This document shows positions 1-61,639 of a stretch of 61,639 bases of DNA, piece by piece; the first letter of the stretch is position 1, and each line of letters opens with the position of its first letter. The DNA is from Candidatus Saccharimonadota bacterium (GTDB lineage: Bacteria; Patescibacteriota; Saccharimonadia; Saccharimonadales; UBA4665): NCBI GenBank assembly GCA_028286405.1, contig JAQBRP010000006.1, positions 1-61,639 of the forward strand, read 5' to 3'. Under the pieces are notes generated by a model, which was not told the DNA's origin, searched no databases, and worked only from the letters and a program-made list of their open reading frames with translations. A program made the translations under genes and the position numbers.

Positions 1-714
1 GATTGGGTCGGCCCTATAGAAATGAATGTCGAATATAAAAAATTCTTTCCGGGTGATTTGGGACCAAACACCGGTGAAATGGGTACGCTCGCCTGGTATG
101 ACGACAATGAAAACAATAAGCTATTTCAAGAAACCCTAAGCAAGCTGAAGCCCTACTTACAGAGTATAAACTTCAGAGGCGATATGGATGTTAACTGCAT
201 CGTGAATGAAAACGGTGCCTTCCCGTTGGAGCCGACACCCCGCTTCGGCTCACCCGCCGTGCATCTGCAGAGTGAACTACATGAATCACCATGGGCCGAT
301 TTTTTGAAAGCCATCGCCGACGGTAAGGATTACCAATTACGCTGGAAAAAGGGTTATGGCATTGTGCTGATGATTGCCTCGGGCCCCATGCCCTATGCCA
401 CGAAGATCCGCGGCGTATCTTCGAAAGGCTTGCAGATTTACTTTGACCACGTCAGTGCCGAAGAATTCCAGCACCTTCATTTTGAAGAGGTCAGTCGCTA
501 CCCGACCGACCAGGGCGACCAGTACTACGTATCGGATAGTCGAGGCTTTATTATGTACGTCACCGCTGTGGAAGCAACCGTCGAGGCGGCCAGGGAAAAG
601 GTATATGCTTTAGCTAAGAAAATTGATATCCCCAAAACCTTTTATCGCAATGACATTGGCCTGAGTTTTATCGAGCGCGATGCCGAATTATTGAAAAAAT
701 GGGGCTATCTGTAA
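1..714 (+). CDS. PurD-like ATP-grasp protein, 3' part
   Basis: The frame is open to the first base, so this is the 3' part of a gene. The C-terminal part follows phosphoribosylamine-glycine ligase: an ATP-grasp tail with GDLGPNTGEMGT, then EPTPRFGSP where PurD has an E-x-N-x-RFGDPE motif, then the small C domain ending in FYRNDIG (FYRKDIG in PurD). In PurD this enzyme joins glycine to phosphoribosylamine in purine synthesis. The changed metal and substrate motif (T for the usual N, S for D) leaves room for another carboxylate-amine ligase, so the substrate is open. The family is well supported by the two ends of the match. Confidence 0.75.
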   Translation, partial: DWVGPIEMNVEYKKFFPGDLGPNTGEMGTLAWYDDNENNKLFQETLSKLKPYLQSINFRGDMDVNCIVNENGAFPLEPTPRFGSPAVHLQSELHESPWADFLKAIADGKDYQLRWKKGYGIVLMIASGPMPYATKIRGVSSKGLQIYFDHVSAEEFQHLHFEEVSRYPTDQGDQYYVSDSRGFIMYVTAVEATVEAAREKVYALAKKIDIPKTFYRNDIGLSFIERDAELLKKWGYL

Positions 715-783
715 TCTAAGCGTTACCGAGTTGACTTTAGGGGTATTTCCTCCATAATCGTAGGCAAAGTCATGAGGACCAAC

Positions 784-1587
784 ATGAAAGAAAAAACAGC
801 CTATTACATCGTCTTCTTGTTGGCGATTGTGTACGGCGGTTGGTGGCTGGTGAACTTCTTCATGGTGAGCTCTGGGCATAAGTCACTCGACTACTACAGC
901 GACACTTACGCCATAACCGCTCTGGTAGGCGCAGTATGTGGGCTTTATGCTTCCAAGCACTGGGGCGGATTTAAGAGTGTCTTTGGACGCGCCCTGGGCT
1001 TTTTTAGCCTCGGCCTGTTGGCTCAGGTATTTGGCCAGGTTACTTATAGTTATTACGCTCTGGTACAAGGCATAGAAGCGCCATACCCTTCAATTGGAGA
1101 TATTGGTTACTTTGGTAGTATTATCTTCTACGCATTGGGCGTTTTGCTGCTAGCTAAGGCACTGGGTGCCCGATTTAAAAATGCCTCCAAAGCTCAGCAG
1201 GCAGTAGCCATAGTCTTGCCGCTGGCGCTGCTGCTGACGTCATATACATTATTCCTAAAAAACTATGAGTCCACCGGTGATACGCTGACCACTTTCTTAG
1301 ATTTCGGCTATCCTTTGGGGCAAGCGGTCTACGTCGGCCTGGCGCTGCTTGTGTACATCTTGTCGTTCAAGCTACTGGGTGGAAAAATGAAGAGCAAAAT
1401 TTTACTACTACTTACAGCGCTGCTTATTCAGTTCTCTGCTGATTTCCTCTTCTTGTATAGACTCAACGAAGGTCAGTGGTACGCTGGCGACGTCAGCGAT
1501 TTACTGTATCAGATAGCGTACTTCGTGATGGCGCTTGCCTTATTGCGTATTGGCAGCGTCGCTCGCCAGTTAGGGGCTAAGGCTTAG
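784..1587 (+). CDS. Multi-pass membrane sensor protein
   Basis: About 268 residues with roughly eight hydrophobic segments and almost no soluble domain. The segment PYPSIGDIGYFG near residue 100 resembles the PxPSxxDxxYL motif of bacterial 7TM input domains found in front of signalling enzymes (family knowledge). The start at 784 is chosen because GAGGA lies six bases upstream; an ATG at 772 is also in frame. It is followed after 2 bases by a small gene and after 294 bases by a histidine kinase, so it probably senses a membrane-related signal for that kinase. No enzymatic motif is visible. Confidence 0.7.
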   Translation: MKEKTAYYIVFLLAIVYGGWWLVNFFMVSSGHKSLDYYSDTYAITALVGAVCGLYASKHWGGFKSVFGRALGFFSLGLLAQVFGQVTYSYYALVQGIEAPYPSIGDIGYFGSIIFYALGVLLLAKALGARFKNASKAQQAVAIVLPLALLLTSYTLFLKNYESTGDTLTTFLDFGYPLGQAVYVGLALLVYILSFKLLGGKMKSKILLLLTALLIQFSADFLFLYRLNEGQWYAGDVSDLLYQIAYFVMALALLRIGSVARQLGAKA

Positions 1588-1589
1588 AC

Positions 1590-1868
1590 ATGGATATTTA
1601 CGGACAAATAGCCGTCAAGATTATCTCTGGGCAAGAGGTGATTATTGGGCCAGTGGCCATTGAGCAAGCCAAGCGGGTTGAGGGCATGGATATTGATTGG
1701 ACTAAGCACGAGGTAAAAATCAGTGGCAACAAGGCCCAAACCATCGAGGCCCTTGTCGAGAAGTACAAAGAGTTATTTGGGCAGATTTCGGTCGAAGTAT
1801 CCAAGCAGGCAGCTTCATCATTAATGGCTAAATTGCCTGCCGATGGCCTACCGAAAACGCTAGCATAG
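1590..1868 (+). CDS. Small protein in the sensor kinase operon
   Basis: A 92-residue soluble protein of alternating short strands and helices, with no signal peptide. I do not recognise a family. It starts 2 bases after the membrane sensor and ends 13 bases before the kinase, so it is very likely cotranscribed with both. A role as an adaptor between them is an inference from position only. Confidence 0.6.
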   Translation: MDIYGQIAVKIISGQEVIIGPVAIEQAKRVEGMDIDWTKHEVKISGNKAQTIEALVEKYKELFGQISVEVSKQAASSLMAKLPADGLPKTLA

Positions 1869-1881
1869 GGACGGTTGCAGG

Positions 1882-3315
1882 GTGGAGCCACAACCGGATA
1901 CAACAGAGTCGGCTAAGCGAACGGCTTTGCCGTTTCAGAAGCGCAAGCAGCTGGAGCGCGACATTGAGCATGTTACCGAAGAGATGTACCGGCGTAACAA
2001 GGAGCTGGCCGAGACCAATAAAACGCTCTCCTTGCTGCGAACCATCGATGCTCTGGTGTTAGAATCGCACACCTCTCTGAAGATGGTCTGCGCGCACATT
2101 ACCCAAGCTATCACCCAGGCGACAGACTACGCTTTTGTTGGCTTGCTAACCCGCTCCCGAGAAGAATTGGTCCTAAAAGCCTGGAGCGGTAGTGCTTGGT
2201 TGGGCAGCAAAACCCAACCTAGTCTGGAGCGGCCCTATCATCTGAAGGCCAACGGGGCCTGGTTCGATTTGCCCGAGCAAAGCAAAATGGTCTCGCTGGA
2301 GTCTATGGGTGCCAAAGAGCTGGCGGTTTTTCTGCAATCCCCAGAAGGGGAAGTCGAAAAACTCAGGAAGCAACTAGCGCTTAAATCGCTATATATTATT
2401 AAACTCATGGCCCGCCGCCGCCTGGTTGGCCTACTGGTGGTCGGCTTTAGTGAACCGGTAACTGAGCTGTCTCCTAGTGATACGACGCTCATGGACCACC
2501 TCAGCGAAAGCATTGGCGTAGCGCTGGATAACAAATTACTGTTTGAAGAAAACCAGCAGGTGCTGCGGCAGCTTAAGGTGTCAAACGAGAAGCTGAAGGC
2601 TCTCGACGAAGCCAAGGACGACTTTGTGAGTATGGCCAGCCACCAACTGCGCACACCGCTTACGGCCATTAAGGGCTACACCAGCATGGTGCTGGAGGGC
2701 GACGCCGGCAAAATTAACGCCGTCCAGAAGAAGCTACTGGAGCAGTCATTCACCAGCTCACAGCGTATGGTGTACCTGATTGCCGACTTATTAAATGTGT
2801 CACGCCTTAAAACCGGTAAGTTTGTGATTGATGCTGCGCCGGTCAATCTGGCCGAAGTAGTCGAGCAGGAAATTGGCCAACTCAAAGAAACGGCCACCGG
2901 TCGCCAGCTAACGCTTACCTATGACATGCCTAAGAAGTTCCCGACGTTGCTGATTGACGAAACCAAAACCCGCCAGGTGATTATGAACTTTGTTGATAAT
3001 GCCATTTACTACACGCCCGCCGGTGGCAAAATCAAGGTCAAGCTGGTCGAAACACCGGCTTCGGTCGAGTTTAGGGTAACCGATAACGGCATTGGCGTGC
3101 CGCGCAGCGAGCGTCCGCATTTGTTCACCAAGTTTTACCGAGCAGCCAATGCCCGTACCGCTCGCCCTGATGGTACGGGGCTGGGCTTATTCATGGCCAA
3201 AAAGGTGATCGTTGCCCAGGGTGGAGCGATTATTTTCGAAACCGAAGAAGGCAAGGGTAGTACCTTTGGGTTTATCTTTTCTAAAACCAAGCTGGCCCCC
3301 AAGCCCACTGATTGA
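1882..3315 (+). CDS. GAF-domain sensor histidine kinase
   Basis: A 477-residue soluble kinase. Residues ~35-215 form a GAF-like sensor region after a short N-terminal coiled coil. The DHp helix has SHQLRTPLTAIKGY with the phospho-accepting His near residue 254. The HATPase domain shows the N box (NFVDNAIYYTP), G1 (DNGIGVP) and G2 (GTGLGLFMAKK). There are no membrane segments, so the membrane protein encoded two genes upstream may supply the input. The start codon is GTG. No response regulator gene is adjacent, so the output partner is elsewhere. The stop codon lies inside the -35 box of the next promoter. Confidence 0.92.
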   Translation: MEPQPDTTESAKRTALPFQKRKQLERDIEHVTEEMYRRNKELAETNKTLSLLRTIDALVLESHTSLKMVCAHITQAITQATDYAFVGLLTRSREELVLKAWSGSAWLGSKTQPSLERPYHLKANGAWFDLPEQSKMVSLESMGAKELAVFLQSPEGEVEKLRKQLALKSLYIIKLMARRRLVGLLVVGFSEPVTELSPSDTTLMDHLSESIGVALDNKLLFEENQQVLRQLKVSNEKLKALDEAKDDFVSMASHQLRTPLTAIKGYTSMVLEGDAGKINAVQKKLLEQSFTSSQRMVYLIADLLNVSRLKTGKFVIDAAPVNLAEVVEQEIGQLKETATGRQLTLTYDMPKKFPTLLIDETKTRQVIMNFVDNAIYYTPAGGKIKVKLVETPASVEFRVTDNGIGVPRSERPHLFTKFYRAANARTARPDGTGLGLFMAKKVIVAQGGAIIFETEEGKGSTFGFIFSKTKLAPKPTD

Positions 3316-3340
3316 CATAAGCTTAATAATGTAGTATAAT
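3312..3340 (+). promoter_or_regulatory. Perfect consensus sigma70 promoter
   Basis: TTGACA (3312-3317) and TATAAT (3335-3340) are separated by exactly 17 bases. The -35 box overlaps the stop codon of the histidine kinase gene. Transcription would start near 3347 and give a leader of about 235 nt before the membrane protein gene at 3582. The leader contains a GAG-t-ACGGCT-tt-AGCCGT-t-CTC hairpin near 3388-3412. Confidence 0.75.
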
Positions 3341-3581
3341 TCGGCAGTTCTGGAGATTTGTGGCTAAATGCCTATTTCATCAGAGGTCGAGTACGGCTTT
3401 AGCCGTTCTCTTTACAATCTGACGCACCCCTAGACACTCTAACTTTAGTAGAGGGTAACTGATTGTACGCTACCAGTAGTGTGCAGCCAGTTACTCTCCT
3501 CAAGCCAGAGGTGTTCTAACGGCTCAACTGCTGCCAATCACAGCATCTTCCCCAATTGATTGCGACCTGGAGGTCACTGCA

Positions 3582-4052
3582 ATGAAGCTTTTCTACCTGA
3601 AGACCGTCATTTTCGTGGCGGTAGTCATCTGCACGCTGAAGATCGGTGCTTACGTCAGCAACGACCACCCCACGGTGTGGTCCGGTCCGACGTTCATCGG
3701 TTTCTGCGTTGCAGCTGTAACGCTGGCGCTGGTCGTCGGCTTGAAGTACGTGCGTGGTCACTACGTGACCATCGCTATGACTGTGGCTGCCGTCCTCGGC
3801 GTTCTCATCTTCGCGATGTGCCTGTCGTCCTACGACGTCTTGCGGCTCGTCGTGATCTGTGGCGTCTTCGTCGCTCTGTGGGCTCTGTCTGTCTTCGGAC
3901 ACAACCTCATTTCCCGCAAGTCGGAGAACGAGCTCACTGAGCCCACCGGCCGAGTCCCCGACTGGGAGACACTCCGTTCCAAGGAGAAGACCCCTGTCGT
4001 TCTGGGTGACACCGACTACAGCATCACGCTGATCCACGGTGAACGTGACTGA
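3582..4052 (+). CDS. Four-helix membrane protein, GC-rich gene
   Basis: A 156-residue protein with four hydrophobic helices (about residues 3-25, 35-55, 60-80, 85-108) and a polar C-terminal tail of about 45 residues. No family recognised. It has a clear GGAGG site 7 bases before the ATG, unlike the leaderless genes elsewhere in the window. Codon use strongly favours C or G at third positions (nearly all Lys AAG, Phe TTC), unlike its neighbours. With the gene at 4678 it forms a compositionally distinct segment, probably transferred. Confidence 0.75.
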   Translation: MKLFYLKTVIFVAVVICTLKIGAYVSNDHPTVWSGPTFIGFCVAAVTLALVVGLKYVRGHYVTIAMTVAAVLGVLIFAMCLSSYDVLRLVVICGVFVALWALSVFGHNLISRKSENELTEPTGRVPDWETLRSKEKTPVVLGDTDYSITLIHGERD

Positions 4053-4123
4053 TCTTCGCTGATCTGACGCATCTGTAGTCAGCGATGTCTGCTCCTTGCG
4101 GAGGGAGCCGGGTGCGTCAAAAG

Positions 4124-4197
4124 GTGTGGAACTGGCCGGATGGTCTGAGCTGGAGCGATACGCTCTCTCTCAGCCCTACCCGCGCCAGTTCCACATC
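4124..4197 (+). terminator. Large stem-loop without U-tail
   Basis: GTGGAACTGGC and GCCAGTTCCAC form a perfect 11-bp stem around a nested CTGAG/CTCAG and GAGC/GCTC hairpin. No T-run follows. Just upstream, GACGCA (4064-4069) and TGCGTC (near 4112) can also pair. The position after a GC-rich gene and the form fit a U-less terminator of the kind common in actinobacteria (family knowledge), or a folded RNA. The strand is chosen from the upstream gene. Confidence 0.5.
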
Positions 4198-4312
4198 TTC
4201 ACCCCAGTTAACTGTTGTTCTTACAGCTGTCTAATATCTAACAGAGGTCAGCAACAAAATTTATTATACTGCTAGTGGCTATTGCAATCTGTTATAAATG
4301 TTATGCTAATAG

Positions 4313-4341
4313 TTGACATTTATGGTCGGATGTGATATTAT
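4313..4341 (+). promoter_or_regulatory. Extended -10 sigma70 promoter
   Basis: TTGACA (4313-4318), a 17-base spacer, and TATTAT (4336-4341) with an upstream TG one base before it (extended -10). This is among the strongest promoter-like sequences in the window. It drives the structured leader or RNA that begins near 4348, 330 bases ahead of the gene at 4678. Confidence 0.75.
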
Positions 4342-4347
4342 GCATAT

Positions 4348-4510
4348 AACCATCAGGGAGGTGGAAATACCCGTCGGGTGGTCCTGAATCTTAACAATCT
4401 AGAATCTAGTTTTGTTAAACCAATAGCAAGCTAGGTAGACATGGGTTTTTAAACCCGTTCGGCTGAGCTTCACGGCTCGCCTCGAGCGGCTAAAAACCTA
4501 TCCATCAACT
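4348..4510 (+). ncRNA. Putative structured RNA or leader
   Basis: Downstream of the strong promoter, the sequence folds into several hairpins. CAGG/CCTG encloses ACCCG-t-CGGGT (about 4352-4386). Then GGTTTTTA (from 4445) pairs with TAAAAACC (to about 4500) around an inner CCGTTCG/CGAGCGG stem tipped by GAGC/GCTC. It does not match tmRNA, SRP RNA or RNase P RNA by its motifs. It could be a free small RNA or the 5' leader of the secreted protein gene at 4678. The 4511-4677 remainder shows no ORF of note. Confidence 0.35.
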
Positions 4511-4677
4511 ACTACATAAGTTTCATTCATGGTGTTGTCTGTTAGAGTGCGGCTTTCTGCTTATACGTTTACGTACAGGCGGGGAGTCGTACTCTTCTCA
4601 GGGAGATCGATAGTGGCCACACGGCTGCGGCTTGTCGCAAGACAAGTACCTACTCGTCTTCCAAGGAGGACACCACC

Positions 4678-6120
4678 ATGATCGCCAAGAACGCTCTCAG
4701 GGTTTTCGCCCTGTCTGCTGCCCTGGCCGTGGTTGGCTCGCTCGGAATCACGTCCCCCGCGGACGCGACACCCAGCGCAGCCTCCACGACCAGCAACTCC
4801 AGTTCCGACACCGACGGTGACGTCATCATCACGGCTACCGTGGTGGGTACGTCCCTCGCTGAGGCCACGGCCAAGAGCACCGCGAAGGCTACGGGTTCCT
4901 CGTACGCCTACGCCGTAGCACAGGGCCAGTCCAAGGCCAAGGTCGACCGCTCGCAGTGTGAGTGGAGTCCTGGCATCAACACCTACTGGTCTGACGATGT
5001 CTTGGTTCGCGACTACGACCCGGTTCCGAGTCATGTCTGCAAGCTGAAGACGCCACAGACTGTCGGCGGCTACACCTACTACTGGAAGAAGATCGGTGGT
5101 GGTACGTCGGGCTCGGCCTGCAACAACCTGTTCGTGCCGACGCACCAGCAGGTGTCGTACACGCAGGTCGTCTGGCTCGATGTCAAGGCCGGTACCATGG
5201 CCAAGATCGCGGTTCACAGCCGGGTCTGCGTCGAGGTTACTGCCACGGTCGACGTCACTCTCTCGTACACCTACGAGGACGAGACGCACGTCATCCACCG
5301 GAGCAATAGCGACTCGGCCACGAAGTGCAAGAGCGACAGTGACTTCGCCCACAAGCGGATCACCAAGCACACTTCGCGGCACGCGTCCGCTCAGGCTGTC
5401 GCCAGGGCCAAGGCCAAGGTTCAGACCAGGGCAACCGCCAAGGCAAGGACCGCGGCTACTGCCACGGCTCGCGCCAAGGCTGTCCGTACGGTGAGTGTGG
5501 TCATCCACATCGACCAGAACAACGGCCCCAGCCTGTCGGCGACCGCCAACGGGTGCGTCAAGCAGGGTGAGACTGGTGTCATCAGCGGCTCGGTCAGCAA
5601 CCCGAACAACGAGGCCCACCCGTTCACGGTGTCCTCGTCGGGCAAGTCGTTCTCCGGTACGATCGGTGCGCAGTCCAGCGCCCCGTTCAACCTGAACGGC
5701 TTCACCCCGGGCACCTACGACGTTACCGCGACGCTCACGGACATCAACTTGTCCGCGACAGTCAGAGTGACGGTCAACCAGTGCCCGCCGGAGGTCAAGC
5801 ACTGGACGAACGTGTCCTGTACTTCTCCCGAGGAGATCACTGTCGGTTCCGGCGCGCTGGTTGACTGCACAGTCTCCAACGACAACGGAACGCCGATCGG
5901 CCTCACCGCCGTCAGCACCGACAGCAATTCGCGTGTCAGCGGAGTCATCTGCCGTACGAACGGGACCCAGTCCTGCCCGAACGGTGGAACCTTCGAGTTC
6001 CGTATCACCGGTGTCCATGAGGGTTACTCCTCGGTCTCGGTGACGGCCAGTTCCAACGGCGTCGACAAGACGATCGTGCTGGGCCCGTTCCCCGTAGACC
6101 CCGAGAACGGCGGCTTCTGA
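4678..6120 (+). CDS. Secreted Ala-rich and Ig-like repeat protein
   Basis: A 480-residue exported protein. The N-terminus (Lys, about 20 hydrophobic residues, then a D-A-T-P site) is a signal peptide. Residues ~55-90 and ~240-270 are Ala/Lys/Thr-rich and low in complexity. The C-terminal ~200 residues look like two Ig- or CARDB-like beta-sandwich domains, each with a Cys pair. There is no anchor helix or sorting motif, so it is probably released. An AAGGAGG site lies just upstream. Nearly all codons end in G or C, in contrast to the rest of the window, which supports acquisition from a high-GC donor. Function unknown. Confidence 0.8.
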   Translation: MIAKNALRVFALSAALAVVGSLGITSPADATPSAASTTSNSSSDTDGDVIITATVVGTSLAEATAKSTAKATGSSYAYAVAQGQSKAKVDRSQCEWSPGINTYWSDDVLVRDYDPVPSHVCKLKTPQTVGGYTYYWKKIGGGTSGSACNNLFVPTHQQVSYTQVVWLDVKAGTMAKIAVHSRVCVEVTATVDVTLSYTYEDETHVIHRSNSDSATKCKSDSDFAHKRITKHTSRHASAQAVARAKAKVQTRATAKARTAATATARAKAVRTVSVVIHIDQNNGPSLSATANGCVKQGETGVISGSVSNPNNEAHPFTVSSSGKSFSGTIGAQSSAPFNLNGFTPGTYDVTATLTDINLSATVRVTVNQCPPEVKHWTNVSCTSPEEITVGSGALVDCTVSNDNGTPIGLTAVSTDSNSRVSGVICRTNGTQSCPNGGTFEFRITGVHEGYSSVSVTASSNGVDKTIVLGPFPVDPENGGF

Positions 6121-6185
6121 ACTTCGGTTCATCCATCGATTCACCAGAAAGGGTGATGCTTTTGTAGATTGTTGGTGGCGCAGTG

Positions 6186-6225
6186 GCGTTAGAGTTCTTG
6201 ATCGATTTTCGATCTCCTCTAACGC
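6186..6225 (+). terminator. Hairpin after the GC-rich gene
   Basis: GCGTTAGAG (6186-6194) pairs perfectly with CTCTAACGC (6217-6225), and GATCGA/TCGATC stacks inside it. No U-run follows, as with the 4124 hairpin. It probably ends the transcript of the secreted protein gene. Confidence 0.55.
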
Positions 6226-6301
6226 CCAGCTACACCATGCTTAAAGACCAATGCCTACCTAGTTTGCACAACTAACCATTAATGAATAAGGAGACACTAC
6301 C

Positions 6302-6994
6302 ATGTCTAAACTTACTAAAATTGCCGCCGCTTTGGCAGTTGTTCCAATGTTTGCCTTCAGTACACCTGCTTTTGCCGATGTTACTGTCGGTCAAGTCGAA
6401 ACCGGTAACATTTACCGCGTTCGCAACCTGTCAGTAAACGCCAATGGCGCTTTTGACGAAAACATCACCGCTACCTGTGGTGACACCGTTCAGTTCCGTG
6501 TTCGTATCCACAACACCGGTCCTGATTCCATTACTAACGTAAAAGTTGTAGCTACACTTGATGGCCAGACTTCTAAGTCACACGGCTCTAAAGTAACCGT
6601 TACGGCTGACAATAACTTACACGGAGATGCTGTTACTGCAAGCGCTGGCGTAAGTACTGACAAAGACACCAGTATCAGCTATGTTGCTGGTTCAACCGAA
6701 CTGTTAGATTACAGCCCTACTGCTGGCGCCTCAAATGTCATCAAGGCTTTGCCTGATGGTATTACTACTACTGGTGTAAACATCGGTACGGTTGGTCCTT
6801 TGACCCCTGACACCGAGTCCGTACAATTCAAGGCTAAATTGAACTGTGCAACGACTACGACTACCACGACCACCACTAAGCCAGCCCAGCTGGTGAAGAC
6901 CGGTCCGGCTGATGTTGCGGCTTTGTTCGCCGTTGTTGCAATTGCTGGTGCAGTTGCTTACAACTGGGTTCTGCGCCGTCAAAGCGCTCGTTAA
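6302..6994 (+). CDS. Surface protein with LVKTGP C-terminal anchor
   Basis: A 230-residue exported protein. Signal peptide about residues 1-25 (cleavage after AFA). The body resembles a DUF11-like or CARDB beta-sandwich (RVRIHNTGPDSITNVKV). A Thr-run spacer follows, then LVKTGP, a hydrophobic helix and the basic tail RRQSAR. This has the layout of a sortase signal, but Val replaces Pro of LPxTG. The RBS is AAGGAGA. Codon use matches the host genome again, so the foreign-looking segment ends before this gene. Confidence 0.8.
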   Translation: MSKLTKIAAALAVVPMFAFSTPAFADVTVGQVETGNIYRVRNLSVNANGAFDENITATCGDTVQFRVRIHNTGPDSITNVKVVATLDGQTSKSHGSKVTVTADNNLHGDAVTASAGVSTDKDTSISYVAGSTELLDYSPTAGASNVIKALPDGITTTGVNIGTVGPLTPDTESVQFKAKLNCATTTTTTTTTKPAQLVKTGPADVAALFAVVAIAGAVAYNWVLRRQSAR

Positions 6995-7032
6995 CTGAGC
7001 ACCGACTGACCGCTCACTAACACCAAAACTGT

Positions 7033-7068
7033 CCCTCCGCTCGGGTTATTCCGGGCGGAGGGCTTTTT
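7033..7068 (+). terminator. Rho-independent terminator
   Basis: CCCTCCGC...GCGGAGGG with an inner TCGGG/CCGGG extension and a T-run after it. It ends the surface protein transcript. Just before it, GAGCACCGACTGACCGCTC (7000-7018 region) forms a small GAGC/GCTC hairpin that recurs after the next surface gene. Confidence 0.85.
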
Positions 7069-7161
7069 GGTAACTCGGCCCAGGATAAGCATAAGAGCAT
7101 TGACATTATTAAAAAACGTGGCAAGGGTGGTATTATAAAAACAGAGAAGAGGAGGTTAGCT

Positions 7162-8466
7162 ATGCGTAAGATGCTCGTTGGTGCGACATTAGGACTCGTA
7201 ATGGTGGTTGGCGGCTTGCTCATGAGCAGCGGCAAGGCCACGGCTGCCTCTGGCTGTGATGACTACGCGATTATGCGCTGTGGCGCGACGAGTGCCTCGC
7301 AATTTATTAACAAATTGAACAACAACCCCCCCGGCGACCTCAAAGCCGTCTATGCCGACTACGGCCTGGTGCCTAGCCAGTACGGTCGCTTTGCCTCGAG
7401 TGCTAAGCCAGGCGTTATTCACGACAATGGCAATATCACTGTCGATGGCGTCGTCGTTGGACGTTCCACGCAAAACGTCGGCCGGGTACACGATGCTAAC
7501 TTCAACCAGAAGGTTACCATTAACGGCCACGACTACTGGGGCGGCCCCTTTGGTTCGACCTATCACGCCGATAGCGCCGACGTTATGGTGATGTTTAACG
7601 ACCAGGGTGTTATGCAATTCGCCGTGGTTAGTTCTTGCGGTAACCCGCAGCGCATTACGCCAAACAAGCCGAACTATAGCTGTAATAACCTGCAAAAAAC
7701 CAAAGTAGACGGTACTAAAAATACCTACCGTTTTACCACTAACGCCACAGCGTCACAGGGGGCCCAAGTGGTTAAAGCGGTGTACGACTTTGGCGACGGC
7801 GACAGTAAAACGGTCACCGACTTATCGCAGCCGGTGCAGCACACCTTTACCAAGAACTCCACGGTACGCGTAACGGTCTACGTCAGGGTGCCTGGCGGTA
7901 ACGTGGTTACCACGACCTCGGCCCCTTGTGCGACCGAGATTAAGTTTGTGCCGCCCGATGTGCCGACCTTTGCTGCCGTTTGTTCCAGTCTGCAGGTCAC
8001 CTTGCTCGACCAGGCAACGCGCAACTACAAGTTTGTGGCCACGGCGCAGTACACCAATAACGTTACCTTCAACAGTGCTGACTTTACCTTCGGCGATAAC
8101 ACGGTTATGAAGGGCCTGATACCGAACGGCAAGCAGGTAACGGTACGCCATGCCTACGGTAAAGCCGGGACGTACACGGTGACAGCCAAGCTGAACTTTA
8201 CAACGCCCGATGGCAAAAAAGGCAGCTCGACCTGTGAAGCAACTATTACGCCAACCACCATCGAGTGTAAGCCAGGCGTACCGCAGGGCAGCCCTGAGTG
8301 TAAAACACAGCCTCCTAAAGAGTGTGTGGCCGAAGGCAAGGGCGATAACAGCTGTGAACTGACGGACACTGGTCCGGGTACAATTATTGCCAGCATTTTT
8401 GGTGGCGTAGGGACTGTTGCCACTGTAGGGCACTACCTGATCCGTCGTCGGTTACTAGGATTGTAA
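7162..8466 (+). CDS. PKD-domain surface protein with LTDTGP anchor
   Basis: A 434-residue exported protein. It has a signal peptide ending near residue 29 (ATA-A), then an N-terminal domain of about 130 residues not recognised. Two PKD-like domains follow: one with YDFGDGDSKTVTD...VQHTF near residues 195-225, and one with FTFGDNTVMKG...VRHAYGKAGTYTVTA near 310-345. The tail has LTDTGP, a hydrophobic helix and RRRLLGL, as in a sortase or membrane anchor. SD is GAGGAGG. PKD domains usually mediate binding or adhesion at the surface; the ligand is unknown. Confidence 0.85.
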   Translation: MRKMLVGATLGLVMVVGGLLMSSGKATAASGCDDYAIMRCGATSASQFINKLNNNPPGDLKAVYADYGLVPSQYGRFASSAKPGVIHDNGNITVDGVVVGRSTQNVGRVHDANFNQKVTINGHDYWGGPFGSTYHADSADVMVMFNDQGVMQFAVVSSCGNPQRITPNKPNYSCNNLQKTKVDGTKNTYRFTTNATASQGAQVVKAVYDFGDGDSKTVTDLSQPVQHTFTKNSTVRVTVYVRVPGGNVVTTTSAPCATEIKFVPPDVPTFAAVCSSLQVTLLDQATRNYKFVATAQYTNNVTFNSADFTFGDNTVMKGLIPNGKQVTVRHAYGKAGTYTVTAKLNFTTPDGKKGSSTCEATITPTTIECKPGVPQGSPECKTQPPKECVAEGKGDNSCELTDTGPGTIIASIFGGVGTVATVGHYLIRRRLLGL

Positions 8467-8582
8467 TACCAAAACCGCGGGTAACTGTGGATAAACACTA
8501 GCCATAAGCGCAACATTGTGATACTATACGGCTAGTTTACGAGCAATGACTGACCGCTCCCAAACAAAAAATGGATACCTGC

Positions 8583-8617
8583 AAATCCCCTTTAGAGAGA
8601 CGAGGGGATTTTCTTTT
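8583..8617 (+). terminator. Rho-independent terminator
   Basis: AAATCCCC (8583-8590) pairs with GGGGATTT (8604-8611), followed by TCTTTT. It lies 116 bases after the PKD protein gene. GAGCAATGACTGACCGCTC just upstream (about 8541-8559) is a near copy of the small hairpin downstream of the previous surface gene. Confidence 0.85.
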
Positions 8618-8682
8618 GGCCTCTGTTGTGGTAAAGTAGTCCGGGTCGATTGACTGCACTTTGCAGGCGATTGTCTGGCCCT

Positions 8683-8820
8683 CATATGCTTCGCATATGT
8701 GCCCGCTCACTCGGATCGCAAATTTATGTAAACACAAATTTGACCATCCTCGTTCGCGGCCCCATTTGCCTTCGGCAAATAAAGCCTCGCTCGGAAAGTA
8801 AAAATATGTAAACACATTTT
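8683..8820. repeat. Tandem 81-bp unit of paired palindromes
   Basis: Four palindromes occur in two units 81 bases apart. Type 1 has a TTC loop: CATATGC-TTC-GCATATG (8683-8699) and ATTTGCC-TTC-GGCAAAT (8764-8780). Type 2 has an ATGTAAACAC loop: AAATTT arms (8720-8741) and AAAAT/ATTTT arms (8801-8820). Loops are identical but stems differ and stay complementary. Each unit is followed by CCTCGyTCG and then GGCCCCAT, which in the second case is the 5' end of tRNA-Glu. Function unknown: a processing, recombination or regulatory structure ahead of the tRNA. Confidence 0.65.
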
Positions 8821-8835
8821 CACTATTCCTCGCTC

Positions 8836-8910
8836 GGCCCCATCGTCTATCGGTTAGGACATCGGGTTTTCATCCCGGCAAGAGGAGTTCGACTCTCCTT
8901 GGGGTCACCA
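8836..8910 (+). tRNA. tRNA-Glu (anticodon TTC)
   Basis: A complete cloverleaf. The acceptor GGCCCCA pairs with TGGGGTC, with discriminator A and an encoded CCA (8908-8910). The anticodon arm CGGG-TTTTCAT-CCCG reads TTC. The T arm is GAGGAGTTCGACTCTCC-like. Its last bases, GGGTCACCA, recur at the end of each of the cassette repeats downstream, so this gene appears to be the anchor of the array. Confidence 0.95.
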
Positions 8911-8924
8911 AAATGATTATGCTT

Positions 8925-8950
8925 AAAGAACTTCGTAAGGAGTTCTTTTT
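8925..8950 (+). terminator. tRNA-Glu terminator, start of cassette 1
   Basis: AAAGAACT (8925-8932) and AGTTCTTT (8941-8948) with a T-run. Closely similar hairpins follow repeat A (9650-9671) and repeat E (14311-14336) at the same distance from the GGGTCACCA end, so the homology between cassette junctions continues past the tRNA end into this hairpin. Confidence 0.85.
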
Positions 8951-8968
8951 GTTTGCTATAGTTATGTT

Positions 8969-9484
8969 ATGGACTATTCTTCAACTACCGAGCTAAGGCT
9001 GGATGTCTGGAACGACAGTGGTACATTTCTTGCGGATAACGACCTTACAGACCGACCATCTGACGGCACCTTCGAGGTAAATGTAAACCTAGTGAATATA
9101 CCTGGTGGCGGGTCAAGCAATGACCATGCTCGTATACGGCAGTTAGAAGACTTCTCAAATACCATTCAGTTTGTTGTAGACAATCAGCGGCAGCTATACG
9201 AAACAATCCTTGACTGCGCTCAGCGAGAGTACGACAAAGCACTTGTAGATAAGGACGCTTACGACCCCGAAATGGTAGATTTGTACTTACCGCCTGTGAA
9301 TAGCAGGGACGATTTGAAAGCATTGCTTCTGCCGCTTAATATCCATGTTGGGTGCACGGACGAAGAGGGAGTTAAATACGTAGCCTACGAATTCGATTGT
9401 AGCTGGGACGACGAACATGGGTTTGGTGTCCGCATGAACGGATTCGAGGTTGAAGAATCTGGTCACGCATCAGTCGGCTTCTAG
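8969..9484 (+). CDS. Cassette 1: hypothetical acidic protein
   Basis: A 171-residue acidic soluble protein with no signal peptide or membrane segment. No family recognised. The start is set by TATAGT at 8957-8962 followed by exactly six bases and ATG, which implies a leaderless mRNA. It is the only gene between tRNA-Glu and repeat A, so it is a one-gene cassette. Residues ~1-40 look beta-rich and ~45-100 helical. Confidence 0.75.
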   Translation: MDYSSTTELRLDVWNDSGTFLADNDLTDRPSDGTFEVNVNLVNIPGGGSSNDHARIRQLEDFSNTIQFVVDNQRQLYETILDCAQREYDKALVDKDAYDPEMVDLYLPPVNSRDDLKALLLPLNIHVGCTDEEGVKYVAYEFDCSWDDEHGFGVRMNGFEVEESGHASVGF

Positions 9485-9492
9485 CCGTACAC

Positions 9493-9635
9493 TTCTACTC
9501 TACAAGGGGGAGTTGTCTACACGGGTGACACCACCCGTAACTGGTTAGCCGGTATGCTGACATTACCGATAACATCATTCCAACGAACGACCTCCGCCAC
9601 CATAGAGTTAAAAAGCGAACCCTCAAGGGTCACCA
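9493..9635 (+). repeat. Cassette repeat A
   Basis: 143 bases. The 5' part has the hairpin ACGGGTG/CACCCGT. The 3' part has CATTCCAACGAAC, then GTTAAAAAGCG, and ends in AAGGGTCACCA, matching the tRNA-Glu 3' end. It is followed by the AAAGACTTCC/GGAAGTCTTT terminator. Confidence 0.85.
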
Positions 9636-9649
9636 ATTTGAAAATGCTT

Positions 9650-9675
9650 AAAGACTTCCTCGGAAGTCTTTTTGT
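9650..9675 (+). terminator. Cassette 2 leading terminator
   Basis: AAAGACTTCC (9650-9659) and GGAAGTCTTT (9662-9671) with a T-run, at the position of the tRNA-Glu terminator relative to the preceding GGGTCACCA. Confidence 0.85.
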
Positions 9676-9738
9676 TTTGCTTATGCTTGCGTGCACCCCT
9701 GAAAGGGTATATAAACATGCCTAATAGCCAGGAGTTAT

Positions 9739-10284
9739 ATGAACGAACGAATAGTAAGAACACTAACTGCGGAAGAAGAAACTTGCCTATTTGGTGCTCA
9801 CGGTCAACTCGGCACGCGGGCTGAAACGGACAAGGTCTATTGGCAAAAAGTTGATCTTGCTTACGACTGGCTTGCACAGCATTGGAATCAAGAGGTACCT
9901 GAAGGATTCACCGAAGACGAAGCTTCTGGTCGTGCTGAAGCCAAGGAGCTGAATGCTAAGTGGCGCGCCGAAGACCCGGGCATAAAGAATACACCCTTGT
10001 TCTCAGAAGAGCCCAGAGATCCTGTTAGCCATGCGTTGCAACTGGAGTGGCGGGACAGTATGAGGGCATTAGGCGCAATCGCCCATCGACCGGTAGTAAG
10101 CACTGCACTGTTACACACCCACAACACTCTCCAAAATGATCCGCTACGAGCTCAGAAGCTCAACTATGTCTTGGAACTCATCGAGAATTTTGAGGCTGAT
10201 TTAATCGCTGGCGATTTTGATAAGGGCGGCCTCTCTCCTGGCTTCAAATTCCCCAAGCCACTAGAAGTGTATAGTCAAGATTAG
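9739..10284 (+). CDS. Cassette 2: hypothetical protein
   Basis: A 181-residue soluble, mostly helical protein rich in Glu, Trp and Leu, without export signals. No family recognised. An AGGAGTTAT site lies upstream of the ATG and a TATAAA -10-like box lies further up, so unlike its neighbours this cassette gene probably has a short leader. It sits alone between repeats A and B. Confidence 0.75.
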   Translation: MNERIVRTLTAEEETCLFGAHGQLGTRAETDKVYWQKVDLAYDWLAQHWNQEVPEGFTEDEASGRAEAKELNAKWRAEDPGIKNTPLFSEEPRDPVSHALQLEWRDSMRALGAIAHRPVVSTALLHTHNTLQNDPLRAQKLNYVLELIENFEADLIAGDFDKGGLSPGFKFPKPLEVYSQD

Positions 10285-10290
10285 TGACCC

Positions 10291-10432
10291 TTCTATTCCC
10301 TAAAGGGGAGTAGATAATATGGCCTAGCCAATATGTAACTGATCGGCTTCAGTACTTATATTACGAATAACATCGTTCCAACGAACAACCTCCCCCACTG
10401 TTGAGTTAAAAAGCGAATCGCAAGGGTCACTA
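10291..10432 (+). repeat. Cassette repeat B
   Basis: 142 bases. It starts TTCTATTCCC, 6 bases after the stop codon of the cassette 2 gene. The 5' hairpin is ATATGGC-cta-GCC-a-ATAT, different in sequence from A but still paired. It ends in CAAGGGTCACTA, one change from GGGTCACCA. No terminator hairpin follows, unlike A and E. Confidence 0.8.
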
Positions 10433-10532
10433 AATCGCTTATGTTTGTCACCTACGGAGAGAGCTCTGGGCGGGTTTATGTGCTCAATTGCTATCCGTGG
10501 CTATTCCAATTTATCCCTGTTATGATACTGCT

Positions 10533-11105
10533 ATGACAGTGGAGCAAATAGCATCAGAAATTAAGCAAAAAACAGCAGGTCGTAAGCCTACACTTATTGC
10601 CATTGAAGGCTTTGGTGGTTCTGGTAAGACAACGTTTGCAACCAGACTCAGGGACGCACTTGGCAAGGCCTATATCGTGAATATTGATGATTTTATAGTT
10701 AAGGAAAAGCTAACTGAGTCGTCATGGGATAAGGGTGGATTTGACCGTGAACGTCTTGAGCGGCAGGTTTTGCAGCCAGCTTCTAAGCAAGAGCTTGTTC
10801 AATACCAAGAACTTATTTGGGAAACAAACACACTGAGCGAACCAAAAGTAGTGCCAGAAGTTAATTATCTTATTATTGAGGGCATTTCATGCTATCACCC
10901 GCGTATACAGCACTACTACGACTATAAAATCTGGGTGGATACACCTATTGAAGTAGCTAAAGCACGAGGCAAGAAACGTGACGCTGGTAATGAAAACGCC
11001 GATAAGTGGGATATGTGGGCGGAAAATGACTTGGCTTACCAGGCGAAGTATCACCCTGAATCGAAAGCCGACTTTGTGATAGATACTGCCGGGGACAAAC
11101 AATGA
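10533..11105 (+). CDS. Cassette 3: P-loop (uridine kinase-like) kinase
   Basis: 190 residues. A Walker A motif GFGGSGKTT lies near residue 27, followed by NIDDF (Walker-B-like Asp pair), the IIEGISCY strand and a WVDTP...ARGKKRD lid region, as in uridine kinase/phosphoribulokinase-type P-loop kinases. It probably phosphorylates a nucleoside or small metabolite; the substrate is not evident. The start is ATG 10533: TATGAT (10521-10526) is six bases upstream, the same leaderless spacing as other cassette genes. An upstream in-frame start at 10488 would place the promoter inside the gene. Confidence 0.85.
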   Translation: MTVEQIASEIKQKTAGRKPTLIAIEGFGGSGKTTFATRLRDALGKAYIVNIDDFIVKEKLTESSWDKGGFDRERLERQVLQPASKQELVQYQELIWETNTLSEPKVVPEVNYLIIEGISCYHPRIQHYYDYKIWVDTPIEVAKARGKKRDAGNENADKWDMWAENDLAYQAKYHPESKADFVIDTAGDKQ

Positions 11106-11381
11106 GCCAGAATGAAGAGCTAGTCAATAGTTTTGAATTAGCAGCTTAGACTGCTCGTGAGTTCCTATTAAGTTTTTGGTGATGCAGTCCTAAAGACGGT
11201 GTGTACGCTCGTTGAACGACAATTCAGTCGTCGCAGACGCAATGAGAACTATTAATCTGGAAGGTTTTCGTCGGAGAGGCAAAGTCGCGTAGCCTTTGAC
11301 AATCTGATGCCAGCGCTTGAAGAAATCAATGGTCGCTCAAGGCAACGAAGTACTTAGAGTAATTTCAAAACCTGGTCGCGC

Positions 11382-11966
11382 TTAGTGTCTTTCACGCAAC
11401 ATTACCCGCCGCCGCCACAGTATAATCGCACAAAATCCAAAATTACCAATCGTCCACACGACCGGATTGGCCAGCGTTAATAGCGTGTAGCTACTGAGCG
11501 CCAATATACTTAAGCCATGCCTAAACCCGTTAATAGCCCACATGGTTAGGGTCTCGCTGTAGGGTCGCTGCCAAGTCTTGCGAATCGACGGTATAAAGCC
11601 AAACATATCGGCACTCACCAGTAGCAACATGGCGAGGGTCGGCTGATCGACTAACAGCCATACCCCTAGTGCGATGAGGGCAACGCCCAACATCATCCAG
11701 TCATGTCGAGTAATCGTAATCCGGTCAACCTGGCGGCTCGCTAGAATACAAATTATGAAACTAATGAACGCGACAGTTAGCGTGGTATAGGCTCCCGGGC
11801 CACCGCCATGCAGAATCTGTAATACAAAAATAAGTGAGGCGGCAAAACCCCAAATAAACCAGCTGAACGGATGCGGCTGTACCTTATGTCGTAGTATATC
11901 TCGAAAATAAGGGGCGTAGGCAACAAAGGCGAGGGCAACCGCTGCAAAGCCAATAAGTTCTTTCAT
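11382..11966 (-). CDS. PQ-loop-like membrane protein
   Basis: 194 residues with about six or seven transmembrane helices. Repeated segments of the type PYFRDILRHKVQPHPFSWFIWG and FIPSIRKTWQRPYSETLTMW resemble PQ-loop/SemiSWEET-type transporter halves, although the PQ pair itself is weak. Small-solute transport is a guess. A TATAAT lies eight bases upstream of the start on the minus strand. It is the only minus-strand gene within the tRNA-Glu cassette region, which suggests this stretch (10433-12973) had a different history. The 276 bases on its 3' side (11106-11381) hold no gene I can support. Confidence 0.75.
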   Translation of the reverse strand: MKELIGFAAVALAFVAYAPYFRDILRHKVQPHPFSWFIWGFAASLIFVLQILHGGGPGAYTTLTVAFISFIICILASRQVDRITITRHDWMMLGVALIALGVWLLVDQPTLAMLLLVSADMFGFIPSIRKTWQRPYSETLTMWAINGFRHGLSILALSSYTLLTLANPVVWTIGNFGFCAIILWRRRVMLRERH

Positions 11967-12036
11967 TGAGTTTGATTATAGACTGGTCGTAAAAAATCCG
12001 ACTGCCTAGAGTGCCCGCAGCAGTCATTCTAGTAAG

Positions 12037-12198
12037 ATGACCGACAAGGAACGACCACCACAAGACGATCCAAGCCCACCTCCAGACATCGCGCCGCAAG
12101 AGGCACTCTATCAATTCCCGACTGAAGCAGAAGCTGTGCAACAGACCAGAGAACAATTCATTGCTCGCATGGCCGGTAAACTGTCGAGAAAAGAGTAG
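12037..12198 (+). CDS. Small Pro-rich acidic protein
   Basis: A 53-residue ORF starting MTDKERPPQDD. The N-terminal half is Pro/Asp-rich and probably disordered. The C-terminal half (FPTEAEAVQQTREQFIARM) looks helical. No family recognised. It is divergent from the membrane protein gene at 11966 and ends 19 bases before the next gene. Base composition and in-frame codon use look coding, but its small size keeps confidence moderate. Confidence 0.5.
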   Translation: MTDKERPPQDDPSPPPDIAPQEALYQFPTEAEAVQQTREQFIARMAGKLSRKE

Positions 12199-12217
12199 AC
12201 TTTGCTATAGTTAAACT

Positions 12218-12790
12218 ATGAAGCACTCAGAATTATTGTATGACTCGGTTAGCGTAGAACGTGGTAACGAACTCCTCGGGTTATTTGTAGAGTATGCCAA
12301 TATGCAAGGCGAGCTTCATGCTAGGGCTGATGAGCGTAACCGATATTTTGTAGACACTACACGTCGGTTGACTGACGAAGCAATCACTCAGTCTTTGGAT
12401 AATTTCGATTACACCAATCTAGGGCGAGCCGTGATGGATGCTCGTCTTGTACAGCAGCGATACGACGAAGAAGCTGAAGCGGCTAAAGATTTGGCACCAA
12501 CTGTCTGGACTGGCACCGAATCAATACGTCAATTCATAAGACAACACGAGGGGAGCCCGCTTGCAGTAAGGGTTCGGGACAGAAATGGGGCGGCAATTCA
12601 TACGTATGGTGGCGGACAGTCAAGACGGGCTAGTGGTTTTCTGGTTGCTAGCATGGGCGGTAGTGGTAGTTTAATTACAAACATTAGTTTTAAAAGTCGC
12701 ATGACGTCAAAACGTTCGCACGCCATCAGGGTTCTTGATTATCGAGGTATGCCTCAAGTGGACCTAGCAATTGGTGCCACTGGTAAATAA
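12218..12790 (+). CDS. Cassette gene: hypothetical protein
   Basis: 190 residues, soluble. The N-terminal two thirds are helical and charged. The C-terminal third (residues ~105-190) is beta-rich with RNGAAIHTYGGGQ. No family recognised. TATAGT (12206-12211) is exactly six bases before the ATG, giving a leaderless mRNA. It is followed by repeat C. Confidence 0.75.
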   Translation: MKHSELLYDSVSVERGNELLGLFVEYANMQGELHARADERNRYFVDTTRRLTDEAITQSLDNFDYTNLGRAVMDARLVQQRYDEEAEAAKDLAPTVWTGTESIRQFIRQHEGSPLAVRVRDRNGAAIHTYGGGQSRRASGFLVASMGGSGSLITNISFKSRMTSKRSHAIRVLDYRGMPQVDLAIGATGK

Positions 12791-12830
12791 ATGTCCAAAT
12801 AGTTAAGCAAATCCATTTGTTGCCCTATGG

Positions 12831-12973
12831 TTCTACTCTACTAAGGGATGTAAAGTGAGCGTGCTATTTTACCCGTGACAGGTTAGGTCGTAGGCCAACG
12901 TTACTGATTACATCATTCCAACGAACAACTTCTGCCACTACTGAGTTAAAAATCGAAGGCTCAAGGGTCACCA
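12831..12973 (+). repeat. Cassette repeat C
   Basis: 143 bases, starting TTCTACTCTAC and ending CAAGGGTCACCA, with CATTCCAACGAAC and GAGTTAAAAA in between. The 5' hairpin is weak here. The cassette between B and C is 2.5 kb with four genes, longer than the others, so intervening repeats may have been lost. Confidence 0.8.
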
Positions 12974-12975
12974 AA

Positions 12976-13058
12976 GTAGAATTACAGATAAGAATAAGCG
13001 CCCAAAGTTCCCCAAATGAGCTAGGGCGCTTTTCGTATCTGTTAACAAGTTTGATTCT
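12976..13058. repeat. Long imperfect palindrome after repeat C
   Basis: ACAGATA (12984-12990) pairs with TATCTGT (13036-13042), AGCGCCC (about 12997-13003) with GGGCGCT (about 13024-13030), and TAGAAT with ATTCT at the outer ends. A second copy, about 88 bases, follows repeat D. It may be a bidirectional terminator, since T-runs flank the inner stem, taking the place of the simple terminator seen in other cassettes. Confidence 0.65.
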
Positions 13059-13091
13059 CCTATGCCCAAGGATATTTGGTATAGTAAGCTC

Positions 13092-13352
13092 ATGACAGCC
13101 CATGCAGAACTCGATGATCTCGGTAGCGACTTAGCTGCTCAGATTGATGGTAGATTCTCTCAACTGGAGGGTGATATTGGCGCAGGTGTAGATGAGCGCA
13201 CAACTAGAGCTGACACAGCGTTTAGACGACTTTATACCTCTGTAGCAACAATACGCGAGGGTGACAGTTGGGAAAATAACGTCAGATTCAAACTTCAGTA
13301 TGGCCTTGGGCATACCACTCTTGAGCAGCTATTCCCCGAACTCGCCTACTAG
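13092..13352 (+). CDS. Cassette 4: small helical protein
   Basis: 86 residues if translated from 13092. That ATG is chosen because TATAGT (13080-13085) lies exactly six bases upstream, as in the other cassette genes; a longer frame from 13062 would run through the promoter. The protein is helical and charged, starting MTAHAELDDLG. No family recognised. Repeat D begins at the base after its stop codon. Confidence 0.65.
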   Translation: MTAHAELDDLGSDLAAQIDGRFSQLEGDIGAGVDERTTRADTAFRRLYTSVATIREGDSWENNVRFKLQYGLGHTTLEQLFPELAY

Positions 13353-13450
13353 TGACTGGTTATATTGCAAGCTCGCACTACGAATAACCTCATTCCAACG
13401 AACCACTTCCGCCACTATAGCGTTAAAAAGCGGATGCGGAAGGGTCACCA
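13353..13450 (+). repeat. Cassette repeat D (5'-shortened)
   Basis: 98 bases; it lacks the first ~45 bases of the others. The last 67 bases differ from repeat E at seven positions. CTTCCGC pairs with GCGGAAG around GTTAAAAAGCG, and two of the differences from E compensate each other in this stem. It ends AAGGGTCACCA. Confidence 0.8.
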
Positions 13451-13451
13451 T

Positions 13452-13539
13452 AAGAGAATTACAGATAAGAATTAGCGCCCATAACTCAATAAATGAATGA
13501 GGGCGTTTTTTCGTATCTGTTAATAAGTTCGATTCTCTT
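13452..13539. repeat. Long imperfect palindrome after repeat D
   Basis: AAGAGAAT (13452-13459) pairs with ATTCTCTT (13532-13539), ACAGATA with TATCTGT (13514-13520), and GCGCCC (13475-13480) with GGGCGT (13501-13506) followed by TTTTTT. It is homologous to the 12976-13058 element. The probable role is terminator insulation between cassettes. Confidence 0.65.
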
Positions 13540-13562
13540 TACAGTCTTGCTATAGTTAGGCT

Positions 13563-14132
13563 ATGAACACTACCTACCAAGCCTCAATCACACATGCCAA
13601 AAGTCTCTATGACGGTTTTGATGACGTTATCCATGATTGGCAGCACTCAGAAAGAGTCGCCACCAATGCACTGTTGCTTGCCGATGAGCTGGGCTTTAAA
13701 GATAAGGACTTTTTGGAACTATGCGCGCTATGGCACGACGCGGCTAGAACCCAAGGCTTTACCGTTGGTCATGAGGAAGAAGGAGCGCTTATGGCACAAG
13801 CAGATCTGTTATCTCGTGGAGTCTCCGCAGATGAGGCTGTTAGAGCTTATGAGGCTATTCGTCACCACAAGAGTAGTTCTAATCCAACATCCATAGAGGG
13901 AAAAATCATTCGTGACGCAGATAAGCTCGATATTTTTACTGTAGCTCGATGGCAGAAATGTGCCGAAGCTGGCTGGATTGAAGAGTACGTTGATGATTTA
14001 CGTAAAACGGTTGCAGCGCATGGAAAATACCCAGCGGCATTTACATATGACTATACAAAGCAGCAATTTGAAAAACGACTGCCAGAGTTCCTGTATTATT
14101 ACGATTCCGTAAAGGATAGTCTGCCCGAATAA
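13563..14132 (+). CDS. Cassette 5: HD-domain phosphohydrolase
   Basis: 189 residues forming one HD domain. The metal ligands appear as DWQHSERV (first His), LWHDAART (HD pair), IRHHKSS and IRDADKLD (last Asp). HD proteins of this type hydrolyse phosphate esters of nucleotides or second messengers; the substrate cannot be read from sequence. TATAGT at 13551-13556 is exactly six bases before the ATG. It is the only gene between repeats D and E. Confidence 0.88.
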   Translation: MNTTYQASITHAKSLYDGFDDVIHDWQHSERVATNALLLADELGFKDKDFLELCALWHDAARTQGFTVGHEEEGALMAQADLLSRGVSADEAVRAYEAIRHHKSSSNPTSIEGKIIRDADKLDIFTVARWQKCAEAGWIEEYVDDLRKTVAAHGKYPAAFTYDYTKQQFEKRLPEFLYYYDSVKDSLPE

Positions 14133-14153
14133 CATAGACGGCTAGTACCTACG

Positions 14154-14296
14154 TTCTATTCCTCAAAGGGGAGTAGATAACACGGGCTAGGCTACCCGTA
14201 ACTGGTTAGCTTCAAGACTGACGTTCCGTATAACATCATTCCAACGAACAACTTCCACCACTGTAGAGTTAAAAAGCGGGTGTGGAAGGGTCACCA
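14154..14296 (+). repeat. Cassette repeat E
   Basis: 143 bases from TTCTATTCCTC to AAGGGTCACCA. 5' hairpin ACGGG/CCCGT; 3' hairpin CTTCCAC/GTGGAAG around GTTAAAAAGCG. It is followed by TTATGCTTAAAGAACTTC and a terminator (14311-14336) nearly identical to the bases that follow tRNA-Glu. Confidence 0.85.
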
Positions 14297-14310
14297 AATT
14301 GCTTATGCTT

Positions 14311-14336
14311 AAAGAACTTCATGAGGAGTTCTTTTT
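14311..14336 (+). terminator. Terminator after repeat E
   Basis: AAAGAACT (14311-14318) pairs with AGTTCTTT (14327-14334), then a T-run. It is a near copy of the tRNA-Glu terminator. Confidence 0.8.
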
Positions 14337-14355
14337 GTTTTGTTATACTTCCTGA

Positions 14356-15060
14356 GTGACAATAGACAACCCACATCCAGAAGAAATACATCGCTCGCAT
14401 AGAGCCGGTTGGCTAAGAGCTGCAGTGCTTGGTGTTAACGACGGTATTGTATCAACCTCAAGTATCATGCTCGGTGTCTTAGCTGCGCAAGCAAGCGATA
14501 ACACTATTCTTACTGCCGGTATCTCCGCTCTGGTTGCCGGCGCATTATCAATGGCGGTAGGTGAGTATGTTTCAGTCAGCTCCCAAAAAGATTCGGAGCG
14601 AGAAGATATTGCCATCGAGGCTCGCTCAATTGCCAAGAACCACGATGCAGAGCTGGCAGAGCTGGCTGCAATTTACGAACACCGCGGTCTCAAACGCGAT
14701 TTAGCGCTTGAAGTAGCAAAGCAGCTCCATGAATATGATGCCGTGGGCGCACATGCCCGTGATGAGCTCAATATAGACCAACATGACTTAGCTAAGCCAC
14801 TGCAGGCCGCTATTGCATCTGCCGCGGCGTTCTCTATTGGTGCACTTGTGCCAGTCCTGGCCGCAGTTATTTCACCGAGTAGCATAAGCGGTTGGGTGAT
14901 TGTGATTGCTTCGCTCATCGCTTTGGCAATTTCAGGCGCAACCGGTGCAATTATTGGTGGGGGTCATAAAGTTCGCGCCGCCCTTCGTGTATTTCTTGGC
15001 GGAGGTGCAGCCATGGCGATTACCACCCTAGTTGGTCACCTAGCTGGCACTCAACTCTAG
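14356..15060 (+). CDS. VIT1/CCC1-family Fe/Mn transporter
   Basis: 234 residues. The N-terminal AAVLGVNDGIVSTSSIMLGV and AGALSMAVGEYVSVSSQ are signatures of the VIT1/CCC1 family, which moves Fe2+ or Mn2+ across membranes. A cytosolic helical metal-binding insert (residues ~75-150) and three C-terminal helices follow. The start is GTG at 14356: TATACT (14344-14349) lies exactly six bases upstream, matching the leaderless pattern. It is the last gene before the array's homology is lost, and no repeat follows it. Confidence 0.92.
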   Translation: MTIDNPHPEEIHRSHRAGWLRAAVLGVNDGIVSTSSIMLGVLAAQASDNTILTAGISALVAGALSMAVGEYVSVSSQKDSEREDIAIEARSIAKNHDAELAELAAIYEHRGLKRDLALEVAKQLHEYDAVGAHARDELNIDQHDLAKPLQAAIASAAAFSIGALVPVLAAVISPSSISGWVIVIASLIALAISGATGAIIGGGHKVRAALRVFLGGGAAMAITTLVGHLAGTQL

Positions 15061-15125
15061 CGCGGGGTTACCAGGGGCGGGGCTATACTCTCCTTATGAT
15101 TCCACGTTAATGCTAATATATAGCA

Positions 15126-15602
15126 ATGATCGTTGGCCTCGAAAACTTAGCAGACATTCGGAGTCAACATGCGAATCAAAAAATCGTACTAACAAGCGGT
15201 ACATTCGACCTACTACATGTTGGTCACTTGCGCTATCTAAATGCAGTCAAAGCCCTTGGAGACGTGGTGGTTGTCATGTTAAGTGGTGATGACAGGGTCA
15301 AGGCCAGAAAAGGCCCACAGCGACCAATTATTCCAGAGGATGACCGCGCCCAACTGCTGGATGCACTTAAGGTCGTAGATTATGTATTTATCGACCCAGC
15401 CAGCAGCGTACCCGAACAGACCGATCCTGTTCACGCAGAGATAGTAGCCAAGCTGCAGCCTGACGTATATGCAACCGATGGCCCTGATCCACGTTTTTGG
15501 AACAGTATGGAAGAATCGAAGCTAGTTATTCTGCCGCGTTCAGGGGGCGATGGTCACGCTTCGACCTCGGCCATTATCGAGCACATCGTCAATCAGAACT
15601 AA
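15126..15602 (+). CDS. Cytidylyltransferase-like nucleotidyltransferase
   Basis: 158 residues. GTFDLLHVGHLRYL carries the HxGH motif of the nucleotidyltransferase superfamily, and the C-terminal GHASTSAIIE matches the ISST-like motif. The closest layout is the HldE/RfaE C-domain or glycerol-3-phosphate cytidylyltransferase type, which activates a phosphorylated sugar or polyol. TAATAT (15114-15119) lies six bases before the ATG. Its stop codon overlaps the stop of the convergent methyltransferase. Confidence 0.85.
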   Translation: MIVGLENLADIRSQHANQKIVLTSGTFDLLHVGHLRYLNAVKALGDVVVVMLSGDDRVKARKGPQRPIIPEDDRAQLLDALKVVDYVFIDPASSVPEQTDPVHAEIVAKLQPDVYATDGPDPRFWNSMEESKLVILPRSGGDGHASTSAIIEHIVNQN

Positions 15603-16252
15603 CGCTTTTGAGCTAAAACCTGTGTCCAAGGCAACGGCTGGCGTGACTCCACAACTGGTCCAAGATGCTTACCAACAAAGCGCTTCAGCGCGAAGCTTGG
15701 CCAGTGGTTTAGGTGACCGGGCGTGTTGCCGAAGTGGGTCAAGTACTTACCGCGAGCCATGTTTAGGCAGCACCATAGTGGTTCACGGGGAACGCCGAGC
15801 ACCAGGTAGCCGTCTGGCTTAAGGACGCGGGCGATTTCTTGCAGGGCCTTGTCGGGGTAGTCGAGGTGCTCGAGCACTTCCAGTAAAAAGATCAGGTCGT
15901 AGCTGTTGTCGTCGGCTTTGATCTCGTAAACGCTCTCTTCCCGGAACGTTACGTTCGGGTTGAGCTCTTGCGCTTTGGGAATTAAGGCCGCGACATACTC
16001 GGAGGCTTCGAGCGCCACATTACTGGGTAGCATTTCGCGCAGACGCACCGTGGAATAGCCTTCGCCGCAACCGAGTTCGATGGCTTTGACGCTTTTGCGT
16101 GAGGTGATGTTGCTGGCATCAACTAGCTTGCTAACTGATGCAAAGTAACCGTCAATCAGTTTGCCGCCAACTTTGCCTTGGCCTTCTTCGGTGTATTTGT
16201 GGGCGAAGTCTTCGGTTTCTGGCTTGGCCCGCAGTTTCAGTGAGTCGCTAAT
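15599..16252 (-). CDS. SAM-dependent methyltransferase, probable ATT start
   Basis: Class I methyltransferase. Motif I is IELGCGEGYST; later come the DLIFLLEVLEHLDYPDKALQEI segment and the GYLVLGVPREP strand, as in Methyltransf_11/UbiE-like families. The region before motif I codes without interruption (KYTEEGQGKVGGKLIDGYF) but has no ATG, GTG or TTG in a useful place. An AAGGAG site at 16260-16265 lies seven bases before an ATT at 16252, which I take as the start, giving 217 residues. An internal GTG at 16048 would remove motif I. The methyl acceptor is unknown. Confidence 0.75.
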   Translation of the reverse strand: MSDSLKLRAKPETEDFAHKYTEEGQGKVGGKLIDGYFASVSKLVDASNITSRKSVKAIELGCGEGYSTVRLREMLPSNVALEASEYVAALIPKAQELNPNVTFREESVYEIKADDNSYDLIFLLEVLEHLDYPDKALQEIARVLKPDGYLVLGVPREPLWCCLNMARGKYLTHFGNTPGHLNHWPSFALKRFVGKHLGPVVESRQPLPWTQVLAQKR

Positions 16253-16336
16253 GATGATGCTCCTTGAGTTAGTGGTTTCTGGCCATATTATACTGCAAAC
16301 GACGAAACTCTAGCATTGTCGTATAATGCTTATGAA

Positions 16337-16996
16337 ATGGCAGACTTATTCAAAGACAAACATCGCATTCACGATCCAGTGTGGCATGTCCAAATTGCCG
16401 TGCTAGTGGCCATTGGATTGCAGATTCTATTGCCCGATACTTTCTCGATCGGCCACTATATTATCCCTGTTATTGAAGTCATATTACTGCTTGCCTTGCC
16501 GTTCACCACACCCAAGGAACGCACCTTTACCTCACGCATTCGGCGCTGGAATGTACTGGCGCTGATTATTTTGACAAGTGCCGCCAACGCCTATTCGCTG
16601 GGGGTAATTATTAACAAGTTGCTGGTTGAAGGCTTTTTGCCCGACGGCAAGGAGCTAATTTTAGCGGCCATCAACATATTTGTTACCAATATTATTATTT
16701 TTGGTTTGTGGTACTGGGAAATGGATGGCGGCGGCCCGGGCGAACGGCAACGCATTAAGAAGTTCGAGCAGGATTTTTTGTTCCCGCAGCACAAAAGTGA
16801 AGCCTACCGGCATCCCGACTGGAAGCCGACTTTTATTGATTACCTATATACTTCGTCAACTAACGCCGTGAACTTTGCGCCCGGTGATGCCAACCCCCTG
16901 ACGCGGCGGGCCAAGCTTTTAATGCTTACCCAGTCAATGATTTCGTTCGTGACCGTCGCCCTGGTCGGTGCTCGCGCCGTTGGCATTTTGAACTGA
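16337..16996 (+). CDS. DUF1345-like membrane protein
   Basis: 219 residues with about five or six transmembrane helices. The C-terminal part, FIDYLYTSSTNAVNF followed by PLTRRAKLLMLTQSMISF, matches the D-x-x-Y-x-x-x-T and R-x-x-x-M-x-x-Q-S pattern of DUF1345-like proteins common in actinobacteria. Function unknown. The start at 16337 is nine bases after TATAAT (16322-16327); an in-frame TTG at 16316 lies upstream of the promoter box and is less likely. Confidence 0.78.
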   Translation: MADLFKDKHRIHDPVWHVQIAVLVAIGLQILLPDTFSIGHYIIPVIEVILLLALPFTTPKERTFTSRIRRWNVLALIILTSAANAYSLGVIINKLLVEGFLPDGKELILAAINIFVTNIIIFGLWYWEMDGGGPGERQRIKKFEQDFLFPQHKSEAYRHPDWKPTFIDYLYTSSTNAVNFAPGDANPLTRRAKLLMLTQSMISFVTVALVGARAVGILN

Positions 16997-17045
16997 TCCT
17001 CGCTATACTGAGGTGTAATACGCTAATGCTTATAAAGAGTGGGCA

Positions 17046-18479
17046 ATGAAATTAACACAAGATGTTCCAAACGTCCCGATTGCGGAATTCAAACGGACAA
17101 AAATTATCGCTACCGTCGGCCCCGCTACCGACAGCTACGAAGCCATCCGTGACTTAATTAAAGCCGGAGCCAACGGCCTGCGACTAAACTTTAGCCACGG
17201 CGATCACCAAGAACACGGTCGGCGCATTGCCTGGATTCGCAAAGCCAGCGAGGAACTGGGCAAGCCAGTGGCCATCATTCAAGATCTGCAGGGGCCAAAA
17301 ATTCGCCTCGGTGATTTTGATGGTGTGGTTGAAGTCGAAGCAGGCCAGCACTTAAAGTTTGCCTACAACGCTAATTACGCTACTACCGGCTGCCTACCCA
17401 CGCAGTATGACCTCAGTAAAAAGGTCAAGCGCGGCGAACGACTATACCTGTTTGACGGCAAGGTGCGCACTACCGTTACCCGCGTGGCCGACGGCATCGT
17501 CTACGCCGAAGCCGAAAACGCCGGCATGCTCATTAAGCGTAAGGGAATCAACTTGCCCGACACCGACTTTGCTGGTGATGTGATCACCGCTAAAGACAAA
17601 GCCGACCTGCTGTTTGGGTCCACCCAAGATATCGACTACGTAGCGCAAAGCTTTGTGCAGTCGTCGAACGACGTGCGCGACATGCGTCGGCTCATGAAAA
17701 ACCTGAACATGAATGCCAAAATCATCGTCAAGTTCGAAACCAAAGCCGCCATTGAAGACATGGAGGCCATTGTCCAAGAAACCGACGCTCTAATGGTCGC
17801 CCGTGGCGACTTAGCCGTCGAAGTTGTACCCGAAGCAGTGCCAATAGTGCAGCGCCAGCTGATTGGCCTCTGCCAACGCCACGCTAAGCCGGTGATTGTC
17901 GCCACCCAAATGCTGTTTAGTATGACCCATGCGCCGTCGCCGACCCGTGCTGAAATTTCTGACGTAGCAACGGCGGTTATTTTAGGCACCGATTGCGTCA
18001 TGCTCAGTGACGAAACCGCCAACGGCCAGTACCCACTAGAGTCAGTTGCCACCATGAAGCGAGTTATTCAGTACACCGAAGCACATAACCCAGTCAGTGT
18101 CGGCTTCCCGGAATATGCCGATCACAGCCGCCAAGCGGCCATTAGCAAGGCCATTCTGAGCCTGGCCGACACCATTCAAGCTAAGGCCATCGTGGCCGAA
18201 ACTAAATCCGGCGCTACCGCCCAACAGATCAGCAGCTATCGCCCAACTATTCCGCTGATTGCCGTCACCAACTCCGCCCGAACCGCCCAGCAATTGGCCA
18301 TTATGTACGGCATTAAAAGTTATGTCCGACCCATAGATAAGCAGGCGGCCACCAAACTCACCGACTGGTTACGCAAGAACCGCGTGCTGCACAGTGGCGA
18401 CATTGTGGTCACTGCCTCTGGCAAGCACCCAGGCATTGTGGGCACTACCGACACCATCAAAGTCCGTGTCCTCGAATAA
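17046..18479 (+). CDS. pyk: Pyruvate kinase
   Basis: 477 residues, the usual length. It converts phosphoenolpyruvate and ADP to pyruvate and ATP. Visible marks are KIIATVGPAT, LRLNFSHG, IIVKFETKAAI (the catalytic Lys strand), MVARGDLAVE and MLSDETANGQYP, with a C-terminal allosteric domain from about residue 340. It starts a run pyk-pgk-tpiA on the same strand, the lower part of glycolysis. TATAAA lies nine bases before the ATG. Confidence 0.97.
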   Translation: MKLTQDVPNVPIAEFKRTKIIATVGPATDSYEAIRDLIKAGANGLRLNFSHGDHQEHGRRIAWIRKASEELGKPVAIIQDLQGPKIRLGDFDGVVEVEAGQHLKFAYNANYATTGCLPTQYDLSKKVKRGERLYLFDGKVRTTVTRVADGIVYAEAENAGMLIKRKGINLPDTDFAGDVITAKDKADLLFGSTQDIDYVAQSFVQSSNDVRDMRRLMKNLNMNAKIIVKFETKAAIEDMEAIVQETDALMVARGDLAVEVVPEAVPIVQRQLIGLCQRHAKPVIVATQMLFSMTHAPSPTRAEISDVATAVILGTDCVMLSDETANGQYPLESVATMKRVIQYTEAHNPVSVGFPEYADHSRQAAISKAILSLADTIQAKAIVAETKSGATAQQISSYRPTIPLIAVTNSARTAQQLAIMYGIKSYVRPIDKQAATKLTDWLRKNRVLHSGDIVVTASGKHPGIVGTTDTIKVRVLE

Positions 18480-18533
18480 CACTAGTCAGCATAAGCAGTA
18501 ATATCGTATACTAGCAGTAATAAGGTAGGTGGG

Positions 18534-19802
18534 ATGTTTACCAAACAAACAATTCGTGATGTTGATGTGAAGGGCAAGCGCGTGCTGCTGCGGGCCGACT
18601 ACAACGTGCCGCTCGAAAACGGCAAGATCAGCGATGATTACCGTATTAAGCAATCTTTGCCCACCGTGCAATATCTGTTAGACCATGGTGCAGCAGTAAT
18701 TATTTGCTCGCACCTGGGACGGCCGAGTGGGCCAAACGACACGAGCTGTAGTCTTAAACCCGTGGCTGAGCGCTTAAGCCAGCTGCTCAAGAAACCAGTT
18801 ACGTTCAGCGCTGAACTACCGGGCGCTACTGTGCCAAAACCTGGTGAGGTCATGCTGCTCGAAAACCTGCGCTTCCATCCGGAAGAAGAACAAAACGACG
18901 ACAATTTTGCTAAGCAGCTGGCCGCTGTAGCCGACATTTTCGTGCAGGACGGCTTTGGTGTAGTACACCGTGCTCACGCCAGCACTGATGCAATTACGCG
19001 GCACTTGCCATCGGTTGCCGGACTGTTGCTCGAAAAAGAAGTCGACACCATTACCAAAATTATGCAAAAGCCACAGCGACCGCTCGTGGCTATTATTGGT
19101 GGTGCCAAAATTGCTGACAAAATCGACGTTCTTAACAAGTTTATTGAGCTGGCCGACTTTGTGGCGATTGGCGGCGCTATGGCCAATACCTTCCTGCTGG
19201 CCAGCGGCGTTGATGTGGCCGACAGTTTAGTCGATAAATCTGAGCTGCCAGTCGCCCGCGACATTATTAAAAAGGCCGAAGCCGAGACCAAAGAGCGTGA
19301 CTTTACCTTCGCCATTCCGCGTGACGGCGTGGTGGCCAGCAAAATCGACAAGCTGGCACCCACCCGGATTGTTGATTGGGGAGCTCATGTGGTGGCTGAC
19401 ATCGAAAACTATCCCAAGCGAGTGCCGGCAGCGGCCAGCCATGTTCACGCCCACGAAAAAATCCTCGACATCGGTCCGTTCAGTGGTGCCTTTATTGCTG
19501 GTGGTTTGCAGCTGGCCAACACCGTGGTCTGGAACGGCACCATGGGCGTTACCGAGACCGACGGCGTGCAAGGACCAGTTGGCCCCTACGCGCACGGCAC
19601 CGAACTTATTATCGACGCCATGCTTGGCCAATTCGGCAATCGGCCGTTCAGTCTGGTGGGCGGTGGCGACACCGTGGGCTACGTACAGGAGCGTGGTTTA
19701 ACTGAAGCCTTTGATCACGTTTCGACCGGTGGCGGCGCGAGCCTAGAGTTAATGGCAGGGCGGACGCTACCCGGTGTGGCAGCCTTGCGTGATAAAGTAT
19801 AA
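18534..19802 (+). CDS. pgk: Phosphoglycerate kinase
   Basis: 422 residues, full length. It transfers phosphate between 1,3-bisphosphoglycerate and ADP. Marks: LRADYNVPL, SHLGRPSGP, GGAKIADKIDVL, NGTMGVTE, GGGDTVGYV and a STGGGASLELMAG end. An AGGTGGG site precedes the ATG, and TATACT lies about 20 bases further up. tpiA follows after 5 bases, so the two are cotranscribed. Confidence 0.97.
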   Translation: MFTKQTIRDVDVKGKRVLLRADYNVPLENGKISDDYRIKQSLPTVQYLLDHGAAVIICSHLGRPSGPNDTSCSLKPVAERLSQLLKKPVTFSAELPGATVPKPGEVMLLENLRFHPEEEQNDDNFAKQLAAVADIFVQDGFGVVHRAHASTDAITRHLPSVAGLLLEKEVDTITKIMQKPQRPLVAIIGGAKIADKIDVLNKFIELADFVAIGGAMANTFLLASGVDVADSLVDKSELPVARDIIKKAEAETKERDFTFAIPRDGVVASKIDKLAPTRIVDWGAHVVADIENYPKRVPAAASHVHAHEKILDIGPFSGAFIAGGLQLANTVVWNGTMGVTETDGVQGPVGPYAHGTELIIDAMLGQFGNRPFSLVGGGDTVGYVQERGLTEAFDHVSTGGGASLELMAGRTLPGVAALRDKV

Positions 19803-19807
19803 GCATT

Positions 19808-20599
19808 ATGAAAAGAACATTAATCGTCGGCAACTGGAAAATGCATCTCAATGTACAGCAGTCCAGCTTGCTGGTAAATCGCTTGCAGCAGCACATCGCT
19901 AACCACCGTGACGTAGAAGTAGTGTTGGCACCAAGTTTACTTAGTCTGCAGGCTGTCAGTCTAGAAATTGACCGACGTAAGTTTCGATTAAGTGCCCAAG
20001 ACGCCTTTGCCACCGATGAAGGTCCGCAAACCGGCGAAGTATCCTTCGCTATGCTTAAAGAACTGGTGCACTACTGCATTGTTGGCCACTCGGCCCGCCG
20101 AGTGTATTTTGGGGAAACGCTGGAGCAAGTCCGCGACAAGGTGCAGGCTTGCGTGCGCAACGAAATCACGCCTATTTTGTGTATTGGTGAAACGCAGCAT
20201 GAACGTGCAGCCGGCGAAACCAAGCGAGTGATTCACGATCAGCTAACCACCGCCATCAGCCACCTAACGGCCACCGAAATTGAAAACATGGTAATCGCCT
20301 ACGAACCAATCTGGGCGATTAGTACTTTTCAGGGCGAAAAAGCTAAACCGGCTGACATGCAAAAAGCCCTTGATTACATTCGTCAGCAAATCGAAGGGCT
20401 GTATGGCGCTAAAGTCGCTAAGGCCGTTCGTCTGCTATACGGTGGCAGCGTCAATGCCGAAGATGCCAGTTCGTACCTGGCGCTCGATGGCTGTGACGGT
20501 TTACTGGTTGGTGCCGCTAGCCTCAATTACAAGCAGTTTAGCGAAATCGTCAATCAAGCGCCTCTCCACAACGTAAAAAAGCAGCGAGATGGCAAATAA
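19808..20599 (+). CDS. tpiA: Triosephosphate isomerase with altered motifs
   Basis: 263 residues. It interconverts dihydroxyacetone phosphate and glyceraldehyde 3-phosphate. GNWKMHL (Asn and Lys of the active site), GHS with the catalytic His, and AYEPIWAI with the catalytic Glu are present, as are the C-terminal YGGSVN and GLLVGAASL. Two departures stand out: the usual GHSERR reads GHSARR, losing a conserved Glu, and loop 6 reads WAISTFQ instead of WAIGTGK. It is probably still active. It overlaps the next gene by 11 bases. Confidence 0.93.
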   Translation: MKRTLIVGNWKMHLNVQQSSLLVNRLQQHIANHRDVEVVLAPSLLSLQAVSLEIDRRKFRLSAQDAFATDEGPQTGEVSFAMLKELVHYCIVGHSARRVYFGETLEQVRDKVQACVRNEITPILCIGETQHERAAGETKRVIHDQLTTAISHLTATEIENMVIAYEPIWAISTFQGEKAKPADMQKALDYIRQQIEGLYGAKVAKAVRLLYGGSVNAEDASSYLALDGCDGLLVGAASLNYKQFSEIVNQAPLHNVKKQRDGK

Positions 20600-21230
20600 T
20601 AAAAAGCCAGTCGGATCGGGTGTCTTCGATGTAGCTCGGCCCGGCCGTGGCGGCTTGCCGGCTAGTGCCACCACTCGCTCGGTCATCACCACTAACCGAA
20701 CAGTGGTTGACCCCATGGTTAACGAGCCGCAGCCCGAAGAGCAGCCAGCACCGCTTGCCCAGCCAGCTAAAAAAATCATCATTACGCCACTTCATGACGA
20801 TGTTGAGCCCGAAGCCGTCGTACCGGTGCAAGCAGTAGTAGCTCCAGAGGTCCCTGTACCCGACGAACCGAAGCAGGTGCCGGTGCCGGAAGCAAAGCCA
20901 CCCAAACCACCCGAAGGCTTCCCGGAGCCGGTGCCCGACGCAGCGGTAAAGCCAGAAGATACGCCCGGAGTGCCACCCAAGCCCGAAGAGCGCGAAGTCG
21001 ACAGCGAAATTGCCCGCAAACGGGCCGCTCGCTTGCAAAAAATGATCGATGAAGAGGAATACTTTTTGCCAATCAAAACGGCCGAAGAACGCCGCAGTCG
21101 CAAAGTCGCCATTTTTGGCATATTGCTAATTGTGCTGCTAGCGCTGGCCTGGTACAATACGGCACTCGATGCCAGCTTGCTACCAAACACCTACAACCTG
21201 CCGCACACCAGCTTCTTTACGGTCAAGTAA
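20589..21230 (+). CDS. Pro-rich protein with C-terminal membrane anchor
   Basis: 213 residues. The first ~150 are rich in Pro, Glu, Val and Ala and probably disordered, followed by a charged helix (EIARKRAARLQKMIDEEEYFL) and one transmembrane helix near residue 175-195, leaving about 20 residues outside. It has no signal peptide; the layout suggests a cytoplasmic tail tethered to the membrane. No family recognised. It overlaps tpiA by 11 bases and is likely in the same transcript. Confidence 0.7.
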   Translation: MANNKKPVGSGVFDVARPGRGGLPASATTRSVITTNRTVVDPMVNEPQPEEQPAPLAQPAKKIIITPLHDDVEPEAVVPVQAVVAPEVPVPDEPKQVPVPEAKPPKPPEGFPEPVPDAAVKPEDTPGVPPKPEEREVDSEIARKRAARLQKMIDEEEYFLPIKTAEERRSRKVAIFGILLIVLLALAWYNTALDASLLPNTYNLPHTSFFTVK

Positions 21231-21274
21231 AATACAACAGCCAAAGTTATCTAAACCCGGTAAAATATATACAT

Positions 21275-23482
21275 ATGACAAGTGACTTTATTGACCCTTG
21301 GGCAGCCGAGGAGCGAACCGCCGTGACTACGACTAGCTTGCTTGAAGAGCTAAACCCCGAACAACGTCGCGCCGTCGAAACCACCGAGGGCCCACTGCTG
21401 ATTCAGGCCGGGGCAGGCAGCGGTAAGACTAAAACGCTGACTCACCGCATCGCCTACTTAATTGCCACCCACAAGGCAACGCCCTACAATATTCTGGCCG
21501 TCACCTTTACTAACAAGGCCGCCAAAGAAATGCGCGCCAGGGTCGGCGCGCTGCTTGGGCAAAACGCTGACAACCGCGGCTTTATGCCCTACATGGGTAC
21601 CTTTCACGGTATTTGCGTGCGACTGCTTCGTCAGGACGGCGAGCACATCGGCATCCCACGCTCCTTTGTTATTTTTGACGAATCCGATCGCCAGGCGGCC
21701 ATCAAGCAGGCTTCCAAGCAAATTATGCTCGACGAAAAAGCTTTTCCAGCCCGGGTGCTCGGCAGTTTAATTAGTAGCGCCAAAAACGAACTGATCGATC
21801 CGGCGACCTATGCCGGCACAGCCAAAAGCCCAGCTCAGCAGGCCGCCGCCCAAATTTACCCATTATATGAGCGGTCTTTAAAAGATGCCGCCGCGCTCGA
21901 CTTTGACGACCTTATTAACCGCACCGTCAGCCTGCTTAAAAACCAGCCCGAAATCCGTAAAAAATGGCAGCAGCAATTCAAGTACGTGATGATCGACGAG
22001 TACCAAGACACCAACGCCGCTCAGTATGCCCTGGTGAAGTTGTTGACCGCCGCCACGCAGAACATCGCCGTCGTTGGTGACGACTGGCAATCGATCTATT
22101 CATGGAGAGGTGCCGATTTTAGAAACATTTTAAAGTTCGAGAATGATTACGCCGAGTGCACTGTCATTAAACTAGAGCAGAACTACCGCTCCACCAAACA
22201 CATCCTGGATGCCGCCCACGCGGTAATTACTAAAAATGAACAGCGCTCCGACAAGCAGTTGTGGACTGCTCTGGGCGACGGCTTGCCCGTGCAAATGCTG
22301 CAAGTTAATAATGAGCGGGCCGAAGGCGAAGCGATTGTTCGCCGGGTACGCAACGACGTCGACGCCGGCAAACATAAGTACAGCAGTTACGCCGTGCTGT
22401 ACCGCACCAACGCCCAGTCACGCAGCATAGAAGAAGCCTTTGTGCACTACGGTATTCCATATCGGGTGGTTGGCGGCGTGCGCTTTTATGACCGCAAAGA
22501 AATTAAAGACGTTATTGCCTACCTGCGCCTGATTTTCCAGCCAGAAGACCGCGTCAGCTTTGAGCGCGTGGTAAACGTGCCCACGCGCGGCATTGGTGCC
22601 AAAAGCCTACAAAACTTTTTTGAATGGAAGCAGCAAAATGGGTACAACCTGCACGAAGCATTATCCTATGCCAGTAACTGTGGCGCGGTAACCGCTAAGG
22701 CTCGCGCCGCTCTAGCTGAACTTGGCGACATCATTGCTAGCCTGCGCAACTTAATTGACGAAGCATCCGTTAGTGGTTTGATTGACTCGCTGCTACGACG
22801 CATTCAGTATCTTAAATACCTCGATGACGGCACGCCGCAAGGTGAAGCTCGCCAAGAAAACGTCAAAGAATTATTAAGCGTGGCTCAGGAATATCAAGAC
22901 GCCGGGCTGGACGGATTCTTAGAAGAGGTTAGTCTGGTGAGCGACCTCGACAGCGCCGACTTTAACGGCGATGCCGTAACGCTTATGACACTCCATGCCG
23001 CTAAGGGCCTCGAATTCCCGGTGGTCTTTATGACTGGCCTGGAAGAGACAATTTTCCCGCACTCCAGAGCGCTGTATGACCAGTCCGAAATGGAAGAGGA
23101 GCGCCGACTATGCTACGTGGGTATGACCCGTGCTCGCCAAGAGCTATACATGATGTACGCCAACTCGCGCATGCTGTACGGCGGCGTGCAGCATAATCCG
23201 CCATCGCGCTTTTTGTCAGAAATCGACGGCGAGTTCCAAGCGGTAGCCACTGACAGTCACTACGGTTATAGTAACGAGCCGACCTACGATTTTGAAACCA
23301 GCCAAGCCCACCCAGACGAGCCCCGCTACGTGCCCGAGCTAAACGAGGGCGACGCCGTAAAGCACCAATTATTTGGCGTCGGCACGGTGGTCGACATGGA
23401 TGGCGACACAGCGACCATCTACTTTAAAGGCAAGGGTACGCGCAAGCTGAACGTGGCCTTCGCGCCCCTGCAAAAGCTGTAG
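21275..23482 (+). CDS. uvrD: UvrD/PcrA-type superfamily 1 DNA helicase
   Basis: 735 residues. It has the Q motif LNPEQRRAV, Walker A QAGAGSGKTKTL, motif II MIDEYQDTN, motif III VVGDDWQSIYSWRGAD, motif IV LEQNYRSTKHIL, motif V VTLMTLHAAKGLEFPVVF and motif VI EEERRLCYVGMTRARQELY. The C-terminal ~60 residues (EGDAVKHQLFGVGTVVDMDGD) form the Tudor-like domain of PcrA/UvrD that contacts RNA polymerase. It unwinds DNA 3' to 5' in repair and replication. PcrA and UvrD cannot be told apart here. TATATA lies close to the ATG. Confidence 0.96.
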   Translation: MTSDFIDPWAAEERTAVTTTSLLEELNPEQRRAVETTEGPLLIQAGAGSGKTKTLTHRIAYLIATHKATPYNILAVTFTNKAAKEMRARVGALLGQNADNRGFMPYMGTFHGICVRLLRQDGEHIGIPRSFVIFDESDRQAAIKQASKQIMLDEKAFPARVLGSLISSAKNELIDPATYAGTAKSPAQQAAAQIYPLYERSLKDAAALDFDDLINRTVSLLKNQPEIRKKWQQQFKYVMIDEYQDTNAAQYALVKLLTAATQNIAVVGDDWQSIYSWRGADFRNILKFENDYAECTVIKLEQNYRSTKHILDAAHAVITKNEQRSDKQLWTALGDGLPVQMLQVNNERAEGEAIVRRVRNDVDAGKHKYSSYAVLYRTNAQSRSIEEAFVHYGIPYRVVGGVRFYDRKEIKDVIAYLRLIFQPEDRVSFERVVNVPTRGIGAKSLQNFFEWKQQNGYNLHEALSYASNCGAVTAKARAALAELGDIIASLRNLIDEASVSGLIDSLLRRIQYLKYLDDGTPQGEARQENVKELLSVAQEYQDAGLDGFLEEVSLVSDLDSADFNGDAVTLMTLHAAKGLEFPVVFMTGLEETIFPHSRALYDQSEMEEERRLCYVGMTRARQELYMMYANSRMLYGGVQHNPPSRFLSEIDGEFQAVATDSHYGYSNEPTYDFETSQAHPDEPRYVPELNEGDAVKHQLFGVGTVVDMDGDTATIYFKGKGTRKLNVAFAPLQKL

Positions 23483-23559
23483 ATCTGCTACAATAGATTG
23501 AGCAGAGCGAGCCAGTGGTGGGTAACTGTTACTAACAGGTGCTTGTTATTGCGTTTTAT

Positions 23560-24780
23560 ATGCAGAGTAAATTTTTGAAATTTAAGCGACGAGCCGCGGT
23601 TAAGAACCGGCGTCGTATTCGCAAACTGAAATATGTCAGCCGGCATCCGTTCGCGGTACCGGTATTTACGTTTGTAGCCCTGATTACCATAAGTGCCGGG
23701 CTGTACCTTACGCTTGTCGACCGGGACGCTCCATACCGCGACGCCCGGGTGGTCATTGTGTCACATGACGATGTTGAGCAGACTGTCCCAAGCATTGAGC
23801 CAACCGTCGGCGGGCTTATTAAAAAACTCAACATTACGCTTGGCGAAGGTGATGTTGTAGAGCCGGCACTCGACACCAAAATTAACCAGGACGACTTTCG
23901 TATTAATGTCTACCGAGCGCTGCCGGTCAAAATTGTGGACGGCAACACCAAGACCTTTACCTTTAGTGCGGCCACTACGCCGCGAGCAATTGCTCGCCAA
24001 ACAGGCACCGAACTATACGCCGAAGACCGAGTAGTAACCGACCCGGTCACCAACTTCCTCAAAGACGGCGCCATTGGCGAACAAGTGATTATTGATCGTG
24101 CCATACCAGTCAATGTTAACCTGTATGGCACGCCGGAAGTCATTCGGACGCACGCCACTACCGTCGGTGAGCTGGCAAAAGAGAAGGGTATCAACCTAGG
24201 CTCCAGCGATCAGGTGTTGCCGACCCCCGAAACGCCAATTACGCCCAACCAGCAAATCTTCATTGCCCGTGATGGCGTTAAGTTACAGTCGGTCACCGAA
24301 ACAATCCCGATGCCGGTACAAATTATTACTGATCCAAATTTGGCCTATGGTACGAATGCTGTGCGTCAGCAGGGATCAGCCGGTCAACGGGTGGTCACCT
24401 ACCAAATTGGTGAGGACGGCAAAGGGAAGAGCATTATCCAGGCGGTCGTCACCCAGGAAGCAGTGACCCAAATTGTGGTACGTGGTGCCAGCCTAACGGG
24501 TAGCAAGGGCGACATGGCCCGCGCTGGCATTGCGCCAGGCGACTTTGATTACGCCGACTTCATCGTGCAAAAAGAGTCCCGTTGGAACCCCACCGCCCGC
24601 AATGCATCTGGTGCCTACGGCTTATGCCAGGCCCTGCCGGGTAGCAAAATGGCCAGCGCCGGTAGCGACTGGTCGACTAATCCCGTCACCCAGCTAAAAT
24701 GGTGCAACGGCTACGCCAAGAGCCGCTACGGCAGCTGGTCGGCAGCCTACAGCTACTGGAACGCCCACCACTACTGGTAA
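23560..24780 (+). CDS. DUF348-G5-lysozyme-like cell wall enzyme
   Basis: About 406 residues. A basic N-terminus and one membrane helix (residues ~30-50) are followed by DUF348-like repeats (VIVSHDDVEQTV...; ~60-215), a G5 domain (~220-310, with ETIPMPVQIITDPNLAYG) and a C-terminal lysozyme-like domain. That domain has KESRWNPTARNASGAYGLCQ, with a likely catalytic Glu near residue 339, and a W-rich end. The layout matches resuscitation-promoting-factor and YabE-type peptidoglycan hydrolases. Such an enzyme remodels the cell's own wall or opens a host wall. A GTG at 23539 is an alternative start; no good SD distinguishes them. Confidence 0.88.
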   Translation: MQSKFLKFKRRAAVKNRRRIRKLKYVSRHPFAVPVFTFVALITISAGLYLTLVDRDAPYRDARVVIVSHDDVEQTVPSIEPTVGGLIKKLNITLGEGDVVEPALDTKINQDDFRINVYRALPVKIVDGNTKTFTFSAATTPRAIARQTGTELYAEDRVVTDPVTNFLKDGAIGEQVIIDRAIPVNVNLYGTPEVIRTHATTVGELAKEKGINLGSSDQVLPTPETPITPNQQIFIARDGVKLQSVTETIPMPVQIITDPNLAYGTNAVRQQGSAGQRVVTYQIGEDGKGKSIIQAVVTQEAVTQIVVRGASLTGSKGDMARAGIAPGDFDYADFIVQKESRWNPTARNASGAYGLCQALPGSKMASAGSDWSTNPVTQLKWCNGYAKSRYGSWSAAYSYWNAHHYW

Positions 24781-25061
24781 TCTTTGTCTTGCCGATGCCA
24801 TTTAGCCTCATGGCGTCGTCGCTGCTCGATCATAAGCGCCTGGCGCATATCTGCCAGCTGCTGATCGGTCATAAGTAGATCAACTCTCGCTTGCTCGGGC
24901 TTTAACGGCGCGGCCGGGCCGTTCAGTGATCGAATCTTTTCGACTATCGCCTGTCGCACAAACTCGCATCGATTCACATACTCCTGCTGCGCATGTTCAT
25001 CGAGCGCCCGTAGCAGCTCAAGCGAGAGCGTGATATGGATAAGCTTCGTAAGGCGGGTCAT
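24771..25061 (-). CDS. Ribbon-helix-helix DNA-binding protein
   Basis: 96 residues. The N-terminal ~45 (LIHITLSLELLRALDEHA...NRCEFVRQAIVEKI) have the strand-helix-helix pattern of CopG/Arc-type regulators. The rest is a charged helical tail. It converges with the lysozyme-like gene and overlaps its last 10 bases. A TATCAT box lies ten bases upstream on the minus strand, and a 20-bp inverted repeat 75 bases upstream may be its operator. No toxin partner gene is adjacent. Confidence 0.8.
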   Translation of the reverse strand: MTRLTKLIHITLSLELLRALDEHAQQEYVNRCEFVRQAIVEKIRSLNGPAAPLKPEQARVDLLMTDQQLADMRQALMIEQRRRHEAKWHRQDKDYQ

Positions 25062-25136
25062 ACTTACTGTAATGATAGCCTACAGATATTAAATTAAGAT
25101 TAACTCAGCTCACCGAGACCAGTCGTGTTCTTGTCG

Positions 25137-25203
25137 ACACTCTAGAAAGTAGTATACGCAGGCTACTAAATTAGTATTGAACATATACTACTTTCTAGAG
25201 TGT
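25137..25203. promoter_or_regulatory. 20-bp perfect inverted repeat, likely operator
   Basis: ACACTCTAGAAAGTAGTATA (25137-25156) has its exact reverse complement at 25184-25203, with a 27-base spacer. Each arm contains the palindromic TCTAGA. It sits between the divergent RHH gene and rsmA, upstream of both promoters, so it is a candidate binding site for the RHH protein. A transposon-like origin is possible but nothing lies between the arms. Confidence 0.7.
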
Positions 25204-25246
25204 GTAAGTATGACGGGTAGGGAGAACTTCTTGCTACAATACGAGC

Positions 25247-26026
25247 ATGAACACACCGATTGCTAAAAAAAGTCTTGGGCAGCATTGGCTCAAAGACCAC
25301 GACAGCCTGCAAGCTATGGTTACTGCTGGTGAGGTTCAGACTGGCGATGAGGTACTAGAGATTGGGCCTGGTTACGGCACACTCACCGAGTATTTGCTGG
25401 CAGCCGGTGCCCAAGTGCGGGCCCTCGAATTTGACGATTCACTGGTGCCGGGCCTGTTGGCGCAGTTTGCCCACGTGCCCGAACTCAAAGTCGAGCAGGG
25501 CGACATTCGGACTTTTGATTTCACCAGCATGCCACCAGATTATAAAATTGTGGCCAACATACCCTATTACTTAACCAGCAACCTCATCCAGCTGATTAGC
25601 GAAACGCCCAACCAGCCAGCGGTTGCCGTGCTGCTGATGCAAAAAGAAGTTGCCGAGCGGGTGGTGGCCCAGCCAGGCAGTATGTCTATTTTGAGTATCA
25701 CGGCCCAATTTTACTGGGAAGTCTCATTGGATCGTATGGTGGGTGCCGAGCTGTTTTCGCCACCGCCCAAAGTCGATTCCCAAATTCTGGTCTTGAAACG
25801 CCGAGTACAGCCGTTGTTTGCCGACACCGATTCCAAGCAGTTTTTTCGGCTGGTCAAAGCCGGCTTCAGTCAAAAACGCAAAACACTGCTCAATAGTTTG
25901 AGCGGCGGCTTGGCTATTAGTAAGGACGAGGCTCGGGTCTTGCTGGAGCGGGCCGCCGTCGATCCAGGTCGCCGTGCTCAGACCCTGTCATTGCAGGAGT
26001 GGCACCAACTTTTACAAGCCCAATAA
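25247..26026 (+). CDS. rsmA: 16S rRNA adenine dimethyltransferase
   Basis: 259 residues, the typical length for RsmA/KsgA, which dimethylates two adjacent adenines near the 3' end of 16S rRNA in late small-subunit assembly. Marks: KKSLGQHWL, VLEIGPGYGTLTEYL (SAM motif I), NIPYYLTSNLI (motif IV) and the C-terminal VKAGFSQKRKTLLNSL. TACAAT (25235-25240) is six bases before the ATG, so the mRNA is probably leaderless. The 25-bp inverted-repeat region upstream could affect its expression. Confidence 0.96.
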   Translation: MNTPIAKKSLGQHWLKDHDSLQAMVTAGEVQTGDEVLEIGPGYGTLTEYLLAAGAQVRALEFDDSLVPGLLAQFAHVPELKVEQGDIRTFDFTSMPPDYKIVANIPYYLTSNLIQLISETPNQPAVAVLLMQKEVAERVVAQPGSMSILSITAQFYWEVSLDRMVGAELFSPPPKVDSQILVLKRRVQPLFADTDSKQFFRLVKAGFSQKRKTLLNSLSGGLAISKDEARVLLERAAVDPGRRAQTLSLQEWHQLLQAQ

Positions 26027-26069
26027 GCATTACCAAAATTTGGTTATATGTGCTATAATATAGCTTGAT

Positions 26070-26458
26070 GGGGCTGAATTTTAAGCTCGACGTTGGACTT
26101 TATCGGTTAGATCAGCAGGTCGCTTGTCAGCGTATAGACAAACCTTTACAGATGCAAATCTTAAAGAACAGGTATTAGCAACCTTCGGCAATTTTACTTT
26201 TGCCCCAGTGCGCGTACCTACAGCAGCCTAATTTAGACTGCAACGCATTACGTATGACTTCAGATAGTATGTAGCGTTTTATATCCTCTGGATGCTCGTT
26301 TAGTACTATTCGCACTCGACGCTAAGACTAGGATTGCTCACTTGGAATGTTTGTCTGTTTAGATAACCAAGTGCTAAGACCAAAAGACAGACTATGCCTG
26401 TAGACGACTAACCAAGATAAACCGGCGGACGTGGGGGCAGTACCCACCAGCTCCACCA
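26070..26458 (+). ncRNA. ssrA: tmRNA
   Basis: 389 nt. The ends form the tRNA-like acceptor: GGGGCTG (26070-26076) pairs with CAGCTCC, followed by A and an encoded CCA (26456-26458). The 5' side has the GCTCGACG-like segment typical of tmRNA. A reading frame begins at a GCA resume codon near 26155 and encodes a tag starting ANLKEQVLA and ending VRVPTAA before TAA, about 25 residues. TATAAT lies at 26054-26059. The T-arm stem GTGGG/CCCAC encloses GGCAGTA instead of the usual TTCGANT loop, which is odd. tmRNA rescues stalled ribosomes with SmpB. Confidence 0.88.
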
Positions 26459-26495
26459 TAAGAGCCTTAGATGCAAGATCTAGGGCTTTTTTGTT
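26452..26495 (+). repeat. Island attachment repeat, left (tmRNA end + terminator)
   Basis: 44 bases made of TCCACCA of tmRNA, AAGAGCC and the terminator hairpin (AGCCTTAGAT/ATCTAGGGCT plus a T-run). The same 44 bases recur at 29477-29520 with three differences, all in the hairpin loop. The two copies enclose the kinase-TPR operon, so this looks like attL of an integrated element. The hairpin also serves as the tmRNA terminator. Confidence 0.85.
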
Positions 26496-26646
26496 GGTCT
26501 GAAAGGAGTAAAGAGGACTTAATTTAGTGGTACCAACTTTTTTATCTGCGTAAAGATATAAACCACCTGGAAATAATAATTGTGCGACACTCTCAGCCAA
26601 ACAAACACTTTGGCGATTTTTAATCACTCCAACTATAATGAATAAA

Positions 26647-27606
26647 ATGCTACAAACTGGAGAAGTTGTACACCACTATGTTGTGGTTGCGCCGAAAGGC
26701 GACGGAACCTACGGGGCCGTGTTTGAAGTGCAAGACACGACCACAAACGCCCTCAACGTTGCACTTAAAATATTAACGGCCACTAGCCCGATAGCCGACA
26801 CACGCTTTAGGGCTGAGAACGGGCATCTACACACGCTTAAGGGTCATGATAGTGTGATAAGTCCTACTACACATGTACTCGATATTGGCGGTAAAACCTT
26901 TTACTGCATGGAGCTTGCCGATACTAATGTTGATAAGTACATATCTTCTAAAGCATTAGGTAATGATGAAGCTATTGGAATATTCAAAAATGTATGTGAA
27001 GGGCTGAGTCATGCCCATAACAACGGTATTGTGCACCGGGACTTACATCTGGGGAACGTATTATTAATGACTGCCGATCCTGCGCAAGCCTCCCCTCGAG
27101 TTACTGATTTTGGCATGGCAAAAGATTTTAACGGTATGAACATAAGTAGCATTCCGGCAAGCGTATGGGGAGCAGTAGAAATTCGACCCCCGGAAATATT
27201 TTTTATGCTGTGGCCAACAGCAGAACTTGAAGAATACATACGGTCGGACATATACGCTCTTGGCATACTCCTGCACAACTTATTCGATGTGCGTCCAACG
27301 GCCTACCTTTTCGGCTTAATAAACTCAGTCGTGAGCCATCTGTGGAGTAAAGGCGTGCTGGTTGACGGACAAACATTTCAAATCGATCCAACCGTAGATG
27401 ACGTCTCTCGAAAGCAGTTTTATGACGAATGGTTAAGCATATACGACCGTACTAATCAGGATAAATTAGCGGTTACATTACGTGAGCCTAATCCCGCCCT
27501 CGAAGTAGAGGTTAACAGAATAATTCAAAAATGTTGCGAACCGGACTACAATGATAGATATATGACAGTGGATGAATTGCTAACTGATGTGAGTGCAATA
27601 TGTTAA
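26647..27606 (+). CDS. Soluble Ser/Thr protein kinase
   Basis: About 319 residues forming one Hanks-type kinase domain. It has the Gly loop GDGTYGAVFEV, VALKIL with the catalytic Lys, IVHRDLHLGNVLL (HRD loop), VTDFGMAK (DFG) and an APE-like RPPEIFF. No membrane helix or PASTA repeats, so it is cytosolic. The start at 26647 is chosen because TATAAT (26634-26639) ends seven bases before it; the earlier ATG at 26638 overlaps that box. It overlaps the TPR gene by 7 bases (ATGTTAA), so the two proteins are translated together. Both lie inside the tmRNA island. Confidence 0.9.
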   Translation: MLQTGEVVHHYVVVAPKGDGTYGAVFEVQDTTTNALNVALKILTATSPIADTRFRAENGHLHTLKGHDSVISPTTHVLDIGGKTFYCMELADTNVDKYISSKALGNDEAIGIFKNVCEGLSHAHNNGIVHRDLHLGNVLLMTADPAQASPRVTDFGMAKDFNGMNISSIPASVWGAVEIRPPEIFFMLWPTAELEEYIRSDIYALGILLHNLFDVRPTAYLFGLINSVVSHLWSKGVLVDGQTFQIDPTVDDVSRKQFYDEWLSIYDRTNQDKLAVTLREPNPALEVEVNRIIQKCCEPDYNDRYMTVDELLTDVSAIC

Positions 27607-29345
27607 CACCAGGTCTTGTCGAAAAAAAAGAAGCAACGGCGATCGCAGGATCGAATAAGCCGGTCTATTCACGAAAACCAGATCCGATACAGCAATTCAA
27701 AGCAAGTGAGCGTGCAGCGCCCGGCAGTTTTATGGCTCAAATACTAGCAAAAGAAAGAGAGTTGGCAAAGCTTCGTATCAGACGGAGTGGTGAAAATCCC
27801 CGTAGTGTTATCGAAATTGGTGATATCCACTTTTTGAAAAAGAAATTTACTAAAGCCAGGGATGCATATCTTAATGCGATTAAACTCGACAAGAATAATA
27901 GTGCCGTCTACCGCAAGCTTATCAATTGCTATATAGCGCTTAATAACGTTGATTTGGCGTGCGAATGCTACGAAAACTTGATAGCTATAAATCCTCTACC
28001 TGAGTTTAAACACGAGTACGTCTTGCTAAGGCTAGCCACTGCAAACGGCGACAAGGATAAGTTGAAAGCAGTTGAAACTGATTTAAAAAACTTAGTCCAA
28101 GAAAATAATACTAATAGTCACGTATTGAATACCTACGCAATGTATCTAGGTCATGTCAGTGAAAAACCTGAACAGTCTAAGAAGTACCTCGATAAAGCAA
28201 TAAACTTGGATCCAAGCAATTTCCACGCAATCAATAATCTTGGCGTCTACTATGTTCAAACTAATCAGCTAGATAAGGCTAGAGAGCAATTTGATAATAG
28301 TTTAGAGTTAAATCCACAGTACGATGCTGGTTACGAAAATATAGCCGGCGTATACATAGCTCAAGAGGATTATAAGAATGCGCTAGCGGTCTTAGAAAAA
28401 GCTGCTGCACTCGGCGTGCGTTTATCTGATAAATGGGTTCATAAAGTCGGGTGGATATTAATTCAGCTTGGAGAATTTAAACGAGCAGTTGTCTGGCATA
28501 AACAAAAGCTACGGGAAGAGCCAGAAAATGACTACTTACTTAATAATTTGGGTTTTTGTTATCAAATGTTAGACAACATAGAAAAGGCTCAGGAGTACTT
28601 CTCTAAAGCAATCGAGTGTTTTGAGGCTAAGTTAAATCGGCCAGGTTTTATTCCCGACATACGATCTAAGCTCGAGTATCAAAACCTAATGGCGCTCGCC
28701 CAAGATCTGGGTAATGCTGACCTACTTGATGATACTGCTAAAAAATTACTGGCACTGGAGCCGTCTAGTCCTATGGGATTTTTCTTTAGAGGACAGGCAC
28801 AGAGAATGAAAAAGAATTATACCTTCGCCAAAAAGTGCTATGAAGCGTCAATTAAAGGTGAGCCAGGTGTACCGGATCCATATGTCTGCCTAGCATTCAT
28901 ATACGAGGCAATTGATAGTAACTACACGAAAGCTATAGATATACTGGAGAATGCACCGTTCAAGTCTGATGTAGCCCCACTATTCACAAACAACTTAGCG
29001 TACGCATATATCAAAAATGGGGACTTGAAGAAGGCAGAAAGTCTGCTAGCTAAAGTAAAATTGATTTCACATCCGTCACTGTTTGCGACTAGAGGACTAT
29101 TGGAGCTTTATAAGGACGATTTCAAAAAAGCTGAAAGTTATTACTCTAAAGCAATCAAAAACTTGCATGCAGATGATAAGCAGTTTGCAGAACAGGTATG
29201 GGAGTATGAGCAGGCGCTATACTGGAAAAATAATAATGACATCTTGCGGTCGCAAAAATCCATAGAAAACGCTTTAAAATTAGGTGACGTTAGTTATGCT
29301 TATGACCTTACGAAGGCACTAGAGGTTGCCGTTAAGTCACACTAG
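27600..29345 (+). CDS. TPR-repeat protein, kinase partner
   Basis: 581 residues. After a disordered N-terminal ~55 residues, about a dozen tetratricopeptide repeats run to the end, for example AINNLGVYYVQTNQLDKAREQF and NNLGFCYQMLDNIEKAQEYF. No signal peptide or enzyme motif. TPR arrays bind partner proteins, so it may scaffold substrates of the kinase encoded just upstream. The gene is more AT-rich than the glycolytic genes nearby, in keeping with an island origin. Confidence 0.88.
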   Translation: MLTPGLVEKKEATAIAGSNKPVYSRKPDPIQQFKASERAAPGSFMAQILAKERELAKLRIRRSGENPRSVIEIGDIHFLKKKFTKARDAYLNAIKLDKNNSAVYRKLINCYIALNNVDLACECYENLIAINPLPEFKHEYVLLRLATANGDKDKLKAVETDLKNLVQENNTNSHVLNTYAMYLGHVSEKPEQSKKYLDKAINLDPSNFHAINNLGVYYVQTNQLDKAREQFDNSLELNPQYDAGYENIAGVYIAQEDYKNALAVLEKAAALGVRLSDKWVHKVGWILIQLGEFKRAVVWHKQKLREEPENDYLLNNLGFCYQMLDNIEKAQEYFSKAIECFEAKLNRPGFIPDIRSKLEYQNLMALAQDLGNADLLDDTAKKLLALEPSSPMGFFFRGQAQRMKKNYTFAKKCYEASIKGEPGVPDPYVCLAFIYEAIDSNYTKAIDILENAPFKSDVAPLFTNNLAYAYIKNGDLKKAESLLAKVKLISHPSLFATRGLLELYKDDFKKAESYYSKAIKNLHADDKQFAEQVWEYEQALYWKNNNDILRSQKSIENALKLGDVSYAYDLTKALEVAVKSH

Positions 29346-29476
29346 TACCGAGTTAACCGGTGGCGCATTAACCACAGGGCAGTCATGACAGTTGTGAAGC
29401 AAGATGGTCTGGTGGCATAAGCTCACGCCATCTCATCTGTTCAGCTGCAATTGAGTGCCAACTTTTGCAAGCATGG

Positions 29477-29520
29477 TCCACCATAAGAGCCTTAGATGTA
29501 TAATCTAGGGCTTTTTTGTT
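29477..29520 (+). repeat. Island attachment repeat, right (copy of tmRNA end)
   Basis: A copy of the tmRNA 3' end and terminator (41 of 44 bases as at 26452-26495), with no tmRNA body before it. It marks the right boundary of a ~3.0-kb island and fits attR left by site-specific integration into ssrA. The hairpin can also terminate transcription. The 130 bases between the TPR gene and this copy hold a GATGG/CCATC hairpin but no gene. Confidence 0.85.
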
Positions 29521-29527
29521 AGGGTCC

Positions 29528-31207
29528 TTACTTAATTCCTAGACTACCAAGTTCGGTCAAATGCTGTTTGCGATATTGGGTAAATGCTTGGGCGCTGGCA
29601 CCGTTGCGTTTAATGAATTGATTGATGTGCTCGTCGCCGATGTGGTGGGGCATGAGCACAAAGGCGGCCCCGGCTTCGTACAGTGCTTCGGCGTCGTTCA
29701 GGGTGTCGGCGTGGCAAATGAATACCGCCTGCGAATTAGCGCCCGTAATATGACTGACCAGCACCAGGTTAGTGCGGGCATTGCTGATAGTACTAATGAT
29801 CAGCTCGGATTTGTGGACGTTAATTTCGGCTAGCAATTCAGTGTCGGTGGCATCGCCATATAAATGACTAATGTGCTGGCGCTCCAGTACTTCAATGACG
29901 TCGGGGTCGTAATCAATCACCATGTAGCGCTTTTTCATTTCGCGAAAGGTTTTTACAAAGCCGGCACCACCTTCGCTGTAGCCGATCAGCAGTAGCGGGT
30001 AGTGGGCTAATGAGCGTAGCTCTCGCTTGGTGTCGCCTCGTTCAAAAAAGCTCAACGGCTGCTGCAGCCGGCGGTACAGCCAGTCGTCGTACTTCATGAG
30101 GTAGGCCGAAATGGCAATAGTAATGAGCGCGGTGAGGGTGGCAATGGCAATTAGGTCGTGGCTGGCCAGGCCAGTGTTGGCCGCCAGCACAATCAGCACG
30201 ATCGAGAACTCACTGATTTGCGACAAGTGAATAGCAGTTTTGAAGCTAGTCTGCTTGGTGTAGCCGAGCAGGCCCAGGCTACCCATAATTAAGAGCGGTT
30301 TACTAATAAGAATAATTGCCGAGAACAGCAGGGCTGGCAGAATAGCGCTGCCCAGGTTGCCAATACCGAGCTGCTCGCCCAGACCAATAAAGAACAGCAC
30401 AATAAAGAAGTCACGCAGTGGCTTCAGCTTGCTGGCGATGGCTTGCACATAGGGCAGGTGGGCCAAGGCGACACCGGCAAACAGCGCTCCCACTTCGATA
30501 GAAAAGCCCGACCAGCGGAAGGCGCTGGCTACGCCAAAGGCCCAGGCCAGCGCAAACACGTACAAAAGCTCCTGGCTGGCAGCGAACAGTCGGCTGAGGC
30601 GCGGCAAAATGTAGCCGCCAATCAATATGAGTACGCCGGCCAAAAAGGCACCGCGGGCCAGTAGCACGGTGAAGTCGAGCGGTGCCGTACCGGTAGTGCT
30701 GCTGGTAGATACGACCAGCAGGGCAATGGTGGCAGCCAGATCCTCAACCAACAGCACGCCAATAGCAATTTGGCCGTACAGCCGGGACTGCTCTTTTTTA
30801 TCGCTCAAGGCCTTCACGACAATAATGGTGCTGCTAAATAAGAGTGCCGTGGCCATAACCAGGGCCGCTTTAATGTCAAAGCCGAGCAGGGTGGCAGTTA
30901 GCATGCCCAAACTACCGACGCCAGCTACAATCGACGCAAAAATGACAAACACCGGTTTGCCGGTGTCTTTTATAACGCCCACGTTCAGGCCCAGGCCAAT
31001 CACAAACAACAGCAGTGTGATGCCAATCTGGCTGAATGATTCAAAAGCTTCGTGGTTATGAATAACGCCGAGCAGCGACGGGCCCACAACAATGCCGGTT
31101 AGAATGTAGCCGATTATCAGGGGTTGGCGGAAGACGCGCAGCACCAGCGAGACGGCTGCGGCGATCACCAGCACAATACTTAATTGGTAAAAAATTGACT
31201 GTTCCAT
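29528..31207 (-). CDS. CPA2 cation/proton antiporter with RCK domain
   Basis: About 559 residues. Some 12-13 transmembrane helices (residues ~5-390) have the CPA2/Kef pattern. They are followed by a cytosolic RCK/TrkA-N domain with GYSEGGAGF, VIDYDPDVIEVLE and HLYGDATDTELL, which binds nucleotides and gates K+/H+ exchange in relatives. The probable role is K+ or Na+ efflux and pH control. I chose the ATG at 31207; an in-frame GTG at 31240 lies upstream. It faces the island's right boundary, 7 bases from the repeat. Confidence 0.9.
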   Translation of the reverse strand: MEQSIFYQLSIVLVIAAAVSLVLRVFRQPLIIGYILTGIVVGPSLLGVIHNHEAFESFSQIGITLLLFVIGLGLNVGVIKDTGKPVFVIFASIVAGVGSLGMLTATLLGFDIKAALVMATALLFSSTIIVVKALSDKKEQSRLYGQIAIGVLLVEDLAATIALLVVSTSSTTGTAPLDFTVLLARGAFLAGVLILIGGYILPRLSRLFAASQELLYVFALAWAFGVASAFRWSGFSIEVGALFAGVALAHLPYVQAIASKLKPLRDFFIVLFFIGLGEQLGIGNLGSAILPALLFSAIILISKPLLIMGSLGLLGYTKQTSFKTAIHLSQISEFSIVLIVLAANTGLASHDLIAIATLTALITIAISAYLMKYDDWLYRRLQQPLSFFERGDTKRELRSLAHYPLLLIGYSEGGAGFVKTFREMKKRYMVIDYDPDVIEVLERQHISHLYGDATDTELLAEINVHKSELIISTISNARTNLVLVSHITGANSQAVFICHADTLNDAEALYEAGAAFVLMPHHIGDEHINQFIKRNGASAQAFTQYRKQHLTELGSLGIK

Positions 31208-31330
31208 GAGACTTTCAAGCTTATGGTTATTAGTGTACACGACCCCAAGCTGAGAAACTGCTTGACTTGGCCTTGATTTCTCGTATATTTAAAGCATAAC
31301 TGTAATATAAAAAGGAATACGGGACACTGT

Positions 31331-33967
31331 ATGCCATCGAAAACTACCACCAAATCGTCCAAAAAGCCGAAAAATGGCTTATTTACTAAAGTAAAAGCCC
31401 TAGCAACCGGAAAAGCGAAGCCCTTTCTTGCTGTATTAATTGTCCTGGGCGTGGTGGGCCTGGGCTACTACGGCTACCTGCGTTCCAGTGCTGACACGCT
31501 CAGCAACACGCCGCCAACCGTTAAATGTGCCGCAAAACTCACTAATAAAGAATGTAATCAAAAGCAGGCCGAATCAGACGCCGCGTTTTACGCACAGCTT
31601 GGAAAAGATTGTAACGCCGCTAACCGCAAATTTAGCGGTACTAGCTGCGGTGCCTGTCAAGGAGGCTTCTTTGACAATAACGGCACCTGTAAAGCCCGCG
31701 CCAAAGTCGACTGTGCTGCTCAAAACCGCAAGCAGACCGATGATTACAACTGCGGTGATTGCAAGGCGACCTACACACTAAGTGGAACGGCATGTGTGCC
31801 AAAGCTCGTAAACTCTGCAGCGCTCTGCGCCTTAGCCTTCAAGAACTACGATGCCACGGCTAATGCTTGCACAACCTGTAAGGCTACCTACACATTAAGC
31901 GGTACCACGTGTGTGCCTGACTCAACTACGACACCCGTACCTCCTACGGCCTGTGGTGGCCAAGGCCAGGCGGCTTGTGAGCAAGCAACCGGTGTTTACT
32001 GTGCCGGATTGCACCGTGTATTCGTGGCTAAAACGAAGACCTGTGGTGCTTGTGTCGCCACCTTTACCCAAGTCGGTACCGATCTCACTACCGCGTGCCA
32101 GCCAGTACTGACACCCGACCAGCAATGTGCCTTTAACGGATCGGGCAACTGTTTGCCCGTAGCTACTGTCCGTAAGCTGTGTGCCGATAGCCATCGTCAA
32201 TACGACGCCAAAAACAATCTCTGTAAAGATGATTGTGTGAGCGGCTGGTATTTTGAGAATAATGTCTGTAACAAAGTCAGTACCGTTGATCCCGCCAAAG
32301 TGAAGGCCGGCTGTGACAAGCTCTTCCTGCGTTACGACAAAGACACTAACCGTTGTCTGACCACCTGTAAGGCTACCTACGTTATGCGTGATAACAAGTG
32401 TGTAGAGTGGACAGAAGCCAGCATGACTAAGTGGCGCTGTGACGCCTTGGGTCGCGACTGGATTCCTGCAACTGAAGCCGATGGTGATGTGGCTGGCATG
32501 CCTGCCCTCTGTGCCACAAAGTGTGAAAGCTCGACCGCAAAGTTCGTTGATACTGGCAATGATGACAATAGCTATTGTAAGGCAGGTGAAGCTGCTGGTG
32601 CCGGCGTGGGTGTTACACCTGGCATGACCCGCGAACAATGTACGGCTCAACACCGTGCCTGGATTACTGCTCTGGAAGGCTGTAGCGCACGTTGCCAGGC
32701 CGATTGGTACTTGAATGATGGTAAGTGTACTGAAGTTAAGGTGCCGGCTAATGACACCACTGATGGTGACGGTGCAGCTGGTGGTTGTTCTACTGCTGAG
32801 CAAACGGTGCGGCTTGCTGTTCGCGGCACTGCCGATGGCCCAGTCGTCACCGCCCCTGAAGTAACTATTTGTCCCGATGACGATCCGGTTGATCCACCGG
32901 CAAATACTCCTGCCGACCAGCCAGTAACGCACGATGTTGCTGTCCTCATGGACCACGCAACCTGTACGAAGCTGGGACGTGTTTGGGTTCCAGACTCTAA
33001 TACTGTCGGTAAAAAAGTAAAGGGTGGCTGTAGTACTCAAGAATGCCTAGTTAAGGGTGCTGAAGTGCGTCGCTCAAATGGCTCTGCCTACTGTGAAGGT
33101 AGTGTGGATCGAATTGCCCAAAAGGAATGCAATAAAGCCCACCGTGACTGGATCGAAGAAGTTAACGCTTGTGCTGCTCGCATTGGCGGCAAAGACTCTA
33201 AAACCAAAGTCAACGCTATGCAATGTGATCCTCCATACACCGTGTATGTGCAACACACCAAAGAGCAGGGAGTTGACGAGTGCGTGAAGCCTTCTGTCTT
33301 CCAGCGAATCCAGGGAGTAGCTCAAACTACCGGTAAGCCAGTCTCGTTCCTTGCCTCATTAGGACCAAAAGGCCTCTGTAACGTCCAGAAGAACAAGCAA
33401 TGGATTGACGGTAAGTGCGTTAAAAAGCGCGTTCCAAACCCAAGCAGTAGTGAAGGCCCAACCGCGAATGGCGGCGGCTCAGGCGGCAGCAGCGGCAGTC
33501 AAGGTGGCTCCGGTGGCTCTGGCTCAGGTAGTAGCGGCGAATCAACCATTACGGCTGCCTGGTGTCGCGATAACCTACGCCGTGGTTACGACGCCACCGC
33601 CAAGACATGTTCTCGCAGCTGTGCGTTCGCCGGCGAACAAATTACTAACTATACAGATAGCAGTAAATGGGATGTCTGTAAGAGAGCTACGGTGTGCGAT
33701 GGCTGGGATCAAGCTTGTACCGGTGGCGGTGGGACAAGTGGAAACGGTAATCAAAATACTGGATGGACAACCAAAACCATTCCCTGCTCTGAGTACTCCA
33801 CACGGGTGGGTGGCGGTGTGGGGTGTGTTGTAACCGTTGTAAAAACTGGGACTATCTGCCAGTGGAGTTCAACAATTAGGTACACAAACTATAAGACATC
33901 AGTAGCGAGCTTCCGTGATAGTGGGCATAAGATTATCTATACGTCCAGAACATGTGGGCCAGCATAA
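31331..33967 (+). CDS. Giant Cys-rich repeat surface protein
   Basis: 878 residues. A basic N-terminus and one membrane helix (residues ~36-56, no clear cleavage site) are followed by an external chain of Cys-rich modules of 35-55 residues. A typical module reads C-x(n)-R-x-YD-x(n)-N-x-C-x2-C-x-A-T-Y-x-L-S-G-T-x-C. At least ten modules are visible, some near-identical (CKATYTLSGTTCVP). A Gly/Ser linker lies near residues 712-737 and a last Cys-rich domain ends the protein. It resembles eukaryotic EGF-like or furin-like arrays in form only. Probably a disulfide-bonded stalk or adhesin. Confidence 0.85.
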   Translation: MPSKTTTKSSKKPKNGLFTKVKALATGKAKPFLAVLIVLGVVGLGYYGYLRSSADTLSNTPPTVKCAAKLTNKECNQKQAESDAAFYAQLGKDCNAANRKFSGTSCGACQGGFFDNNGTCKARAKVDCAAQNRKQTDDYNCGDCKATYTLSGTACVPKLVNSAALCALAFKNYDATANACTTCKATYTLSGTTCVPDSTTTPVPPTACGGQGQAACEQATGVYCAGLHRVFVAKTKTCGACVATFTQVGTDLTTACQPVLTPDQQCAFNGSGNCLPVATVRKLCADSHRQYDAKNNLCKDDCVSGWYFENNVCNKVSTVDPAKVKAGCDKLFLRYDKDTNRCLTTCKATYVMRDNKCVEWTEASMTKWRCDALGRDWIPATEADGDVAGMPALCATKCESSTAKFVDTGNDDNSYCKAGEAAGAGVGVTPGMTREQCTAQHRAWITALEGCSARCQADWYLNDGKCTEVKVPANDTTDGDGAAGGCSTAEQTVRLAVRGTADGPVVTAPEVTICPDDDPVDPPANTPADQPVTHDVAVLMDHATCTKLGRVWVPDSNTVGKKVKGGCSTQECLVKGAEVRRSNGSAYCEGSVDRIAQKECNKAHRDWIEEVNACAARIGGKDSKTKVNAMQCDPPYTVYVQHTKEQGVDECVKPSVFQRIQGVAQTTGKPVSFLASLGPKGLCNVQKNKQWIDGKCVKKRVPNPSSSEGPTANGGGSGGSSGSQGGSGGSGSGSSGESTITAAWCRDNLRRGYDATAKTCSRSCAFAGEQITNYTDSSKWDVCKRATVCDGWDQACTGGGGTSGNGNQNTGWTTKTIPCSEYSTRVGGGVGCVVTVVKTGTICQWSSTIRYTNYKTSVASFRDSGHKIIYTSRTCGPA

Positions 33968-34168
33968 CACTGCTCAGTGTGCCCGCTTTGCCGAGGCTGG
34001 CAGGCGGGCAGGCATAAACCATTGACTCAGAATAATAATCATGCTAATGTATAGGTATTGTTATTGATGAATCCGGGTTGTTTTAGTTAGTATTACTCGA
34101 TTTCATAATCACAATCGACGTAACACTAATGAGCCAAAAGGCTCTACTAAAACGAAGGATTCTTTTTA

Positions 34169-35401
34169 ATGCCTTATCAATCTAAAACACGTAGTTTCGG
34201 CGGACGCCGTAACACTAATACCAATCAACGCAGTAGCTTCCATGGTGGCGGACACGGCGGCGGTAACCGCGGTCGCAGTCCCAGCCGAAAAGGTCCAAAA
34301 AAGGACTACATCGACCCAGCCCGCTTTGTTAAAGCCGCTAAACCAGTTGAGCGCGAAGCGTATGTTCCTCAGCACACCTTTGCTGACTTTGACTTGAGTC
34401 CCCAGATGGCCAAGAACATTGCCGACAAGGGCTTTGTAACGCCATCAGCTATTCAGGACCAATCAATCCAGCACATTATGGCTGGCCGCGACATTATCGG
34501 AATTGCCGACACCGGCACCGGTAAAACAGCCGCCTTTGGTATTCCAATGCTGAACGCCATGATGACTAATAAGGGTAAAGCCCTGGTTATTGCACCAACT
34601 CGCGAACTAGCCCAGCAGATCGACGCCGAATTCCGCGCCATCGCCAAGGGCAGTGGCCTGCACGGTGCCGTACTCATTGGTGGTACCAGCATGGGTCCGC
34701 AATTGCGTGATCTACGTTCGAACCCCCAAATTGTTATTGGTACCCCTGGTCGTATTAAGGACCACATTGAGCGCCGCAGCCTCAGCTTGCACGACTTTTC
34801 ATACGTCGTGCTCGACGAAGTTGACCGCATGCTCGACATGGGCTTCATTAACGATGTTCGTAGCATTCTTAACGAATTGCCAAAAGAGCGTCAGTCGATG
34901 TTCTTCTCAGCAACCATGGACCGTGCTGTGAGTTCACTCATCGAAACCTTCTCACACGAACCAATTACTGTTTCAGTTAAGACCGGCGAAACAGGTGAAA
35001 ACATTCACCAAGATGTTGTTCGGGTTAATCACGACAGCGAAAAGCTCGGCAAACTGCACGATCTATTGCTTGACGATAAAATGACCAAGACCATCATCTT
35101 TGATGACACCCAGCGTAGCGTTGAACGCTTAGCTAACGAACTTGTTGCTCGTGGCTTCCAAGCCGACGCCATTCATGGTGGCAAAACGCAGGGCCAACGC
35201 CAGCGTTCGCTAAAGCGCTTTAAAGACAGTGAAGTGACTATCCTGGTGGCAACCGATGTTGCAGCTCGGGGCATCGACGTTGTTGATGTTAGCCACGTTG
35301 TAAATTACTCCACACCACAATCGTATTCCGATTACGTGCACCGTATTGGTCGCGCCGGCCGTGCTGGTCGTGTGGGTTACGCACTGACTTTCCTTCCCTA
35401 A
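34169..35401 (+). CDS. DEAD-box RNA helicase
   Basis: 410 residues. It has the Q motif (SAIQDQSIQ), Walker A ADTGTGKTAAF, PTRELAQQ, motif II VLDEVD (DEVD in place of DEAD), SAT, TDVAARGID and HRIGRAGRAGR. The first ~45 residues are rich in Arg, Gly and Ser, as in RNA-binding tails. It remodels RNA in ribosome assembly or mRNA decay. The upstream region (33968-34168) contains a GAGCC/GGCTC hairpin (about 34132-34145) in what is probably a long 5' leader. Confidence 0.95.
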   Translation: MPYQSKTRSFGGRRNTNTNQRSSFHGGGHGGGNRGRSPSRKGPKKDYIDPARFVKAAKPVEREAYVPQHTFADFDLSPQMAKNIADKGFVTPSAIQDQSIQHIMAGRDIIGIADTGTGKTAAFGIPMLNAMMTNKGKALVIAPTRELAQQIDAEFRAIAKGSGLHGAVLIGGTSMGPQLRDLRSNPQIVIGTPGRIKDHIERRSLSLHDFSYVVLDEVDRMLDMGFINDVRSILNELPKERQSMFFSATMDRAVSSLIETFSHEPITVSVKTGETGENIHQDVVRVNHDSEKLGKLHDLLLDDKMTKTIIFDDTQRSVERLANELVARGFQADAIHGGKTQGQRQRSLKRFKDSEVTILVATDVAARGIDVVDVSHVVNYSTPQSYSDYVHRIGRAGRAGRVGYALTFLP

Positions 35402-35496
35402 CGCTTCCCTATTACTATATTTAGTATAGTAGTGTATGATAAGAGCAATAAGTTCTTAAAACTAGGGTAATACCAAAAATTCGGAGGGTCCTGTTC

Positions 35497-36945
35497 ATGA
35501 TTAAACGCGTCGTTCATAAAAATTTAGTACTGCTCATTGTGGCTGTTGCTCAGTTCATAGTGGTGCTCGACACCTCAATTGTGAACGTGGCACTGCCATC
35601 AATCTATAAGGCTTTAAGCTTCGCCAGCACCAGCACATTGCAGTGGGTAGTTACTGCCTATACGTTGGCCTTTGGTGGCTTCTTACTGCTTGGTGGCCGT
35701 GCCGCCGACTTGTATGGTCGTCGTAAATTGTTTATTGGTGCAGTTACTGCTTTTTCAATCCTTTCATTGCTGACTGGCCTGGCTCAGACTGACACGCAAA
35801 TTATTGTGCTGCGCGCACTGCAGGGCCTCGCTGCTGCCTTTATGTCACCAGCCGCTTTATCAATCGTTTTGACTACCTTTAAAGAAGGTAAAGAGCGAAC
35901 GGGCGCATTAAGCATTTGGGGCGCTGTTGCTGCCGGTGGCGCTGCTGTCGGTGTGCTACTTGGTGGTGTACTTACCGAATACCTCGATTGGCGTTGGAAC
36001 TTCTTTGTTAACGTGCCAATCGGCCTCGGCATTGCCGTTGCTGCCTACTTGTACGTACCCAACAGCAAGGCTGATCTTGATCACAATAAGTTAGATTTAC
36101 CTGGTGCAGTCCTGGTGACCGCTGGTCTTATGGCACTGGTGTATACCTTCACCAAGGCACCAAGCTATGGCTGGACCGATCCTTTGACGCTCGTGCTATT
36201 CGCAGTAAGTGCGGCTTTGCTGGCTGGCTTTATAGTCAACGAGCACCTGTCTAAGCACGCCTTAATGCCGCTCGGTATATTTAAGATAGCTAACGTTGCA
36301 GCAGCCAACGTGGCGCAACTGCCAATTATGGCTGCCATGTTCTCGATGTTCTTCTTTGTAACGCTATACGTTCAACAGGTACTTGGTTACTCGCCAGTTA
36401 TGAGCGGTCTGAGCTTCTTGCCAATTACTTTCGTGATCGGCGGTATCTCGGTACTTATGCAGCATGTTATTGGTCGCATTGGCTACAAAAAGCCACTCGT
36501 AGTAGCACCTGTGTTAATCGCAATTGGTCTATTTTTGCTGGCCCACCTGTCGGTCGGTGGTAGTTACTGGACCGATGTGTTCCCGGGTCTCATCATTACC
36601 GCAGCCGGTATGGGCATGACTTTCATTACGATTACGATTGCTGCAACAACCGGCGTACCAGCTAACGAATCAGGCTTAGCCTCGGGCCTCCTGAACACCT
36701 CACAGCAGGTCGGTGGATCACTTGGTTTGGCAATTCTGTCTGGTATTTCGGCATCGGCGGCGGCCGCCTACATAGCGGCCCACCATGGCGCTGTTAATAT
36801 GGCTCAAGCCCAAGTAACTGGTTTCTCGCACGCGCTCTACGTTGGTGTCATCTTCGCACTGCTCTCCTCGGTCGTATCGGCCATTTTCATCCGCGAAAAG
36901 AAGGGCGAAAAGATCGACCCCAAAGCAGCCATGGCGGTTGGCTAA
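35497..36945 (+). CDS. MFS drug exporter, DHA2 family
   Basis: 482 residues with 14 predicted helices. Motif A is GGRAADLYGRRKLF and motif C is AAGGAAVGVLLGG, as in EmrB/QacA proton-driven exporters. The N-terminal D-T-S-I-V-N-V-A-L-P in helix 1 is also characteristic of the family. Substrates cannot be inferred. GGAGGG precedes the ATG and TATGAT lies about 60 bases up. A CTATTACTAT/AGTATAGTAG hairpin separates it from the helicase gene. Confidence 0.93.
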   Translation: MIKRVVHKNLVLLIVAVAQFIVVLDTSIVNVALPSIYKALSFASTSTLQWVVTAYTLAFGGFLLLGGRAADLYGRRKLFIGAVTAFSILSLLTGLAQTDTQIIVLRALQGLAAAFMSPAALSIVLTTFKEGKERTGALSIWGAVAAGGAAVGVLLGGVLTEYLDWRWNFFVNVPIGLGIAVAAYLYVPNSKADLDHNKLDLPGAVLVTAGLMALVYTFTKAPSYGWTDPLTLVLFAVSAALLAGFIVNEHLSKHALMPLGIFKIANVAAANVAQLPIMAAMFSMFFFVTLYVQQVLGYSPVMSGLSFLPITFVIGGISVLMQHVIGRIGYKKPLVVAPVLIAIGLFLLAHLSVGGSYWTDVFPGLIITAAGMGMTFITITIAATTGVPANESGLASGLLNTSQQVGGSLGLAILSGISASAAAAYIAAHHGAVNMAQAQVTGFSHALYVGVIFALLSSVVSAIFIREKKGEKIDPKAAMAVG

Positions 36946-36953
36946 GAGTAGTC

Positions 36954-37118
36954 ATGACGGACGCCCCAACTGACGCGCTACCATGCGCCGAAAAGCTGGC
37001 GTTCGATACAGCTCGTCAGGCCCAAGCAGCCGCCACCGTGGCCCTGCACCAGCACGGCACTAAGCTGCAAATTTATGTCTGCCAACACTGCGCTTTGTGG
37101 CATTTAGCGAGCGTCTAG
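36954..37118 (+). CDS. Small zinc-ribbon-like protein
   Basis: 54 residues. CAEKLAFDTARQAQAAA and YVCQHCALWHLASV place single Cys and CxxC plus WH as possible Zn ligands. Small proteins with this C...YxCxxCxxWH layout are common in actinobacteria and their phages (family knowledge). It lies 8 bases after the MFS gene and one base before the glucanase gene, so it belongs to a transcript with one or both. Function unknown. Confidence 0.7.
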   Translation: MTDAPTDALPCAEKLAFDTARQAQAAATVALHQHGTKLQIYVCQHCALWHLASV

Positions 37119-37119
37119 C

Positions 37120-38094
37120 ATGGCTGGACCACTACGTGGCGTAAACCTCGGTGGCTGGCTGGTACTGGAGCCGTGGCTGACGCCCAGCTTGTTCGCAAAT
37201 AGTACTGCGACAGATGAGTATACCTACTGCCAGCAGAATCAGGCCGCCTGGCGCAAACTCAAACAGCACCGCGATACGTTTATTACCGAAAAGGATTTTG
37301 CCTGGCTGGCAGCCCACGGCATCCAAGCCGTGCGGCTGCCCGTTGGTTATTGGCTATTCGGCGACGCTGCGCCATACGTCGAAACAGCCAGCTACGTCGA
37401 CAAGGCATTTGCCTGGGCCAAAAAACACCAGCTCAAGGTGTTGATTGATTTACATGGTGCCCCCGGTTCGCAAAACGGCACCATGCACAGTGGCCAGCGG
37501 GGTGAGGTGGGTTGGCATAAGTCACCAGCCAACATCGAGCAAACGCTCGGTGTGCTGACGCGCATTGCCGAGCGCTACGGCAAACATTCAGCCTTGCTCG
37601 GCATTTCATTACTAAATGAACCATCGTCAAAAATACCTACTGCCGTGCTGGAGGATTTTTACATCCGCGCCTACAACTTGCTGCGTGAGCACTGCCCGGC
37701 TGACGCTTGGATGGTGTTTAGTGATGCCTTCAGGCCCGGCCGCTGGCACCACAAGTTAGCCCGAGCAAAGTACCCAGGCATAGCCATTGATCACCACCAT
37801 TATCAAATTTACAGTTGGATCGATAAGCGCTTGCCGGCACATTGGCAGGTCTGGCGCACGCGGTACCTGCTGCCGTTTGCCCTGCGTCGCATTGCCCGTC
37901 AGCATCCACTGATAGTCGGGGAGTGGAGCCTGGCACTCGGCCGAGGCGACAAATCCCAGCAGGCTGCTTACGCTCACGCTCAGCTGGCTGTGTTCCAGAC
38001 CAGCGCGGCCTGGTTTTATTGGACGTACAAAACCGAGTATGGCAGCATCTGGAGTTTTCGGGCGTGTTACGAGCAGGGGCTATTGCCGCTCTAA
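37120..38094 (+). CDS. GH5 glycoside hydrolase (beta-1,3-glucanase-like)
   Basis: 324 residues. It starts RGVNLGGWLVLEPWLTPSLF, the hallmark of GH5_9-type exo-beta-1,3-glucanases. The acid/base Glu is in LLNEPSS (near residue 168) and the nucleophile Glu in IVGEWSLALG (near 268). The glucan or glycoside would be cut to glucose. There is no signal peptide, so it acts inside the cell or is released by lysis. It is encoded near a trehalase, suggesting use of imported or internal glucosides. Confidence 0.9.
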   Translation: MAGPLRGVNLGGWLVLEPWLTPSLFANSTATDEYTYCQQNQAAWRKLKQHRDTFITEKDFAWLAAHGIQAVRLPVGYWLFGDAAPYVETASYVDKAFAWAKKHQLKVLIDLHGAPGSQNGTMHSGQRGEVGWHKSPANIEQTLGVLTRIAERYGKHSALLGISLLNEPSSKIPTAVLEDFYIRAYNLLREHCPADAWMVFSDAFRPGRWHHKLARAKYPGIAIDHHHYQIYSWIDKRLPAHWQVWRTRYLLPFALRRIARQHPLIVGEWSLALGRGDKSQQAAYAHAQLAVFQTSAAWFYWTYKTEYGSIWSFRACYEQGLLPL

Positions 38095-38121
38095 AAGGTT
38101 GTCTAACAGAGAAGGTTATGC

Positions 38122-38172
38122 TATAATTTAGCCTATAGAAAGCTAAAGCGCAGCTTAAACAGCGCTTTTTTT
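38122..38172 (+). promoter_or_regulatory. typA promoter and leader terminator hairpin
   Basis: TATAAT at 38122-38127 is followed within 40 bases by AAAGCGC (38145-38151) and GCGCTTT (38162-38168) plus seven T residues, then the typA ATG at 38179. A terminator-like hairpin between promoter and start codon suggests attenuation, or transcription of a ~40-nt RNA. I see no leader peptide or alternative antiterminator stem, though AGCTAAAGCGC and the loop AGCTTAAACA could pair in part. Confidence 0.55.
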
Positions 38173-38178
38173 ATTGAT

Positions 38179-40008
38179 ATGAACCCCAATCAAGATCCCA
38201 GCAAAATTCGTAACATCGCTATTATTGCCCATGTTGACCACGGCAAGACCACCTTGGTTGATGGTTTGTTAAAGCAATCTAAAACTTTTCGCGATAACCA
38301 AGCTGAAATGAATCAAGATCTGATCATGGATAGTGGCGATCAGGAACGGGAACGCGGCATTACGATTACTGCTAAGGTTACGGCCGTGCAGCATGGTGAC
38401 TACCGCATTAACATTATCGATACTCCCGGGCACGCCGACTTTTCCGGCGAGGTTGAGCGCACCCTGAACTTAGCCGACGGCTGTTTGCTGATTGTTGACG
38501 CCCAGGAAGGGCCGATGCCACAAACAAAGTTTGTATTGCAGAAGGCGCTGGAAGCCGAACTCAAACCCATCGTGGTGATTAACAAAATCGACAAGTCGGG
38601 AAGTCGCATTGCCGAAGTTGAGGACGAACTGGCCGATTTATTCCTAGAACTGGCCGTCCACGAAGACCAGCTCCACTACCCTGTTTACTATGCCATCGGC
38701 CGCGCCGGTAAGGCCTGGGAAACTATTCCGGCTGACCCTGAAGCCGATGCTGATTTAGAATCGATCTTCGAAGCGATTATCGAAAAAATTCCTGCGCCAA
38801 CGGTTGAACTCGACAAGCCATTCCAGATGCTGGTAACGGCGCTGGCCCACGATACATTCAAAGGTAAGTACAGTATTGGCCGTATTACTCGCGGACACAT
38901 TAAGGCTGGCGATCAGGTTGCTCTTTGCAAAAAGGATGGCAGTGTCGTTAAGTCTAAAATCGAACTCGTTTTTATGAGTCATGGCGTTAGCCGCTTTGAA
39001 GTTCCCGAAGGTGTGGCTGGTGATATCGTGCAGCTAACCGGCGTTTCTGATGCCCAAATTGGCGAAACCATTACCGACGCCGAATTCCCCGAAGCTTTGC
39101 CGACCATTGAAGTCGAGGCACCAACCTTGCGCATTTACCTGGGCCCTAATACCAGCCCCTTTAAGGGTCAGGAGGGTGACTTTAGCACCTCACGTCAAAT
39201 TGGTGATCGTTTAGCAAAAGAACTCGAGACTAATGTGGGTCTACGCGTTGATCAAGAAGGTATTGGTTTCAAAGTTGCCGGTCGTGGCGAGCTACACCTG
39301 GGCGTGTTAATCGAGACCATGCGCCGCGAAGGCTATGAATTTGAAGTCGGCCGACCGCAAGTTGTTACCCGTGAAGAGAACGGCAAAACTATGGAGCCAA
39401 TCGAACAGGTTGAAATTGAAGTCCCAGCTGAGCATGTTGGCACCGTGCAAATGGAACTCGGCCAGCGCCGCGCCACGCTCAAAGAGCAGTTTGCCAGCCC
39501 CAAGGGCGTGACAAAATTGATTTACGAAATGCCAACTCGCGCCCTACTTGGTATGCGCAACATTTTACTGACAAACACCAAAGGCACGATTGTTATGAAC
39601 AGTATTGTGACTGGTTTTGAACCGCTTGGCACTGCCCTGCAGCAACTTCGTCCTGGCGTACTGATTAGTTTTGAGCAGGGACTTACGACGCCGTACGCAT
39701 TGCAGAACGCTGAAGCTCGAGGCACTACTTTTATTGGACCTGCCGAAAAGGTTTACGCTGGCCAAATCATTGGTTTAAACACTCGTTCAGAAGACATGGA
39801 AATCAACGTCTGTAAGCAAAAACACCTAACTAACATGCGCTCATCTAGCTCCGACGGCGTGGTACAGTTGACACCACCAACCATCTTTAGCCTCGAACAA
39901 TGCCTCGACTTTCTGGAAAACGACGAGCTACTCGAAGTAACGCCCAAAAGCCTGCGCCTGCGCAAACGGGAACTCGATCCCAACAAGCGCAAACGCCAAG
40001 CGAAATAA
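38179..40008 (+). CDS. typA: TypA/BipA ribosome-associated GTPase
   Basis: 609 residues, full length. G1 AHVDHGKTTLVDGLL, G2 RGITITAK, G3 DTPGHADF and G4 NKID are all present, followed by EF-G-like domains III and V and the BipA-specific C-terminal domain. It binds ribosomes and aids large-subunit assembly and stress or cold growth. Its short leader contains a terminator-like hairpin. Confidence 0.97.
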   Translation: MNPNQDPSKIRNIAIIAHVDHGKTTLVDGLLKQSKTFRDNQAEMNQDLIMDSGDQERERGITITAKVTAVQHGDYRINIIDTPGHADFSGEVERTLNLADGCLLIVDAQEGPMPQTKFVLQKALEAELKPIVVINKIDKSGSRIAEVEDELADLFLELAVHEDQLHYPVYYAIGRAGKAWETIPADPEADADLESIFEAIIEKIPAPTVELDKPFQMLVTALAHDTFKGKYSIGRITRGHIKAGDQVALCKKDGSVVKSKIELVFMSHGVSRFEVPEGVAGDIVQLTGVSDAQIGETITDAEFPEALPTIEVEAPTLRIYLGPNTSPFKGQEGDFSTSRQIGDRLAKELETNVGLRVDQEGIGFKVAGRGELHLGVLIETMRREGYEFEVGRPQVVTREENGKTMEPIEQVEIEVPAEHVGTVQMELGQRRATLKEQFASPKGVTKLIYEMPTRALLGMRNILLTNTKGTIVMNSIVTGFEPLGTALQQLRPGVLISFEQGLTTPYALQNAEARGTTFIGPAEKVYAGQIIGLNTRSEDMEINVCKQKHLTNMRSSSSDGVVQLTPPTIFSLEQCLDFLENDELLEVTPKSLRLRKRELDPNKRKRQAK

Positions 40009-40049
40009 GCGCTTGACCGTACTGCTAGTAACCAGCTAGGCTACTGCAT

Positions 40050-41324
40050 ATGGCTAAGTTAGAAAAAGCAAAACAACTGATGGCCAAGGCTTTGCCGCTG
40101 CGGGCCAAAAATGACCTGACGGCCGAGGACGTGCAGGCGGCTCGTACGTACATAAAAGACTTTTGGAAACAGCTGGAGCGCTACCACCCAGTGGACGACG
40201 AAAGTCTAATCGGCTTGCCCAAACCTTATTTAGTACCAGCCTACGAAGAAGGCCACGCTTTCGATTTTAACGAACTGTACTACTGGGATAGCTACTTCAT
40301 GATTCAGGGCATGCAAGACGCCGAGCACGAAGAGCTAGTGCAGGGGATCCTGGAAGACTTACTGGCCCTATTCAGTCGGTTTAAAGTTATTCCCAACGCC
40401 TCGCGCACCTATTTAATGGGTCGCTCGCAGCCGCCCTTTTTGACGTCTTTCATTTTGGAAGTAAATCAGGCCTACCAGCCGGGCGAAGCTTGGCTGAAGC
40501 AGGCCATGGCCATTGCCAAACAGGAATACCACACGGTGTGGCTAGGCACCAAAAAGCCCAATGAGCGTTTGGCGTACAAGGGCCTCAGCCGTTACTACGA
40601 CACCAACTACCTGCACGATTTAGCCGAGGCCGAAAGCGGCTGGGATATGACGCCGCGTTTTGGTCGCAAGGCGCTCAACTTCCTGCCGATCGATTTAAAT
40701 GCCCTGCTCTACAAGTACGAAACTGACTTTGCCTTTGTAGCGCGCGAGCTGGGTGATGAAGCTGAAGCCCTAGAGTGGGAAGCGGCTGCCGAACGACGAA
40801 AAGCGACCGTTGACGTGCTGATGTGGGATCGTTTGCGCGGTCTGTATTATGACTACAACTTTGTACGCGGCAAACGAGGCAATGTTAGTAGCCTAGCTGC
40901 CTACTTTCCACTGTGGGCCGGTATGGCTAGCAAAGAGCAGGCGGCAGCGCTGGTAAAGTCGCTGCGTCGTTTTGAGAATAAGGGCGGCCTGTCCACTACC
41001 GACGTGCTGCCCGTCGGCCAGTTTGTAATTGGCAGCATGCCCACCCAGTGGGCTTACCCGAACGGCTGGGCACCATTGCAGTACATTACTATCAAGGGTC
41101 TGGAGCGCTATGGATACCATGAAGACGCCAAGCGCTTAAGCATAAAGTGGCTCAAGGCCAACCTGCACTGGTTTAACGAGCATGGTCTATTCCTCGAAAA
41201 ATACAATGTCGTGTCGCCAGATAAGCCGCCGGTAAAAGGGGTGTATCCGAGTCAAACCGGCTTTGGCTGGACCAATGCCGTGTTTGAGCGATTGTGCCAA
41301 GACTACATCGACGAGCCAAATTAA
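40050..41324 (+). CDS. GH37-type trehalase
   Basis: 424 residues. FDFNELYYWDSYF matches the first trehalase signature and QWAYPNGWAPLQYI the second. The enzyme splits trehalose into two glucose molecules. There is no signal peptide, so it is cytosolic. It is shorter than E. coli TreA/TreF (about 550), lacking parts of the N-terminal region, but the (alpha/alpha)6 core appears complete. Trehalose is abundant in actinobacteria, which would fit a life on such hosts (inference). Confidence 0.9.
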   Translation: MAKLEKAKQLMAKALPLRAKNDLTAEDVQAARTYIKDFWKQLERYHPVDDESLIGLPKPYLVPAYEEGHAFDFNELYYWDSYFMIQGMQDAEHEELVQGILEDLLALFSRFKVIPNASRTYLMGRSQPPFLTSFILEVNQAYQPGEAWLKQAMAIAKQEYHTVWLGTKKPNERLAYKGLSRYYDTNYLHDLAEAESGWDMTPRFGRKALNFLPIDLNALLYKYETDFAFVARELGDEAEALEWEAAAERRKATVDVLMWDRLRGLYYDYNFVRGKRGNVSSLAAYFPLWAGMASKEQAAALVKSLRRFENKGGLSTTDVLPVGQFVIGSMPTQWAYPNGWAPLQYITIKGLERYGYHEDAKRLSIKWLKANLHWFNEHGLFLEKYNVVSPDKPPVKGVYPSQTGFGWTNAVFERLCQDYIDEPN

Positions 41325-41401
41325 CTAATTATTAAATCCAGCGCTTTGGGCATTGAACGGCCAGTTTGAGGGGCCTATAATAGGCAGTCCAAGGAGCGGT
41401 A

Positions 41402-41851
41402 ATGGTAACAATGGACGATGCATTTCAGAACGATCTACGGCGTATTCTCCGCGAAGAGGTACGTCCAATGCTTCACGACGAAATCCGTCCCATTCTTCAT
41501 GAAGAAATCCGTCCCATCGTTCGTGAAGAGGTACGCCCCCTAGTTCGTAAAGAACTGAAAGCTGCTATTGACGAGGAGATTCGTCCGCTCGTGCGTGAGG
41601 AGTTAGCAGTAGCCATCGACAAGCAAGTACGCCCGCTCATCCGCGAGGAAACCCAGGATATGCGTAACGGTATTGCTGAACTAAAGAATATGGTTGGCAC
41701 GCAAGGCATGCAGCTGAGTAATCTGCAGGCTGATATGGGCACCATGAAAAGCACTATGCGCTATCAGGTCAGTGAAACACATCGCCTCGATGTATTGCTC
41801 GAAGACTTGAACGATCGTTTTGCCGCCGCTCGCGAGCTACGCTGGGACTGA
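41402..41851 (+). CDS. Coiled-coil protein with EIRPxxR repeats
   Basis: 149 residues. Residues ~8-75 consist of about eight short repeats of 8-11 residues built on EEIRPIVR (EEVRPML, DEIRPIL, EEIRPIV, EEVRPLV, EEIRPLV, KQVRPLI). A regular coiled coil follows (residues ~80-140). The charge pattern suggests a helical rod or filament. An AAGGAG site and a TATAAT at about 41378 lie upstream. No function known. Confidence 0.75.
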   Translation: MVTMDDAFQNDLRRILREEVRPMLHDEIRPILHEEIRPIVREEVRPLVRKELKAAIDEEIRPLVREELAVAIDKQVRPLIREETQDMRNGIAELKNMVGTQGMQLSNLQADMGTMKSTMRYQVSETHRLDVLLEDLNDRFAAARELRWD

Positions 41852-41866
41852 TGGTATAATTCCAGT

Positions 41867-42289
41867 ATGACTGAAACATACGGTAATTGCCCATTCTGTC
41901 AGCCGGCAGAACGGATTCTTAAAGAAAACGACTACGCCCAGGTTATTTTGAGTAATCCGCGCAAAGTGCCCGGCCACTTTTTAGTCGTACCTAAGCGGCA
42001 TGTCGAAAAACCGTGGGAACTCAAACCAGAAGAGGTCCAAAGCATTTTTGAGCTGATCTTTTTTGTAGAGCAAAAAATTATTGGTAAGCTTGGCGACGGC
42101 TGTGACATCCGTCAGAATTACCGACCATTCATGAAGCAAAGCCAGCTCAAAGTTGATCACCTGCACTTCCATGTTATTCCCCGGACACTCGATGACTATA
42201 TTTACAGCGTGTCGGAAAAGTACGAGACCGAACTGTTCGCTGAGCTCGATGATGTCGAGCACGATGCGGTTGCAAAAACTCTTGAGTAA
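41867..42289 (+). CDS. HIT-family nucleotide hydrolase
   Basis: 140 residues. HLHFHVIPR is the histidine triad with its following Arg, and CPFC near the N-terminus is a usual Zn pair of HIT proteins. Such enzymes hydrolyse nucleoside phosphoramidates or dinucleotides. TATAAT (41855-41860) is exactly six bases before the ATG, giving a leaderless mRNA. Confidence 0.92.
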   Translation: MTETYGNCPFCQPAERILKENDYAQVILSNPRKVPGHFLVVPKRHVEKPWELKPEEVQSIFELIFFVEQKIIGKLGDGCDIRQNYRPFMKQSQLKVDHLHFHVIPRTLDDYIYSVSEKYETELFAELDDVEHDAVAKTLE

Positions 42290-42332
42290 CCCCCGTGTAA
42301 CAGTTCGCTGTATCTGTTATAATTAACTGTCT

Positions 42333-43781
42333 ATGAGCAACTACTACGTCACCACCTCCATCCCCTACATCAACGGCGAACCACACCTGGGTCACGCCAT
42401 GGAGTTTGTGATGGCCGACGTACTCGCTCGCCGTGCCCGCCAGCGTGGTGACGAAGTGCACTTTAGCATTGGTACCGACGAACACGGCGGCAAAATTGCC
42501 GAAAAAGCCGCCGAACTCAAACTGGAGCCTAAGGCGCTGGCCGACAAAATGAGCGCCCAATTTGCCGATCTAGCCAAGAAGCTCAACATTAGCAACACGC
42601 GCTTTATTCGCACGACCGACGAAGGCCACGAACAACGAGCCAAGCTCATTTGGAAAGCCCTCGAAAAAGATATTTATAAAGGTAAGTATGTCGGCTGGTA
42701 CTGTACCGGTGATGAAGCTTTCTTTAGCGAAACTGAAGTCAAAGCCAATAACGGTGTCTGCCCTAATCACAATCGGCCATTCGAAAAGATCGAAGAAGAA
42801 AACTACTTTTTTAAGCTCAGCAAGTATGGCGACCAATTACGCGAAGCCATCGAAAAGGGTGAATTTAGAATTGTGCCCGACAGTCGTCGCAACGAAATTC
42901 TGAGTCTCTTTAAGTCGGGTTTGTCGGATATTAGTGTTAGTCGACCAAAAGAGAAGGTCGTCTGGGGTATACCCGTTCCTGGTGACACCAAGCAAACCAT
43001 GTACGTTTGGTTTGAAGCGCTCATGAATTACATTACTGTGTTGGGCTACCCAGAACACGAGGACTTCAAAAAGTTTTGGCCAGCCGACGTCCAAGTGATC
43101 GGCAAAGACATTTTGCGTTTCCACGCGGCCATTTGGCCAGCTATGCTTATGAGTCTAGGCCTGCAACTGCCTAAGGATTTGTACGTCCACAGCTTTATTA
43201 ACATTGACGGCAAAAAAATGAGCAAGTCACTCGGTAATTACGTATCGCCAAACGAAGTCATCGAAAAGTACGGTGCCGATTCGTTCCGCTATTACTTCTT
43301 GCGCCACATTCCAAGCTACGAAGATGGCGACTTCAGCTGGCCATCGTTTGAGGCCTCGTACAACAACGAATTAGCCAACGAACTCGGTAATGCCGTACAG
43401 CGCACCGCTGCCATGATGACCAAATACCAGAAGGGCTTGATTGGTGACATTCCAGCCGCCGAACACGACATCGCCCAATACGAAGCCGCCCTCGACGTGT
43501 ACCATTTCGACCGAGCCCTCGACCACGTCTGGGAACAGGTCCGTGGCCTCAACCAATACATCGACGAAGAAAAGCCCTGGGAAATTGCCAAAACGGGCGA
43601 CGAAGATCACCTGCGCGAAGTGCTTGCCAACCAGGCCGGCATGCTGCTAGAAATTGCCGATCTCCTCGAACCATTCATGCCGGACTCGGCAACTAAAATT
43701 CGCAACGTTTTTGTAGAAGGAATCGTTCGTCCAATCGATGGTACGCTATTCCCCAAGCAAGAAGTTCCTAAAGAAGCGTAA
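42333..43781 (+). CDS. metG: Methionyl-tRNA synthetase
   Basis: 482 residues: the class I core and anticodon-binding domain without the C-terminal dimerisation domain. Motifs: ISSxY-like TSIPYINGEPHLGH (HIGH), FSIGTDEHGGK and KMSKSLGNYV. It charges tRNA-Met. TATAAT (42318-42323) lies nine bases before the ATG. tatD follows 6 bases after the stop. Confidence 0.97.
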   Translation: MSNYYVTTSIPYINGEPHLGHAMEFVMADVLARRARQRGDEVHFSIGTDEHGGKIAEKAAELKLEPKALADKMSAQFADLAKKLNISNTRFIRTTDEGHEQRAKLIWKALEKDIYKGKYVGWYCTGDEAFFSETEVKANNGVCPNHNRPFEKIEEENYFFKLSKYGDQLREAIEKGEFRIVPDSRRNEILSLFKSGLSDISVSRPKEKVVWGIPVPGDTKQTMYVWFEALMNYITVLGYPEHEDFKKFWPADVQVIGKDILRFHAAIWPAMLMSLGLQLPKDLYVHSFINIDGKKMSKSLGNYVSPNEVIEKYGADSFRYYFLRHIPSYEDGDFSWPSFEASYNNELANELGNAVQRTAAMMTKYQKGLIGDIPAAEHDIAQYEAALDVYHFDRALDHVWEQVRGLNQYIDEEKPWEIAKTGDEDHLREVLANQAGMLLEIADLLEPFMPDSATKIRNVFVEGIVRPIDGTLFPKQEVPKEA

Positions 43782-43787
43782 GCCCTC

Positions 43788-44597
43788 ATGGAGTTTGTCG
43801 ATACCCACTGCCATATTCAGTCTGCCGGCCAATCGGCAGGCGAGCGGTCAACCCGTGAACTGTGGTCCAAAGCGCCTGAGCTGACGGGTGACCAATTGGT
43901 AGTCAACGCTGCTGCCGCTGGTGTGACACGTCTGATTTGCGTCGGCTGCGACCTAGAAGACAGCCAGCTGGCGATTGATTTTGCCCAAGGTCACGATTAC
44001 TGTTGGGCCAGTATTGGTATCCACCCGCACGAGGCAGCGTTGCACGGTGATAAGCTCGAAGCTTTTGCCGCCCTGGCTGAGCAGCCCAAGGTGGTGGCCA
44101 TTGGCGAATGCGGGCTCGATTACTATTACGAGCACTCGCCGCGTGAAGACCAAATAGCCGTGCTCAAATTCCAGCTGGAGCTGGCCATAAAAACCGGCCT
44201 ACCGGTAATTTTCCATGTGCGCGAGGCCTTTAACGACTTTTGGCCGATTTTTGACAGCTTTCCAGCCGGCTCCATTCGTGGGGTGTTGCACAGTTTTACC
44301 GATTCGCAGTCTAATGTAGACGAGGCCGTGAAGCGGGGACTGTACCTTGGGGTCAACGGTATTGCCACCTTTGCTAAAAATCCAGCCCAGCTCGACGTCT
44401 ATCGGTCGATTCCAGCCGACCATTTACTCCTTGAAACCGATGCTCCCTTCTTGACACCAGTGCCTTTTCGTGGTAAAGTTAATGAACCAAAGCAGATAAC
44501 CACTGTGGCGGAGTTTTTAGCTAGCCTGCGGGGCGTAAGCCTCGAAGAACTGGCGCAAATTACAACAAGTAATGCCCATACATTATTTGACGTTTAG
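43788..44597 (+). CDS. tatD: TatD-family metal-dependent DNase
   Basis: 269 residues. DTHCHI, GECGLDYYY, IFHVREAF, LHSFTDS and LETDAPFLTP carry the metal ligands of the TIM-barrel TatD family, which trims DNA or RNA 3' ends. It follows metG by 6 bases, an arrangement seen in many bacteria. Confidence 0.95.
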   Translation: MEFVDTHCHIQSAGQSAGERSTRELWSKAPELTGDQLVVNAAAAGVTRLICVGCDLEDSQLAIDFAQGHDYCWASIGIHPHEAALHGDKLEAFAALAEQPKVVAIGECGLDYYYEHSPREDQIAVLKFQLELAIKTGLPVIFHVREAFNDFWPIFDSFPAGSIRGVLHSFTDSQSNVDEAVKRGLYLGVNGIATFAKNPAQLDVYRSIPADHLLLETDAPFLTPVPFRGKVNEPKQITTVAEFLASLRGVSLEELAQITTSNAHTLFDV

Positions 44598-44617
44598 GAT
44601 TATAATTAAAGATTGCC

Positions 44618-45019
44618 ATGAGTAACCTATTCTCTTCTCACGAACAGCAAACCCGTAACGAGGCGGAAGAGTTTTTGCCACCCCACCACAGCCTGGCTGG
44701 CTCTGCCTTCGAGCTGGTACACAAAATTAGCTGGCAGATTGACCCCGAAATGGTCCGAACCGAAGTTAAACGCTACCACCAGCGATCTGCTGGCCGCGTA
44801 GCCACCGCTGCAAGTCAGGAAACTACGGCTAAAATCATTCCCTTTAAACGACCTCAGCCTGTTGAGCAACGGGATGTTGTTAATGGCATCGATGTAGCGG
44901 AAGCATATCGTGTTGTTGACGCCAACAGCGTTTCGACAGCCGACAGCAATGTGCTCAACTTCCCAATACAAGTCACTGAGCAGAAATTCCAGGATGAACA
45001 ACGTGAAGCTGCTGCCTAA
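44618..45019 (+). CDS. Hypothetical protein
   Basis: 133 residues, soluble, with no recognised family. The first ~60 residues look helical (SAFELVHKISWQIDPEMVRTEVKRYHQR) and the rest is low in order. TATAAT lies 11 bases before the ATG. It overlaps the next gene by 26 bases in another frame. Confidence 0.65.
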   Translation: MSNLFSSHEQQTRNEAEEFLPPHHSLAGSAFELVHKISWQIDPEMVRTEVKRYHQRSAGRVATAASQETTAKIIPFKRPQPVEQRDVVNGIDVAEAYRVVDANSVSTADSNVLNFPIQVTEQKFQDEQREAAA

Positions 45020-45368
45020 AATTTTACCGCGTACCGCTGAAGAGCGTCGGGCTGAAGCTTATCGACGTTTTTTGCGCCGCCAGGCCAAAATGGGTGGAAC
45101 CCTGTTTGGTCCCGTTCCAGACGGCCATCGCCGGGAATTCTTTTGCTTAGACAAACACACCTGGGTGTGGCACGAAGAGTGGGTTGATGCCGCTGGCCAA
45201 ACGCAGGCCATGACCACACGTTATGACGTTGGCGCACAGGGCATTTTGAAGTCGCAAGGGAATAGCTCGTACCAACGGGTGACTGGCGCTGAGTTAAAAA
45301 ACTTTTACCAAGCCACTCGTTTGTACCGCGATAACGTTCACCAGCAATACGCTATCATGCAGCGCTAA
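44994..45368 (+). CDS. Conserved hypothetical protein
   Basis: 124 residues from ATG 44994; GTG 45003 is an alternative. The basic N-terminal helix (TAEERRAEAYRRFLRRQAKMGG) is followed by a compact beta region with FCLDKHTWVWHEEW and a C-terminal helix ending YAIMQR. I do not know a named family. It lies between tatD and a cysteine desulfurase on the same strand. Confidence 0.7.
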   Translation: MNNVKLLPKILPRTAEERRAEAYRRFLRRQAKMGGTLFGPVPDGHRREFFCLDKHTWVWHEEWVDAAGQTQAMTTRYDVGAQGILKSQGNSSYQRVTGAELKNFYQATRLYRDNVHQQYAIMQR

Positions 45369-45384
45369 CAGTTTGTGACTCGCC

Positions 45385-46527
45385 ATGACTAAGCCAATTT
45401 ACCTAGACTACGCCGCAGCTACTCCGCTTGACGATCGGGTGCTGGCTGCTATGCAGCCGTTTTTTGCCGATGACTTTTATAACCCCTCGGCGCTGTACGA
45501 TGCTGCCCGACAAACGCGCAAAACGCTCGAAGCGGCTCGTGCCCAGGCGGCTGCCGTACTCGGCGCGCGACCCAGCGAAATTGTGTTTACCGCTGGCGGT
45601 ACCGAGTCGGACAATCTGGCTATTCAGGGCATCATGCGCCGTTTTCCGGATGCCAACATTATTACCAGCGCTATTGAGCATGACGCCGTGCTGGCACCAG
45701 CCGGGCAGTACAACCATCGCCTTGCCCCGGTGCATAACGACGGTTTAGTCGACCTTGAACAGTTAGAAAAGCTGATCGATGACAACACCGTACTAGTCAG
45801 TATTATGTACGCCAATAACGAAATTGGCAGTGTGCAGCCAATTAGCAAAATTGCCCAAAAACTGCAGGCCGTACGCGATGAGCGGCGTCGCAGTGGCAAC
45901 AAACTACCGCTGTATTTTCACACCGATGCCTGCCAGGCTGGGCAATATTTAGACCTGCACGTGTCGCGGCTGGGCGTCGACCTGCTGACCATAAATGGTG
46001 GCAAAATGCACGGCCCCAAGCAAAGTGGCCTGCTGTACGTTCGTGGCGGTCTGGAACTCGAACCATTGATACTTGGCGGCGGCCAGGAGCGCGGTCTGCG
46101 CAGTGGCACCGAAAACGTAGCCGCTTGTGTTGGACTAGCTGTGGCACTGGAACTAGCCCAGGTCCAGCGCCATGACGAAAGTCGGCGACTGCAAGCACTG
46201 CAAAAACAGTTTTTTACAGCCATTGAGACCCAATTACCGCAAGCGGTAATACGCGGTTCTCGTAAGCTCCGATTGCCCAATAACGTTCACCTGACGATTC
46301 CGGGAATCGATAATGAACGCCTGCTCATTCAGCTCGATGAAGCTGGTATTTTAGCCGCCGCCGGTTCGGCCTGCAGCGCCAGCAGCGAGACGCCCTCACA
46401 CGTGCTCAGGGCACTTGGTTTGAATGACGACGAAGCCCGCGCCAGTCTTCGGTTCAGCATGGGCCGTGGAACCACCGCGGATCACGTTACGACCGCCGTT
46501 GAAACGCTTGCTCGTTTAGTTGCGTAA
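45385..46527 (+). CDS. Cysteine desulfurase (NifS/IscS type)
   Basis: 380 residues. DYAAATPLD at the start, TINGGKMHGPKQSGLLYVR with the PLP Lys, and GSACSASSETPSHVL with the catalytic Cys mark a class V aminotransferase of the IscS/NifS group. It takes sulfur from cysteine for tRNA thiolation or Fe-S clusters. MnmA, encoded at 60295, is a likely sulfur acceptor through carrier proteins. Confidence 0.95.
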   Translation: MTKPIYLDYAAATPLDDRVLAAMQPFFADDFYNPSALYDAARQTRKTLEAARAQAAAVLGARPSEIVFTAGGTESDNLAIQGIMRRFPDANIITSAIEHDAVLAPAGQYNHRLAPVHNDGLVDLEQLEKLIDDNTVLVSIMYANNEIGSVQPISKIAQKLQAVRDERRRSGNKLPLYFHTDACQAGQYLDLHVSRLGVDLLTINGGKMHGPKQSGLLYVRGGLELEPLILGGGQERGLRSGTENVAACVGLAVALELAQVQRHDESRRLQALQKQFFTAIETQLPQAVIRGSRKLRLPNNVHLTIPGIDNERLLIQLDEAGILAAAGSACSASSETPSHVLRALGLNDDEARASLRFSMGRGTTADHVTTAVETLARLVA

Positions 46528-46561
46528 TACCCCAAACTGGTTATACTTAACAGCATAAAGT

Positions 46562-47413
46562 ATGCTGAAAAACAAACACGTCACTAATCTGGTACTGGTC
46601 GTCAGCGCAGTGCTGACGTTGAGTGTTTTGGTGGTTGTCGGTAATGCCCAGGCGGACTCCATACAAACGGTTGCCGAAAGCTACAAAACCAGCAAACCCC
46701 TGCAGCAAGGCATGATTGTTCAGTTGGATGATAAAGATAAGTCGCGTGTGCTGCCGACTTCGTACAATGAATCTAAGAAAATGTTCGGTGTCACGGTTGC
46801 CTCTAGCGAAACTCCCGTCAGCCTGTCATCTGATTCGACCGAACAGCAGGCCTACGTGGTGACCTCCGGGCGCTACACCGTGCTGGTCAGCAACCAGAAC
46901 GGCAAGATCGGACTGGGTGACTTCGTGAGCATTTCAGCAATCGATGGCATCGGCATGAAGGCCGATACCGTGCAAGATACGGTGCTGGGTCGAGCGGTCG
47001 ATAGCTTTGATGGCAAAGCTAATGTTATATCAACAGCTTCGCTCAAGCTACGGGACGGTAAGCAGATGCAAGCGGCAATCGGGGCTATTTTGGTTGACGT
47101 GGCAATTCGGTCAAATCCGAATCGTGCCGGCGGACAGGGTGGAGTGCCCAGCCTCATACAAAATCTGGCAGTGAATGTGGCCGGGCAACCGGTCAGCGCC
47201 GCGCAGCTCTACGGTAGTATGATCGTGCTGCTGCTGGGTATTAGTGTGGTGGCAGTGCTCATTTATAGCGGCATCCAAACCAGCATGTCGGCCATTGGGC
47301 GTAATCCGCTGGCCAAGCAATCCATCCTCCGAAACATGTTCCAGGTGATTATTGCCGGCATACTGATTTTTATTGGCTGCCTAATTGCGGTATATTTAAT
47401 ACTGAAGTTATAA
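46562..47413 (+). CDS. Subunit-c-like protein with extracytoplasmic domain
   Basis: 283 residues, first gene of the F1-like ATPase operon. A signal peptide (about 1-32, ending in AQA-D) is followed by a beta-rich extracytoplasmic domain (~33-215). Then come two hydrophobic helices (~217-241 and ~258-282) joined by a polar loop with SAIGRNPLAKQ (G246-P249). The hairpin and its RNP loop resemble subunit c (ARQP loop), and topology would put the loop in the cytosol next to the gamma- and epsilon-like subunits. Neither helix has an Asp or Glu, so ion transport as in Fo is unlikely. The domain has no family I recognise. TATACT lies 14 bases up. Confidence 0.75.
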   Translation: MLKNKHVTNLVLVVSAVLTLSVLVVVGNAQADSIQTVAESYKTSKPLQQGMIVQLDDKDKSRVLPTSYNESKKMFGVTVASSETPVSLSSDSTEQQAYVVTSGRYTVLVSNQNGKIGLGDFVSISAIDGIGMKADTVQDTVLGRAVDSFDGKANVISTASLKLRDGKQMQAAIGAILVDVAIRSNPNRAGGQGGVPSLIQNLAVNVAGQPVSAAQLYGSMIVLLLGISVVAVLIYSGIQTSMSAIGRNPLAKQSILRNMFQVIIAGILIFIGCLIAVYLILKL

Positions 47414-47452
47414 ACGTAAGCGTCTTATGAAAACAATGGTGGGAAAACAGAT

Positions 47453-48061
47453 ATGATGATTGCACTGGCAGCCGCAGGGTTGATTATAGTTATTGCTGTT
47501 ATTGTGTTGATTGTATCTGTAGCGCACCACCGTGCTCCAAAGCAGTCTCCCCACGAGAAACTGGAGGCTCAGGCCAAGAGTAGCGCCGAGAATATCTTTG
47601 ACGATCAGTTCCGTGAAGAATTACGTAACCGTGGTCGCTTGCACTTTGAAAAGATCATTGGTGAAAACGCCATGTTCCTGCAGCAAGACCTACGGTTGAC
47701 CACCTCCCAACTTAACGAGTACATGAAGACCGAGATTACCAAGAAGCTGCAGGATGAATTTACCAAATACGAACAGTCGATTATGGATGCTAAGCAGTTG
47801 GCCGTTGATTCGATTCAAAAGACCAACATAGTCATTGAAGAGCAGCGTAAAACGCTGAGTGCACAGCTAAACAGTCAATTGGAGGCCGAAAAAGCAGGCT
47901 TGATTGGACGTTTTGAAGAAGATATGGCCGATATTATTAACCACTACGTGCTGGCGGCGGTGGGCAATCAAATTGACCTGAGTGATCAGTTGGAATACAT
48001 CATGGGCGAGCTGGAAGCCAACAAGCAGGCCATGAGCGAGGATATCAAGAATGGCGCATGA
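47453..48061 (+). CDS. F-type ATPase subunit b-like protein
   Basis: 202 residues. One N-terminal membrane helix (~2-24) is followed by a long charged coiled coil (~40-185), as in subunit b of the peripheral stalk. It is longer than usual b (about 160). It lies between the c-like and delta-like genes and overlaps the latter by 11 bases. It would hold the F1-like head still against the membrane. Confidence 0.8.
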   Translation: MMIALAAAGLIIVIAVIVLIVSVAHHRAPKQSPHEKLEAQAKSSAENIFDDQFREELRNRGRLHFEKIIGENAMFLQQDLRLTTSQLNEYMKTEITKKLQDEFTKYEQSIMDAKQLAVDSIQKTNIVIEEQRKTLSAQLNSQLEAEKAGLIGRFEEDMADIINHYVLAAVGNQIDLSDQLEYIMGELEANKQAMSEDIKNGA

Positions 48062-48581
48062 GTTGCAGCTGCCACTCAGCGTTATTGGGCCGGCCGATGT
48101 AGTCCGGCTGAGACGCAGTCTGGAACAGTTTAACGACCAAGAGCAGCAAGCTGCGCTCCGGACCAAGTCGGGAGCTACCGCCGACCAGGGCCAGGCTGGT
48201 CGAATCCTGCACGAGCTAGCTACTGCCAACAAGCGTGATATAGGCGTAGCCACCGACCGCCAGGCGCTGCTAACCGAACTTGAGGCATTACTCAAAACAG
48301 CCCCGAAGATTACGATGAGCTTTGCCGTTGAGCCCTCAGCCGCCTTCATGACTAAAATTGTTGGCTGGTTTCGGACGTCCATCCACCCGATGGTCCTGAT
48401 ACGAGTTGGCTTGCAGCCCAATATTGCGGCTGGTTGCACGGTGCAAACGGGTGGTAAGGTGTATGACTTCAGCTTGCGTAGTAAGTTCACCGAACAGCGA
48501 GCAATGCTGATTGAGCGCCTGCACACACCTCGCGTAGTCGCCCCATCCGCAGCACCGGTTACCCAAGAGGTTGCCACATGA
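48051..48581 (+). CDS. F-type ATPase subunit delta-like protein
   Basis: 176 residues. The C-terminal part ([26 protein letters not shown]) follows the delta/OSCP pattern IxGGxxxxxGDxxxDxSxxxxL. The N-terminal six-helix domain is poorly conserved. It joins the b-like stalk to the top of the head. It overlaps the b-like gene by 11 bases and the alpha-like gene by 4 (ATGA). Confidence 0.75.
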
Positions 48582-50127
48582 GCGACAACCGCCACTTTGA
48601 CCAGCTAGTCGCCAGCGGTAATGCCGTTGGTGAAATTGTAGCCGTCGATAGCTTTATGGTGCGTGTCAACGGGCTGCAGCCCGTTAGCATTCATGCCCTG
48701 GTTATGTTCGAAAACGGCAGCAAGGGCTTTGTACACCACGTAGAAGAGCACGAAGTGGTAGTACTGCACTTGGGCAGTGAACCCTTGGCCAACGGCACGA
48801 TGGTAGTGGTGCAACATCAGCAGCTGCTCTGCAAAGTCGGTAAAGAATTTATTGGCCGGGTAGTGTCGGTCACTGGCGACCCGTTGGACGGAAAAGGTCC
48901 AATTGCCGCCGACAAAGTCTGGCCGGTGTTTAACGCCGCACCCGGTATTGCCACCCGTGAAGGCCTGAGCACCCAACTGCCAACTGGCGTCACCGTGCTT
49001 GATGAATTATTTCCGTTAGTGCGCGGGCAGCGCCTGGCTGTGCTGGGTGATAGCAAGGCCGGTAAAACTGCACTGGCTATGCAAATGCTGCTCAACCAAA
49101 AGGACACCGACATTATTGTGGTCTACGTCATGATCGCCAAGCGGCGTAGTGACATTGACGCGGTGCTTACCAAACTCACCGCTAGCGGCGCTATCGAACA
49201 CTCCATTGTCGTAGTGTCGACGCTGTTTGAATCGCTGGTTATGAGTTACTTGGCACCTTACGTGGCTTGTTCCATGGCCGAATACCTGTGGCAGCAATGT
49301 GAGACTGACACCCTGATTATTTATGACGACTTGACCTCGCATGCCCAGGCCTACCGCGAAATCTCGTTGCTGTCGGGCGCTAGCCCCGGGCGCGATAGCT
49401 ATCCTGGTGACATGTTTTACCGCCACTCCAGCCTGCTGGAGCGGGCCGGCAAACTGAAAGTAAACTCCAAGACGCTGACTGCCCTACCAATTGTACTGAC
49501 GCCGGCCGGTGATATTACGGCTTACCTGCCAACCAACATTATGTCCATTACCGATGGGCAGTGGATTTTAGATATGAAGGTATTCCGCGACACGATGAGG
49601 CCGGGCGTGAGTACCGGCTTGAGCGTGACCCGTGTGGGTGGCCTGGGCCTCAACAAACGACAAAAAGAAGTTGCCGCCCAAATTACCAAAGCCCTCAGTG
49701 CCTACCGAACAGCCGAGGAGTTTGCTCACTTTGGTTCAGAAATGGGTGGCACTGCCGCTCATGATTTGCTCATCGGCAAGCGGCTGTACGAGGTCATGAA
49801 CCAAGCTCCAGAAGAAACCTACAATCCGGTAGAGCAGGTACTGATGCTCGATATTATTTTGCAGGCTCCCGATGATGCAGTGGTTGATATTCGACAGCTA
49901 AAAACTGAAGTGCGGGCAATTGCCGCCGAGCTGAAGGATGACGCTGGCTATGACAATGCCCTGGCTGCTTTACGCGGTAAGTTGACGCTGGTGGCACCAG
50001 CGGCAAAGCCAGCCGAAGCTCCACCGGCTGAGCCAGCGGCTCCGGCCTCGGAAGAACCAGTAGCCGAACCCGCGCCCGCGCCTGAATCAAGGCGCGATAA
50101 GAAAAAACACAAAGCTGAGGCCAAGTC

Positions 50128-50131
<4 letters not shown>
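48578..50131 (+). CDS. F1-like ATPase alpha subunit
   Basis: 517 residues. Walker A is GDSKAGKTA (GDRQTGKTA in standard alpha), near residue 156, and [11 protein letters not shown] holds the arginine finger (near residue 352) that acts at the beta site. So nucleotide binding and catalytic assistance are kept. The last ~60 residues are a Pro/Ala/Glu-rich tail ending [13 protein letters not shown], absent from normal alpha. The N-terminal region is shortened and divergent. It overlaps its neighbours by ATGA on both sides. Confidence 0.88.
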
Positions 50132-52291
<2,160 letters not shown>

Positions 52292-52292
<1 letters not shown>

Positions 52293-52624
52293 TGGCTATG
52301 CGTCAGGACGCCAGCACCGGGCAATTGGTTGATGATGGCCGGGCAGCACCCAAAACTGGGGGCCAGCTAGTCGATGGCAAACCAGTTATGCACCTGAAGA
52401 TATATTCGCCGTTTCGAGTGTACTTTGACGAGACTGCCTTTAGTATTTCTGCCGAGAACGCCACCGGCCCGTTCGACATTTTGCCACGGCACCACAAGTT
52501 TTTATCACTACTCAACCCTTGTGAGCTGCGGGTTGTTTCGCCATCCGGCGAAAAGCGCATTCGTATTAGCGGTGGACTGATGCACGTTCAGTCCGATAAA
52601 GTAAAAGTCTTTTTAGACGTTTAG
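52292..52624 (+). CDS. F1-like ATPase epsilon subunit
   Basis: 110 residues. After an extra ~30-residue N-terminus comes the epsilon beta-sandwich (MHLKIYSPFRVYFD...GPFDILPRHHKFLSLL...ISGGLMHVQSDKVKVFL). The C-terminal two-helix domain that inhibits normal F1 is missing. It would link gamma to the c-like ring. It is the last gene of the operon and converges with the next gene, overlapping it by 4 bases. Confidence 0.85.
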
Positions 52625-53643
52625 CCAACTACAAAGTAATCAAAGCCGAAGCTGGCATTGGCCGGCGCAGCGTTGCTACTGCAAATGCTAAAACTGCTGG
52701 TTGAGCGATTGACGTAGTAGCCAAGCCCACCAGCTGCCGACCCTACGGGAGTGACTAATACATGTGGCGTGGCGTTAAACTTAGCGGTAAAGGTGACCGT
52801 TATAAAGCAGCCAGCACCTGGTCCACCACCGGTGTTAATGCTGACGAAGCCGGCTGTATCGCTGCCACTGACGCTGGCCGTGCCGCCACTACCGAGTGCC
52901 GTACCGTTGCTACGGCTGGGTGTGCCACCACCAATGGTGATATGTCGCGTAAGCACTAAATCACCATTCAATTGCAGGCTGTTGGTCGAAATTTGCGGAG
53001 CCGACAGGGCACCGTTGAATCGTGCGGTGCCGCCGACTTGCAGTGACCCGGCAATTGTCTGCAAACCCTGCACTGCCACGTTACCGGTTACGGCCAGGTT
53101 TTTACTGACGGTTACTTGGCCTAAGTTAGCCGTATCGTTGACAGTAATGTTCGGCAGGTTGAGGCTGCCGCCAAGCTGCAAATTGCCGGCAACCTCCAGG
53201 TCGCTGCGGGCCAGTACTTTGCCGGCAAACACGGCGCTGCTTTGGACGTTTAGCACCTGGCCAGAAGCCCCGACGGTGGCATCGCTGTTGGCTAGCTGGT
53301 CGAGGGTATCTTGTGACAGTGAAGTGGTGTTCACCTTGGAGTCGCCAGCTTGCTTACGGCTGTAGTTGTAGCTGAAAAAAACAATCAGCGCCGCCACAAT
53401 CAGAATAAATATGAACAGTAGTAAGTAAATATTAAAGCTGAGCAGCCGATTAAGCAGCCGTTTGTGTATCGGCGGCTTGGCTGCTGCCCGGGTGGCCTGG
53501 GGGATGTCGCCCTCGGCCGATATAACACCGGTTTCCTGCACCGCACTGGCGGCATCGGGCTGGCCTTCAACAACCGTTAACGGTTGATCGAGTGACTCAG
53601 TTTCGGCGGGTTCTTCCGGGGATGCCGGTGGCTTTTGATCCAT
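52621..53643 (-). CDS. Membrane-anchored beta-helix-like surface protein
   Basis: 340 residues from the ATG at 53643; a TTG at 53652 is also in frame. The cytosolic N-terminus (~75 residues, Pro/Glu-rich) precedes one membrane helix (~85-110). Outside it, residues ~130-240 are short repeats such as LEVAGNLQLGGSLNLPN and LAVTGNVAVQGLQTIAGSLQVGG, a bactofilin- or trimeric-adhesin-like beta-helix. A compact C-terminal domain (~260-340) has two Cys and could bind ligands. Function unknown. Confidence 0.78.
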   Translation of the reverse strand: MDQKPPASPEEPAETESLDQPLTVVEGQPDAASAVQETGVISAEGDIPQATRAAAKPPIHKRLLNRLLSFNIYLLLFIFILIVAALIVFFSYNYSRKQAGDSKVNTTSLSQDTLDQLANSDATVGASGQVLNVQSSAVFAGKVLARSDLEVAGNLQLGGSLNLPNITVNDTANLGQVTVSKNLAVTGNVAVQGLQTIAGSLQVGGTARFNGALSAPQISTNSLQLNGDLVLTRHITIGGGTPSRSNGTALGSGGTASVSGSDTAGFVSINTGGGPGAGCFITVTFTAKFNATPHVLVTPVGSAAGGLGYYVNRSTSSFSICSSNAAPANASFGFDYFVVG

Positions 53644-53746
53644 ATCTCTCAATTTTGCTTACGCTTAGTCTTATAATACAAGAAATACCCCTAAAGCGTA
53701 AGCGTGACTGGAATTTAACTGGCCGATTTGCAATACTGGAGTAAGC

Positions 53747-54484
53747 ATGAGAATAAAACAAAAATTGGGGCTGGTGACAGTTTTGGCGCTGCTCGTCAGT
53801 TTTGGCATGGGTGGCATGGCCTGGGCGGTGCAATCTTCATCGAGCAACTTCTCGGTGAACGAGGTGTTCTTTGGCAGTGGCGGTTCGCTACACGACTGCT
53901 CAACAAATTACTGCGCCAAACTGTCGGCCGGTGAGACGGCTGTCGGTAATACGAATAGCGCCAGCTACCAGGCGCAAGCCGGTTTTAATACCGACCGCAC
54001 ACCGTTTTTGGAGTTCGTAGTCAACAATACCAACCTCGACATCGGTGAATTAACCAGCTCCACCACTAAAACTGCAACCGCCACCTTTGCGGTGAAGACC
54101 TATTTATCAAGCGGCTACACAGTGACACAGACGTCACCCGGTCCAACCAATGGTGCCTACGCACTGGCTGGTATGTCTTCGCCGGCAGCGTCGGCAGCCG
54201 GTACTGAGCAATTTGGCATTAACCTGAAGGCCAATACTTCGCCAGCTACCTTTGGTGCCAACCCTACCCAAAACCCCGATGCCACGTTTAGTCACGGACA
54301 AGTCAGCAGCGGCTACAATACCAGCAACCAATTTAAGTACGTGCAGAACGACACCATTGCCTATTCTGACCAGAGTAGCGGTGAAACAGACTATACGATT
54401 TCATATATTTTTAACGTCTCGAACTTAACGGCGGGGGGCACCTATACGCTTCATCACGTATTGGTGGCGACAGCAACATTCTAG
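53747..54484 (+). CDS. Secreted surface protein with shared C-terminal strand
   Basis: 245 residues. Signal peptide ~1-27 (AWA-V). The rest is beta-rich, Thr/Ser/Asn-rich and ends TLHHVLVATATF. The ending resembles those of the next three proteins (IVAIATGTF, LAMIATGSF, IMYLALGSF). It has one Cys pair near residues 50-56. It opens a run of same-strand secreted-protein genes up to 60263. Confidence 0.8.
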   Translation: MRIKQKLGLVTVLALLVSFGMGGMAWAVQSSSSNFSVNEVFFGSGGSLHDCSTNYCAKLSAGETAVGNTNSASYQAQAGFNTDRTPFLEFVVNNTNLDIGELTSSTTKTATATFAVKTYLSSGYTVTQTSPGPTNGAYALAGMSSPAASAAGTEQFGINLKANTSPATFGANPTQNPDATFSHGQVSSGYNTSNQFKYVQNDTIAYSDQSSGETDYTISYIFNVSNLTAGGTYTLHHVLVATATF

Positions 54485-54582
54485 ATGTGATGTCGAACAC
54501 ACAACGAAATGCTTGCAATAACATAATGCTAATGGTAATCTATGGGCAGTTACATCTGATGAGGCACTAAAAGGGTGCATAC

Positions 54583-55812
54583 ATGATACAAAAAATAAAT
54601 ATTAGCCAACTACTACAAAACCGAAGAGTCTATGCCGTATTGGCGTTGCAGCTTGTTGCTGCTATTGTTCTGACGGCACTTCCCATGAACAAAGCCGAGG
54701 CTGTGCAAATTCAGGCTCGAAATATACAAATGAGTGACTCGGCTCCCTCGGGTGGCTCTATAACCACGGGTGTCGGTAGTGGTACTAAGGTTATTTATAA
54801 GGTTTCGTTTACGACCACCAACACAGCGAGCACTATTGGCGGCATTGTTATTGATTTTTGCAGTAACAGTCCGTTAGCCGGTGAGACTTGCACCGCACCA
54901 ACGGGTCTCCTCACGAATAAATCAACGACGGCCATTTTCAATGCCAGCGGTATGGGAACTGGCGCGTTCGCAGTCTATACCAGTGATGCTGGTACCGCTA
55001 ACGCCAGCAGGCTCATTTTAACGCGCGCTTCGCCCGCTGCACTTACCTCAACGGTAAGCTTTGAACTTGGAAATGCCACAAACGCTCTAACCAACCCATC
55101 GACTACCGGTACGTTCTTTGCCCGTATTTATACCTATGCAACAGCGGCAGCAGCTCAGGGGCACGTCACTTCTGCGGCGACGGGCTATATTGATTACGGT
55201 GGCATTGCGCTCAGCACCGTGTCGGTCATTACTATTACTGCTCGCGTGCAAGAAAACTTGGCCTTCTGTCTTTCGAATGCCTCCCCAACCTCAAACTGCG
55301 GAGGGGCCTCGACGCCAGCTGTAACGCTGGGACACGGTACCACAACCCAAGCCATTGACAGCTCGACTGTAGATACGGCTAATGTTTATAGTCAGATATC
55401 GACAAATGCTGGCTCTGGTGCGGTCGTGCGCATACGTAACAGCAACAGTTCCTGTGGCGGTTTGAGCTTAGACGGCGGTACAACCTGTGGCATTCCGCCC
55501 GCCTTCAGTGGAGCTAACACCACGCCTGTCGCCGCTATGCCAGCCGGAACGGCGGCTTTTGGGCTGATGATCGGTACTGCAGCCGGCACCACCATCGCGG
55601 CTCCGTACAACGCCGTTACCACTAATTACTTTGGCATGGACACGGCCAGCACCAACAACGTCACAACTACCTATGGAAGCCAGGCCTTATCGTGCAGTGG
55701 CCCAGTAAGCAACGTCAACAATACCTGGACCTTTGGCGCTACCGCCAGCAACACCACGCCCTCGGGTGTCTATACCGCCAATATCGTGGCTATTGCCACC
55801 GGCACATTCTAG
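54583..55812 (+). CDS. Secreted beta-sandwich surface protein, paralog 1
   Basis: 409 residues. The N-terminal region has a membrane-spanning signal (ending MNKAEA-V). The next segment (QARNIQMSDSAPSGGSITTGVGSG) is shared with the following two genes. Two beta-rich domains follow with Cys pairs (FCSNSPLAGETC, CGGLSLDGGTTC), and it ends SGVYTANIVAIATGTF. No lipid or sortase anchor, so it is held by other surface proteins or released. Confidence 0.82.
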   Translation: MIQKINISQLLQNRRVYAVLALQLVAAIVLTALPMNKAEAVQIQARNIQMSDSAPSGGSITTGVGSGTKVIYKVSFTTTNTASTIGGIVIDFCSNSPLAGETCTAPTGLLTNKSTTAIFNASGMGTGAFAVYTSDAGTANASRLILTRASPAALTSTVSFELGNATNALTNPSTTGTFFARIYTYATAAAAQGHVTSAATGYIDYGGIALSTVSVITITARVQENLAFCLSNASPTSNCGGASTPAVTLGHGTTTQAIDSSTVDTANVYSQISTNAGSGAVVRIRNSNSSCGGLSLDGGTTCGIPPAFSGANTTPVAAMPAGTAAFGLMIGTAAGTTIAAPYNAVTTNYFGMDTASTNNVTTTYGSQALSCSGPVSNVNNTWTFGATASNTTPSGVYTANIVAIATGTF

Positions 55813-55893
55813 TCAGTCGGCGGCCCCAGTTATTGCACGAAGAGCATAAGCATGTTAGTATTTGTTTAGAATTCCAAAATTAACAGATAAAAC

Positions 55894-57156
55894 ATGAAAA
55901 AAGAAATACAGAAAAGTCTAGAAACTATACGACGACCCCTACTGTTCTTAGCCGTGCTTGGGATGCTGTTTGCAGCCCTGCCAGCTACTGTTCTGGCGGC
56001 TGCTGTGGGCGGCCAGGTGCAAGAGCGGTCGGTTACATTAAGCGACAACGGCGCCAGTGGCGGAACCATTGCCAGCGGCGTTGGCAGTGGTGTTAACGTA
56101 ACCTACCGCGTGACCTTTACGGCAGCTACCAGTTATACTCTGCGCGGTGTGGTGCTTGATTTCTGTGACGGTACAGGTACGCCAATTATCGGTGATGCCA
56201 GCTGTGATGCACCAACCGACTTTAATCTTGGTGTCACACCCACGATTGATACTACGAACTATGTAGTTGGAGCCTCTACCACAGCAGGGCTCGGCACTGG
56301 CTGGACGGCCACTTCTGCTAATTCCGGGCAAACCTTTAGTATGACCAAATCAGCTGGCACGGCGCTGACATCGGGTACTACCTACACCTTCGCAATTAGC
56401 GGCGTAACTAACCCGAGCGCTATAGGCACATTTTATGCTCGCTTGCTGACCTATAGTAGTGCCACGGTGGGCATTGGCACCTACGCCCATGATAGCCCCG
56501 GTACTTACCAGGATTACGGCGGCTTTGCACTGAGTACCAGTGAAATCGTACAGGTCAGTGCCAAGGTGCAAGAAGCCCTGACGTTCTGTGTATCGGGGTT
56601 GTACTCTGGTGCCGCGCCGCCAAACTGTGGAGCCACAGCAACCCCAGCCATTACGCTCGGCCACGGCACCAACAACACCCTAGGCCCCGATGTCATTGAT
56701 CAGCAGCCAATCTTTACGCTAACTTCTACAAATGCCGTCAATGGGCTTACTATTCGTATGCGTAGCGCGTTGGCTTGTGGAGGCCTGAGTATGGACGCTG
56801 GTGCCACTTGTGGCATTCCGGCAGTCGGTGGCGGTGCCTCAACATGGTCGGTTATGACAGCCGGTACAGCCGCCTTTGGCATGTACTGCCACGATGGCTC
56901 TGGCGGCACCGGTAGCTTGAACTGTGACGACAACTACGTTGACCGCGGCGGTTCAGCCGACCCCAATACATTTGGAATGGATACCTCAACGGTTGGTGAT
57001 AACGTAACTTCTACCTACGGCGACGTGGTGGCTCATGCCAGCGGTCCGGTTAGTACCATGCTCAATCAGTACGACTTTGCCGCGACGGCCGGTAACACGA
57101 CCCCAGCCGGTCTGTATACCACTAACCTGGCCATGATTGCCACCGGATCGTTCTAG
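55894..57156 (+). CDS. Secreted beta-sandwich surface protein, paralog 2
   Basis: 420 residues, clearly related along its length to the previous protein: same order of QERSVTLSDNGASGGTIASG, DFCDGTGTP, LTFCVSG, ACGGLSMDAGATCGIP and GLYTTNLAMIATGSF. Signal peptide ~1-34. Tandem duplication of the locus is the simplest origin. Twelve bases separate it from the next gene. Confidence 0.82.
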   Translation: MKKEIQKSLETIRRPLLFLAVLGMLFAALPATVLAAAVGGQVQERSVTLSDNGASGGTIASGVGSGVNVTYRVTFTAATSYTLRGVVLDFCDGTGTPIIGDASCDAPTDFNLGVTPTIDTTNYVVGASTTAGLGTGWTATSANSGQTFSMTKSAGTALTSGTTYTFAISGVTNPSAIGTFYARLLTYSSATVGIGTYAHDSPGTYQDYGGFALSTSEIVQVSAKVQEALTFCVSGLYSGAAPPNCGATATPAITLGHGTNNTLGPDVIDQQPIFTLTSTNAVNGLTIRMRSALACGGLSMDAGATCGIPAVGGGASTWSVMTAGTAAFGMYCHDGSGGTGSLNCDDNYVDRGGSADPNTFGMDTSTVGDNVTSTYGDVVAHASGPVSTMLNQYDFAATAGNTTPAGLYTTNLAMIATGSF

Positions 57157-57167
57157 GGCAACCATGA

Positions 57168-58229
57168 ATGGGGTGGCCACTAGCTAACAGCCGAATCAAT
57201 AAGCGACTCCTCCTGGTAGGGGTGGTGGTAGCCTTGTGCGTGGCCACAACTATGAATTTGCTGGCGGCTGCCGGCAGTAGACTTGATAACCGATCACTGA
57301 CCCTGAGTGATAACCAGGTGAGCGCCACGGCGCAGTACACCTTTCGCTTTCAGCCGACTTCGACCGATGCAATCCAAACGGTACTGCTGCAAATTTGCTC
57401 AAACGATCCATTTGCCGGTACGGCCTGTACTCCGCCAACGGGCTTTGATGCCACCAATGCTAACTTACTGAATCAAGCGGGTGATGTTGGCTTTTCAATG
57501 TCGACACAGTCGACAGCTAACCAGCTGGTGCTAGAGCGGACAGTTGCCGCCTCCACCGCCCAGCCCAACAGTTACGAATTCGACACTGTTATAAACCCGT
57601 CGACCGCCGGGTCATACTACGTTCGCTTCCAGACCTTTGCTGGCAGCGATATCAATGGTCCCTCGAATAATTACGGTGGGGCAGCCTTTGCCATCGCCAG
57701 CGCCGTCGACATTAATGCCACAGTCCCCCCGTACTTGCTGTTCTGTGTCGGGGTAACGGTGCCGGGCTTTAATTGCAACAGCGTCAGCGGTGATTACGTC
57801 GATTTTGGGGAATTCAGTAGTCGCCAGGCTACCCAGGGCAGCACCCAAATGCTGGCTGCCACCAATGCTGTTGATGGCTACACCATCCGCGTGAATGGCC
57901 ACAGCCTAACCTCGGGTAATAATGTTATTGCGGAGCTCACTGGTGCCGATGTGTCTCGGCCGGGAGTCAGCCAGTTTGGTCTGAATCTGCGGGCTAACAC
58001 GGCACCCACCGGCGGAGAAGACGTCAGTGGCGTCGGTAGCGGTGTAGCAGCGGGCGGCTACAATCAGGTTAACTTCTTTCGTTTTAACTCAGGCGATGTG
58101 GTGGCCGCCTCAGTGGCCCCCGACGAAGCTCGCAAGTATACAGCGACCTACATGGTGAATGTCAGCCGTGATCAAGCGCCAGGCGTTTATGTCAGTACTA
58201 TTATGTATCTGGCACTCGGTAGCTTTTGA
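57168..58229 (+). CDS. Secreted beta-sandwich surface protein, paralog 3
   Basis: 353 residues, a more divergent member of the family: LDNRSLTLSDNQVSATAQYTF, ICSNDPFAGTACTPPTGF and YLLFCVGV correspond to segments of the two preceding proteins, and it ends PGVYVSTIMYLALGSF. Signal peptide ~1-38. Same operon as paralog 2. Confidence 0.8.
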   Translation: MGWPLANSRINKRLLLVGVVVALCVATTMNLLAAAGSRLDNRSLTLSDNQVSATAQYTFRFQPTSTDAIQTVLLQICSNDPFAGTACTPPTGFDATNANLLNQAGDVGFSMSTQSTANQLVLERTVAASTAQPNSYEFDTVINPSTAGSYYVRFQTFAGSDINGPSNNYGGAAFAIASAVDINATVPPYLLFCVGVTVPGFNCNSVSGDYVDFGEFSSRQATQGSTQMLAATNAVDGYTIRVNGHSLTSGNNVIAELTGADVSRPGVSQFGLNLRANTAPTGGEDVSGVGSGVAAGGYNQVNFFRFNSGDVVAASVAPDEARKYTATYMVNVSRDQAPGVYVSTIMYLALGSF

Positions 58230-58302
58230 CCGTCGGCTCTCTGTATTGGCAAACCGCAAGCGGTTTGTTACTATTAGCTCAAACTAAGTGAGGAAATCAA
58301 AC

Positions 58303-59340
58303 ATGTTGCGTAGTAAACTGGCTAATCTAACCAGCCTCCTGGTCGCGTTTGTAGTTTTGTCGGGTAGTACAGTCTTCGCGGCTACTGCAGCAACGCCGAA
58401 TGCCAGCAATGGATCGGCCAGCGATAACGGGCTAAAGGTATCACCAGTTCGCTCTGACGTGACGATTAACGCCGGCACCACGCAAGCTGTGCAGGTAACC
58501 GTTACCAACGTTACATCGTCGGTATCTTCGTACGATATATTGGTCAATGACTTTACCGCCAGCAGTGACGAGAGCGGCCAGCCTCAAATACTGCTTGATG
58601 CAACTAAATACGCACCATCACATAGTCTCAAGCGCCTGGTCGGCACCATTCCTGGCGTGACGCTGCAGCCAGGTGAGAGCAAAAATGTCCGTGTGCCAAT
58701 TGTGGTACCAAAGAGCTACGCTGCCGGCGGTTACTACGGTGCCATTCGGTTTGCGCCGCACACCAGCGATAACGCTGATGCCAAAAACGTCACGCTCTCG
58801 GCCAGTGTTGGTTCGCTGGTGCTAGTAACGGTGCCCGGCAACATTAACGAACAACTGACGGTCGCCAGCCTTGACGTCCGTGAAGCCGTTGATGCCAACC
58901 AGGTCGATACGCCACGCACCGTGTTCTTTGATGGCAAAGACATTAACGGCGTGGTGCGCTTCCAGAACAGTGGCGACGTACAAGAGCAGCCATTTGGTAA
59001 GATCACCCTCAAGAACTGGCGTGGCAAGGTGCTCGGCACCTACGAAGTTAATAACACGACCCCTCGCGGTAACGTTTTGCCAGAAAGCATTCGTAAATTC
59101 AGCCTACCACTGAAGGATGTTGGTGGCTTCGGCAAATACACCATGGTCGGTAACTTTGGTTACGGGAATAAGGGCCAACTGATCACCGCCTCCACAACCT
59201 TCTACGTTATTCCAGTGCTGACAATTGTCCTAGCCCTAGGTCTGATTGCCTTAGTCCTGTACCTGATCTTCGGCCTGCCGCGGACCATTAAGTGGTACAA
59301 CCGTCGCGTTGTGTCGCGGGCAAATAGCCGTAATCGTTAG
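58303..59340 (+). CDS. DUF916-like membrane-anchored surface protein
   Basis: 345 residues. After a signal peptide, NGLKVSPVRSDVTINAGTTQAVQVTVTN and SYAAGGYYGAIRF follow the WxL-interacting/DUF916 pattern of two Ig-like domains. A C-terminal helix (~300-325) and a basic tail (KWYNRRVVSRANSRNR) anchor it. In firmicutes, DUF916 proteins are encoded beside WxL proteins and help attach them to the wall. The start at 58303 has GAGGAA upstream; an in-frame GTG lies at 58288. An AAACCGC/GCGGTTT hairpin (about 58252-58267) precedes it. Confidence 0.82.
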   Translation: MLRSKLANLTSLLVAFVVLSGSTVFAATAATPNASNGSASDNGLKVSPVRSDVTINAGTTQAVQVTVTNVTSSVSSYDILVNDFTASSDESGQPQILLDATKYAPSHSLKRLVGTIPGVTLQPGESKNVRVPIVVPKSYAAGGYYGAIRFAPHTSDNADAKNVTLSASVGSLVLVTVPGNINEQLTVASLDVREAVDANQVDTPRTVFFDGKDINGVVRFQNSGDVQEQPFGKITLKNWRGKVLGTYEVNNTTPRGNVLPESIRKFSLPLKDVGGFGKYTMVGNFGYGNKGQLITASTTFYVIPVLTIVLALGLIALVLYLIFGLPRTIKWYNRRVVSRANSRNR

Positions 59341-59351
59341 CCGCTAAGCTC

Positions 59352-60263
59352 ATGGGTACACTGGTGGCAGCAAGAACCAAGAGGATCCTCATCCTAACTA
59401 GTATGCTAGTACTAGTATTGCAATGCTCGTTAACAGGGGTCGCTAGGGCGGCCGACACCACTCAGAACCCCCAAGCTGGGTCGGTGGGTCTGGAAGGCTC
59501 TATATCAACCGCTCCACCTACGCGGGCAGCAACCATAACCACGCCCGCTAACGGCACCGTGTTTACCAGTACCCCCATTACAGTGGCTGGCCTCTGCACC
59601 ACCGGTAATCTCATAAAGGTATTTGATAACAATGTATTTGTGGGTTCGACGCTGTGTGTAGGCGGCAGCTATTCACTCAAGATCGATCTGTTTAGCGGTG
59701 GCAACCAGCTGGTGGTGCGGGTGTACGATGCGCTCGACCAAGCTGGCCCCGACTCCAATACGGTTAATGTGACGTTTAACGATGCCCAGTACGCCCAGTT
59801 TGGTAGTCGAGTGACCGTTACGAGTATCTTTGCCCGGCGTGGTGCCTATCCGGGAGATTCACTGGTGTGGCCACTTATTTTAAATGGGGGCAGTGGCCCT
59901 TACGCGATCAGCGTTGATTGGGGTGATGGCTCATCGCCAGTGCTGCAGAGCCAGTCGGTGGCTGGCAGTTTTGACGTTAAACACAGCTATACGAACGCCG
60001 GTGTTTACACGGTAACCGTGCGAGCCACTGATAAAAATGGGGTGGCCGCCTTTTTGCAGCTTGTAGCCGTGGCTAACGGGGCAACCCAAGCCGCCACAGC
60101 TGCCGCCTCCAAAGATGGCAATGGCAGCGCAGCGGAGCAGGCCCCAGCCATATGGTGGCCAACACTGCTGACGGTACCGTTACTGCTGTTGGCGTTTTGG
60201 GTTGGTCGGCGTCACGAGCTGTATGTACTGCGCAAAACGCTGGAAGCTGCTCGTCGCCAGTAA
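59352..60263 (+). CDS. PKD-domain surface protein, C-terminal anchor
   Basis: 303 residues. Signal peptide ~1-33, an Ig-like domain (~60-135; TITTPANGTVFTSTPITVAG), then a PKD domain (~160-235; ISVDWGDGSSPVL...KHSYTNAGVYTVTVRATD), a membrane helix (~270-287) and a short basic tail. It starts 12 bases after the DUF916-like gene and closes the surface locus. Probably an adhesin or scaffold subunit. Confidence 0.85.
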   Translation: MGTLVAARTKRILILTSMLVLVLQCSLTGVARAADTTQNPQAGSVGLEGSISTAPPTRAATITTPANGTVFTSTPITVAGLCTTGNLIKVFDNNVFVGSTLCVGGSYSLKIDLFSGGNQLVVRVYDALDQAGPDSNTVNVTFNDAQYAQFGSRVTVTSIFARRGAYPGDSLVWPLILNGGSGPYAISVDWGDGSSPVLQSQSVAGSFDVKHSYTNAGVYTVTVRATDKNGVAAFLQLVAVANGATQAATAAASKDGNGSAAEQAPAIWWPTLLTVPLLLLAFWVGRRHELYVLRKTLEAARRQ

Positions 60264-60294
60264 TTGCTGCCACCTCTGATATAATGGTTATAAC

Positions 60295-61338
60295 ATGAGT
60301 CAAAAAGTCTATGTCGGTATGTCCGGCGGTGTCGATAGTTCGGTCACGGCGGCGCTCCTTAAAGAGCGCGGCTTTGACGTAACCGGCGTTTACATGAAGA
60401 ACTGGAGCAAAGATCTGCCCGGTTTTGCTTGTCCCTGGAAAGAAGACTTCCAGGATGCTAAGCGCGTAGCCGTGCAGCTGGGCATCGACTTTAAAATGTA
60501 TGACTTCGAGACCGAGTACCGCCAGAAGGTAGTCGATTACATGGTGGCCGGTTACCAGGCTGGCATTACGCCCAACCCCGATATTATGTGCAACCAAGAG
60601 GTTAAATTTAAGCTATTCCTAGACGCTGCCCTGGCCGATGGGGCCGATATGATTGCTACCGGTCACTACGCCCGGATTCACGACGGTCAGCTGCTGGCTG
60701 GCCAAGATTCTAATAAAGACCAGTCTTACTTTTTGTACCGCGTAACAGAAGAGGCACTACGTAAATCGCTGATGCCGATTGGCGACATGGCTAAGCCCGA
60801 CGTACGCCAGCTGGCCACTAAATTAGGTCTGGCTACGGCCGATAAAAAAGATAGCCAGGGCATTTGCTTTGTGGGTAAAGTCGGCATTAAGGACTTTTTG
60901 CTAGCCGAGCTGGGTGAGCAACCGCACGGGGCAATTATTGATGAACAGGGCAAGACTATTGGTGAGCACGATGGTGCACTGTTTTATACCATCGGCCAAC
61001 GACATGGCCTGGACGTCGGCGGCGGCTTGCCATACTACGTGGTCGGCAAAGATATGGCTAAAAATGAGGTGTATGTGACCACCGATCTGCAAGACGAGCG
61101 CCTCTGGCGCAAACAACTCAAGCTGACCAGTGTCCATTGGATTAATGGTGAACCGGCAGCCGGTAGCTATCAAGTACGCACCCGCTACCGGGCTCCACTG
61201 GTACCCTGTGAACTTCTGGTTAACGATGGCGACGCCACGCTAACCTTACAAGAAGAAGTGCGGGCCATTACACCGGGTCAATCAGCGGTGCTGTATGACG
61301 GTGCCCGTGTGCTTGGTGGCGGTATTGTCACGATCTGA
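60295..61338 (+). CDS. mnmA: tRNA 2-thiouridylase
   Basis: 347 residues. GMSGGVDSSVTAALL is the PP-loop. The two catalytic cysteines are in NPDIMCNQEVKF (near residue 102) and DSQGICFVG (near 190), and the FxIGQRHGL segment reads YTIGQRHGLDVGG. It thiolates U34 of tRNA-Glu, -Gln and -Lys, including the tRNA-Glu(TTC) encoded at 8836. TATAAT (60280-60285) lies nine bases before the ATG. Confidence 0.97.
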   Translation: MSQKVYVGMSGGVDSSVTAALLKERGFDVTGVYMKNWSKDLPGFACPWKEDFQDAKRVAVQLGIDFKMYDFETEYRQKVVDYMVAGYQAGITPNPDIMCNQEVKFKLFLDAALADGADMIATGHYARIHDGQLLAGQDSNKDQSYFLYRVTEEALRKSLMPIGDMAKPDVRQLATKLGLATADKKDSQGICFVGKVGIKDFLLAELGEQPHGAIIDEQGKTIGEHDGALFYTIGQRHGLDVGGGLPYYVVGKDMAKNEVYVTTDLQDERLWRKQLKLTSVHWINGEPAAGSYQVRTRYRAPLVPCELLVNDGDATLTLQEEVRAITPGQSAVLYDGARVLGGGIVTI

Positions 61339-61639
61339 ATCGGCTGTGATTAGGGGCGGTGGTGCTGTATCGGTGACGGCTAGTTTTACGAGTGGCGTAA
61401 TACTCACCGAAGCATCTGGCCGAACTGTAAACACGCTATACTGCCACTCTCCAGTTACCGTATCGTACGTAAAGGCGGAGTAGGCTGCCGGGTTCTTAAT
61501 GGCTCCAAGGTTAGGCTTGGTATTAGTATGCCCGCCGCCACTACCGTTGGTATATTCTACTGCGGTGGTATCGGCGGCAGTATTGTAGTACCGTGGGCCG
61601 CCAAAATCGTAAGAACGGCCATCAATAACCAGTGCCGGC
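61282..61639 (-). CDS. Partial secreted-type protein
   Basis: An open frame enters from the right edge on the minus strand and runs to a stop at 61282, about 118 residues. It reads like an extracellular beta-rich protein (VIDGRSYDFGGPRYYNTAADT..., then FTYDTVTGEWQYSVF). The last ~18 codons lie antisense to the end of mnmA, so the true 3' end is less sure. No family recognised; the start is outside the window. Confidence 0.5.
   Translation of the reverse strand, partial: PALVIDGRSYDFGGPRYYNTAADTTAVEYTNGSGGGHTNTKPNLGAIKNPAAYSAFTYDTVTGEWQYSVFTVRPDASVSITPLVKLAVTDTAPPPLITADSDRDNTATKHTGTVIQHR

Follow-up and report, generated by a model that had tools for sequence, protein, structure and literature searches.

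A kinase-TPR island at the tmRNA 3' end of a Saccharimonadota bacterium, a probable recombinase-less cassette of a large serine recombinase system

The island located behind the tmRNA gene of this Candidatus Saccharimonadota genome is very probably a non-autonomous integrative cassette of a large serine recombinase (LSR) system. A complete LSR gene is absent from it, only C-terminal remnants being present, and these place both halves of an attP site, with a short common core, at the two ends of the island (Table 1). When the ends are joined in silico, one open frame is obtained, which runs from the left remnant through the core and the tail to a stop codon. This identifies the island, as far as can be read from the DNA, as an LSR element without its recombinase in which both attP halves are kept, that is, as a derivative and not as a complete LSR-integrated element. 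The coordinates are those of the window, meaning the whole stretch of DNA analysed (61,639 nucleotides).

Table 1. Features of the tmRNA island and of the tRNA-Glu array, in window positions.
Feature	Position	Strand	Evidence or content
tmRNA gene (ssrA), insertion target	26070..26458	+	Rfam RF00023, 55.8 bits
Left repeat copy, tmRNA end and terminator (attL side)	26452..26495	+	direct repeat D9
LSR C-terminal remnant reading into the tmRNA gene, LAESVAQLLFPGGLYLYADKKVGTTKLSPLYSFQTNKKALDLASKALMV	26452..26600	-	phmmer against LSR ORFs, E 3e-6
Cargo: protein kinase	26638..27606	+	PF00069, E 8e-26; PADLOC PDC-M71A, E 2e-12
Cargo: TPR protein	27600..29345	+	TPR families; PADLOC PDC-M71B, E 7e-20
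LSR native C-terminal tail, 33 codons, beginning inside the repeat, MVDHACKSWHSIAAEQMRWRELMPPDHLASQLS	29386..29484	-	translation, profile, in-frame junction with the left remnant
Right repeat copy (attR side)	29477..29520	+	direct repeat D9
tRNA-Glu(ttc), target of the second array	8836..8910	+	ARAGORN, Rfam
Cassette 1 (ORF 8969-9484, DUF6985)	8911..9637	+	LSR tail 9532-9636 (-)
Cassette 2 (ORF 9739-10284)	9638..10434	+	frameshifted tail 10336-10419 (-)
Cassette 3 (kinase-like ORF 10488-11105 and two other ORFs)	10435..12975	+	tail 12870-12974 (-)
Cassette 4 (ORF 13062-13352)	12976..13452	+	tail 13347-13451 (-)
Cassette 5 (HD-domain ORF 13563-14132)	13453..14298	+	tail 14193-14297 (-)

The repeat that bounds the island comprises the last 7 bases of the tmRNA gene, the spacer and the terminator (44 bp), and its two copies match at 41 of 44 bases (93% identity). 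A comparison with the rest of the window on both strands gives 30/44 as the next-best match, so the resemblance between the copies is not due to chance, and the duplication of the tmRNA end and terminator reported in the preliminary description is real. Only the 7 bases are tmRNA sequence, the remaining repeat being terminator, and the right copy is probably the original tmRNA terminator. The tmRNA gene itself is called by the Rfam model, whereas ARAGORN makes no tmRNA call at 26070-26458. Also, the island is AT-richer than the window, with a G+C fraction of 0.417 vs 0.514. The kinase and TPR genes are indeed the only intact genes between the repeat copies, as first described, although two minus-strand recombinase remnants had been overlooked; these are all that the island holds of a recombinase, in agreement with the earlier statement that it contains no integrase.

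The left remnant, LAESVAQLLFPGGLYLYADKKVGTTKLSPLYSFQTNKKALDLASKALMV, resembles the C-termini of LSRs from related genomes with a phmmer E value of 3e-6, compared with 0.056 for the best of 50 shuffles. Its match to the joined profile A3 reaches E 3e-20, but LAESVAQLLFPGGLYLYADKKVGTTKLSPLYSFQTNKKALDLASKALMV is itself among the six rows of that profile. The resemblance does not stop at the terminator but includes the LSR motif 'LLFPGG...TTKLSPLY', about 50 LSR codons being kept on this side of the tmRNA island, more than in the tRNA-Glu cassettes. At the opposite end, short frames related to MVDHACKSWHSIAAEQMRWRELMPPDHLASQLS close each of the five tRNA-Glu cassettes in the window, and in the relative G053 at least six cassettes follow the tmRNA, each ending in a tail-related frame. 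These frames begin within the copy of the RNA-gene end and show an excess of third-position variability (counts of variable columns at the three codon positions, 6/4/9 and 8/7/16 of 19). The right end of the tmRNA island is related to the tRNA-Glu elements in translation only, no significant similarity being found at the DNA level. With a tail profile, matches are obtained in 43 of 60 related genomes at E up to 0.5, the weakest of them being uncertain; the better ones are antisense to the RNA gene and concentrated in arrays that follow tRNA-Glu, tRNA-Met, tRNA-Gly, tRNA-Lys or tmRNA, and some tails carry stops or frameshifts. The idea that the tail is a gene of its own or a Pfam family was rejected, as there is no Pfam match of note, and an interpretation of the right flank as a Xer/dif-type half-site was dropped because the flank is LSR coding sequence.

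The second locus of integrase-less cargo that had been proposed at tRNA-Glu is real and consists of five tail-ended cassettes (8911-14298), the third of which is perhaps composite. LSR tails at both loci support the mechanism shared between them that had been suggested earlier; its action in trans, which was part of the same suggestion, is something we infer from the arrays discussed below.

LSR genes of related genomes encode the domains PF00239 and PF07508, some also PF13408, and their matches in the PDB include TP901-1 integrase and TnpX. The nearest named LSR record is assigned to 'Candidatus Saccharibacteria bacterium'. In G043, tRNA-Glu is immediately followed by an LSR gene whose antisense 3' end extends across the terminator and enters the tRNA in the frame of the tail. 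Among the 68 distinct LSR ORFs at the loci fetched, 44 overlap a tRNA 3' end in antisense and none does so on the same strand, the tRNAs entered being Glu, Gly, Met, Leu, Asn, Arg, Trp, Gln, Asp and Pro; further LSRs adjoin tmRNA. Because these LSRs cross the CCA end in the frame of the tail (21 of the 24 tRNA-overlapping LSRs of the matching clade, one third being expected), attP is placed inside the LSR gene of the circular form and, by the same reading frames, within the 3' part of that gene in complete elements. An unsplit gene comprising LSR and tail is present in G196 (559 aa). Moreover, a copy of an LSR end in G123 (99.6% over 259 bp) continues into the tail, whereas its twin continues into tRNA-Glu, the unsplit copy being an inverted repeat at a contig end for which an assembly effect is possible. 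LSR-bearing elements are also found at tmRNA, one of about 4.1 kb in G010 and others in G155 and G034, as judged by their tmRNA-antisense C-termini.

Of 25 LSR genes at tRNAs, 21 have in their coding sequence, just beyond the tRNA, a terminator-like hairpin with a T-run when read on the strand of the RNA gene, whereas 7 are expected from random windows of the same LSR genes. LSR coding sequence thus seems to serve a second role, as a substitute terminator of the RNA gene, which would be why the tmRNA end and its terminator are seen duplicated.

In the mechanism proposed, the LSR would presumably catalyze recombination between attP and an RNA-gene 3' end, that of tmRNA in this case. After joining, the body of the LSR gene would lie at the RNA-gene side, antisense through the terminator and into the RNA gene, and the sequence coding for the native C-terminus would be left as a tail at the far end of the element. 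The RNA gene would retain an intact 3' end and a terminator, the latter being supplied by the att-proximal LSR sequence on the opposite strand. Integration would in this way alter the C-terminus of the LSR itself or switch the LSR off. LSR-less cassettes would keep both attP halves with cargo in the place of the recombinase, and most likely were moved by an LSR supplied in trans. As for the presumed direction of array growth, the attL at the RNA-gene side may remain usable as attB, or attP-like junctions within the array may be used.

The kinase-TPR pair is found at none of the tmRNA loci of the 40 relatives examined, in most of which rsmA is located upstream of tmRNA. In G001, from the same genus, the ortholog of window gene 35497 comes directly after the tmRNA, with colinear genes beyond it. 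Thus, instead of a pair conserved in place with no empty sites, the comparison of ssrA loci that the preliminary description had called for reveals absence in 40 of 40 relatives and a congener without the island, and site-specific insertion at the tmRNA 3' end is borne out. The cassettes range from 477 to 3025 bp with a median of 947 and mostly contain one ORF (32 cassettes from 11 arrays or single-cassette loci), and in a set of 106 cassettes the longest ORF is on the RNA-gene strand in 82. A cargo product is common to a tmRNA locus (L044) and a tRNA-Gly locus (L112), with 66% over 96 aa, and a cargo family of the second array of this genome (L103) is also present in L105, L109 and L119. The genome-wide search for an integrase, also advised earlier, yields a Xer-like gene on another contig, which is the only PF00589 gene of this genome (75% complete), and a single LSR, frameshifted and located at tRNA-Gly. 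The state of this LSR, and the several array genomes in which no LSR of the matching clade is detected, count against the proposed mechanism.

These data can also be read as decay in place, where a full LSR element at tmRNA would have suffered an internal deletion that left two LSR ends around the cargo, the arrays being stacked relics with no LSR-less movement. The larger number of LSR codons kept at the left of the tmRNA island, the LSR-bearing elements known at the same sites, the stops or frameshifts in some tails and the array genomes lacking a matching LSR are all consistent with such a history. However, the cassettes are short and uniform, with precise ends, mostly one ORF and several LSR-less units per array, features that independent decay, as with the homologous cargo seen in different genomes and at different RNA genes, would not easily produce. 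Repeated decay is then considered unlikely, and movement of LSR-less cassettes in trans is favored by their uniformity, by the cargo common to different RNA genes and genomes and by the absence of the pair at the tmRNA of relatives.

The enzyme assumed in the preliminary description was a tyrosine recombinase. The 3' ends of ssrA and tRNA genes are classic targets of tyrosine integrases. Islands described at tmRNA (PMC9580842), the Xer-like gene on contig C4 and an extra tyrosine recombinase inside a few arrays would agree with an island made by a tyrosine recombinase or by Xer. Nonetheless, it is pieces of an LSR that are encoded at the ends of the island, the RNA genes are adjoined by LSR genes and not by tyrosine recombinases, the tmRNA duplication comprises just 7 bases, and nearly all relatives have exactly one Xer-like gene whether they have arrays or not. 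No tyrosine integrase is found in the island or elsewhere in the window. The tyrosine recombinases in L106, L135, L138 and L139 were rejected as the driver, being sporadic, with an LSR at the RNA gene in L139 and L143/L106. A tyrosine recombinase is hence very improbable, and LSR gene remnants at both loci indicate that the enzyme class had been mistaken. Even less credible is that the minus-strand frames are chance or a terminator artifact and the repeat a local duplication of the tmRNA end. Lysine-rich peptides do result when T-run terminators are read backwards, 'NKK' being obtained from several unrelated tmRNA terminators too, but the remnant match beyond the terminator is not reached by shuffles, and RNA-gene ends in dozens of genomes carry members of the tail family, read in the LSR frame, which leaves this explanation a negligible weight.

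The cassette system, as a putatively LSR-driven one, can be compared with several known types of elements. In LSR elements, attP usually lies beside the LSR gene. The Resolvase and Recombinase domains, partly with a zinc ribbon, as well as the short common core and the single specific target, are shared with LSR integrative elements and phages (TP901-1, phiC31, Bxb1 type; V. cholerae PLE 1 island, PMC6002521). The difference is that here attP would be inside the LSR gene and not beside it, RNA-gene 3' ends are targeted, LSR sequence would act as the RNA-gene terminator, and there are arrays without an LSR. A likeness to integrons (IntI, attI, attC) is found in the short cassettes, mostly with a single ORF and for the most part in the same orientation, and in their related end sites. 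However, the end sites here correspond to attP halves from an LSR gene, the role of platform falls to a tRNA or tmRNA gene where integrons have attI with a promoter, and no IntI is found near the array, the Xer-like gene on another contig being the only PF00589 gene of the genome. With islands of the Islander/TIGER type (PMC9580842), which depend on tyrosine integrases, insertion at a tRNA or tmRNA 3' end and restoration of the RNA gene are shared. Here, by contrast, the recombinase is of the serine class, the RNA-gene identity is about 7-9 bases, and most cassettes have no integrase. SSV-type integrases have a circular form that makes a reading frame across attP. In the haloarchaeal virus SNJ2 as well, a reading frame that spans attP arises upon circle formation (PMC13107129), and the joining of coding sequence across attP upon circularization is the feature in common with both, although those are tyrosine recombinases of archaeal viruses, whereas here the C-terminus of a bacterial LSR is concerned and the cassettes keep its two halves.

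We consider it reasonably likely that an integron analogue built on a serine recombinase exists across Saccharibacteria-type bacteria, with attP in the recombinase's own gene, coding sequence used as terminator, insertion in trans of LSR-less single-gene cassettes, and arrays at tRNA and tmRNA 3' ends. If so, the gain of accessory genes by small-genome, host-dependent bacteria without an integrase of their own would be explained, and a serine-recombinase cassette system with modular target choice (at least 10 tRNA species plus tmRNA) would be available. Serine recombinases generally integrate DNA without the help of host factors and are valued tools of genome engineering. An unusual design would also become testable, in which integration rewrites the recombinase C-terminus and the same DNA is the terminator of an RNA gene. 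Moreover, a simple search rule would follow, a reverse-strand tail at RNA-gene ends leading to cassettes with mostly unannotated cargo.

The cassette system is apparently widespread in Saccharibacteria-type bacteria and undescribed, no description of such a system being found in the literature searched, the coverage of which excludes preprints and most subscription journals. Profile A3 matches in 160 of 295 genomes of the order (E 1e-3) and in 20 of 287 genomes phylum-wide (E 1e-4), 11 of these 20 being from the same order, this genome included; the profile was built partly from sequences of the window and its relatives (six rows), and matches there arise by construction. The loci come from metagenome-type draft genomes. 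Plasmid and phage collections contain only distant LSRs, the best matches being 22-27% identical, and a scan of viral contigs with four LSRs gave no relative.

Finally, the adjacent kinase and TPR genes of the island match both components of PDC-M71, a candidate defense system in PADLOC. In this case, the matches are partial-length, several other kinase models outscore PDC-M71A for the kinase (26638-27606), and PDC-M71 is itself only a candidate system. The two genes would be a possible two-gene phage-defense pair.

The entry of large serine recombinase (LSR) genes into tRNA 3' ends is also observed outside the clade studied here, most of whose tRNA-overlapping members read the CCA end in the same frame as the native tail. 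At ten loci (L162, L172, L174, L179, L183, L195, L197, L201, L205, and L206), LSRs of other clades enter tRNA-Trp, Asp, Gly, Asn, Leu, Pro, and Arg, reading across the CCA end in the remaining two frames, which suggests that this design is broader than the studied clade.

The source genome contains a sole LSR of the studied clade, with a frameshift past codon 374 that may be genuine or an assembly error, its second half entering tRNA-Gly. A second cassette array is also present in this genome, with tails of the tRNA-Met type (LVAQ...HSNWN) and cargo akin to cassettes from three other genomes. At locus L238, an LSR end is present as a 259-bp inverted repeat, one copy entering tRNA-Glu and the other the native tail.

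Coordinates of the features described
Feature	Location	Position
LSR of the studied clade	L187 (G000:C16)	3441-4914
tRNA-Gly	L187	c[4838-4914]
Second array	L103 (G000:C1)	100-2450
Inverted repeat of an LSR end	L238	18-377 and 3236-3526
tmRNA	window	26070-26458 (+)
Na/H antiporter, 878-aa protein, DEAD helicase	window, between island and gene 35497	29528-35401

In the window, the tmRNA was found by Rfam and missed by ARAGORN, so ARAGORN-dependent scans for tmRNA-targeted elements would overlook such loci. Downstream of the island, the antiporter, the 878-aa protein (without Pfam match), and the helicase are missing from the corresponding place in the same-genus genome G001, and no attachment-site signature was seen at this segment.

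Finally, one family of related tyrosine recombinases of ~305 aa is found as cargo close to LSRs or tails at four loci (L106, L135, L138, and L139), usually adjoined by a ~210-aa gene.
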